Shown here one piece after another: positions 1-56,759 of a DNA stretch of 56,759 nucleotides; within the stretch, counting starts at the first letter, position 1, and every line of letters begins with the position of its first letter. The DNA comes from Chloromonas sp. AAM2. Its lineage: Eukaryota > Chlorophyta > Chlorophyceae > Chlamydomonadales > Chlamydomonadaceae. The position numbers were made by a program, and so were the translations under genes. The DNA lies in contig QAXH01005875.1 in NCBI GenBank assembly GCA_004335635.1, positions 1,689 to 58,447 of the forward strand, written 5' to 3'. The notes under the pieces were generated by a model. It ran no database searches. It was not told where the DNA came from and was given only the letters and a program-made list of their open reading frames with translations.

Positions 1-63
<63 letters not shown>

Positions 64-78
64 CATACACACACACAC
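1..78. repeat. (CA)n microsatellite
   Basis: Almost pure CA dinucleotide repeat from the window edge. It ends exactly where the last visible exon of the minus-strand coiled-coil gene ends, so on that strand the intron would begin GTGTGTGTG, the repeat itself forming the 5' splice site. Confidence 0.95.
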
Positions 79-3000
79 CTCCTCTCCCGCCTGCTGCACG
101 GCCTTGCTCAGCTCCAGCACCTTGTTCTCCAGCTCCCCATTGCGCAGGGACAGCGCATGCGTCTCCTCAACCTGGAGGGCACAGCGGGCCCAGTGGCTAA
201 CAATCAGCATGGCACCTGGGACTGCCAAGGACTGTGGGGTGGGAGGGAGTGGTGTTCATTGGGAGGAGGGCAGATGTGGTTGGCACAGACTGGCAATGGT
301 GGCAGCTGCCTGAGTTTGCTCACTGGCTATTTGGCGATGTATTCTAGGAGAACATCAGCCTATGTATTCTAGGTGAACATCAGCCTTCAATATTCAAGGT
401 CAATGAATGGGGTTTCCTCTTGTGCCAAAAGATTCAAAACATCTTGCATAACACTTATACCTCGCTAAGAAAAGATGACGAGCTCAAAGCTTGACGCTGC
501 ATCCACACCCCCAGCCACCAACTCAGCTAGTCCTTGAAGCGATGCTCTGGCAAATACTTGGATGCTATCAAAACAGTAGCTACTGCAGCTCCGGTTGATG
601 AGGATGAGCAAACATGGCTTGAACTGACACAAGCCACCAACCCTACCAGTCCTACCATTTTGTTCATCCTTGCCAACCCTTGCCAACCCATCCTTGCCAA
701 CCCTACAAGTCCTACCATTTTGTTCATCCTTGCCAGTTCCTTGTCCTTAGCCCTCATGGTGTTGTTGACGCCCCGTAGCTCCTCAGCGGTGGCCTCAGCC
801 CCCTGCCGGGCCGCTCGCACGTCAGACTGAAGCGCTGCCAATTGGTGGGATATGTTCGGGTTCTGCATTTAGAGTCAATAAACAATTAATGAACACAGTG
901 GTGCAGCAGGGTTCTGCGTGCAGCAGTTTACATTGTCCAATATCAAAACAACATCAACAGATTGAATAATTGAATGACCAATCAACTGCAGCAGGGAAAA
1001 AAAGAACACACTGATGAAGCGCGGCCAGCTGATGGGACACGCGGGGGGTCTGCATGAGGCATTGCTTCAATGCAAATCATCAAAAAGTCAACACATAAAG
1101 CGTTAGCCACAGCTTGACGAGGAGCTTTGGTGCAATCATGCTCTTCTCGCATGCTGCATGGTTAGAAGCAGTGGCAAATCCGAGGATGCATCCGGCGATC
1201 ACATGTCAGTGTGGTCATGCAGTTGACACAGTCACGTTTGCATGTGTGTGCTCAGTGCCTTTCCCACCTTTTCCATTGCCTTTGTTAGTTGGTCCTTGAG
1301 CTTGGCGTTATTTCGCATCAGGTCGCTGACCTGAACCTCCAACTTCTTCTGCAGGGAAAGAACAGCAGGTAGAAACCAAGGTAGAGAGACAGCAGAGTAA
1401 ATGAAGCAAACTTGGTGGGAAGAGTCTAATGAGTGCCTCTGTACCTTCAGCCTACGGTAGCAGCAGAACGTAACTCTAGCTCAACACCGCCCTCACTCGC
1501 GCACCCACACACTGTCTGTCGTGACCATTTGGAAGTTTTGTTATGCACTACCAGAGCTCGTCTGAATCACAGAACTCTTGACCGGTAGATTGTGTTGTAC
1601 TCACCGGTAGATTGTGTTGTACTCCGCTAATTCCCATGTAATTTGCACTCATCTCACCTTGTCGGTTTTGAGCAGAGCTAGCTCCTTGTTGCTGGCACTG
1701 GCACCCCTGGACAACACGCACAGCAAACAAAGGAGCAGCTTGCCCTCCTTATAGCGACATGACCACATGCATTGCAGGTTCAAGTGCACCTGCTTCACTT
1801 GCAACTTAGGTAGCTAAAGCACCTGTTCCACAGCCTGTCCCATGTGGCCTGATGCTTTCCTTGCTTCACATGCACATTCCTTATTGATTGTTATTGTGTC
1901 CTGTCCAAAAAAAAAGAAGTTTGCCAGTTCTGGGACAATTATTGTCTGTAATTCTCCGTTGAGTGCAGCAACTCTAACCTGATATTGTGCGTGTGTATGA
2001 GTGCACTGTTCTACCATTTGTTGTTGTGGGCAATGGCTACAAACTTTTTTTTTTGCTGTGAGCTGTTCATGTAGATTTGCATTCCTCATACATTCCCAGC
2101 TGCTCAGGTGCCTCAGCATGCCCGTTCCATGCCTCAACTGCTGCTCACATGGCTATGCACTGCCCCATGCATTCTCCACATGCAAACTCCCCATGCATTC
2201 TCTCATGCTGGCCTAAGTCCATTCCAACACGTACCCCACAGCCTGAATGGCCCGCTCTTGGGCACCTTCCATTTGGCTTTGCTTGGCAACCAGCTGCCTG
2301 CGAAGCAGATGGCCAGTCCAGTGGTGACACAACCTTGGACCTTCTCGCGCATCTGCTCCACAGTCTTCCACTGATTACCATAACGCAGAAGTGATTGAAC
2401 AAGATTGAACAGGACATGGTCATAGCCCATGTCCTGCATGCGATGAGCTGGTGTTGGCCCTGCTGACAGATGTTGACCGCAGCTTCCGCGCAGAACTGCA
2501 ACTCGCGCACACCCTTTGGCCGAGCAACGACAACTACTCACTTTTGGGCCTGATGGGCCTGGCTTTTGAGCGTGGTTATCTCCCTCATTTGCTCCTCAAT
2601 AACCTTCTCCTTGAGCTTGATGGTGTCGGACAGCCTGAAAGTAGCAGACGCAAGCTGGCGATATATCGGATGCCGTGGCACGCTCTTAATAATCTTGACT
2701 CACTTCCATTTGTCAGATTCCTTTGGTCAGGCGAACTGGCAGTTTGGGCGGGCTTGCGGAGGCTTTCAGCTTGCAAGCTATTCCTGGGCGAATCTTTAAA
2801 CTGACCTCAAGAGAATGCGTCCGAGCCTGATAAACTGTTCTGATTGTGGCTGGAGTGGTCAGTTATAGCGTGCTTACCCTGTGCTAGGGTCTCACTGACC
2901 TTTTCAACTCGTTTGACGAGGGGGCATCACCAAGGACGTCCTTGACCAGAGCTTGCGATGAAGGCCGGACCAGAACGGCCTGCACACACATATGCAAGCG

Positions 3001-3086
3001 CTTGCATGGCTCGTGCACGAGAACACAGCACATCGCAAACAAATTTGAACGTCCCAGCGCCAGCTCACCCTGGCTGTGAGGCTCAT
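79..3086 (-). CDS. coiled-coil protein, 3'-truncated by window
   Basis: Exons on the minus strand, in order: 3086-3069, 2979-2900, 2783-2704, 2634-2542, 2297-2235, 1706-1658, 1348-1268, 862-716, 171-79; the gene continues off the left edge. The start MSLTAR is chosen because its 18-base exon ends at GTGAGC in phase with the next exon. From 2634 onward the product is almost all heptad-like charged sequence (for example KLKEKVIEEQMREITTLK and LENKVLELSKAVQQ), which indicates a long coiled coil and hence a structural or scaffolding role. All junctions keep phase except 2704 to 2634, where a short exon may be missing. No signal peptide or catalytic domain is visible. I do not recognise the family. 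Basal-body, flagellar or Golgi scaffold proteins would all fit, but nothing here decides between them. It is divergent from the lysine-rich gene at 3279. Confidence 0.7.
647..736. repeat. 60-bp tandem duplication over a splice donor
   Basis: The segment containing CCTACCATTTTGTTCATCCT occurs at about 651 and again 60 bp on at about 711. It covers the end of the coiled-coil exon 862-716 and its donor. Because 60 is a multiple of three and no stop intervenes, the second donor at 656 would extend the exon by 20 codons in frame. Confidence 0.8.
1907..1955 (+). repeat. dispersed repeat A, copy 1
   Basis: Poly-A run followed by AAGTTTGCCAGTTCTGGGAC. The same core recurs near 19171, 19492 (reverse), 26216, 27448 (reverse) and 55541. 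This copy lies in an intron of the coiled-coil gene. Confidence 0.65.
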
Positions 3087-3278
3087 GGTTGAGAAAATTC
3101 GCGCACAGAGCGCATCAACATACACAGGCTTTATTGCCTTTCCCGCGCATTTCCACGCTGGCCAAAAAACTCAGCACGTGCCCTACACGTTTCCATGCTT
3201 GTTTGGCTGCCGCTGCGCAGGCCAATCTTGCTTTGCCGGTGTTCTCCCGCCGCTGAAATAACCTTCTCATTGTTCAAA
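3087..3278. promoter_or_regulatory. divergent intergenic promoter region
   Basis: These 192 bases separate two opposed start codons (3086 minus, 3279 plus), so both genes must be driven from here or from within the other's transcribed region. No TATA box or other named element stands out. The assignment rests on gene geometry only. Confidence 0.4.
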
Positions 3279-3911
3279 ATGGCCGATGGCAGCACCCAAC
3301 ATTTCCGGCGACTGCTGGCACACAAGTCCCGCACATGCAGCCTCCAAGAGGCCCGTGCAATGGTGCAAGAGATGCTTGTCCACTGCGCATCGCTGCTACC
3401 ACAGCATCAAACGGACAATCTCAACAAGGTTGCGGACGCACTTGAAGACTTGCAGCAGTGTGCAGCAGGGCAAGTGCCCGAGCCTCGTGTGCACACCCAC
3501 TTTGGGCTCAGCCTGGATTTGGGGCCTCAAGGAACAGGAGACTTGGCAGCGGGCGATGGCCTCACAGGCTGGTGGCCAGGGACAGGTGCCAACCCTGCCA
3601 ACCAGCCGGCTGTGACGGCCACACAAAATGGCTCAGAGCAGGTATGGCGCGCTGGCCGTGATTATCGGACAGCATGCATGCTCAGCTGGAACAGCAACAT
3701 CATGGCTGCGAGCTACAACCACGCCGGACTGGGGCATGCAGTCACCAGCCTTGAGCATCAGCAGCATCAGTTGCCACAGCACTGTTACCTGACGTCATCC
3801 TCTCGCATGACACCCTTGATCACTACAGTTTACCTGCAATTATGCTGAGCTGGGCCTGCAACCATGTGTGAGGCTCCTGCATTTGATGCAAGCAGCTCAC
3901 AGTGACAGTTC

Positions 3912-3942
<31 letters not shown>

Positions 3943-4698
3943 TACATGGCGTTTCATGGTTTAACCCACGGTGCTGTGTGACAGTTCTGATATATACAGA
4001 TTTAGTCAAGGTGTTGTTGGTGCGCTGTAATGCAGGCACCCACTGACAAGAAGCAGAGTAAGAAGGAAAAGAAGGGCTCTACAAGGGCTCCAGCCACCAC
4101 GGAAACCAAAGGGGAAGTCTTGCAAGAGAACCCAGGCAGTATAGAGGGGACAGAGGGCAAGGCAAAGAAACGGAAGAAGAGCAAGACAGGGAGCAAGGAC
4201 GACAGCAAAGCGCATGCTAGGGTTGTTCAGGAAGAAGTAAAGCAAGAGGGGCGGGATGCGGAGGAAGCTACGCAAGTGCTGCTACCACCTAGCGAGGGCG
4301 GGGCTGTAAATGGGGAGAAATCGGCTAAGAAAGCTGCCAAAGCTGCAAAACGGGCGCGGGAAGTGGCAGAGGCGGGACAGGGTGCGGGGACGGGGGGCGG
4401 GAGTGCAGCGGTGTCTGCTAACGGCGGGGCGCAAGGGGATAGGGAAGGACAGCTGGGGGAAAAGTCTACTAAAAAACAGAAGAAGGAGGGGAATGAGGGG
4501 GCGGGGACGGCTGGGGTGGTTGTGGCTTGTGGCGTGACAGAGGCGGCACAGGGTTTTGGGAAATCTGCACAAAAGGAGCACAAAGCGTCCGTGGAGCAGC
4601 CAGCGAATGGAGGGGTGGAGAGTGTTGCGCCCCAGGGCCTGAGCAGTGAAAAGAAATCAAAAAAGAAGAAAAAGGAGAAGGCGGGCAAGAGCGAGTAG
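3279..4698 (+). CDS. lysine-rich protein, two exons
   Basis: Exon 1 is 3279-3641 (121 codons) with a GTATGG donor. Exon 2 is 4036-4698 after a TGCAG acceptor, and both are in phase 0. The predicted protein has 341 residues. The N-terminal ~70 residues look folded and helical (for example LQEARAMVQEMLVHCASLL). The middle is glycine- and proline-containing. The C-terminal ~220 residues are dominated by lysine clusters (KKQSKKEKKG, AKKRKKSK, EKKSKKKKKEKAGK), resembling basic tails and nuclear or nucleolar localisation signals of ribosome-biogenesis or chromatin proteins. Nuclear location is inferred from composition only, and I do not recognise the N-terminal domain. Starting at ATG 3279 gives a compact 192-base divergent promoter with the minus-strand coiled-coil gene. 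The intron carries a (CAT)n tract and a dispersed repeat. Confidence 0.6.
3912..3981 (-). repeat. (CAT)n tract plus dispersed repeat C
   Basis: About ten CAT units followed by TACATGGCGTTTCATGGTTT and an AACCCACGGT motif. The same combination of a trinucleotide tract abutting TACATGGC/GCCATGTA recurs at about 8398, 8581 (reverse) and 34669. This pattern resembles a retroposon with a short-repeat tail. The copy lies in the intron of the lysine-rich gene. Confidence 0.6.
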
Positions 4699-6734
4699 TT
4701 GAGGCGCATTTGTGTTGATGGCCAGAAGCGCCTGACAGTACTTTGCCATGTGCTTTCTGACAGGCTGCAGTGGTGCCATGCAAGGATTGACATGATGGGG
4801 GCATGTCTACTGGTAAAGCACCATCGTGTGTTTTTTGCGAGCTGGCTTGTCGTGTGAGACCACCAACTGGAGATTTACATGGCATGTTCACTCTGATCGC
4901 GAGTCCGTTGTCAAGGCAACGCGCATGATGATGTGGCTCTGGTGCTGCACTGGATTTACATCAGAGCATTATCTGAACACAGGCATGAGGAACATGGCGA
5001 CTTTATGACGCCATTACAACAGGCAGTTCCGGTGCAGACGTTAAGATGTTGCTTTACGCGGTGTGTCATAATCCCCTTCACATGTAGATTAGACAGGTTG
5101 GAGTCCCTCCTCTCTGGTGATGCGCCGGACCGTTATCTGCTCATGGACATCATGACGGCGTGTAAATAGGCAGTGTTAGGACCGTTCCAAGGTATCATGC
5201 ACATTCCCGTGCTCATTCATTCGTGCTCATTCATGGCAAGGTCATTGATAACACCAGGACTGACCAAGGGGCAGTGAACCTTGCTTCCGGAGTAGCCTTG
5301 CAGCCAGGTGCTGAGTAGCTGTCTTGACACTTCAAGCAACAGCTTACATGACATGCTGTGTCACATGTTCATTTGGCAGAACAGACCGTGTTCATTCAAG
5401 ACGCCGTTCCAGGAGGCGATGCATTGTGTGTCAAATGACAACGTTATGAAAACTGTGTGCAGACATTCAAATGAAGCTTGCTTGTGGAGCAGCCTTGCAG
5501 CCAGCTGTGTGCACTGCTGGTCAGCTGTACCGGCACCATCGCCTAATTCAGGCAAAACTTTACATGGCGTTTGGCGCCATAACAAGTCACACTGGCAAAC
5601 GAACGACTGTTGACCTTTCAGTTGTGGTGTGTGCTTGCAAACAGAACGTGTGGTGTTGGCGTTTACATGGCTTTCAGGACTGCCCTGTACCGTAGTTGTC
5701 ATGTGATGCAGCAGCACTTACCAGAGCCAATTATTCTATAAACTGATTATCACTGCTGTGCACGTGTTGGGCTGCATATACGATAACATCAAATGCACGT
5801 GCTCCGGAAACACGACTCAAGTTTACGTTGCCAAATCGTTAGCACCGTTGCCGTCTCTACATGCGGACTCCTATACTTGCTACTCGCACATTTCCAACCG
5901 CCGTGGTTCTGGCTAACGAGGGCAGTAGTCTTTTGTGCACTTCACAAGCCGCCAAATGTTTGGCAACAGTTAACTAGGCGTGTTGTGAGGCGCACAATAA
6001 CGTAGTTATTAGACAGTCGATTTGCACAGTAGGTGCTACGCGTTGATGTTGTATATATGTTTTATTATGAAGCACCCACAGCGACAAAGCCAAGAGCAAC
6101 TGAACCATGTGCTATGTCCTTGACTTATACCTTATGAACTTCCACAGCAACAACGCAAGTGTGGTACTTGATCCACTTGATCCGTGAAACCAAAGCAAGT
6201 GAGCCATGCAGGAGGCAAAGCGCCCTATTAACCTGTTCATCCAGAGGAAGGATTCTGAGGAACACAGTACAAAACAACTGGGTCTGGTGGTTATGCTTCA
6301 CGTCCTCATCAGTGGTTCATATCCAGTTGGACGTGCTTGGCAGAGTCAGGACGTCAATGCATTTTGGATTGGGCTTGAAAAATAATTCTATTCACCAAAA
6401 GATAAGCAGTCTTCGTGTCCGGTAATTAACAACGGTGAGAGTAAACGATGGCAAGCTTGCCCAATATACAGGTCGCAAAGTATCACGGTATAAACCTGGC
6501 TGCCGGCATGCAGCCGCTTCAGCTGGACGGCCCTAAGTTCAGATTGATCTGCTCAGTGCCCACTGGTTGCCATGCAATGCACGCCCTTTGGCATAGATGC
6601 CCGTCTTTGGGCACCCAATTCAACAGTCAGGATACTTCATAAATGTTCCCAGTCTTGGAAAAATAACCCCAACAGTCGGGGTGGATGCCAGTGATTGGAA
6701 ATCCGGTCTGGCAGTCAGGGTGCTCGGTGGGTGT
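4699..6734. other. no gene recognised
   Basis: Between the lysine-rich gene and the 3' end of the metalloprotease gene I see only short open frames without family resemblance. A motif like CAGCCTTGCAGCCAG occurs twice (about 5295 and 5501), and there is low-complexity AT-rich sequence near 6050. Part of it is presumably 3' untranslated sequence of the two flanking genes, which converge here. Confidence 0.5.
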
Positions 6735-8405
6735 TCAGTTGCCTTCGTTGCCGTAGAAGTATCTTGTGATGAGCTGCAGGAACCTTTTCAGGTCGATGCC
6801 CGGTGCGCCCGAGGCCGTGCGGGTGGCGGAGGCGCCGGCACTGGTGCTGGGCCGGCCTGAGGGGAACAACGACAGAACGAATGTAAGTATGAATATGAAT
6901 ATAGGCTGATAGTGTATATGGTTATGATTATAGTATGGGGGGCCCACATGCACCAAGGGCATGGTGGTGCTGTTAGCTGGCCCTGTCACTGGCCCTGGCG
7001 CTGCCTTGAGAACAGGGGAACAAGAGCAGGTTCGTGGTATGTGTGAGGTCATTGATGATGGTTGAGCAGTCATTGATAGGCTTGCGTGTTGACATCCAAC
7101 AGTCCTCTCAGGAGACAGAAAGGGAATCCCGCCCTAGCCTGTGCTCATCCCCTGATACAATTGCACCGGTGAATGATGCAACTGCCTTTTGAAAAGCGCC
7201 AACCCGAAGGTTAATTAATGGATTATCCTTTGATCTGGGATATATCAGGGTCTATCCTGATACTGTTACATACCCCATACATCCCCCGTTAAAATGCGGA
7301 AGGCCAGGCCCCAACTGGGCTCCCCCGCTGGTTCTAAGGGCTGGAAGACCCCTGAAAGGTATGGGCACCGCAAAGTAAGGCAGACTAGGGTTGAAAGGGT
7401 TGAAACGTCACACCGTGAGCAAGTAGGCTGGTCAGACCTCACCTTCTGCCTCCATCCAGAGCATTTCCGCTTCCTGGACTGAAAGCGGTTGGGAGCCGCG
7501 CTGAGTCAGCACAGTCATGAGCTCATCACGTGACAACAACCCGTCACCGTCTTGATCAAGCAAGCGGAACACCTGTGTGTGCACGAGCATTTGCTACTTC
7601 GGTCAGGCAGCAATCCGCATTTTTCAGTTGCATGTGAGGTGGTGTTGATGCAATCGTAGTGACTGTACTGCACGCTACTGTACTGCACGCTACTGTACTG
7701 CACGCTACTGTACTGCACGCTACTGTACTGCACAGGCGCATGTAAGGCACCTCTGATGTAAGGATAGTGGCTTGACAATGGAAACTTCATCATTTCAACT
7801 GAGGGTACCAGGCCACACCCCCACCACCGCTTCTGTTTTGAAACTAGCTTTTCCGTAAAGCCAGCCTTTGTGCCCGTCTTGAGTCAGCTGTCGTCGGAAT
7901 CTTATAGGTTTTTTGCACTTTACACGGAAATCTGAGTAGATGAACACATGTTGCTTCACCAGAACAACTGAAATCAGTTGTTCGCGACACCAGTTCTTGT
8001 GCCAATGTTTTGCCGACTCGTCAACATCTCCTCGTAGGTTCCTTTCACTCAATCCCTGCCCTACCTGTGCGTACTGCGCCTCTAGCGGGTACAGTGCCAC
8101 ACTCCTTTCCTGGTCGCCAAACGACAGTTTGACCTTCGTTGGTTCGTAGTACGGCGCCATGACATCCTCCTGCCTGTCGCTGTGGGTCAGGCCCAAGGCA
8201 TGGCCCAGCTCGTGGAGTAGAACCTGCAACAACATAATACCAATACAATAGCATTATGCCAAGTACGAATAACAACGGTATCCCAATGTGACATGAATTG
8301 AACTTTGCTTTTGTTGGCAAGGGTGCAGTGGTGACCAGTAGGTTGCCGGCAATTTCCCTTTCCCCTTGCCCCTGCTGAGCAGTCCTCCCCGGACTGAAGG
8401 CCATG

Positions 8406-8462
<57 letters not shown>

Positions 8463-10839
8463 CGCCATACAAGAGCGCAAGAGATGAAGCTGGTTGCTGT
8501 CCTGACCAACCATCAGCAACAGCTGGTGTGAAAAGTGTGGCAAAGCTCGCAGGAATTGCACAGACACGCTAAGTCAACCATGAAAGGCCATGTAATGATG
8601 ATGATGATGATGATGATGATGATGGTGGTTAGTCTACCCGACTGATGCAGGCTGCCTGGAACACAAGTGCAGCACTGCTGCCGGTCGGTGCACCATGAAA
8701 CTCCCTCTGTGTAGCTGTTGTCTACATGAAGTTCCAATGAAGTCACTCATTTTGCTAGCCCCGACCGCTACACTCCCTCTCACCGGCAGCAGGTAGAAGG
8801 CCCCCGGTGTCTGCTCCTGTCCCTGCAGTAACCACCTCTCTGACTCGTCCAGGGTGATCGCGCCGCCCCGGGTGTAGGCAAGGCTGCCGCCAGGCCCGTC
8901 CAGCCTGTGCGCGTACGGAGGGATGTGTGGGTGCTTGAATGAGGTTTGTGTTGGTGTTTGTGAGCACAGGTCATAGGGTTGAGCACAGAGATCGTAGCAA
9001 AGGGTTTGCATGCAATGACGGTCACGCAACATCATGCAAGCCTGAGCAACAGAAGAACACATCGTTCTTGCAACGAACATACAAAAAAGAAACCCGTGCT
9101 GGCCTGGATAGCTTAACTAGCGCATCAGGCCTGTTTAGCCTGTGGCGTCCTGTACTCAACTGACAATTGCGACATGTAATAATGCACTGTCCTTACAGAA
9201 CAGGTGAGAGACGCATGCCAATAAGGCAGCAGGTCTGACCCGATAGTGATGCAGCAATTGCAAGGTCAAGAAGGCCCACTCACAACGCGACAGTAGGGGA
9301 TTTCGGGATTCACCGTAGACATTTACGGGTTGTAGGAAATTACAAGGTTGTTGCAAAACTAGAACCATGCCTGACCTGAACATGTTGTCCGGTGTTGTAA
9401 CTAGAACCATGCCTGACCTGAACATGTTGTCCGGTGTTGTATCATCCCAGTGAATCTGCAGCACTGCACCCTCTGAGCCGTCAACCTGCATAAGGGGCAC
9501 ATCAACTTGGCACTCTAGTTATCATACACTGGTGATAAAACTAACTAACAACGCTTGCAGTGTTACTGTTACTTAAGTGAGTGTATCGTACCCTCTGCGT
9601 CCTCTAACGGCTTCTCTGGTGTCAATATACACACACATATATACACCCTCCTTGATACCATGTGGGAAGATACCACGCTGTGTCTAGCGCGCTTTGATGC
9701 GCCTTCTGTGCGCTGTTCACGTCTTTCGTGGCTGGTTGCCTTCCTTTCTGCCTTGTTCATTTCTGACTTTGGGGCCTATTTCTGCCTTTGTTCCTGCCCT
9801 TCTTCTCCTTTCTTGCTCAGGGTAGGTCAGGGCGGTACACATGCCGTCCCGTATCCTTCGACGGCTTCCCTGCTGTAACCAATCAATCAATCAAGAAGAA
9901 AGCGATGTTGACCTACCAAGTACTACCAACCAACGAACTACTGCTGAATATGCGTACCATACCATGATAGCATGGACGAGGCGGTAGCCGCAGCCGTAAA
10001 CCCTAACCCCTGACGATAGCCCACCTCTGTGAAGAAGAGCGGCACCACTTCTGCCCACTCCGCCAGGGCAGTGACCACCTCACTCCTCACGGCAGAAACG
10101 TCCAGGTAACCGGGAGGCAGGCCAAGAAACCAAGTGACAGTCTGGGCAACGGAAAACGTGGGCCTGCATGCACGTGGCGCACATGACGCACAACGATCTC
10201 AGCGAAATGCAAGGGAGCCTCTCCTGCGCATTTCGAAGAGTGGTACGCTGTAAAATTTCGATCACAAACCGGGATCAAAAGTCATTGTGCGGGGGGTAGA
10301 AATGGCATTGTTCGGTCCCGCACCATACCCGAACATTGATTGTTTTTCAGCATTTAGCCGTTGTTGCTGAGCTAAGGGGCTTCGTGCATGCTTGACTTTT
10401 GATTGAATTGCGTTGGTTGGCCAACAAATCTGGCAGCCATGGCACCTACTATGTGCCATGAGTGACTGGCAGTCGCTGCGTGGAGATGAAAAGCTCGAGG
10501 AACAAGAACGGCTGCTTCAGCAGCGCGTTCTCCGATTCGATTCTCTGCGCACGTGGGTCAAGCCCTGATCTATCTTACCCTACCCTGTCTCAACCCTACC
10601 CTAACTTGCTCTAGGCCTCCCATCATTATCACTCACGTGTCCTCAGGTATGTCGTCTGCATCCTCGAGCATGTCAAAGCGGGGTCGCAGCATGGCCGCCT
10701 TGGTGACGGGCCCGGCGATGCCGTCGACCTTCAAATTCAAGAACTTTTGTAACCGTCTAACTGCTGCATCCGTGATGGGCCCGAAGTCGCCATCGACGAC
10801 CTCTTTGTAGTAACCGAAACGTTGCAAGGCACGCTGCAT
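6735..10839 (-). CDS. matrixin-type metalloprotease with C-terminal EF-hands
   Basis: Exons (minus): 10839-10637, 10163-10025, 9485-9418, 8904-8784, 8223-8065, 7572-7443, 6856-6735. All phases agree and give about 313 residues. Residues 3-55 are a peptidoglycan-binding-like propeptide domain (VDGDFGPITDAAVRRLQ). The catalytic part follows (EWAEVVPLFFTE, then LDGPGGSLAY) with the zinc motif HELGHALGLTH at 181-191 and Met-turn VMAPYY at 198-203, diagnostic of family M10A. The frame then runs straight into an EF-hand: calcium loop D236-E247 (DQDGDGLLSRDE), and a degenerate second hand ending GIDLKRFLQLI. The position of the usual PRCGVPD cysteine switch reads LRPRFDMLED, so the inhibitory cysteine is absent. 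It probably cleaves extracellular matrix or cell-wall proteins. The 5' end is uncertain: no signal peptide is visible, and an upstream exon joining at 10833 is possible. Confidence 0.8.
7662..7733. repeat. 15-bp tandem repeat, about 5 copies
   Basis: Near-perfect repeats of ACTGTACTGCACGCT in the protease intron between the catalytic and EF-hand exons. Confidence 0.9.
8398..8530 (+). repeat. (AAC)n tract in dispersed repeat C
   Basis: GGCCATGTAA followed by about 18 AAC units, then unique sequence ending in GTCCTGACCAACCATCAGCA. This is the same GCCATGTAA/trinucleotide junction as the other repeat C copies, with a different trinucleotide. It lies in a protease intron. Confidence 0.65.
8581..8640 (+). 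repeat. (ATG)n tract in dispersed repeat C
   Basis: TGAAAGGCCATGTAATGATG continuing as about ten ATG units, the reverse complement of the arrangement at 3912-3981. It lies in the same protease intron as the AAC copy. Confidence 0.65.
9359..9442. repeat. 42-bp perfect tandem duplication over a splice donor
   Basis: Two copies of a 42-base unit beginning CTAGAACCATGCCTGACCTG. Each carries the last ~20 bases of the protease exon 9485-9418 and its GTCAGG donor (minus strand), so two equivalent 5' splice sites lie 42 bases apart. Confidence 0.9.
9666..9895 (+). repeat. dispersed repeat B, copy 1 (SINE-like)
   Basis: Pyrimidine-rich body (TTTCTGCCTTTGTTCCTGCC), then CAGGGCGGTACACAT, CGTCCCGTAT, GGCTTCCCTG and a terminal (ATCA)n tail. 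The same ordered blocks occur at 13310-13433 (reverse), 51160-51320 (reverse) and 55878-56057. A short-repeat 3' tail suggests a non-autonomous retroposon. It lies in a protease intron. Confidence 0.75.
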
Positions 10840-11093
10840 GTAAGAAGACAAAGGCATAATTGCAGGTATCAATACATGAAACGCCATGATCCGCACCTGA
10901 ATGATCGCCGTAATTTGGCGGTTTGCGCGTGCCGCAGTATTTGCCTAGTTGCCTTGTAATGGCCGCAGACACAGACCCTAGCCAGGATCTCCTATCCGGT
11001 TTCTCATCTACGACTGTTTTGGTGTGAACAAGTGTGTACCAGTATATGTACGCCCGCACCTGATATTCATTCTAGATCTAACCATGACTCTAT
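10840..11093. other. region between tyrosinase 3' end and protease 5' end
   Basis: Should hold the tyrosinase 3' untranslated region and the protease promoter or first exon. A minus-strand open stretch (11059-10905, including CGTRKPPNYGDHS) ends in a possible donor, but its phase does not match the protease exon, so I did not include it. Confidence 0.4.
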
Positions 11094-13698
11094 CTAACCA
11101 TAGTTGACCTTCAGGTGAATCTCACACCTGCAGCTGTTGCACGAGCGCTGCATGCACGTCCGGATGCGCTCCTCCGTGTGCATGCCCCCGAGACAGGGGC
11201 ACTGCTCGAGGGTTCTCAAAATAGGGGCCTTCAAGGGTTGGGAGAGGAATCTGCATGCATGGCGAAGGCAGAATTTTACTTGAAGCTGCGCATGTGATCA
11301 AACCGTAGTTTGTACTTGCAGACTTCACAATTTAGGCGCCTGAAAACATGCAAGGGCTCAAGCATTTTGCATTGTAAGCCGTGCATATATCATCCGATTG
11401 TGACCGACCATACCAAACCGCACGACGTGCTCGCTCTGTACGGTACGACCCAAAACGAAAGGGATATGATCAGATTGTCCGATCACCATCTCGCGGGGGC
11501 CGTACCCGTTGTTTCGCAGCTAGGTTTCGATCCTAGGACCTGTGGGTTATGGGCCCACCACGCTTCCACTGCGCTACTGCGAATGTACTGGATGCTATAG
11601 ATCTGGCATCGTGATATCGTGTGAAGCGCAGGCTGTTCTTGATACCTCAAGCTCCCTACCCCGCCCAACCAGCTAATTGCACACATCTGATGTACTTTTT
11701 GTCACCGTGCTAAGAAGATTGCGCGATTAACGAAATACGCTGCTAACTCCGCTTCAGTTCTTTGACGCCCGATCTCAGCTACCTGTTGAGCTCTGGATCG
11801 TGCAGTGTCGAAGGGCGGAGTGCGCAGTAGGACCAACACTGGAAAATCTTATTTTTCATCATAGTGATTTGTTTTTGGTCTACTACGCTCAGGAGTTGGG
11901 ACACACCCAGAGTTGTGGCATGGACGTTTTGTCCTCATCAAAATGACGCCGAGATGTCACTATTGATCGATCAGGCAGCACGCGCAAAACGTTTTGCCAA
12001 AACCGTGACACCTCGTTCAGTCCAGCAACGGATCGCACCACATCACTCTGTGTTTCCGATGATTTCCACCTTATGATTTCGCAGCTAGGTTTCGATCCTA
12101 GGACCTGTGGGTTATGGGCCCACCACGCTTCCACTGCGCTACTGCGAATCTACTGGGTTGTAGGTGTGCTGGTACCAACGCCCGCACTTTTGCAAAAGAC
12201 AGCCCTGTGAGTCCACACCAAAACCACCTCAGCAGCGCTGAAGCTCTACTCATGTAACACGAGCTCGCTTGACCTTCCCGGGGACCCTTACTAAGCTGAA
12301 ACACTTGACGATGACCCACCGGCACGTCTTGCAGTCTGTGCAGTCGACCTTCCTCGTCCTCCACCGCCACCCTCAACGCCACTTGCCAGCGCGACAGGCC
12401 CAGCGTCTTCAGGGCGTCGGAAACGTCGACATCGACTGTGATGGGCTTGCGGGCCGTGCGACAGTTCTCGCATTCCTCACCCTGCAGAGAAACCCCCACG
12501 CAGAATATGCAAGTACCATGATAGGCGATGTTGCGTAGCAACGGGAGACAATCGTGCTGGCGCGTCCCAATCGCATCAGCCGGAAACGCTGCCTGGTCAT
12601 CGCAGCGCTGTGATTGTACTGGCAGTCGAGAAAGATAGCTAAGCTCTTTTACTCATCATACCTTTGCGTTGGTTTCAATACTCAATCGGAATTGCGTACG
12701 CGTTACGATGGCTGCTCTACCTCGGGTAGCTCACCTTGCCGCCAAACACAGCCGTGGTGCCTGCGTATCCCTGCAGTTCGTGAACCGTTTCAGGATCTGA
12801 GGGCATCCTCCAGACGGCTGCCTGCTCGTGCGTCAGCACGAACACGTGCAGCATGTAGCTCTTCTTGGCCATGGCGCCAACAACATCAATGTTCTGCATT
12901 GAGCATGGGTTCAAGGTTGGGGGAAGTTCGGGGGTCGGGCGTAAAAACGGTATGGTCGGGAGCGCTTGTCAAAAACCGGTTTTCTTGTTCCTCGCACCTC
13001 AAACACAGCCAGTGTGGGCGCTTCTCTGAGCTGCTGAGGTGGCACGGCAGGCAGGGTATCATACACGTAGCCCAGGGAGGGGGTCGCGAACATGTCAGCA
13101 GGCGTGTAAGGCCTGCAAACACCATCAAAGCAAGTGGCACAAGGACAAGCCAGACGACATACCCATGAGCAGGTTGTCAGCAAACCATGAGCAGTACACA
13201 GTCTTGTTTGGCTCACGCGACCTGCGAATTCATTACTATTGTTTCAGGATAAGGCATTCTTTCAAGCTGATTGTCCAAGAATAAAACAAAGGACGATGTT
13301 CGATGGATTTGTTACATCAGGGAGGCCATCAAAGGACGCGGGACGGGATGTTTACCGCCCTGACCCACGAGCAAGAAAAGAGAAAAAAGGCAGGAAAGCC
13401 AGGCAGAAATAGGCCCCCAAAAGGCAGAAATGGTTTGACTGTCTGTAATGTTGTCCAGTGAGCGTTTATTTCCTTGGTGGCAGCGCAATTAATTGATAGC
13501 AGTTGTAATGGTTTGCCACACCCACCTGCCATCCCGTCCTCTGAATGGCTCCAGTGGCCTCTCATAGAGTGTCTGGGGCCTGAAGGGGTCACTGGCGCCC
13601 AGGGTCCGGCCCACCTGCCGACTCAACAGCTGCAGCTGGTGACGAGCCATCTCCTCCTGCAATGTGATGTGCCAATTTGGACCAGAATTGGTTTACAC

Positions 13699-13742
<44 letters not shown>

Positions 13743-16700
13743 GTGAATGTGCAGCGACAATGAAAAGCATGACAGAAGAAATGAAAAGAAAGGCAGGATG
13801 TGCCACGTGCTTAATGAACCTAGGGTAAGGGATATGGCTACATATATTTAAATTTATTTATTGATTACATGGGGGAATCCACATGGCTGGGTTAGGTACA
13901 TAGGGACCTGCTTGTTGTCCACTTCATTCTGTGACATTGGAATGAACAATCAGATTGAGGGATGGTTTTTTGACAATAAAGAAGTGAATACACTGCTCTT
14001 GCCTGACATTGCTGTGGAGCGACTGCCAAAACTGGTAGTTGGTCACAAAGTGATTGTTCACTGTCTGATCTCATCCCGAGTACAAAGGGATTGTAGACCG
14101 CTTGCTTTTTGATTTCAAGGGACATGCTGTGGGCCTTGCGAATGCCAGGTAACGATGGTGATGATTAGTTACGCCTTCCCTGTTGCATCAACTATATATG
14201 GCAGGCTGATTTTCTGACCTGGCTGTCCCAGTTTGCTGCCAGGTAGGCGGCCCACTGTCGATCCACGTTGCAATGATGCAGGAAGAAGATGGGGTGAAAG
14301 GCAGCGTAGTCAACAACCGTCATGGGGAAACTGCATGTGGGTGGTTGCGGAAGTTGGTTGAGATTTGTTTGCCCCACGTTGTGGTCGTTGTGGTCGGTTG
14401 ACAATACTGGTGAAAGCTAACAACGAAACAGTGACCAAATGAGTCACAACGACAAGCAATTCTTCCGGTTTTGCCTGCCCTGCTGTTGCCTGCTGTAGGC
14501 TAGGCTTTCAGCGTGAGTCTTTCGGTGTTTTTTTAGCTTTTCACTGCCGTGCATCTCTGGACCCTAGCTGGAGGGGGAGAGAGATGCTTACAACCACGGT
14601 CACCAGGTAACCTCAGGAGGAACACAGAGCAGGCGGCGCGCTACTGGACTGATATTGATGCTGTTTCCTGGGCTCTACTGGCTCTGTATAACAAGCGATT
14701 TCTTTCAGGTTTACCAGCATGCGAGCTCACCGATGATCAGTTATTTCGCAGTAGCGCAGTGGAAGCGTGGTGGGCCCATAACCCACAGGTCCTAGGATCG
14801 AAACCTAGCTGCGAAATCTAAACTCTCGAGCACTGCATTTGCTCGCCACCTCATCCGGGGATAGCGGCACGGTCGCGTTTTTGCGTGTGTGAACACGCAG
14901 TTCAACGCCATTTCAATTCGGGGCGTGAGGCCTGCTTGTGACTCACACCCGGTTATGCCCGCGCAGTCTGTTGGCTAAATGCAATGACATATCCATCTGC
15001 GTCGTTTGATGAGTAGAATGAACAGGGCTGTAACAACCAAGTGGTGCTTGTCAGAATGGAAATACAATGTGTACAAAGAAACTCGCAGTGGTAAAAGCTG
15101 ATGTCAGAGAACAGGATCAATTGACACACTCCGTGGGTGTTGAAGTGTACTTACATGCAAGCAAACTCGAAAAATCAAATGATCAAATGATCACTCGCAG
15201 TGGTGACAGCGGGGCACTGCTAGTGTCATTGGTCATTCATTGACATTGGTCACACATTGCCAGTGTCACAAGGTGCGTAGATATATCACTTCCAGCAGGA
15301 GCAGCAGGGCAGGCAATCCTGTTCGTGTGTGTATGCATGGGTCAACGGCAGAAACGGCTACTCACCCACAGAACACGTGGATCAGGTTGTGGGGCGTTTC
15401 TACGCTGGCTGTGCGCGTGTTCTCCGTGCTTGCATGCCGCCAGTGTGTGGGCTCGAGCAACGCCTGCCACACAACACTCCGGGACCCAACCTGCCACGTG
15501 TCAGGGCACGTGGGTCACATGAGAGGGGCACGTGTGAGAGGGGCTCGTGAGCACACGAATACTAGGCTGTGTCCAAAGGTGTGTCCAAAGGTCAAGATCG
15601 GCATGAGTGCAGATGGACGAATCTGACATGTGGTTGTTTGAGCACTTGCTGTCCATGTGCTGTGGCTCTGGCGGTTGCACGCCCATAACTAGTCACTCAG
15701 CCACTCCCAGCCCACCCATCTCCTACCACACATGGGTCAGGGTGGGCGTTAGGTCCAACCCAACATAACAACATCAACATTTCGCTCACACACCCTCTCC
15801 CTTTCCCCACAACCAAAAACTTACCCTCCTCTCACCCATCTGCCCTGTTACTGACCCTGTAGTCGACCCTGTTACTGACCCTGTAGTCGACCCTGTTGCT
15901 GACCACTCACGAGGTTGTTGCTGAGGATGAGCTGCCTCAACCGATCGTCACGTGCTAGGAACCTGCCAAGAGCAAGAGAGGGGCAGGGGCTAGATTAGGG
16001 TTTGACCGAGGGTTAGTATTGAGCTAGGGTTTGGGTTAGGGTTGGCACATCTCGTTCCGTGCCCTAGTTGATGGATCTGTTACAGCCCTGTGACGGCTCG
16101 CCTGATGCAAACAAATGTACATGCACCGCATGATCCATTTTTTAACCTGTTTTTATTGCCTGATGCAAATCCATGCACCCTATGGGCATGATCCATTGCC
16201 ATGACTCCTGAGACGCTGCCTCCCACGGGCCTGACCAACACTTTTCGTATTCCGTACTTCAGCTTATACCCTACCCACGCCCTTCGCACCTGTAGCCGTT
16301 CCGTGTGAGAGCGTTTCTTTCCGTTACCAGGCCAGGGGGCAGGTCAGGCAGCCTCCGCCTGAGCACTGCTGGAAACACATCGGGGTAGCTCAGGTTGGTC
16401 CAGTCCCTGACACACACACACACACACACACATGTTTTTTTTCCATGTAGACGTATCATACACATGTAACACGTAGACGGAGGGACACATACAGTAAACC
16501 ATGTTACAGTACGATTACAATGTAATCCTACTTTTGTTACATTGATTGTACAGTATTGTACACACCTTATATACAGAATCAACTGCGTTACTCTACGTTG
16601 TGGCTGAGATGTACCACTGAGGCCTCTGCATGCCGCCTAACCCTAGATTAACACCACTCGATTCCAACCATAGCCTTCGCCAACTCCCAACGCATCCCAA

Positions 16701-17979
16701 CCTTGACCAAAGCCCAGCCCCAACCCTAACCCGAGCACCACCCAACAGCCTTGTTCGCTTGTTCAGATATGACCACCCATGTCAGCGCACCAGTAAGGCA
16801 GCGTGATGCTTCCATCTCGGCCCAGGGCCACATCGGCAGCCTGCACACACCACAGCGACTTGGACGTCAGCTTAGGGTTGGGCTAAAGTTGACAGGCTTC
16901 ATCTCATGGTTTGCGCTGAACGGCGATTCGAGTTGACTTTGGTCTCGGGCTGACAAGCCTTCACTCAGTTCCTCTTGCCACCTCATTCCAGCCGTTTCCC
17001 AATCACCGCGTAGCCGTTATCAGGCGTTTCTCGTACCTTGAGTGCGTTTTCGAACTCGAGCAGGTACGCCCTATGCCAGGCGGGGAAGGTCTCCACGCCA
17101 TGATTGCACCACCCCCCAGGCCAACCGTGATAGCCTGAAAGGGCAGGGGAAAAGTTATGTGAGAGGTAGGCTAGGACCTGTTTACATCCAGGGGGGCCGT
17201 CAAAAGGATGCGGGCCAGGATTATTTGCTTTGTCATCAATGTACAGTAAAGGAAATACGAAAAAGAAGGCGCGGTCGAGGACCGCAAGGGAAGGAGTTTA
17301 TAGTGCCTGAGTTTATAGTAGGCATTAGTGTCGTGTATTTCTTCCTCACAGCACCAGCTTCTCGCAGCACTAGAATTTTGTTTAACTCTTTCAAACACCA
17401 GCCGCACTCGGTTCTTTCACCTGCTATTCTGAAGTACTCGCTGGTCTGGCTGGTGCCGGGCCGGTTCTCCATCATCTTGATCTGCACGACATCGCATGAG
17501 CATGCGCATGTGGGCAGCACATGACATTTACATGGCCAGCTAGCCTGTCTGTGAAACCGCCAATAAGTCCAACAATCAGTGTGGGTTCGAAGCCATTGAT
17601 CCTGATGCCAAACGGTGGCAGTGGTGGCAAGCCGAGCACCTCCTGCCTGCTGCCACATTTCTCTAACGACAAAACATGTGGCTGACAGTGCGATCTCTGC
17701 ATAGCCATCTGCCACCTGGGGTTCACCACCTACGTTGATTGGTGTGACCTCTGCCCACCCCTTGAATCTCTGCTCACACCCGTACTATTCCACACTCTTC
17801 TCATCCCACACTCACCCTTCTCAATCCACACCCTCACACACTTCTCACACCCTCAAAAGTTTCCCACTCCCCGCTCACCACTGCATCCATGAATCTGTCC
17901 TGCTCAGCAGCTGACAGCGAGCGGATCTCCTGCCGCACACCCGTGCCCGGAACAGGGCCTCTGGACTGCTGCCTGGCGC
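11094..17979 (-). CDS. tyrosinase (type-3 copper oxidase), 5' end unresolved
   Basis: Exons (minus): 17979-17879, 17481-17421, 17134-17037, 16840-16791, 16406-16290, 15962-15911, 15463-15366, 14330-14219, 13656-13526, 13112-12998, 12893-12735, 12481-12320 and, less surely, 11201-11094. Phases agree throughout, giving over 450 residues; an upstream first exon is missing. CuA is seen in YHGWPGGWCNHG and FPAWHRAYLLEFE. CuB is seen in VETPHNLIHVFCG and FHPIFFLHHCNVDRQWA. The start EIRSLSAAEQDRFMDAV and the segment LPYWDWTNLSYPDVFP are also family hallmarks. The enzyme would oxidise mono- or diphenols to quinones. The conserved Asp before PIF in CuB is His here. After CuB comes the usual C-terminal domain (LGYVYDTLPAVPP, YAGTTAVFGGK). 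The last exon is cysteine-rich (CPCLGG...CMQRSCNSCRC) and vaguely ShK-like. Three initiator tRNA sequences sit in its introns. Confidence 0.85.
11512..11583 (-). tRNA. initiator tRNA-Met (CAU), copy 1
   Basis: 72 nt with a perfect 7-bp acceptor (TTCGCAG/CTGCGAA) and D stem GCGC/GCGT. The anticodon arm is GTGGG-CCCATAA-CCCAC (anticodon CAT, three stacked G-C pairs). The T arm is CTAGG-ATCGAAA-CCTAG, with A at position 54. The CCCATAA loop, GC-rich stem and A54 are initiator features. The first pair is U1-A72 instead of the eukaryotic A1-U72. No intron and no encoded CCA. It lies in the proposed last tyrosinase intron on the same strand. The nearest downstream T run is about 60 bases away. Confidence 0.85.
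12077..12148 (-). tRNA. initiator tRNA-Met (CAU), copy 2
   Basis: Identical over all 72 nt to the copy at 11512-11583 and on the same strand, 493 bp upstream of it in transcription order. Only a few bases of the 5' flank are shared (CCAGTA-A before the acceptor), so this is not a long recent tandem duplication. Confidence 0.85.
13310..13433 (-). repeat. dispersed repeat B, copy 2
   Basis: Reverse orientation: CAGGGAGGCC, GGGACGGGATGTTTACCGCC, then a purine-rich body with AGGCAGAAAT. It lies in a tyrosinase intron. Confidence 0.7.
13703..13739. repeat. (GA)n microsatellite
   Basis: About 18 GA units in a tyrosinase intron, just upstream (gene sense) of exon 13656-13526. Confidence 0.95.
14747..14818 (+). 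tRNA. initiator tRNA-Met (CAU), copy 3
   Basis: Same 72-nt sequence as the other two copies but on the plus strand, antisense to the tyrosinase intron between exons 15366 and 14330. The same U1-A72 pair is present. A TTTTT tract at about 14876 could end Pol III transcription. Intragenic A-box and B-box regions are intact. Confidence 0.85.
15842..15905. repeat. short tandem repeat of 24 bp, 2.5 copies
   Basis: CCCTGTTACTGACCCTGTAG-TCGA repeated, then a partial third unit. It lies in the tyrosinase intron next to exon 15911-15962. Confidence 0.8.
16411..16432. repeat. (CA)n tract at splice acceptor
   Basis: On the minus strand this is a GT-rich tract ending in TGTCAG, which serves as the 3' splice site of exon 16406-16290 in place of a polypyrimidine tract. 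Confidence 0.8.
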
Positions 17980-18530
17980 CTGCATGGGAAAGAGGCTGTC
18001 AAGGTCATGGATTGTGTATGCGCCTGCACATGAGTCGACCTATTCAAGGCACACCGCGCATGGGATTTCATTCACAACGTGTCAGGAGGAATGTACGCGA
18101 CATTTTGCATCTAAACGCCGGTATACCAGCAGATGCTTTTCTCAATGGCATGTTTTGTGGAGTCTTTCATCAACAGTGAGACCCTGCACACGCATTGTGA
18201 GTGGTATAGGACAGGCGCATGGTGTGTCCACACTTTTTTTGTGCATCTCATCCCTAGTCACGTGACTGTATACCACATGACATAGCAACCCCACGTAAAG
18301 ATAGCTTGAGCTCATGTTAGGAACGTCTTGTGACAAAGGTCCAATTTTTGAGCTGCATGTAGTGAGATTGAAGCTGCACAAGCTAGGCGTCTTGTCCTCC
18401 TGAGCTTTCATACAATCAACAGGCTGTCTCATGCAGAACCAGCGATGTACCAGCACACACGTGTTCACAGGCATGTGTTCACATGTTTTGATAAAGTTGG
18501 CGACTGGTGAGTGTTTGCCGACTGGTCATC

Positions 18531-18561
18531 TGCATGCATGCATGCATGCATGCATGCATGC
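18531..18561. repeat. (TGCA)n microsatellite
   Basis: About seven self-complementary TGCA units; nearby CATGCATG strings are common across the window. Confidence 0.9.
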
Positions 18562-19170
18562 TCTGCCATGCTTGCTTCGTACCTGACAAACGCATTGTTC
18601 CTGATGTCAGGCTGGTTGGGCTTGTGTTGATGCGAGTCATGCCTGAGGTAGCCATGGTGTTGGACACCACTGCCTTTGGCGATCAATGTGTCAAATCGGA
18701 TGGGCTGGCAAACTATTGGACTCCGTTGCTTGGCCCGTCTGTTGTTCTGATTATCGCGATGTGCACGGAAAGTGAAAGGCATGCAGTGCCGGCTCATGCG
18801 ATGCAGGATGTTGCGTCAGTGCACGCAAATGTTGCATCGTACGGCACAAGTACGGTTTCAAATCTGGCGGCGGTTACCAGGAGTTGAAAACTTAGAACGT
18901 CTCATTCTAAACACGACTTCGCTTACAAGTACTTGGGTTAGTCCACGTCACCTAAGCACTCGCAGTCGCGCATGGAATTTTACCTCCAAACTGAAATACG
19001 TCCAACATGAACACAAGCCTTGAATCCTGAAGTAACCCTGACGCAAAGTGACACTCGACGCCAACGTGCGTCACAAGCATGCGCATGAGTACACAGGCAT
19101 GCAATGCATCTGGCAGGCAGACTAGTTTGGTTGCTTCACCCATGCACAATTTTACAGCACATTACCGAGG

Positions 19171-19492
19171 TAAAATAAAAGATGTTTGCCAGTTCTGGGA
19201 CAGTTTCCCAGATCGCCACTGTTGTTAGTTGGACATATTAATAGTGAGTGACCCGGTGGGTCTTGGATTTAGGCCGGAGGGGCAGAAGACGCCACCCCTC
19301 GATGAACCTGCTTGGCAGAGCGACCAAGAAAGGAGAGTTGGAAACAGGCTGTGGGACGTCTCCGTGCGCAACACACGAGTTTGCTCAAGAGCGTGAAGCA
19401 GCTGGAACACTTGCTGACACACAATGGTTGCTGGCGGTATTACAGACATATTCACACAAACTGTCCCAGGACTGGCAAACTTCCTTTTTTCC
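19171..19492. repeat. inverted pair of dispersed repeat A
   Basis: Left arm: AAAAGATGTTTGCCAGTTCT-GGGACAGTTT (+). Right arm, reading in from 19492 on the minus strand: AAGTTTGCCAGTCCTGGGAC-AGTTTGTGTG, then ATATGTCTGTAATACCGCCA. The ~320-bp unit could be a MITE with long terminal inverted repeats, or two copies inserted in opposite orientation. No flanking duplication is obvious. Confidence 0.6.
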
Positions 19493-20661
19493 CGAACATT
19501 TCTCAAGCGTCAAAGGCTTCTATCACTCAACTGCCCGCCCTGCCAGCAAGTACAGCCAACAATAAACTACATGGCAAGACGTCTTGCCTCAGAACCCAAC
19601 AGAAATTTCAGTGCTAGCTCGTCAACAGTCAACCGTACAGCCAGTCTCACAAGCAAGGTTGAAGTTTCATTGATTCCCTGCCCCCGGTGTCAAGACATGT
19701 GTGAGGGTCAAGACATTTGTGAGGCCCCCAGTCATGAACTTTCAAGCAAATAGGTGCCAGACGAAAGTCTTTGTCAGACAATGAAACACCATCAAATGTC
19801 AAAATGAATCCTGCTGCTGAGCACCTCTGTATGATCTTTAGAAAAGCCGTCAAAGGCTTATGGCACCTTGACAGACTCTGAGCACAAGTAGAAAGAAGAA
19901 AGACTGGCCAACACAGGTCTGAATGCAGGAAAACCAGCACACACCGACACGCCAGCAGCTGCGAAACACATCATGACTTTCCTTATGTACAATGGTATCA
20001 TGCAAACATCTTTTTTTGATAGCCACCCGACTGGCATAACCCTTCCTATCAACACAATGTACAGACCACACTAACCAGTGCTCAACTGGTTCAAGAAAAA
20101 ACTACACAAGAAGGAATGCACTGCTGCAACTGTTTGTCGGTTCATGCTGCCCATGCTCAATGCGTGCATAAATGCATGCATGCACTAACACTAATGCCAA
20201 GCAAAAGCACTGTGCTGCTGCTGAAAATGGCGTCTAAAGCATATGCCATTATATCAAAGCATTGGCCACAGCCAACTTATTGTACATGTACCAGGCGTGT
20301 GATTACTATGTGCAAAGTGCCTTGTCCTTGACCCACATGGTCAACGTTGCTGCTAAGTTGCTGTGACTGTAACCAAATGTGCCATCCTGCCACATGCCCT
20401 GCCCACGTGCCACTCCCCGTCACCCACGTCCCCAAGCCATGAGATCACATGTCAGCCTTGTGCATCACAGGTCACGTGCTCCAAAAACCGACGGCTGTCC
20501 CGGACAAAACAAGCACTTCTGGAAACCCAATCTGCTCTGTCGTTTTGTCCCGAGGGGACTCAAACCCCACGGACCCGTTCAAAGGCCCGGTATATGTCGA
20601 AACCAGGGAGGGTGCGACCATTGTAGCCAGAAAAGGGCAAGGGAAAACCGACAGCACGTGA

Positions 20662-23600
20662 TCATGCGCTGGGCGAACGCGGGACCTCATCATTTCCAGG
20701 CTGCAGGAGGACCAGCGGCACGGGGCAGTGGCGGGCCAGCTCTGACGACACACTGCCGTGCATTGCCTCCCAGATCATGCCGCGTCGCACGTAGTTGAGC
20801 ACCACCACCATGTTGGGCGGGGTGGGCGACTCGGAGGCCTCGATCACCTGCAGGGTGTCAGGACAAACGGATTCACAGTACATTTGTCACGTGCAGTGCG
20901 CTTGATCAGCAGTACGCTTGATCAGCAGTATCATGCATGAAGCAAGAGGAAGCAAGCTCGCGCGCTACTGGGCTAAGCAACCCATCCAGTGTTGCGGGCG
21001 CCGCAATCGACCATGGACACGACCATGGCGAGCATGGGATGGCGAGCATGGGATGGCGGTCATGCGACGGCGAGCATGGGATGACATAGGATTCGCTTGT
21101 GTGCAGCTGCAGAGGAAATCCCACCTTGTCTGCTATTTCGTTGGCCTGCTCGTAGGCGTGCGGGTGGAACTCCACACTAGCCAGGCCTCGGGCCTTAAGC
21201 ACCTGCGTCAGCATGGGACACAATCATCATTCATCACAAGAAACAAAAAGCAATGGTAGGGGCAATAAACAATCGTAGTGGCAGACGTAGGCAGCAACAA
21301 TTCAACACCATTGACTCCTTCTAGTTGCAGACTCTCTACCCAATTCCTGCCGTCAACTGTCCATGTACAAGTGCAATTGATAGTGACGCCATGTCATGCC
21401 ATAACCATTACCATCATCATTCAATGGCACTCAATAATTGTGGATTCAACTGCTGGCTCCCCTCCCATGGCCTTTTCCTATCTCTCCCCATCTCCTTCTG
21501 TATTTCGTTTCCAATCTCTTTTGCCAATTTCCTTTTCCCATCTCCTTTCCCTTCTCCCACCTGTGTGAGAGCGATGGGTAGTGAGGCCAGGCCGTCGCCC
21601 GCCGCCGTATTGCTCTCTGGGACGCCGGTGTGGGTCAGGTGCCACACGTGGAGGTGGTCGCCCGGACGACACACGTTTTCAGCAACCCACTGCACGTGAT
21701 CAGGCACGTGGAACAAAGATGGAATGCATGCACGCGCTCATTGGCCTCTTTGTCACTGCGGCGTCAGTTATGAGTGCGCACCAGTCTTGGCCAGCGCCAG
21801 GTTTGGCAGCCGTTAGTAGGCCACGACAGTCTACTAGCTACGGACACCAAACAGTACGTTGACAAGATCAATTCATCGCACTGCATACGCATGGTGCCGT
21901 ATGAAAGACATGGTGATATACACTTAGCATATAAAGGCGATCTCTCAACATGACCTGCCTACCAGATATGAGCAATACAAAAGAGCGAATTCAAGTGAAC
22001 AGCCAGGCCATGCCAAAACAAGCGAAGCGATATCTTCTGCAATCCCTCGGCAAAGCAACCGCATGTGCTCACCTGCCAGTGTGTTGCCAGTTCTGTCAGG
22101 TATTCGACCAGGAGCAGCACCTGCCTGCCCCCCGCACGCCTGCGAGGGACGACGGGCAGCAGCGGCTTCTCTGCGCTGCGGGCCGGGTCGATTTTTGAAG
22201 CCAGCGCAGCGGTTTCTTCCGTTTCTTCCGCTAATGAACGTAGTGCCAGGGGGTGGGAGGCGTACCAGGAGTAATTGGAAGGGATCAGGATCTGCAAGGA
22301 GTGACGCGCACGGGTCAGGGACCAAGGAACAACTAAACTCATCATACCACAGCCATCAGTTGAGCCAACACGGTCAATGTACACAGAGAAACACTGCCTA
22401 TTTTTCCACCCAATTTCTATGCCCCATCATCTCCCATTCCGCTGTGTGTCGCACCCAGAAAACCAGAACATGACACCGGATAGAATCAGTGACCCGACGC
22501 ATCCCTGTGCTCTGCACTTGTGCCAAGTGCAGTTGACCGCTCACCAGGGGCAAGGAGGCGTGCTGGTAGCAGTAACGCGCCACACTGCCAAACTCAGCAA
22601 GAGCGCCTGCATGCATCAGCACACCATGCATGTAAAGCAGCATGAATGCAAAGGACAATACTTTGGTCGTGCATGCACGTGCACAACAAGGCAGCATGCA
22701 CATAACACATGCACCACATGGCACATATACACCGTATATCAACACTCAAGCGCAAGCACCATGCATGGTGGCATCAGCACACACCGAGCCTGCTAGGGGT
22801 GCAAAATGACTGACAAATCCAGACTTTGGTACCTGCCCACTGAAGCATCAGCGTCTGACCACTTTATCTAACAACCCCCCCCCCTCCGCACACACATTTC
22901 ACCCCGAAACCATCAACCACGCTTCTCTCCTCTTCCTCAAATCCTATCCCTGTAGGTTGATCCCATCGACCCCTTCTTTACCTGGTCCATGGCTTGCAAT
23001 GACCAGTGCACGCGACTTGAGCCGCTCCGCCTCCGACAGGAGCATCTCCGCTATCGCACTCGCGGACCGGGGCGACTGGATGCGCGGCAGGTGGATCTGA
23101 ACAACATGCAGTATACAAATTATACAAGGTAAATAACCGGACAACCTTACATTAGCAAGTGTCGGCGTCACTCATGTTTTGCGCCCTGGCGTTTTGGACT
23201 CTAGCGCATGCATGACAAAATGAATGCAAGATAGGCACTTTTACGCGAAACAAAGATCCTCCGAACCTCATTCACCCAATCTCTGACTCCACGCGGTCCA
23301 GTGCTTGTTCCCCCGTCACCCCCCTTTTCCCCCCTCCCCCCCGCCCCACCATCCCCCCACGCACACGCAAACACAGTGCAAACACGCCTGCCTGCCTAGT
23401 TACCAGGTTGACTGCACACGTCTTTCCCTGTCTGGAGCTACCCAACACCCGTCATCACCTACACCCACTCTCAACGGAGCCTTACCTGGTGTGGAATGTC
23501 GTTGTCTTTCAGCATCCTGCCCGCATGTCCCGCCACCTTATCGTACACATTGCCCAGCAGGTTGGCGATGTGGGACTGCATACAACACACATACGGACAG

Positions 23601-26150
23601 CATTCCAAACTGCCTTCTGTTGCTCCACTTGGTCAGCATGGCATCGAGCGCTAGCAACAGGCGCCCCCTGCTTCTCTACCCAAACTCGTTGTCCTGGCAG
23701 CTGCTCATCCACGACTTGCAAGGGCAAAGCCAACTGCAAAGCAGTCATGAAGCTCGACCACACAACACATTTCAACTCCTTACTCGAATGCCTAACTGCC
23801 TTCTGCTCACAGGGGTTGGATACACCTTTAATTCACAGCTCCACATCACAGCTTCATACAGCTCTTGAAAGGTTCATCACAGCTGTCGCGAATTCACGGC
23901 TTCACCTCAGCTCTAGTTGACTAACCCTCCCCACTCACGCTGGGTTCAATGGCCTGATACTCCGTGCCCTGAACGACCTGCAGCTTTCCGTTTGGCCCCG
24001 ACACCCCTATGGAGGTGGTGGAGCCGAAGCCCCTTGGGTCGCACACCACGTGCACCACATCCACAGCATCGCCTGCAATTAAACAACATGCAATTGCGAT
24101 TGCACGACATGCAATGGCGGCCATGCAGTGAAACATGGTCGCGTTTGAATTGAACAAGAGCAGCAACCTTCCGCTTCGTGCCGCGAAAACAAGATATGCA
24201 TGACCCGCACAACCTGCCCAAAAACTGAATCCAACAAGGTAGTACAAAAACAACAATGTTAGGTCAGGTGCAATGGCATAGTCTGCGACGCGTGTAATCG
24301 TGATGTACATTCAAACGCATGAATAATGCCTGCCAGGTCCACAGGCTGAGGTCCACATGGCTATGCATGGCATGCGATCTAATACACGTGAAGTTGGGTA
24401 ACACGCCTACATGACTGTGACCAGCTTCACGTACCTTCCTCCAAAATATGGTGCACTACCCATCCAACGGCCTTCTGGCTTTCAACTGTGGTGTCAACTG
24501 CCAGCATGACTGATCCACGCTTCTTGCTCTCATCGTCCCCAGTAAACCTGCAAACGGGCACAGAAACCCATGACTATAGATACGAAAGTCATTCAGGGAA
24601 TGAAAGCTAGTTTGCATGTGAATGCACAAGTGCTCACGGGAGTTAGATTGCTTCTTGTCGCTAGTGAGCTTCAGATGTGTCGAATAGCTTCTGATTGGGT
24701 CATGGTGTAGAGAACAGGGTGTTGGTCAGAGGGTGTCGGTGGAGGTATTACCACTTGAGCCTTCTTCGCGTTCAGATGATAAGTACTGGACATGGGGCCC
24801 CAGAATTGACATGTGCCCAGGACAACGCCCCATGACTGCCTGTCCTGGAGGAAGCAAAACCACTAACCTTTGCTGGCCCGTGATGTCGTCAATGGATCGC
24901 TCCGGAGAGTCGGAGGGCTTGAAGCGGCAGACGACTGCGCGTTGCTGTGTCTCGTAACGTGCCGTGAAGACAGGAGTTCCGGAACGTGGACACATCGGCA
25001 CGTTCAGATATCCCGGCACGGACGGCTTTCGACGTGCCCCGCATCTGACAGGAAGAGCGTTGGCTACTGCAAGAGGCTCAGAGCTGGCCAGCCGGTTAGC
25101 ACGGGCTGCCATGTCTGTCCGCATCTGATTCACAAAGATTTCTCCGGACGTGGTTGATGTTTGCGGCTTCACAATTGCAGATAAAGGTTGTACCTGTGAG
25201 ATAAGTTGTATGTTTTGGGAGGGCCCCTTGCGGTATGACGTAGACTTAGATCCGCTCACAGGTCACGTGCTGTTCATAGGTTGACTCATCCTGCACTTGG
25301 AACGCAACCGCGAGGATGTGCACAATTCAAACTGACCTGCTCCTCGTTGCGTCTAGTTACGCGTGGAAATAATGCTGGTCGCACGTTTAGGAGGGCTACA
25401 ATTCCTCACATGCGCTTTTTGGCCACGTCACAACGCGGGGCTCTGATTTGCAGGGTTTGCAGCCGACAAATGATCTACGCGCTTGCATGCGCTGCTAATT
25501 TATCACATGCGTTCTTTGTGGAGTGGGCCTGGTGTGAACTCGCAGCACTGGAGCCACTCGGAGTTATTGATGGTTGAGCGTTCACCTCACAGACCTGTGC
25601 ATGCGTGCTTCATCGATAGACGCAGCCTCGGACATGCACGCATTGGATCGGTCCTCGCTCTGGCAGACCTGCGCATGCAAGCTCGACCCTGGTCACTGGG
25701 ACCAGCATTGTAATCCGCCCAAACTGCGTTACACTTGTCTAATGCCCACGTAATGCTTGTCCAACGTCCAACCTCAAAATGTCAGCTACACCAATAACAG
25801 TACAGAAACGACTCCCCTCTTGCCTGGATTGCTACCAATCCTGTGTCAGATCTTGGTTGGAATTCCGCACCAACTCTGCATTGAACAGCACCACCTTTTC
25901 CTTCCAAAACCTGGCCCCTCAGGTCTTGCTGCGTGGGTGCGTTCTTAGGAAACCATCTGTCACTTGCTGCATCGCCTGCCGTGCGTGGACCTCTGGCCAC
26001 ACCCTCGGCACGCATTCCAATCTTACCCACTCCAGGCTGCGTCCGCAACTTGAATCGATGCTTGCTGACAGACTCGCTTAGTTCAATCTTGGGGAGCAAC
26101 TGGCTTAAGCTGACCGTTCTGAGAGAAGTCGCCCAGGGGCAGGGCTGCAT
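20662..26150 (-). CDS. tandem-domain universal stress protein
   Basis: Exons (minus): 26150-26031, 25193-24868, 24547-24435, 24072-23939, 23575-23486, 23096-22982, 22606-22545, 22291-22073, 21689-21561, 21202-21125, 20847-20662. All junctions keep phase (about 523 residues). USP domain 1 (from ~160) has VMLAVDTTVESQKAVGWVV, DVVHVVCDP, RALVIASHGPG and FGSVARYCYQHASLPLILI. USP domain 2 (from ~385) has RQVLLLVEYLTELATHWQ, RPGDHLHVWHL and HGSVSSELARHCPVPLVLL. The glycine pattern of the ATP site (G-2x-G-9x-GS/T) is shortened in domain 1 and incomplete in domain 2, so nucleotide binding is doubtful. About 150 N-terminal residues precede domain 1. The first 40 are basic and serine-rich and might be an organelle-targeting peptide. 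That first exon is the least certain part. Confidence 0.85.
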
Positions 26151-26215
26151 GTTCAGCAATCCTCTTGCCGTAAGTTGATGCAGCTGCCTCATTCACATTA
26201 TCAACCAATGTAAAA

Positions 26216-26250
26216 CAAACATGTTTGCCAGTTCTGAAACAGCTTTATTT
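26216..26250 (+). repeat. dispersed repeat A, copy 4
   Basis: ACATGTTTGCCAGTTCTGAA-ACAG, a short divergent copy just upstream of the stress-protein gene. Confidence 0.5.
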
Positions 26251-26277
26251 GCATTTGATGCTTAGGGTTGTGCAAAA

Positions 26278-26352
26278 GCGTATAATTTCAACTTTTATAT
26301 CGTATATATACGTATATTTGCGTATACCGTATACTGTATGCGTATATTTGCC
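26278..26352. repeat. AT-rich (GTATA)-like tract
   Basis: Repeated CGTATA/TATACG strings (TCGTATATATACGTATATTT) upstream of the stress-protein gene. Simple-sequence DNA; a core-promoter role is possible but unsupported. Confidence 0.6.
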
Positions 26353-26596
26353 CCCCATTTTGCGTTTTCTACCCCTTACGCAGGTCCAATGGGCCTGAAA
26401 CCTTGCCAACATGTCACAATAGGCATTGTAAGACTATATGCAAACGCTGGAGTCATTTCAATCTGTGCTTACACTCTTGCCAGCACGAAATGCGCTTACC
26501 GTTTCCGGTTTCTAACCACCTCACACTAAACCTCTTCAGACCCATTCAACCGTCCTCAAAAATGAAAAACGAGTATGAGGCACCAATCTAAACATA

Positions 26597-26682
26597 NNNN
26601 NNNNNNNNNNNNNNNNNNNNNNNNNNNNNNNNNNNNNNNNNNNNNNNNNNNNNNNNNNNNNNNNNNNNNNNNNNNNNNNNNN
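26597..26682. other. assembly gap (86 N)
   Basis: Run of N. It truncates whatever lies between the stress-protein 5' flank and the hAT remnant. Confidence 1.
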
Positions 26683-26732
26683 TCAGTGGGTTGACGCGGT
26701 GTGCCGACCACTCCTTGCCATGCCAAAGCATG

Positions 26733-26930
26733 TCACACAAATGTCCTGTTGACCTCTGCTGGTATGGCTGCTGCTGGTGCATCATCACTGTCATCAAGCA
26801 GGGCCAGCATGATAGCCTCATCAGACATTGCGGCTTGGCTGGCATTGCCACGGATGAACACAAGCTTCTCCGCTCGAGTGATGGCCAGCTTGTTGCGGGC
26901 CTTGGTGACACCACTTGAGACACTTCATGT
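26733..26930 (-). pseudogene. hAT transposase C-terminal remnant
   Basis: The minus-strand frame reads SSGVTKARNKLAITRAEKLV followed by FIRGN, an acidic tail (LALLDDSDDAPAAA) and a stop at 26733. A K-x-RN-L...LVF motif followed by an acidic tail is how hAT-superfamily transposases end (the hAT dimerisation region). The frame is closed by TGA just upstream and no N-terminal hAT parts are visible, so this is a fragment or one exon of a decayed element. The gap begins 50 bp beyond its 3' end. A related non-autonomous element lies at 29770-30285. Confidence 0.55.
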
Positions 26931-28955
26931 AGCACTTCATACTCCCGGCATTTGCCTTGTCCGGCGCAATGACAACATCAAATGCATTCCACCAACTGTT
27001 GACACCGGCTTTCCTCTTAGTGGCTGTTAGCTGCTGCCATGACTGGTCAGCTGTCATGTACTTGCCATTACCAGTGATACTAGAACCGCATGTGTGACCA
27101 CCTGTTCCGAACAATTTGACGCAGTGAATGCGGTACGCATCCTCGACGCATGTCATGTGACGGCTTCCCTGATGTAAAATTGCCTTTTTAATGTGTAACC
27201 TTTCCTTGTGCACTGCAAGATGGGAGGTGGAATGTCCTTGTCAGACATACGAGTTCAGAATTGCTACTCAGCACGCATAACATGCCAGCTCCCAAACGAA
27301 CATTCCAAACATGCTAACATTCAAGGTACCAGACAATCCAGGCACATCTCGCCTCGCAGCAACACCTCCCTGCGCCGCTGTGGTGTGAGGCGGAGGGTAT
27401 CAGGGGAGCTGTGCTTCGCAAAAACTGGCAAACATGCCTTTTTTGTGCATCCTCCTGTACACCCTCTGGCCTGTTTCGCCTTGAGCGACTTAGCTGGGTG
27501 CAGGTTTTGCGATATTGCTCAGGACTGCTCCGGCGACCCGCGCGCAACTTAGCGTAGTCCCCATGCCTGTGACGTAGACCTGCTCGTAAGATGGCGTAAC
27601 GCCCGCTCCCCTCAGTGCCTGCCAGCTTGAAAAGCCATGAGAGATAACCTGACCGCTCAAGGCAAGCAGCCGCAGCCATGTACATGACTCACATGCACAT
27701 TGAATGTCCACATGCACTTGCACCGAGCGCACATGACGATCCAAGGCAGTGCAGCTGTGCATCAGACCCCGTGGTTTCGCACTGTGTGTGCAGCTGACAA
27801 GGACATCTGGCAGGGTTTGATCATTGTTACAGTGGCTCGTAAAGTGTGAGGAGCTGTGCAAGGCTTGTGTAAACACAAAATGCCAAGGGGCAGGTGGCAC
27901 GCCAATCCACGTCCCTCGGACAAAGCAAAGCACGTCAAGGCAGTGCAATAGGACCTATAACGAGGCCGTCTTTCTACAGTAGCTTGTCTCCACAGCATCA
28001 CCACATTGCTACAGCTGGCCAGCATAAAGACTTACGCACAAAATCAACCACCATCTATGACATTGCCATGTCAGAAACGCCTGTCAGAGAGTAGGTACAG
28101 CATCGGCAACAACTATCATTCCGTAGTTGCATTTGACACACTGCACAAACACAAGATTATCACCACACATCTTGAACACCAAACACACGCATTCACGCAC
28201 ACATCTTCTGCTGACGTCTCACACACAAGCACCACGATCGCATGTAAGAGAGTGCACATGTGCTGCCACATTGGCAAGTGCAACAGACGCATGCAATAAC
28301 ATATCAGATACCAGCCGGACAGCAGGTACCCAAGTCTTAACAACAAAAAGAAAGCGGCGTAGAACACAGCAATAGAATTGTAAACAGGCAGAAGCTACAG
28401 TGGCAGCCACCGCCCAAACCGCACAGTACCCTTCAGCAAAATCTCGTGTCACAACTATTCCAGGTGTAGTGCCAATAATCACGTGCACGGCCACCCATCA
28501 CCATGTCTTGCCCTCTCGCATCATCAACACTCCCTCTCTTACAGCTCTCCACATTGTTCCAACCGTGAGTTTGAACCTTACACACCACCTTGTGATTCAG
28601 TGCCAGTGTGGGAACACATGGGGGCACTGAGAACCGAGGCTGCGATTGAAAACCCAACCACTGGTGCATGAGACAGCACACAAAGCCCCTACGGGGTGTT
28701 GTGTGCATGCATGCTGGCGCTCAAGCAGACCAAACACAGTTTAGAGTAGCTACACCCCACCCAACCCGCTGTAGGCGAATGCACGCACACTCAACCTCAC
28801 ACACGACATTGGAGCATCTACATGCAGCACTGCACATTCATTCCACGGAACAGCGTGCACAGTGCTGCCGACCAGAACATCTCAAACAGGTTCATACATG
28901 TGGAAATGACCCTGGGCTGACTCGCGCATACGAAATACACGTGTTCCGAGTTTAT
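26931..28955. other. no gene recognised
   Basis: A minus-strand open frame (27213-26821) overlapping the hAT remnant may be further degraded transposon. A reverse copy of repeat A core lies at about 27423-27448. The right end is presumably 3' flank of SPP. Nothing else is supportable. Confidence 0.45.
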
Positions 28956-31900
28956 TTACTCCTTTGGCTGTGCTTGCTGCTGTTGTTGTTGTGCTGGGGT
29001 TGTGTCGTCGAGTGCCTTCTTCAGGTTGAGGGATTGGGCAGCTGCCAGCATGGCGGTGAACATGGCCATGGGGTTCATGATCACAGGGGCCTGAGGGGGC
29101 AAGCAAGGCAAGCAAGGTGAGGCATGACAGACAAGGCCAATGTCCGACCCCTCGGGCTCCTGCAATAAATTACTCCGAGCAGCAGCCCAAGTGAACATGG
29201 AAATGAATTCAGCTTGAAAACAAACTTCTGACACGATTTCTGACACAAAACGAGCAAGGAGATGAAAACTTGAACAGAACTGCTGATGCAGAATACAGAC
29301 AGTCAAACAGTCGAGAGGTGGTAAAGATCAGTAGAAGCGGTACGATGCAGCAGTCAGTCGCTGGAACACGTCAGTACAACTCTGGCTGCGGTACTAGGGC
29401 TGCAGCAGTTACTACAACTAGGGCACCGCCCACGCGCGTGCATGGTGATGCAAACCCTGCATGCACCCACCTGCCCTGTAGCTCCTGCCTGGTTGGCCGC
29501 TGCCCAGTCCTGGTCCGCCATGCGGCTGCTACCGATGCCGTTCACCAACCGCTCCTCGGGGGGCTCGGGGGCGGACTTGCCTGCACAGGCACACGAGGTG
29601 GTTGTGGGTCGGTTGAGGGCAATCTAATAACTTAAACTAACACTAACTGACACCAAGGGAAGACGAGCCTGCTACACTTCCAACCTTGCAGTTTACCAAA
29701 CACAACAACAGCAGGCATCTACAAGTGCATAAGCGCCTGATGCTTGATTGCAAACGGTTGCGCCTATACCAGGGTCGTCGAAAGCGGCGAGCGTTCAGCG
29801 AAAAGTACGCTTTCACCGCTTTCAACAAAATCGAGACAGGATGCGGCTGAAAGCGGGGCAAAAAACAGTTTCCGTCAACGATTTCTGACTTTCCTCTCAA
29901 ATGGCAAGCCCGCCTGAGTTAAGACCTGCGCCATTGCGTCTTTGACAGTAATGCCATGGTCCGTGCTTGTTTTGTGTGTGATTTCAGAGAAAAGAACAGG
30001 CAGCCGCAAAGAAACGTCCGGAAACCGCACGGCACAGGAGGCGATGCTGAGGACTTGCCGCTTGGTATCCAGCCAACAAGCCACTTTGTTTACACAAGCA
30101 AACATGTCCGTGAAATGCTACAGATGATAAACTTCTCCTGGTGATTTCCAGTGTCATAAATGTTACAAAAACCACAAGCTCAGCGGTTTCCCCGCTTTCA
30201 TGCCCCGCTTTCATACAACACAAAGCGCCAAATCTACCCGCTTCCGCTTTCGCGACGCTGGTGCTTTCCGCTTCCGATGACCCTGGCCTATACAGGCCAA
30301 AACGATCGTTTAATGATCATGCGTTTGCTTGAAGAACACTGCTGAATGCTGCCAGCAGTGTGGTGCACTTACCGCTTGTGCCCACGCATGTGTACAGGGA
30401 GTCGTCATCCAGCTTGAGCTGTGTGTATGCATGGTAGATGTCCTCGACTGTGATGGCCTCGTACCTGAACACACGACACGCATATCACAGCAGTGAAAAC
30501 ACAACACACGGCGTCGCACACAGGTGAGCACACAGGTGACATACTGGTGAGCATAGCACAGACCACACATCAACGCACTGATAGGGAGATGTTTGCAATG
30601 GGAGGCTTTCAAACTTTAGGGCTAAAGCCGATGGTATGAATGCACACAGTACATTCACAGGCTGGTCAGGGACTGTGGGTGGGAACAGGGACTGTGGGTT
30701 GCCAAAGAGTCAAGACATGACTGTTGCAACTGCAGTAACAGCGCCAGCGAGTGTCAGAGCCAAGCACAACGGGCTATGAGCAGCCAGAAACCGTTACTCA
30801 CATGGTCTTGAGGTCCCTGAGGCACGTGACACTCTTCCAGGGCACGTGTGGGTTCTGCAGGTGCGTCATGAGGCCCAGCCAGTAGCTGTTGTCCTTCAGG
30901 TCACTCTCGTGCCGCGTGAGAATGGTCGTGCGAGCGCGGGCCAACTCCCGGCGGTTTATTGGCGACGCCTCAATGTCTCTGAGCACGGCCACGCTGGCGT
31001 CCAGGGCATCGAAGATCTTGGTGGGGTGACTGGTCACGTGCACACTGAACCTGCGAGCGCGAGGGAGGGGATACAAGGGAAAGCGTAAGATACCTTGCCA
31101 AATTCTTGTGTCAAGGTAATAATCTGCCGGTAAACAGAGTTCTACTAGCTTGCCTACAGTTCTAATGAAAATTGTGCCACTGTCACAAGGACTAGCTCGC
31201 CTGTACATGTACGCCTCGCGTGGTACCACTTACCATGACTGAGATGTGCATGTGGACCGAGTGTGTGGCAAATCTGCGCACCACTCCCACCCTGGTCACA
31301 CTCTCACTCCCACCCTTACACGCCCACTCACCACCCTGCCCTCACTCTATCCAGCATGGTGCACTCGAAGGACACGTCATAGGTCAGGCCCAGGGAGTCA
31401 CGGACCTGCACACATGCATCACATGCATCACATGCATTCGTTGACCTACACGCATGCGCATGCATATGCGTTCATTGGCCTGCATATGTGCATATGTGTC
31501 TCAATTCATGCAGAGCTCAACATGGCAAACCCCTGTACCGTACTTGAAAGAAATTGAACCGGGGACCGCTAGGAATTTGTCGCAGGAGAATGCGTGCGCT
31601 GATTCACATGCGCTCAAAATTCAACCCTGTACCATATTGCGAGGAATTGAAGGACGAACTGACGTTGATGCAGGAAAGTATGTGGCCTGACTGGCAGCCA
31701 TGAAAACTGAACCTCTTGCAAATAACCAGCCTGTTATGGTGGGTAGGCTAGATTACAGTGCTCAGCCCGTACCGTTGTGAATAGCCTTGAGTTGATGATC
31801 TCCGTGAGCAGCAGCAGCAGGCACGAGGTGTACAGCGGGTGCTTGCGCCGGGCCTCCGCCGCCTGCTGCCTGGCCAGCTGGTTGGGGTAGCTAAGCTGGG

Positions 31901-34900
31901 GCGCGGGAGGGGGGGCAACCTCACCCTGGGGGAGCAGAAAGCACAATGCCATGCAACATGCATAAGCACCTGAATCCACTGGCGATGGAGACAGAGACAG
32001 GCGACAGAGACGCATGTGGGAAATGCAGGAAGAGATCACAGAACAAGCAAGGAGGCAACATCAGCTACTTATCACACACGCTGGAGACGGGGATGACGCT
32101 GGAGATGGAGAGCGGGAGACGACGGCCCCAAATCTTCCGCTCCAGTATTCATGCGAAGGTTTTGATTAGCCATGCACGGAACAGAAGCGGCAAGGCAGAG
32201 GCACTGCTGCTACCCCTCTCCAGGTTGCTAGTGATGGCAGCATTGGCTTGGCAGCTTCAGCTGCAGAAGAGAATAACGTCGTGCTTGCTGGAAGATGCGC
32301 ATGAGCTGACCGCCCTTGGCCCCTCCCCACTTCTCAACTTTCGGCTCCCAAGCCTCCACATCCAAAGTTCTACAAATGATGGCAATGGCTGCCTAGCCTG
32401 ACTCACAGTGAGGGGTGGCAGCGGGTCGTAGTTGCCGAAGGGACCCCATCGTGCGGGGGCGGGCCCGGCAATGTACGCCACTGCACGCTCATCGCTATCC
32501 TGTGGGAGGGTGAACAGAAGAAGGCACAGATAAGGTGTGTGAAAAGTGTGCGTCGGTGTGTGTTGCCTGGTTCAAGCAGCAACGGAAACACGAAGGTGGA
32601 CGCGTGCGCGAATCTGCCCTCACAAATAAAAAACGTACGCATTGGCAGCAGTTTTGAATTGCAAAGGCTCCAGTACAATCCTTGAAGCTGCAAACGCCCA
32701 GCGCCACCCTATCCCACCCCAGCACCCCTTATTCAACCCCACCGCATCCACACCATCCATGTCACTCAATCATATCCAGGGCTTGGTGTAGCTAGGTGGA
32801 GCACCTTCAACCTCAGTAGTCCGCTTTCTCCCTTTTGGCTCTAAAACAGACCTTCCAGAGGACCCTGAACCTTGCATGTGCTTGATTTTTGGCGGCATCA
32901 TGCCCATGCCTTGTTTAGGATAGGGATGTTGGCTGCTGCTGAGCTGGTTGGTCCTGCGGTACCGTGGGTTTGACCATGATAAGCTATGTAAAGATGATTA
33001 TGAGTCAGTAGTACGTCTAACACCAACCCCACGCCACGCCCTCAGGCCCCCACCTGCAGGTGCCAGGCCGCATGCCTCTCCTCAAAGGGCAGGGTCTGGA
33101 ACCCCTGCGTCACGTGCTCAATGGGCAGCACCTTCTCCGGCTGCCTTGGCGCCACAGTGCCCAGGTACCGCAGCACCAGGTCCTCAATCACCTGCCCGTC
33201 GATGTCACCCACGATGTTGATCTCAATGGCATCTGCGCAGCACAGGACAGATAAGCATGAGTACTGATGACAGATCTTGTCAACTGCTGTTCACAGACCC
33301 GTCAGCGTCACCAACCAGGATGATCTCAATTGCGTTCATGGTGCGGAGAACAGGCAGGATGTGGTGGGAGCAGGCAGGCACCTCTGGCACTAACTATGGC
33401 TAAATGCAACTGTGATAACAGATGAAGATAGAAACCGCTGACCAGTTGAATTGGTACCCATGTGGTACCTCTGGCACTACCTAGGCACGATGGCTGAATG
33501 CAACTGTCATAGCAGATGAAGATAAAAACCGCTGACCAGTTGAATTGGTACCCATGTGGTACCTCTGGCACTACCTAGGCACGATGGCTGAATGCAGCTG
33601 TCATAACAGATGAAGATAAAAACCGCTGACCAGTTGAATTGGTACCCATGTGGTACCTCAGGCACTAACTAGGCACGATGGCTGAATGCAACTGTCATAA
33701 CAGATGAAGACAAGAACCGCTGGTCAGCTTGACTGTTCCTTCCTTGCGGTGCCCATTCTGTTCCGTGTACAGTGCAATACGCCCAGACACAGACGCACAC
33801 ACGTGCCTTTGCCTCTGACTTCCGGTCCATTCGTTAGAACAGATACCGGCACGTACCCAACTGTAAGAAAAACTGCTCCGCAACAAACCCAGTCCGGTTA
33901 CCTGCATGCATGAGTCCCATTGTGGTCCTCCTGACCCCCTCCAGCGTGAGCGCGTCCAGCTCCTCCTCGGTGGGGTCACGGAACTGACGCGTGGAGGGGC
34001 CGCCCATCATCATCTGAAAGAAACATCACTTGCAACGTTGGCAAACTGCAATATTCTAGATTCGCTTTGGACAAAAGTGTTGGACTTGGGTGCATGGGAC
34101 CATTCATCATCATCTGAACACAATGCATTTGCATTACATCTGCCAATTATGCGCAACATGAAGTACAAGTATCAACAGCCCAGGCTTCAAGAATATCTCA
34201 GAACCTTGGCAAACGGGCTTTTCGGTTACACGCATGATCGTGACATGCACCATGCACTTGCACAACATGCAGTAGCAGGACATCAGCATGCATCTGGACC
34301 AGCTAAGAACACGACGACTGCGGATTGTCTTGCAAAAAGCGTCAACAATTACAACCACACCTGGTACGATGAAGTGCTGTTCCTATGCATGTGGTACCAA
34401 ACAGCCCCTCAAAACGCCATTCACCTGCATGATGCGCTCTGCCGTTGCCTTCTCCAGGCTCTTGCTCATGGTGCCCTTGTTGTTCACGTAGTGCGTCTTG
34501 GCCCGCTTGAGCGCCTCCGCGTCCCACACAGGCTCCTCCAGGAACATGTGCAGCAGCTCAAACGCAGCCTCCATGCTGCCATGACCAACCTGACGCGAGC
34601 AAACGGTGGCAATGGAGCTTGAGACGCATGGATCAACGTGTTCGGCTACACTCCAGCTGCCTTTCACACATCATCATCATCATTACATAGCTTCTCATGG
34701 TTCAACCCACGGTACCGCAGGACCAACCAGCTAGGCGCTCAGCAGCAGCCAACATCCCCATCCTAAGCATATATGGCTGGCATCTAATTAGTATGGCTGG
34801 CGAGATATTAACACAAAGTGTGTGCACAGTAACAAAGGAAAGTGGCAGTTGCTTGAGGGTGTGACCCAACCCAGACACATTGTTATGTGCATCTTCACCA

Positions 34901-37767
34901 CAATCGACCCCTCAGACTCACCGCAAAGTGCATGTCCATGAGGTTGTTTTCCTCGTCGCAGTCCGTCATGATGTTGACCAGGTTGGTGATGCAGAACACC
35001 TCCACCTCGTCACGCTTCCAGCTGCCAACGGTGCCAACCTGTGAGGAAGGGGGGGGTGCAACTAGTAGCCAGATTAGTAACCAGTTAAGTTGTAACCTAA
35101 CACAAAACAAGCTACACCAGCTACTAAGCTGATTGCAAGTCTTGCTCACACCCAGGATGTGGCTGCAACAGCTACAAGCCACAGCTCAGATCGAACGCAT
35201 TGAGTAGCTATTGTAGTTATTGTAGCTATTGTAATGTAGCTGTAGCCGCAAATGTAGCTGCAGCGGCTACAGCAACTCTACAGGTATAGCTATGACTAGA
35301 GCCCCCTAGTGTCCCAGGAACGAGTGACGGCCAATCCACACAAAGTTGAAGTTGCAGCTGCAGCCACTACCACCGTGCCCACCTCGTTGAGCGTGCTTGG
35401 CCCGAGCACCACTGCGCCAAACCCATCAGGGCCCACGTGCAGCTTCTGTGCGGCCTGGCCTCCGGGTGCGATGATCCGCAACAGAGCGCCCTGCGAGGAA
35501 CACCAACAAAAACATACACGTTGAATGAGGCATGTAGTCGTGCATATCCACCCTTCTACTGTCACGTCCGGCCACACCTTGCTCACTCCTCTGTGCCTGG
35601 CAGGCTCAACTATATTTGGCAGGCTTTACTATATTTGGGCCAGGAGTCACACACCAGGCCAGTATGATATGCATATATTTAGTACAAAATACTGTGTATA
35701 GTCGCCAGTAGTCCCCACCAACTACCTTCTAGCGGCAGCATGACGTTTCAAGGCATGTAATGGCAAAATGCAGAGCGTCAACAACCTAGTGCCTGGCCAG
35801 GCAGCTGACTTCTCATCCTTGCCTGCGGTTCGTTGTCGGTGTGTCGGTAGTTGAGTCGCATGCCGTTGGACAGCCGCCGCTGCACAATGCCCGAGTGCGG
35901 GTCGGGGGGTGGGAAGGGGTTGCCACCGGACCCTTCGCCGTCCAGGGGCACGTACCGCGGCTGGAGGGAACCGACCTGCAGCACAAACACACCATGCATC
36001 AGCACGATCATGCAGAGCCCGCAATCCAGGGACGAATGTAAACCCATTAACTGGCTGTGTGTGTGGCGATTGACATTAAAATGAGAGCTAAAATGGAGCA
36101 ATCAAGACTGGGAAGCGCATAGCAAACAGAGAGGGTTTTCAATCTCCCTGTGGCAAGCTCTTGCGTACAGCCATCACCGTGACGAGAACGTCAGCCAGCC
36201 ATGTATGGTGTGCGGTATGGTCACATCTAGTCACCCTTGCCGCCGTCAAGTCGCATGCGCACAAGCATCAACCCCTGCTTGATAGCCTCAACAGTTGATG
36301 CACATGCGGAGGACCAGCCTGATGCTGCTGCCCATCCCACCACACCTGCGGCACTGTCACTGAGTGATTACACAGTCAACTATCCAACCACCCACACTAT
36401 CAGCCTGTGTGCCTCCTTAAGTCAGCGCCCCCCACGCACCTTAGCCGCCGCCGAGTCGGGAGGGAACAGGTGCTTGGGGCAGGCCACGTCCACGGGCGCC
36501 TCCACCTCGTAGCTCATGTCGGACAAGACCGCCTGCACGTCAACGGTGGCAAAGCCAAATGTCAAAGCACTGTTAGCTGTGACAATGATTACATCTGCTG
36601 CTTGTGGCGATAGAATAAGCACCATGACATGGTTTAACGTGGCTTAGCCCACAGCTAGAATTATGCGCCCGGAAATCACTCAGTGGATTGTGGTCATTAG
36701 CAAGGCCCATGGAAGCAGGCTCAGCTGCGCTGAATACATCACACATGCTGGCTGATCTACAGTAAGACTCGCATGTGAGTTTTGGTTATATGCACACCTG
36801 CACGTCCGCTGTGGGGATGTCAAAGCGAATGGCCCCCTCGGGCACCGACTCCTCCTCCAGCGCTAACAGGCGCGCCTCCTCCTCAATGGCCTTGAGGTCC
36901 ACCTGAACAGGCAATTATGTGATTATTTTAAGTGTTGGATTAGTGTTAACACCCTGCCAGTCATGTCAGTAGTCAGGTACAGGTGAGAGTGGGCACGAAT
37001 CGGCGTGCAGCATGGGAATGTGCACTGGCGATGATGCATGCATGCATGCATGTGTGCACATGTGGATGCAGACACACATACTCACGCGTGTTGTGTGGTG
37101 TTGCTACTCTTGGCGCTTGAATCGTGGATCAGCTGGCATTCAGTTCTTTCACACGTGTGTCTGTCAAATGAGCACATGCGTATGATGTTTTGGTGGATAG
37201 ATGGCGCGTTCTAAACTCACCGAGTCCACGTCAATGTGCCCTGCAGCGCCCAGGTTCGCCGATCTGCTGGCCGCAGCTGCACTGCTGATAGTAAGCGCAT
37301 CGCCAGTGGCAGACACGTAGGCGGGGATGCACGCAAGGATGGAGGTGGTGCGTGTGGGGCCCAGGAAGGTGTAATGAGAGGGGTGGGCGTCGGCATCGGC
37401 CAGGGCAGCGGCCTCGTGACCGTAGTCAGAGGCAAACGTGAGCATAGACCTGCAAGTTTTGAGTGGTGTGTGTGAAAGAGTTTGAATACTGTACCGTGCT
37501 TGGTTTCAGGAGCAGCAATAATAGCAATGATCACATAATTGCAAAGTGTGCATGAAGATCATCAGGATCCTTTTTGCCACGTGCACGATTATTGCCAGTT
37601 CCTCGCTGGTGCAATGTTCACTACCAAACTGCCCCTGCCACGTTGTGTGGCAGTGCAAACAAGGTAACCGGCCACGCCATCTGTCAGCCCACATGTTCCA
37701 GTGAGCTGGAGGTCCTCGCCTGTGGGTCCTAAGGCGCGCTGCCCTTGCTACAATAATGATATTAATG

Positions 37768-37801
<34 letters not shown>

Positions 37802-40800
37802 TGATAGTAATAATAGTAATAATAATAACAATAGTGAGAATAACAATAGTAACAATAGTAACAATAACAACAGCAACAACAACAATAAAGAACTGCCCAC
37901 CTTGCCAGTGCGTTGGCATCTTCTAGCGTGACCTGCTGCGACACCTGCACCATGGCCTCGTGCGCCTCCCGGTGCTCCATGACCGTGTGACCGCAGGCGA
38001 GGCTCTCCATCACGAAGTTGAGTGTGTCGAGGGAGGGGATCTTGTTGCCCTGCAGGTGAGAGGAGGCATGCGTCACGCATGAGGTTTTTGACTTGCGTCC
38101 ACCTGTGTGCTTGTGCGGCGTTAGCTGGCCGGAACAAGCCAGTGAAGACTCTTGTTTCAAAGTGCTGATTGTGTTGATTCCACGCGGCCTGCCCCTGACC
38201 CTCACCTGCCCTCACCAATCCCACTTCTTCCTGTACCTCTGTTCTGCCCCTGCGCCTGGCCTTTATTCACTAAGGCGGCTGTGCACTGTCCCTCCCTTGA
38301 CCATCAGGTCCGACCCTGCCCCTCACCTGCTCCGCTAGCTGTGCGCTGTCCCTGGTAATCGCCGCCGTGTACCGCTCCAGCTCCCCGGCCGTCAGCCCAT
38401 ACCGCTGCAGTCGCCTAACCTCCTCCACCGCCACCCGTGTGGCTCCAGCCCAGTGCGCGGGTTCACTGGTGATGGTGAGGGTGGATACCATGCAGCCCTC
38501 GCGCCCGCTGTCGCTGATGTCCAGGGAAATGCCCATGAAGGGCGGGTCAGCGGCAACGTACCTGGACACGTATGTAAGATTACGAGGTAAACCAGTGTGC
38601 ATGGGTTGCAAACACTGTAACATGCGGTGTAACATGCAAATGAATGGGTTGCATGCCGACAGTGCAGCATGCAGTGTAAGACAACACAACACATAATCAA
38701 CACGAGCGCATGGCATGTGAATCGGCGTCAATCATGTGAAACCCAACCCATGCCAACCTCACCTCTTGTTTATCCTGAACTGGAAGGTAGACAGCAGCAC
38801 GCGCACCAGGAACATGCGCTTCAGGTGTTCCATGCGAGACATGCCCACGATGGGCAGCTTGCAGAAGACAGACAGCATGTAGTGCTGCAAAACAAAAGGT
38901 GGTAAAGCATCATGTGATGCAAAACATAAGGGACATGAAGCACGAGGGAAACCCTGATGGAACAGACATGCCACGGCGGCTCAAAAAGGGCGTTTTGATT
39001 GCACTAAGGCTGAATCGCAAAATGCATAGTGACAGGTAACCTCAAGATGCCGAAGGTCTCCAGTGCACTCCCTCTCACGTCTGGTCCTTTGCACGTCTGG
39101 TTTTGCAGCGCGTGAACAACGCCCAGCATTTGCTGCTCGGTGGTCGTTTGAGCTCACCAGCCAAGTTTGCTACCTCCCATCCTTTGGTTGTACCCTATGT
39201 GTATGTTTCTATGCATTTGCAGCACTTGTACAGTACGTACCTGCAGCAGTGGATGCCTAAACACGTTGACTGGTGCCGGCTCAAACCCAGGCTCCAGGGG
39301 CCCGTACCCCAGTGTGTGCACCACAGGCGGCCGCACTGCATGGCGCTGCTTCAACAAAGTAATGCCGTTTCCATTGCCGTTTCCGTCGGTTTGCGCGATG
39401 TCCAGGTCCGCAGCCGCGGCCACTGCAGCGGCTGTGCTGGCAGCGGCGCTGCCTGGTGTGCGGCTGCCGGCTGGTAGAGCGACGTAGGCGGGCGGTTGGT
39501 GCCCGTCGGATGCTGCTTTTGACAGGGCTGCCAGGTGCTTGACTTGTTGGGCTGTGGTGCTTGCAGGCGGCAGATTACCAAACACCTGCAAGACAAGGCA
39601 CAACGTTCACGTTGCACTTCAATTCACCTGGCGTCTGATTCCTTACACTCCGTACCGGTTCCTTCTGGCCTTCTCTAACACCTATCCTGCAGCTGAATCC
39701 ACTCCACATTCACTCGTCACCCTGGCCCTGGCAATGATGATGATGATACTAGCCTGGAACTGCCAGTATGCCCTCAGTTCAGGTGAAATGTTAGCAAGAA
39801 GCTCACAAGTCATCATCGCCCACCTGTCCAATGAGTGTGCGTGTAGCCTCGATGTCTCTGTCCAGGTCCCCCACCACGTACAGCGTGGCGTTGGCTGGAA
39901 AGTACCACTTGGACCAGAAGTCGCGCAGCTGAGACTGGGGCCACTTCTGGACCTGGTCCATCTTGCCAATAGGAAACCTGTAACAATGGCTTGTTTCAGG
40001 TCTGTAACTTGTGTGGCATAAGAGAAAACCAGGCAATAGGCGTGTACAGATTGATAGCAGGGGAAAGAGAGGGTTTGACATGGCAGGCAAGATCACAACA
40101 ACAGACACTGTGGCAGGTTCACAACAACAGACACTGTGTGGGTTCACAACAACAGACACTGTGGCAGGTTCACAACAACAGACACTGTGGCAGGTTCACA
40201 ACAACAGACACTGTGTGGGTTCACAACAACAGACACTGTGTGGGTTCACAACAGCGGACACTGTGGCAGGTTCACAACAACAGACACTGTGTGGGTTCAC
40301 AACAACAGACCAGCTGCTTGTTGAACCATCACCACAGCTCAGGTGCGAGCTGTGGTGGAGGTACCAAGTGCACACGGCTAACAACACGTCTGGTTTGGCC
40401 TGCAGCAAGCTGTTTACAGATGATGACATGGGAAAGAGTGGGCTGACATGACGCGCACATTCACAACAGCAGACAATGTGGCAGGTAGACGCCAACACTG
40501 TGGTCTTCAGCTCAAGCCAGGTTGACAACTACCACCCCAGCTCGCTGTTAGCCATGTGCAATTGCTATAGCTCCCACCTATATCCCAAGTTGTTCTCATG
40601 GTGCAGGTACTGCAGCAGCTGGCAGTCCACTCGGTACTCGATGGTGTTCATCATCTGCAACGTCACAAAGGCCATGCTTGATCAGTGACGACAGGCCACA
40701 CTTCAGCAGGAATGTCAGGACAAAACTCCAATGATCTGCACTGAACTCCCAGACTCAAACACCTCCTGGGCATGCGACCGATCATGCGCCAACACAGCCC

Positions 40801-43170
40801 TGCCATGCACCAGCTGCCCACTTGAATTGCTCCTGTTTGGCGCCCCAAGTAAGGCTGGAGCCCAAGTCCTTACGTCCACTCGGCTATAACCGGTTTGTTC
40901 CTGGTCTGTTGCAGGCAGCTGCTCGGTTTGAAAGCTTGCGCTTTCAGTACCGGCAGATGGCAATGCCTAGTGCTGATGTTGCTGATCAGCCGTTTGCTCA
41001 TGATCACCAAAGGGAGACAAATGTGTCTTGTGCTGGGCTACGTCTGTTGCTGTAGTGAGATACCGCTGCAATTGGCCAGACCAGCAGAAGAACGAGCATT
41101 CCTGCACATCTATGGCCAACGCCAGTATGGCATGCTGCACACAACACTGCCCAGTCATCCTGCTTGGGTGAGTCGCCTGCTGCAGAACAGGTGTCTACAC
41201 CAGGGTGCTTTTGAACAGTTTTCCATGCCGGGGCGCTGTTCCCATCGTGGAGCTGCTTCGGCATAACCCTCTCCCTTTCTGAGCTGGCCAAGCGTGGTCA
41301 TGCTGAGCGCCGCCTCACCAGGCTGCATCCTGCTGCCAGTCCCAGCGCTGCCACTGCCACTGCTGCAGCCACTGATTACAGGCTGATTGATACAGCCAAT
41401 GCCATCAGCAGCCCAACTGCTTCCACTGTGCTGCAGCCGACCCCATGCCGATGACAGTGCTGAAGGAAGCTGCTGCTGGTGGCAGTGCCGCCATGCACGC
41501 GCCTCCGCCATGCACGTGCCGCACAAGATGCCAAACGCACAAGCTGTAGCACAAAACGCCTTCCTTGCTGCCACCAGATCAAACCAGCTGTGCTGCCTTT
41601 GCCGTGCTCGTAGCCTGTTACTCTGTGCATCTGCTTTGTTGTTTCCTTGGTCTGTGGCCCCTCTGCGTGATCCAGGCCTGACGCCGTGTGCACCTGCCTC
41701 CTCCCTGGTCTGTGGCCCCATTCCCCTGTAAGCCTGACCAATCTCACCTGTGCCTCTGCCATGACTGCCTTACGCTCCTTCTCAATGCGCAGTGGCAGGA
41801 ACTGAGGGTTGAACGCAATCTCCTGCAGAGCCTCAAGCACCTGCAGAACACATCAATGGCAGTGAAGATACAGACAGGTGAAGCTTTTGTGGAACCATTT
41901 AAGCCTGACTTGCACTGCAAATAGCCTGCCCTTGGCTGCTGACAATAATAACTTCTTGGCTGAGGCATCGCTGGATTTCAGAGCATGGTCTTATCTCCCG
42001 CCTCCGTATAGCTGTGGTGGGTAGATGGCATGTGCTGCCGTCCATACCATGCACGGCTGGTTGACATGAGGAGAAGCCAGCTCAGCAGCATGCACACCTG
42101 AGGGAGCATGGGTGCCTTGGTGTTGGAGTTGGTGATGGGAGAGTGGACATGGAACACAGTGTGGTGAAAATCTGTGTATGCATTCGCACGCGCGCCGCTA
42201 CCCAGCAGGTTCTCGCGCCGCTGCGAACCCAGGAACGTGACATGCTCCACCAAATGCGCAATGCCTTGCTCGTTGGGAAGCTCATCCACGCTGCCTGCAT
42301 GGACTTCCAAGTGCGCCTCGAAACGCTTCGGTGGCAACTTGTTAGGGTAAATCACGTAACGCAGGCCATTTTCCAGCTGTCCGGTCACCAAGCGCACATC
42401 CCGCTTGATTTCCGCGTCCAGCATGGAACGTACATCAGTGCTGCCTTCGACGCCGGCCTGAAAGTGCCACAGACGACCCAAGAGGAGGTTAGGTGAAGAG
42501 ATCGATTGCCTGAAAGGTACAAGAGTGGCTTCCTGCTGCACAGACACTTGCCAATGAGACGGGAATGTGCATGCAAAACAATGGAAATGTACTGGGATAA
42601 TCTGCATCTGTATATGTGTCACCAATCCGGCCACAGAAACACACCCATGCCCTGCAAAAGTGCCCCTCACCAGCACTGCGCTGATGATAATGCGACCTCC
42701 ACGCCTTGTGACTGCCCCATGAATGTAAGGCCCTTGCATGGCTGATTTCCTGGGTGCAGGCTGCACGGGTGTGCCCCATATACGAGCTGTGCGTGCTGAA
42801 GCTTGGGGCAGCAAGGCCCTGCATACAACGACAATGGCACCATGCAACTCCCCGCCATGGATTGTCAAAAGCAGTGGCAGAGCTAGAGTGTTCTCTGATT
42901 CCTGAAACATGTACGACCGGCTGCCTGTCTGTCTGCCAAGTGACATGGCATCACGATGCGCCACCTCATTACCACACACTGTGAGCTCTTCCCACCAACC
43001 TACCCGCGAGAGCGACCCCTTAGCATTGAGATGGGGGTGCATGATTGCGCTCCAGTGCCACGTTGTGCTGTGACTCGGTGATTGTTGAAGGTGGCTGTGC
43101 CTGGCCTGGGCGCTATGGCGGTGCGGCCCCCCAACTGCAAGCCTGGCTGATGCCCGACGAGCGGAGCCAT
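28956..43170 (-). CDS. SPP: chloroplast stromal processing peptidase (M16)
   Basis: Metalloendopeptidase that removes transit peptides from imported chloroplast proteins in the stroma. Exons (minus): 43170-43004, 42818-42671, 42457-42098, 41840-41748, 40654-40578, 39977-39824, 39585-39241, 38884-38763, 38561-38327, 38049-37901, 37449-37221, 36902-36798, 36532-36440, 35975-35823, 35490-35383, 35038-34922, 34589-34425, 34013-33902, 33232-33054, 32499-32407, 31925-31773, 31405-31332, 31050-30802, 30464-30373, 29580-29471, 29090-28956. Every junction keeps phase: about 1338 residues, close to plant SPP. The zinc motif HLVEH is at 173-177, with the distal glutamate at about 254. Plant-SPP signatures include GARANAYTDFHHTVFHVHS, QMMNTIEYRVDCQLLQYLH, SDSGREGCMVSTLTITSEP and VRDSLGLTYDVSFE. 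The first ~100 residues lack family similarity and look like a basic transit peptide. Intron 14 starts with GC. It is divergent from MPP alpha, 341 bp away. Confidence 0.95.
29762..30293. mobile_element. hAT-type MITE with 8-bp target site duplication
   Basis: A 516-bp element (29770-30285) in the SPP intron between exons 30373 and 29580. The ends are inverted repeats CAGGGTCGTCGAAAGCGG / CAGGGTCATCGGAAGCGG (16 of 18 match). It is flanked by a perfect direct repeat GCCTATAC (29762-29769 and 30286-30293). CAGGG termini plus an 8-bp duplication are hallmarks of the hAT superfamily. Many subterminal AAAGCGG/CCGCTTT motifs also fit. It has no transposase, so it is non-autonomous. Confidence 0.9.
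33381..33730. repeat. minisatellite, ~93-bp unit, about 3.7 copies
   Basis: Units start CCTCTGGCACTA and contain GATGAAGATA-AAAACCGCTG and TTGAATTGGTACCCATGTGG. Starts fall at 33381, 33469, 33562 and 33656, with a few substitutions. It lies in the SPP intron 33233-33901. Confidence 0.9.
34669..34725 (-). repeat. dispersed repeat C, copy 4
   Basis: CATCATCATCATTACATAGC, then TTCTCATGGTTCAACCCACG and GTACCGCAGGACCAACC. This is the same layout as 3912-3981. SPP intron. Confidence 0.65.
37751..37890. repeat. (AAT)n / (AAC)n low-complexity tract
   Basis: Mixed AAT, AAC and AGT trinucleotides over about 140 bases, ending 10 bases from SPP exon 37901-38049 on its donor side. Confidence 0.9.
40094..40314. 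repeat. minisatellite of two alternating 25/26-bp unit types
   Basis: Eight complete units of CACAACAACAGACACTGTG followed by either TGGGTT or GCAGGTT, plus a partial ninth. A diverged unit lies at about 40461. SPP intron 39978-40577. Confidence 0.9.
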
Positions 43171-43511
43171 GCTGCTAGTTTCTAGATATCTACTCCGAGC
43201 TGCTCCTTTTTGATGAATCGCTTCCGAGGTTGTTGTCTGCGGGAAACGAGCTGCCTCGGCAGTGTGTCGAGTCTGATGTGGCAAGCCGCAATACCTGAAT
43301 TGATTAGAGTTGCAGTTGTCCAACGCCAAGAAGCAGAGACGCGAGGAGTCAGAAATCTCGAGTTGCCACGTGCGAGGAGTTTCTCTCAGGTTACGGAGTG
43401 CTGCCAAGTCAGTCGGAGCAGGCTTGCCAAGCGCAGTCTTGTTGAGTTAACGCCTCATCAATCTTGATCAGTCCTTGGGTGAGGAGGGTTTTTCTCCTGC
43501 CCATCACTGCC
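43171..43511. promoter_or_regulatory. bidirectional promoter region, SPP and MPP alpha
   Basis: These 341 bases lie between the start codons of two divergent organelle presequence peptidase genes. The segment also has to hold both 5' untranslated regions. I see no clear TATA box; the sequence is moderately GC-rich. Shared control is inferred from geometry. Confidence 0.55.
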
Positions 43512-46500
43512 ATGCAGCGCAAGGCCGCATCGTTGCTGGGAGCCGTGCGCAGGTTGCATGCCAGCGCTGCAGCACAATATGCAGAGACAACCAGCATCAG
43601 TGAGCAGCCCGGCTTGGGGGCAAGCACCAGGACAACCGGGCTTGCACCTGCAAGCAACCGCGCTGCCGGCAGCCCGCCCTTCCTTTCCTGGCTCCCAGAA
43701 GCACGCAGAAAGCTTATACAGACCCCTCTCACGCAGTCTCTACCTGGCCTGACGATTCATCCCCCTTACCGCGCGCCAGACAACCCTCCACCCACAGAGA
43801 TCACCGTCCTGCCTAATGGAGCCCACATCATTTCAGAGGCATCTCCTGTGAGTGTCAGGCATGTTGCATGGCAACACTTCATCAAGCTATTGGCAAGTCA
43901 ACAGGCAAGAACAATGTGCACTGGCTGGACCGTTGCAGGCCAGCTACACCCACACAGTGTGCTGCTAGCCATCCACCAGCATTCAGACATAACCAGCGGC
44001 CAGAATGCTGATGGCAGCAACTAGCGTTCAGCCACGTGCAATGCCACCCCAGTGGGCAAGGGTGGTGCCGTGGCAGCCACTTCTGTGCGTATTCGGTCAG
44101 CAACGAAGGCCACTAGGCACGACAGGAACACACCATATGGCTTGCATGAGTTGAGAGCACAATCCTTTCATCACTCAATGACATGCATCCCCATGCCATG
44201 GAACATGCTTTGAACCTGCAGGGCCCTACTGCCAGCATTGGCGTGTACGTCAACTCCGGCTCTATATACGAGGCGCCCAACCAGAGTGGTACCAGTGCTT
44301 TGTTGGAATGTCTAGCCTTTAAGGGCACACGCAATCGCAACACACTAGCCATCATGAAAGAGGTGCGTGTAACATGGCGCACTGGCCAACTTGTATTCAG
44401 GGTAACCTGGGCATGACCCGATGGGAAGTGAACAGGCCATGGTTGGATTGCTGCTAGGCCAGAGTTTGCGCCAGTCATACACAAATTTGCATGTGCAAAG
44501 ACAGGCCCAACGGTCTCCATACACATGGCCCACAGGTCCATGCAACCGCATCAGAACACATGACCGCCATCCGTGCAACACATGCATGGCGGTGGTGGTT
44601 GCCGTACACCTGCTGCTGTACATGCCTTATGCCACGCCCCTCGCACCTGGTCGCGTGTCCCATCCATCTGCTGCATGTCAGGTGGAGCGTGTGGGCAGTA
44701 CATTTGCGGCCATGGCGTCCCGTGAGCAGATGTCCTACACCATGGACTGTTTGAAGACCAGCCTGCCTGTCAGCCTGGAGATACTGTGCGATGCAGTGCT
44801 CAATCCAGCATTCGTACCGCAGGAACTGGAAGAACAGAAGGTGCGCTGGGCGGACTACCACAAAGAGTGTTTCATTGAGTTCTAGGATCACAAAGGCACG
44901 TCGGTCACACTGGCGCAGAGTTTCGCAATGGGCATTGTTCATGCCAGTGGTGCGACCACCGCACAATGTATGAGTCATCATGGGTATGACTCACAGCAGT
45001 CATCCAGTGCATGGCATGCATCCACACAATGGCAGGTGTCTTGTTCATATAAAACATATATAAACAAACGCTCATGCTTGTATTTGTTCAAGGGCTCAAG
45101 GTCTGTTCACCAGAGGGGACGATAGGTGATGATGGTTGGACGCTGGATTTACTAGGTTAGAGAAGCGTTAGAGTAGATAGATGGTGATAATTCACCCCTG
45201 TGTCTTCTCAAAAGGGAGGTGTAGATGGGGCAGGGGTATGGATGAGCTGTGCTTTGGCGCCTGTATGCCATTGCAGGCCCGGCTGCGTGCGTTGCTAGGT
45301 GCGCGGGAGGTGGCCATGACACTGCTCAACGAACAGCTAGTACGGGGAGCATACACTGTGAGTGAGTCATCGTGTGGTATGTGTGTCGGTGTCCGAGCGA
45401 GTTGTCATGCCACAGGATGCAAGCAGGCCCTGGGAGTGTCTGGTTGCAATATGAGTGCACCTGAGCATACACCAGGGGACCTTTCCAGCAGGTGTTCGCT
45501 TCACGGCTCTTTTGCGGCTTCTTGTGGACCTTCCTAGGCGGTTTGCCAGGCACAAGCTGTCTGCCAAGATTTTTGTACTTTCAGTACTATCTGCTGGTTC
45601 ATCAACTTTCATGTGCGTCATGTGTTGCACTCCCAGTCTGATGCACTCACACTATTTGCTTGCTACTTACTTCCGTGCACCATGGCCAATGTAATCGTGA
45701 TTGTGATGCTACATGTGATGTGTTCCACTCCCTTTTCCTTTCACAGGGCGCACTGTCGCGCCCTTTGATCCCCGACGCGAACCTACTGGGCACCCTCTCC
45801 CCGGAAGGCCTGCGTTCCTTCTGCGCCACACACTACGCGGGGCCCCGGCTGGTGCTGGCGGCATCCGGGGTGGACCACGCACAATTAGTGGAACTGGCCA
45901 CGCCCATGCTCAGCACAGTGAGGAACAGAAGGGGCTTTCTTTTGCGGCCACTGGGCTTAAGTCACGCGGCGTTGTTGCAATTCATTCCAGCAGTCCATGT
46001 TGCCCTTACCTACAGGCCCCTGCTGGCAACATTCCCCAGGGGCCCCCTTCCTTCCACCAGATTCCATTGCATTTAGACCCAAATTCTATTGCTTCTCCTT
46101 GTGGCGTTCATCCGAGCCTTGAGTGTCTCTCTTTCCCTTCAGGCCCCCAGTGGCGGCGTGCCCGAGGAGCCGCCCTCCACCTACCAGGGCGCCTGCGTGT
46201 CTTTACCCGGCGACGGCCCCTTGGCGCAGCTGATAGTGGGTTGGGAGTACCGGGGCGGGTGGCGGGACGTGCAGGGGGCCGTGGCCATGACAGTGCTAAC
46301 GTATCTCATGGGCGGAGGCGACTCATTCTCGTCAGGTGAGGCTGACTATTAGTTGAGTACTACTTCAGATTATTAAGGTAAGGGGGCGGTAGTGCTCACG
46401 TACCTGATGTGGGAGGGCGACTCCTGGGCTTTAACCCACTTGATCAACTCCCCACTTGCTCTCCATAATCTGGTACCGTAATCACTCGGGATTAATTTGG

Positions 46501-48365
46501 TTTTTTTCTTGAGCAACTATTTTTTGCCAATCTGCTCTGATTTCTGCTTTTCTGTGCTTGACGCCAAGCAATTCTTCAAACCAGTCTGCGTGCAAATCTG
46601 TTCGCCAACTTCGCGACCCACAGACGAAACAAAACCTTGCATCATGTCATGTGCTAGAAGTATCAGCTGCAAGAAGCCATGGCTCACAGTCAGTCGCCCT
46701 GCTTGCCATGGAGCAGAGCGCAGCTAAGAATACTGACGCTGCTTGAAAATCTGGATGATGTGAAGCACGGCACATCGAGTTATTTTCGAGTCTGGTCTCA
46801 TTTCTGCTTTCACGCAAACGCGGTTGACGTCTCTGCATTCACGCAAACGCGGTTGACATCTCTGCTTTTACGCAAACACGGTCTGTTTTCTTCAATCTGA
46901 TCGCCATTTCGGACCCGGGAATTGATTACGCCGGAAGGAACAACAGCGATTACAGTAGTTTCTTACCTGATATACCTCAGCTTGCAGCCTGCGCTGTCAG
47001 CTGCAGGCGCGACCCTGAACGTGTCTGTGCGTGTGCAGATCTTCTTACTGCTTGTTTCGCGTTTTGACGATGCCATTTGTGCCCTTTGCTCATCCTGGCA
47101 GCATGCACATATGAACTGTTTTGGAACATGCTCCTTACGATCTTGGCTGTTGCCTCGCAGGTGGTCCCGGTAAAGGCATGCACTCGCGGCTGTACACGCG
47201 CGTGCTGAACCGCCATGCATGGGTCCACTCGTGCTCTGCCTTCAACGCGACCTTCAACAACAGCGGGCTGGTGGGGGTGCAGGCGGCCTGCGACCCCGGG
47301 CATGCAGTGGACATGCTGGACGTCATGTGCAGGGAAATGGAGCTGGCAGCAAGGTCAGTCACAGAAGTGATTACTCATCCGCAATACTATCAAAAATAAA
47401 TACTTGTTGGCGACAATCCCCAGTGGTCGATTCCACATACCAACTTCAACCATCCCAACCACCAAAACCCATTGTTTTTTCTTCAGATCGCTTACTGTGG
47501 ATGAAGTTGAGCGTGCCAAGCGCACCGCCCTCGCCACGATCTGCAACGCACTGGAGAGCAAGTCAACGAGCGCAGAGGACATCGGCAGGCAGTTCCTGAC
47601 CTACGGCCGGCGCATCAGCGGAAGGCAGTACGCGGATATGATCCAGGCAGTAACGCCCAAAGACGTTTCTGCGTTTGTGGGGCGGTTATTGGAGACGCAA
47701 CCCTCGCTGGCCCTGCATGGCCCGGGGGTCAGTGCTGTCAGCTACGATGCTTTGTTGAGAAGGTAAGGACGACTTAGTATTGACCGTTTACTCCCTGAAT
47801 CGGAATGACCAGGGTTATAGGTTTCGTTTTGACCAAAACCAATCAGATCATAACACTTTAATTCTGACAAAGCCCATTCTAATCTCACAGTGTCGTTGGC
47901 CTTGGCCTTGGCTTCATTCTTGAGTTGGTGCCGCCGCCGGCGTTGAAAGAAGACACGCATTTTCCCCCCGGTCTTGGCAATTTGGTTTCATGTCCGCTGT
48001 GGGCTGCTTGAGTGAGGATTTGCTTCTAGCAGGACATGTTGTTCAATGCAACGTGTTTAGAACTGTGTGAGCTGCTCGTTCAAATGCGCTGAAGAGAGCG
48101 TGCTTTTTGCTGATATTGTTGTGCTGCTTCCGGTGGCCCTGTGCTTTTGACACGCTTACAAAAGAATACAATGCAAAAGGTTTTTCAAGGTTATTGGAGC
48201 GCATGAGTTGCAACGCAATGTTGGTTTTTCATTTCGTGCAGGTATGGGCGAGGGCCCGCCCCTGCAGCGGGCGGGCGAGCAGGCACGGCGGCAGCGGAGG
48301 TGGCAGCGGGTCCGGGGGAGGCACTCAAGAAGATGCTAAGTTTTGGCAGCGGATGGAGGAACTGA
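43512..48365 (+). CDS. MPPA: mitochondrial processing peptidase, alpha subunit
   Basis: Substrate-recognition subunit of the matrix peptidase that removes mitochondrial presequences (in plants also part of complex III). Exons: 43512-43847, 44222-44362, 44682-44840, 45277-45357, 45747-45917, 46143-46335, 47161-47353, 47487-47762, 48242-48365. All in phase, 557 residues. The N-terminus (MQRKAASLLGAVRRLHASAA) is a typical arginine-rich presequence without acidic residues. The M16 fold is seen in TEITVLPNGAHIISEASP and GSIYEAPNQSGTSALLECLA. The catalytic HxxEH is degenerate at 138-142 (ALLEC), as expected for alpha rather than beta. The glycine-rich presequence-binding loop GGGDSFSSGGPGKGMHSRLY is intact. 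Later blocks RLVLAASGVDHAQLVELA and SLTVDEVERAKRTALATI also match. The C-terminal ~40 residues are Ala/Gly-rich. It is head-to-head with SPP. Confidence 0.95.
46801..46884. repeat. 30-bp tandem repeat, ~3 copies
   Basis: TCTGCTTTCACGCAAACGCG-GTTGACGTC units in MPP alpha intron 6, each with small changes. Confidence 0.8.
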
Positions 48366-49776
48366 GTGCAAACACTAACTGAGTGCGTTGTATGTGTTCA
48401 ACCACAAGACCGTGTGGCAGCGGATGGAGGACCTGAGTGCGACAGTCCTTAGGCTGGCGAAACTGACTGTGCGTGTGGCTGCTCATAGCCAGGCCTGGGT
48501 ATGGCATGAGATGGATGTCTCCATTTCCGCCATTTCTGTCCCAACTTGATTTCACACAGATGCCTTCAGCTGGCAGTGGGAATATGAAACAGAGCATAGC
48601 GGCGGCTCATGATCACAGGAGTCGGCAAACTCTGGGCTGGCTTCGCATCTATCCGCCTGCATTTCCCGCCTCTTCAGCCACTCAGCCTCTTTCTCCTGCC
48701 TTGCGTTTACACCTAGCAGAACCATGCCCACAGCTTGCGACATGGGACTGTCCTATCATGTCTGGTCTCCCGTCTCCACCTGGCCAGGCAGTCCACGTGG
48801 GACTGGCCTGGGCCGTGTATGCCTGGGCAAGGGTGCAGTAAAGTGCCTCGCCGGTTTCTCCTCCTGGTATGACCATCCATGTCTTGTCGGTTTCTCCTCT
48901 TAATTCTACTAAAGATTCAACTCAAGATTCTACTATAGATAGACAGTCTCAAACAGTTAAGAGCTCTGTACCCCTTGTGCAAAACTGAGTCACAAGACTG
49001 GAAGTCTCGAGCTGAAGAAGGCACGTGCTTCACATTGGTCACTCTGCTTCGGATCCCATACATGAATTACATGTTCGTTACATCTGGAAGCTGTGCTGTC
49101 GTGCATTACGACCTGCACAAGGGCGTGCCATGGGGGTGACCGTCACCATCACATGTTTTGACCCTTACGCCGGATGGGCATGGCGATCCATGTGGCTCTT
49201 GATGGCGATTGAGCACTGCCTCCCTTTCCAATGATGGGTGGTTGCGTTGCCAAGGCCATGGTTTGCCAGAGCCAGGTTCGGAGACAAGGGGAATAGCAGC
49301 TGTTTGAATGTTGCCAGGTGTTGAGCATACTTTTGAGAAGTGGCATTCTGCGGTCCAGTAACGGATGTCTGTGTCGCAGCTGAGGATCGACTTCGTTTTG
49401 ACAGTCCAAGCGACTTGCTTTTTGCTAACAGTTTGTTTTGTGTTTTAATGCACTCATGGCTGCCTAGTTAGTTGTTCATACTTTCGTGTTAGTGCCCTGT
49501 CCATACTTTTGTGTTGCGTGTTTTGAAGAGTGGTGTTCGGCATGTGTGTGTGTGTGTGTGTGTGCGAGAGGCAGAGAAAGAGGTGCGAGAGTCGTCGGAA
49601 GGGTACACATTGATGCCCTGCTGGCATGCATAGATGAACAGATTTGTTTTGTTCACTTTGATCCGGGATTGTTCACAAGGAGGGATCACTTTGATCTGGC
49701 TTCCATGTTGAAACATCAATGTGTTTTGTTTCAATGCAAGACGCATTCGATTGACCCGCACAGCTCTAGCATTGCT
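48366..49776. other. intergenic; partial copy of MPP alpha exon tail, (TG)n
   Basis: GGCAGCGGATGGAGGA-CTGAGTGC at about 48415-48440 repeats, with one change, the end of the last MPP alpha exon (about 48346-48370). A (TG)n tract lies at 49543-49564. No gene is recognised before 49777. Confidence 0.55.
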
Positions 49777-50001
49777 ATGAGGGGGCTCGGGCGGAAGACT
49801 TGCTGCAGTGTTGCGGCGTTCCCGGCGTCAACACATGGCATTTCCTCGGCAGTCAGATTCATTACTACGAGCGCAAGTCATTTTGCGCCCAGTGCGTCAC
49901 TTCTCAGGCGAGAGGAAAGGCAGCAAGGCTGGCACGAAAACTTCAAGACAGGGGTTGACCTGTTACAAACTGGCACTGCCAAGGATGCGAGAAGGTACTG
50001 A
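49777..50001 (+). CDS. possible small mitochondrial protein (74 aa)
   Basis: Single-exon open frame of 74 residues. The first ~45 residues contain no Asp or Glu and are rich in Arg, Ser, Thr and Ala (MRGLGRKTCCSVAAFPASTH, then AVRFITTSAS), the profile of a mitochondrial presequence. The rest is short and polar and ends KDARRY. It might instead be the first exon of a longer gene, since GTACTG after KDARR could be a donor. I do not recognise a family. It lies between MPP alpha and the transporter, same strand. Confidence 0.35.
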   Translation: MRGLGRKTCCSVAAFPASTHGISSAVRFITTSASHFAPSASLLRREERQQGWHENFKTGVDLLQTGTAKDARRY

Positions 50002-50528
50002 CAGGGGCGCTGACAGAGGACTTCTTGATTGGATTTCGTGGCCACTGTTGGTCTGCATTGAGGTGCTTCTAGTGCAGAGCCAGGGTAAGACGTCCTTCCC
50101 GCTCTCACTCCTCTACATATACGATTCTTATCGACTGCCAATGGCACAGTTAATACCGCACTCCCTCCTTGTAAAAGCTGGCTCAGCGACCCAAGTGTGG
50201 TGATGATCGCCATCCATGAAATCCCCTTCATGTGGGTTGGACACATTGGGTTGCATATGTGCAGAAGGACACCGTTGCAGCCATAACTTCATTCTTATGG
50301 CACGGTTTCTGGAGGTTTGATTTCAGAAGGTCAACGGCAAGTGCGAAGTCAACGGCACGTGTTGGAGGAACCTTCAGGTTCCACACAAAGATACTTTTCA
50401 TCACAGGCGGCCGGCAACAATTAGCCCACGCGCACTGTAGAATCGCAGATAGTCAATAAATCCCTAGCGACAGGGAGGCGTTGCCAGGGGTTACAGCTCC
50501 TGTATGCCAGAGCTCGCGAGCCATCCAC

Positions 50529-53500
50529 ATGGCGCACACAAATGACGAGGACATCGAACACAAGGGCGAGCCCGAGTAAGCGAGACCTTGCGTTGTTTGC
50601 TCTCCTCTGCTCAAATCGCTCAGCCCAACCGCTCGCCCTTTCTGTTGGCCTGGAACCCTCGTGCGCTCTGCAGACCCGAGGCTCCTCCTTCCACATCCAG
50701 GAAGCGCACTGGCCCACTCGGAGTGCTTGACTGGTACACGGAATGGGCTTTGCCGGGCTTGGGGATGTTCAGTGAGGTGTGAACAGGGGGCCGTGATGGC
50801 GTTGGTCGGCTCTGCACATGCATGCAACTGTACAAGATGCTCTGATGGTGCATGATCCTTGGCCAAACACGACTTAGCTGAGATGATGATCACACCAGGG
50901 GGCCGGCCGCGAACGCTAGCAATCCATGCCAGGGACGCAGCTCGATACCATCCTGACCAACCCTGAGCAGCAGATGATGTTCACATGTACCACGAGCCAG
51001 AAGCACAGACCAAGCAAAAGAGAGGCAATTGCAATGCAAAAGCAGTCCAGAATAATAATAACATAACAGAGCTAAGCCAGTTTTATGTGTGTGGGTTTCA
51101 TCGTCATCGTCATTGTTTGAACAATGCACGAGTGCAGTGATGGGGTTCAAAACCAGGGATTGCACATACAGTCAGGGAAGCTATCGAAGTATATGGGACG
51201 GGATGTGTACCGCCCTTGAGCAAGAGGGAGGAAGAAAGGCACAGAGAACGGCAGGAACAGACCTGAAGGCAGAAAGGAACAAGGCTGAAAGGACGGCAGC
51301 CGGCTATGAAAGATAGAAGTAACAGGGAAAAAGAACACACGAGGCTGCAATGCGTGCTATTCAAGCGGACCATGAAAGAATCCATGGATACCATTGACAG
51401 AATTCATGCATGTAAAGCACGACCCGCTCCTTTGCAAGATTCTCTCTTTGCTTTCGAAACTTTGCAACCTGGAATTTGTTATGACTGTGCATGTGAATGC
51501 GCACAGGCCTACATCATTTTCGCAATCGGGCAGATCAAGCCTCTGCAGCAAGGCCTGTACCCCACATGCTTCAACTCCGAAACGAACTTGATAACGGACT
51601 GTGATCCAGACATGATTGACCACGTGGCCTCATATATCCAAATCTGCGGCATCATGGCTGGAATGCTCATCTGGGGCTTCCTCGGCGACATCACAGGGAG
51701 AAAATGGGGATCCCGCTGTGTGGCCGCTATCATGCTTTCCGGCTGCACCCTGCTGACCTTCTCACCATATGCTGGCAGCCCCTTTGGTTACTTTGTCTTC
51801 TTCATGGTCGCGCAGACATGGTGAGTAGGAAAGGTAGGCACTTGGCGAATCAGACAGGTGTCTGGAAGCGAAATTCGTTGATCACAGGGATTCCAACTCG
51901 TTCAACCTACATGTGAAGGGGATTGCGACACACCAGGATAGATGCACTGCAAGGCCACCAAAAGCAGCTGCATGCATCTCAAGGCAAAAGAGACGATCAT
52001 CACTAATATACTTTGCCAGCATATAATGCTACCACCTGGTTTACCCAAATTCAATCAAGCGAAGCTCTTGAATCAGCTGCAATGCCAATTGGTCCTTTGC
52101 CAGCAAACAGTCATTGAATGCTGTAGCATCTAAACTGATAAACTGCTGTAGCAAGGCATGAGAGAAAATCATCACTTGCCAGCACATAATGCACGTTAAT
52201 GTTGCTGTTGCTTGGGGTTGACAGGAAACTAGAGGATTGATCGTTGCCCTAAGCGCGCAGGTTGCTTCAGGTTTTGCTTCAGATCGTTTCTTCTCCCTGA
52301 GCTGCGCTCTGCTGACAACACCCGTTGACTGCCTGACTCCCGTGCATGCCAGGAATGGAGTAGGTGTGGGCGGCGAGTACCCCATGGCTGCTTCGTCCGC
52401 CGCGGAGCGCGCAAGCACAACGCCAGAACTGCGCGAATTCCGCGGTCGCCAAGTCGTGCTGGTTTTCTCCAACCAGGGTATGGGCATCTTGATCAACTCT
52501 ATCGTCATCGTCGTCTCCATGGCAATCTTTGGGCAGACAGGACCGCAGGACACGTTGACCTTTGATGGGTGCAGGAAGGTGAGTCGCCAGTCTGGTTGTC
52601 GCGCCCTGGGAATTGTCGGCGGCTGCGAACAGTGAGGCCACTGACAGTCACTGAGCTGGATCAGCCTTGCATGTTCAACCGTCGCGGACACTCCCTACCG
52701 CCGGATTGCACAACCCGGTACCTGATAACCTTTTTGATGTTGTGCCGTTTGCATCGCCACGTGCAGGCCTTGGCGCTTGTGTTTGGTCTGGGCTCCGTGT
52801 CATGCCTGGTGCTCGTTCTTTATCGAGCCATTTACTTGGAAGAGTCCAAGGTACGGCCTGTACAAGTTGCATCCTAGCATCCAGCCGCTGCTCGCGCGTT
52901 CCATCTTAGCTTGCCACTGCTCTCGTGTTCGCCGTTTTGCGCTTCTTCGACATGACGACATCCACCTCGCCAGCGCTGTGCAGATGTTCTCGGAGGTTTC
53001 CCAGATTGAAAGTGTTCTCGCTGAAGAGGAAGTACTTCACCACAAGTCCGCCCTGCGCAAGCACGCCGCCACCCTGTACTACTTCTGGCCTCGCCAGTTT
53101 GTAGGCTCAGCAGCCTGGATCTGCAACGACTTCATCTTTTATGGTATGGTGTGCACTGAAAAACAAATTGTGCACTTTGGCATCTGGGTGGACCTCTGGG
53201 TGTCATCTCGCTCACACAGGCTTCAAACTGAGCCCTGCACGCTGTGTATGGGTGCAAATTTGCACGGGCAAGCTACCCTTACAAGCTACAAACAGAGACC
53301 CAAGTTTGGAACCGGGTCAAGTGAACAAACAAACTGCGTATGAGAATCACTGAACAGTGCGCACGAGGGTGGGTTTGCATCAAATGCTTCCTCCTGCTTT
53401 TCCATCAGTGTGTAACTGTACTGTGCTGACTGCGATCGCAGGCAACAAGCTGCAACAGAGCTTGTTCCTCAGCCTGCTCTTCCCACTGGTAAGCGTAGCA

Positions 53501-55228
53501 TAGCAGCTTCACCTTCACCTTGAGGTTGGCCTGGGAGTGCGTAGGCTCTGGGACGTCGATCTGGGACTCACAGCGGTCGTGGTCAAGAATGGTATGCTAA
53601 CAGTAGATTGATTTCACAACAGGCTGGAGCTGCTGACAGCCATGCAAGGGCCAGCTTGCATGATGTGATTCTGCAGTCTGTTGCCATCGCTCACAGACAT
53701 GCCTGCTCCATTAACTTGTCAACCGTTACTCCCGCAGGCCACCCCTTATGTCCAGCTTCAGTGGAGCGTTCTGAACAGCTTCATCGCCCTTCTGGGATAC
53801 TATGCCGCAGCTTGGCTCGTGGACAAGGCCTGGTACGGCCGCAGGCGCATGCAGACTGTGGGGTTCCTCGCCATGTTTATCTTGAACATCATCATCTACG
53901 GCGAGTGGACGAATATGGGTGCCAAAACAGCACCGGAGAGCGGAGCCAAGGCCTTTCAAGCGCTGTACTACTTGTCATCCTTCTGCATTCAACTCGGACC
54001 AAACGCAACAACGTGAGTATGTTAGCTTTCTTTTTCGTTGTGTATGCCGGGTGACTACTATTTGGGTGGCCGCCATGCTGCCGACAGAACGTTTCGTTGG
54101 GTTGATCTGCTTGGATGCTGCAGTTGGCTCGTCGCTGGCGAGATATTTCCCACCGACATTCGCACGACCGTACACGGCCTCGCTGCATGCCTGGGCAAGT
54201 TGGGCGCCATCATCGCCACCCTGTGGATCTCTTATATTAGCGACAAGCGCAAGGTATTCCTGATCAGCGCACTGTTCGGAATTGGCGGCGCGCTTGTGAC
54301 CTGGATCTGGCTGCCCGACACCACTGGTCTGGAGCTGGAGGAGTACGACCGCATGCAGCGCTACATCTACGAGGGCCGCTTCCACGAGTACCACGGCGAC
54401 GCAGTAAACCCTAGGCACTTGTCCAACTGGGAGATCTATGTGCTGAGATGGCACAAGGTGAGCATCACCGCAAAGCACCGCAGTTTCTTGTCTGCGACTA
54501 ACCTGTCTGCCACTAACCTGTAGTCTGCGACTAACCTGGATGGAAATCCGGCAGTTGCGGCGGGACACGCTGGGCTAACTGTACTACCGGAATTTGCCAG
54601 CCCTGTGGACACTAATGGTCACTAATACTGGTTGGTGTTTGGTTCTTAGGTTGTACGCGAGCAGACGTGCTTTAATTCACAACAACACGAAGCAGCTGGC
54701 TGCTCGAACGGTACCTCAGCGAAGCGCCTGAATGCGCTTTGCTTCAAACTGTTTGTCTTTCCCCGCAGGCGTACAATCCTGATCTTGATCGTGACGCATT
54801 TGGGGAGGAGATGCGGCGCATGGCCAAGGTGCCTGGCGCACAGGCGGAGATGGCGCGCATGCATGTGAGTACGAGTGCAACACTTGAGCGGCAGAGCTGC
54901 GATGATTCACTCTTAAACACACCACCCGACATCGGCCTGTTCGCATGACAGATAGGCGACTTGGTGTCATGGGTGCACGCCAGGCTGCCACAGTGGTCCA
55001 TCCACTCCAGCTCCCATTTTTTCTTCCTTGTCAGAAACTGTGACCGCCCATGCTGCACCAAACACACCACATGCCACACCAGAAACAAACGCGATGGTCA
55101 AAAGAATTCTAATGCTGTTTGGGCGGTTGCAGGTGCTGCAGCCGGAGGCTTCCACAGAACTCAGCCAACAGTTAGAAACGCATGCCAGACTGGCACGTGA
55201 AGCCACAGGTTTCCATACCCCGCCATAA
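50529..55228 (+). CDS. major facilitator transporter, phosphate permease type
   Basis: Exons: 50529-50575, 50674-50776, 51507-51820, 52353-52578, 52767-52850, 52984-53143, 53442-53488, 53738-54012, 54124-54457, 54769-54864, 55133-55228. All in phase, 593 residues. A short polar N-terminus (MAHTNDEDIEHKGEPE) precedes TM1 (ALPGLGMFSEAYIIFAIG). The MFS loop motif GDITGRKWGSR follows (from residue 110), and the GVGVGGEYPMAASSAAERA signature of the phosphate:H+ symporter/GIT1 branch (from 157). A central cytosolic loop (EVSQIESVLAEEEVLHHK) separates the halves. The second half has DFIFYGNKLQQSLFLSLL, a second MFS motif (VDKAWYGRRRMQ), GPNATTWLVAGEIFPTDIR and VTWIWLPDTTGLELEEYD. It probably imports inorganic phosphate (or a glycerophosphodiester) across the plasma membrane. 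The C-terminus is cytosolic and polar. Intron 2 holds a repeat B copy. Confidence 0.92.
51160..51320 (-). repeat. dispersed repeat B, copy 3
   Basis: Reverse copy: CAGGGAAGCTATCGAAGTAT, GGGACGGGATGTGTACCGCC, then a purine-rich body (GGAAGAAAGGCACAGAGAAC). Inside transporter intron 2, between exons 50776 and 51507. Confidence 0.75.
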
Positions 55229-55540
55229 TTGCACCAGGCGTGCCTCAGGTGCAAAGGCCCTAGTTGGTGGAACAGCAGCAGCTCCTCTGAACTCGTGAAT
55301 GAATCCATATGCGCAATCGAATTCTTACAATGGTCACGTGACTTGTGTCGTCACTGGCAAAGGCACGGCTGATTGTTTAGCACTCAACCCAACGGGTAAT
55401 AAGAATTGTGACAGGGTATAATTGTTGTTTAGCAAACTGTGAACCTTAGATCGGAACTAACTAGGCTACTTTCTCATCACAGGTTTTTATATTCTGCAGT
55501 TGATGCCAGAACGAACAGGGACAGTGCTCCCTTGCATAGA

Positions 55541-55603
55541 AAAAAAGAAGTCTGCCAGTTCTGGACAGTTTGTGTGAATAGGTCTGTATTACCGCCAGGA
55601 ACC
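55541..55603 (+). repeat. dispersed repeat A, copy 6
   Basis: AAAAAAAGAAGTCTGCCAGT, TCTGGACAGTTTGTGTGAAT and GTCTGTATTACCGCCAG. This is the longest match to the right arm of the inverted pair at 19171-19492. Confidence 0.7.
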
Positions 55604-55877
55604 ATGACAACCAGCACACACACCACAAACACACTGGTTCCAGTGCCAGTCCCAGGAACTGTCCCTTTTTTTTGTCAGGCAGCGTTTGCAATCAGGTCCG
55701 CAACTGCGATGGCATCAAGTTTTACGAGAGACAAGAGTGCAGGCAAGAGGCGCTTATGCCGGATGTTGAAATGCAATGGTGGTTGCAATGGCGTTGATGA
55801 GCGTCACGTTCTTGGGCATGTGATGGACCCTTATCAGAGGACACGCGTGCTTCTGAAATCATGATGTGATAGTGAGT

Positions 55878-56057
55878 CGCCTTCCTTTCTTTTTTCTTGC
55901 TCTTTCTCTTTTTTTTGTCCTTGTTCGTTTCTGCGTTTGGGCATATTTCTGCATTTGTTCCTTCCTTTCTTCTTTCTTGCTCAGGGTAGGTCAGGGCGGT
56001 ACACATCCCGTCCCATGTTTAACGGCTTCCCTGATGAAACAATTCAATCAATCAAAC
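55878..56057 (+). repeat. dispersed repeat B, copy 4
   Basis: Pyrimidine-rich start, TTTCTTGCTCAGGGTAGGTC, AGGGCGGTACACATCCCGTC, GGCTTCCCTGATG and an (ATCA)n tail. Closest to copy 1. Confidence 0.8.
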
Positions 56058-56490
56058 GATGTCTAATGGACGTCGCCTGGGCACTAGCTTGCTGCCCGCA
56101 GGGCGTATTTGAAGCCCGCGTCTGAGTCATTTTTAATCAAACAAAACCAAAAAAACCCAGCTCCTCAGCTCCTAGTGGCCAGGCGATGCGTCAAAGAGCC
56201 TGGTTGTGTACTCTATCCCTTATTCATTTCCGAAGTCTGAACTGTAAAGTGCAGCTATCTTGATCCTGGAGGACATAGCGAATGCACCAACCTGATACAG
56301 CAGCTTGTTGCTTCCTTGGATTGTAACCGACCTCGCTGGGCTAAACATTCACAGCCTTGACAGCTTGATCAAAACAGTTGTGGTCACTGCTCTGTGTTTA
56401 CATCAACAGTCTTCTCACAGCCGGAGCAAACAGCATCACGACCTGATGAACACTTGAATCCTAACAGCATGTTATCACGCAGTCTTGAAC

Positions 56491-56609
56491 TCATATCTCA
56501 GTTCCTTGAGCCCTGCCACTTCCCTGCCCGTGGCCCCCAGGCTTGACACAGCCCAGCAGCTCACAGCACTCAGGGTCACCGGCGCAAAGGGGATCCAGAG
56601 CAGATCGGT
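56491..56609 (-). CDS. possible terminal exon of a gene off the right edge
   Basis: After a TATTGCAG acceptor (minus strand) the frame reads DRSALDPLCAGDPECCELLG, then CVKPGGHGQG and a stop at 56491. The cysteine content and the acceptor make an exon plausible, but there is no family match and the upstream sequence is a tandem repeat running out of the window. Confidence 0.35.
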
Positions 56610-56638
56610 CCTGCAATACACATGGCCAAGGAACAAGG

Positions 56639-56759
56639 CATGACATGAGTAGCCGTCGCAGTGAATGGCCGCATGACATGAGTGGCCGTCGCAGTGAATG
56701 GCCGCATGACATGAGCGGCCGTCGCAGTGAATGGCCGCATGACATGAGTGGCCGTCGCA
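56639..56759. repeat. 33-bp tandem repeat, at least 3.6 copies
   Basis: Units of GCATGACATGAGTGGCCGTC-GCAGTGAATGGCC with one or two substitutions, reaching the window edge. Since 33 is a multiple of three, the minus strand is open as an 11-residue repeat (MSCGHSLRRPL). Confidence 0.92.

Follow-up and report, generated by a model that had tools for sequence, protein, structure and literature searches.

The SPP and MPP alpha genes and the gap between them

The window (the whole stretch of 56 759 nucleotides of Chloromonas sp. AAM2 DNA that was analysed) contains two M16-family genes, one for the chloroplast stromal processing peptidase (SPP) and one for the mitochondrial MPP alpha subunit, with their 5' ends facing each other across a short gap. 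The features are as follows.

28956–43170, minus strand: SPP (chloroplast stromal processing peptidase, M16); 26 coding exons, 1306 aa, computed model
43004–43170, minus strand: SPP exon 1, with the start codon and the first part of a putative transit peptide; computed splice model
43171–43511, no strand: SPP–MPP alpha intergenic region; 341 bp, GC 52.5%, putative shared promoter
43512–48365, plus strand: MPP alpha (putative MPPA1 type); 9 coding exons, 557 aa, computed model
43512–43847, plus strand: MPP alpha exon 1, encoding a mitochondrial-type N-terminus, MQRKAASLLGAVRRLHAS...
43512–43847, 44222–44362, 44682–44840, 45277–45357, 45747–45917, 46143–46335, 47161–47353, 47487–47762 and 48242–48365, plus strand: MPP alpha coding exons, computed

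Both gene models were built by picking exon cores in open frames and solving the splice sites, with donors restricted to GT or GC and acceptors to AG. The last two SPP exons (29580–29471 and 29090–28956) come from inspection of the sequence, and the C-terminus encoded by the final one resembles that of relatives. With GT donors only, SPP yielded no splice path; its intron after 35823 requires the GC donor GCAAGG. Neither full-length model contains an internal stop. Both models are computational predictions, and individual exon boundaries may be misplaced by a few codons.

The predicted SPP carries the zinc motif HxxEH, as HLVEH, at residues 173–177. This motif is present in 118 of the best 120 SPP homologues (of 596 rows). 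Aligned over 1143 positions with a Marchantia protein that bears the name 'stromal processing peptidase, chloroplastic', the predicted protein shows 44% identity, and its 1306 aa fall at about the 1200–1300 aa of SPP, the name carried by its relatives. The first 108 residues lack any acidic residue, a composition that fits a putative plastid transit peptide; this leader resembles those of relatives mainly in its length and absence of acid. Two repeat arrays lie within SPP introns: a 94-bp unit present 3.5 times (95% matches) at 33396–33722, and a 26-bp unit, GGCAGGTTCACAACAACAGACACTGT, present 8.8 times at 40086–40310.

In MPP alpha, the glycine-rich loop GGGDSFSSGGPGKG is intact at residues 353–366 and HxxEH is absent. 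The loop pattern occurs in 113 and HxxEH in none of the best 120 MPP alpha homologues (of 909 rows). The top PDB matches are MPP-alpha chains (7jrg_B, E 8.7e-108). Judged by its sequence, the protein is therefore the non-catalytic subunit, without HxxEH. Its N-terminus, a candidate mitochondrial presequence, is similar to that of relatives and is basic, rich in Ala and Leu and free of acidic residues until residue 25, a run that chance would give about once in ten.

The sequence-only reading had placed SPP (minus strand, ATG at 43170) and MPP alpha (plus strand, ATG at 43512) head-to-head and 341 bp apart. This was correct: both start codons were located, each being the first in-frame ATG downstream of an in-frame stop, and the gap from ATG to ATG is 43171–43511. 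The span given in that reading, 43004–43847, is bounded in the computed splice models by the 3' ends of the first exons of SPP and MPP alpha. As in other bidirectional pairs, the genes are adjacent, on opposite strands and with facing 5' ends.

The gap sequence matches once in the 74-Mb assembly, which rules out a repeat. It contains a single CACGTG (G-box), at 43367. Across the window this hexamer occurs 47 times against 22.75 expected (SD 5.47; no shuffle reached 47), so the copy in the gap is uninformative and was rejected as a promoter signal. No promoter motif stands out in the 341 bp. A scan of 43100–43600 for bacterial-type promoters and terminators gave nothing, and such a scan is uninformative for a eukaryote.

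Elsewhere in the window, some 3 kb past the end of MPP alpha, plus-strand exons resembling those of an MFS/sugar transporter gene lie at 51267–54520; 54026–54520 matches Pfam Sugar_tr (E 1.5e-10), and 51267–51821 gave only matches below the cut-off. A matrixin exon (Peptidase_M10, E 8.1e-12) at 7798–8253 on the minus strand perhaps belongs to a gametolysin-like gene. An assembly gap of 86 N lies at 26597–26682.

Copy number and other MPP subunits

The strain's own assembly (74.4 Mb, 2324 contigs) was searched with relatives of both proteins, and only the best candidates were scored. All 20 scored SPP matches lie on the contig of the window (C1815). The MPP alpha relative gave 10 matches, of which seven are exons of the window gene; the other three, two on contig C1903 and one on contig C875, are weaker paralogues. 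No second copy of SPP or MPP alpha was found among the candidates scored, and both genes are likely to be single copy.

The two other contigs carry related subunits. The gene on C1903 is alpha-like, and no glycine-rich loop was seen by eye in its long open frame. It matches the 'Alpha-MPP' chain 9f5x_1Q at E 2.7e-111, against E 1.9e-49 for the window MPP alpha. If 9f5x is, as we take it to be, a Chlamydomonas respiratory supercomplex, C1903 carries the alpha of the complex-III type (MPPA2), and the alpha of the window is of the MPPA1 type. C875 encodes the catalytic MPP beta, with the motif HFLEH and a best match to MPP-Beta. Both MPP beta and the second alpha-like gene thus lie on contigs other than that of the window. 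The partner of SPP is the loop-bearing alpha and, because this subunit is non-catalytic and beta is encoded on C875, the pair covers only half of MPP.

Adjacency of the two genes in other green lineages

Conservation of the pair was assessed by protein searches with both models, in which the serial locus tags in the row names were compared. Tags were read by eye in the best 120 of 909 rows for MPP alpha and the best 120 of 596 for SPP, each row being a cluster at 90% identity; such tags give gene order, not strand. Among these rows, the SPP and MPP alpha tags are adjacent in all four other Chlamydomonadales with comparable tags.

Edaphochlamys debaryana: SPP HYH03_004550, MPP alpha HYH03_004551; longest contig 1524586 in both rows
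Pleodorina starrii: SPP PLESTB_000841000, MPP alpha 000841100; longest contig 3556314 in both rows
Volvox reticuliferus: 'Vretimale_918' in both rows, a single name that may stand for one merged locus, whatever its layout; longest contig 5524336 in both rows
A EukProt species, placed in Chlamydomonadales by the SPP tree: gene27064-2297 and gene27065-2298; no contig data

The synteny search that the sequence-only reading had proposed therefore finds the two genes as neighbours, by locus tag, throughout the comparable Chlamydomonadales. Adjacency was found in none of the eight other green-lineage genomes with comparable tags, five of them chlorophytes and three streptophytes (Myrmecia, Coccomyxa elongata, Botryococcus, Bryopsis, Tetraselmis (Tetstr1), Chara, Mesotaenium and Adiantum), so the pairing does not extend to the green lineage in general. 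Because adjacency is also seen in four relatives, an assembly error is unlikely to be the source of the pair. The adjacency of SPP and MPP alpha locus tags across Chlamydomonadales is new here.

Genomes with only one of the two proteins among the rows read do not enter this count. Those with MPP alpha only include Astrephomene, Gonium, Sanguina, C. schloesseri, Raphidocelis, Chlorella, Parachlorella, Apatococcus and Symbiochloris; those with SPP only include C. incerta, C. eustigma, UWO 241, Polytomella, Monoraphidium, Ostreobium, Cymbomonas and Nannochloris; and most land plants likewise have one protein listed. Tetradesmus (both proteins, no serial tags) and rows without a name were also set aside, as were Trebouxia, Auxenochlorella and Micractinium, for which the two rows differ in species, strain or assembly. 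A search for fragmentary models with residues 1–617 of Edaphochlamys SPP yielded no new pair in the best 120 of 197 rows; its best row is a further EukProt SPP fragment, gene19762, with no listed partner. Scans of a viral contig set with Edaphochlamys SPP and MPP alpha brought up no algal relative, nor did a scan of the genome contig set with the MPP alpha, which gave three bacterial M16 genes (21–23% identity).

In the SPP tree, rooted, like that of MPP alpha, at the midpoint, the window clusters with 11 other chlamydomonad rows (100/100) to the exclusion of two Sphaeropleales rows. The volvocines and Polytomella form one group (98/95) that does not include the window gene, which is grouped instead with the EukProt species, C. 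eustigma, UWO 241 and three further rows (89/83, below the threshold for starred groups). In the MPP alpha tree, the window, the EukProt species, two Sphaeropleales and the volvocine group are unresolved, and no starred set contains the window gene. Since the adjacency is present on both sides of the window/volvocine fork in the SPP tree, it probably dates at least to the common ancestor of the two lineages, if it had a single origin.

A putative shared promoter region and its alternatives

The conservation of the pair within Chlamydomonadales, together with the short gap, suggests a conserved and probably shared promoter region. On balance we favour a reading in which the 341 bp constitute one bidirectional promoter region that gives the two genes correlated basal expression. 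With the usual leader lengths, 341 bp between start codons would leave space for little beyond two leaders and one promoter region. The gap would be opened, and would fire in both directions, as a single short promoter region, and basal expression of SPP would be correlated with that of MPP alpha, the mitochondrial subunit that grips the substrate. Co-expression of the two genes, and selection for it, are predictions of this reading.

Comparable arrangements have been described. The divergent histone pairs of green algae (PMC8226298) are likewise head-to-head and kept in several green algae, and the same source describes replication histones as co-expressed in C. reinhardtii. The histone partners belong to one complex, whereas SPP and MPP alpha serve two organelles and their co-expression is putative. 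The bidirectional pairs of Arabidopsis (PMC2648788) are also neighbours transcribed from opposite strands across a short gap; the limit applied there was 1000 bp between transcription starts, and the distance here is 341 bp between start codons. No description of an SPP/MPP alpha pairing was found in the literature searched, which mostly excluded subscription journals.

In C. reinhardtii, gene numbers that are 50 apart denote neighbours. The number beside MPPA1 (Cre17.g722800) is Cre17.g722750, which is Ctap4, a TOC-TIC-associated protein, and not SPP (PMC8226298, PMC7768757). Ctap4 is equated with Toc39, an outer-envelope beta-barrel TOC component, in a review (PMC10546890). MPPA1 would thus lie beside a chloroplast import gene in C. 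reinhardtii as it does here, the partner being a TOC component there and SPP here. This could reflect a wider import cluster, or SPP may not lie on that side in C. reinhardtii. In the window, no TOC match was obtained when 48370–51300 (three plus frames) and 48370–56759 (three minus frames) were compared with PDB sequences, a set assumed to include a Toc39 chain. The only hits were antibody domains and acetyltransferases, with E values of 0.16–0.96.

The present data do not separate a shared promoter from architectural retention, which is the main rival and a real, if lesser-than-even, possibility. Here the two promoters would overlap and be independently regulated, almost any breakpoint in the gap would damage an essential gene, and co-expression would not have been selected. 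The shortness of the gap is in keeping with this, as is the failure to find a second copy of either gene, and SPP is essential in Arabidopsis (PMC3156710). MPP activity also requires beta, encoded on another contig, so that little would be gained by co-regulating alpha alone. Retention alone does not explain why both partners belong to one functional class, although this may be a coincidence for which one ancestral event suffices. Adjacency can be conserved without co-regulation, which counts against the shared-promoter reading, as do the lack of a conspicuous promoter motif in the gap, the position of MPP beta on another contig and the Ctap4 gene, rather than SPP, beside MPPA1 in the C. reinhardtii numbering. 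In favour of that reading, MPPA1 of C. reinhardtii (Cre17.g722800) is reported not to be co-expressed with the other genes of complex III, in contrast to MPPA2 (PMC8226298), which allows a different regulator for MPPA1.

That the two genes are chance neighbours in a single genome is very improbable. The absence of the pair from the eight comparable genomes outside Chlamydomonadales indicates that it is not ancient across the green lineage, which such an origin would accommodate, but adjacent tags in every comparable chlamydomonad, on both sides of the volvocine/window fork, largely contradict it. An inverted duplication, in which one M16 gene derived from the other, deserves scarcely any credence. 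The common family and a weak match over 97 residues (E 2e-7) are all that point to it; identity over those 97 aa is only 28%, the gene bodies show no blastn match, and MPP and SPP derive from separate bacterial transfers according to PMC9291397. The separate origins and the lack of DNA similarity contradict this explanation.

Returning to the shared promoter region, the sequence-only reading had gone further and suggested that one region sets the processing capacity of plastid and mitochondrion together. The identities, the layout and the adjacency on which it was built stand, and the claim about capacity is weakened, the pair including only the non-catalytic alpha, with beta on C875. With MPP beta encoded elsewhere, a simple 'processing capacity' switch is less likely. 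That the gap balances processing between the organelles is a plausible hypothesis. A more specific version, in which one bidirectional promoter, kept since the ancestor of the window lineage and the volvocines, would step SPP and the non-complex-III alpha together and both organelles' processing capacity would scale jointly, is speculative and rather doubtful.

The pair bears on how import capacity is matched between chloroplast and mitochondrion. The distribution by locus tags, with the pair in 4/4 Chlamydomonadales and 0/8 other green lineages, provides an evolutionary contrast, and the pair offers a small, cloneable piece of DNA with which coordinated control could be tested in a model alga. 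If joint control from the gap is real, the pair would be one of a small number of nuclear loci at which the biogenesis of plastids and mitochondria is hard-wired together.
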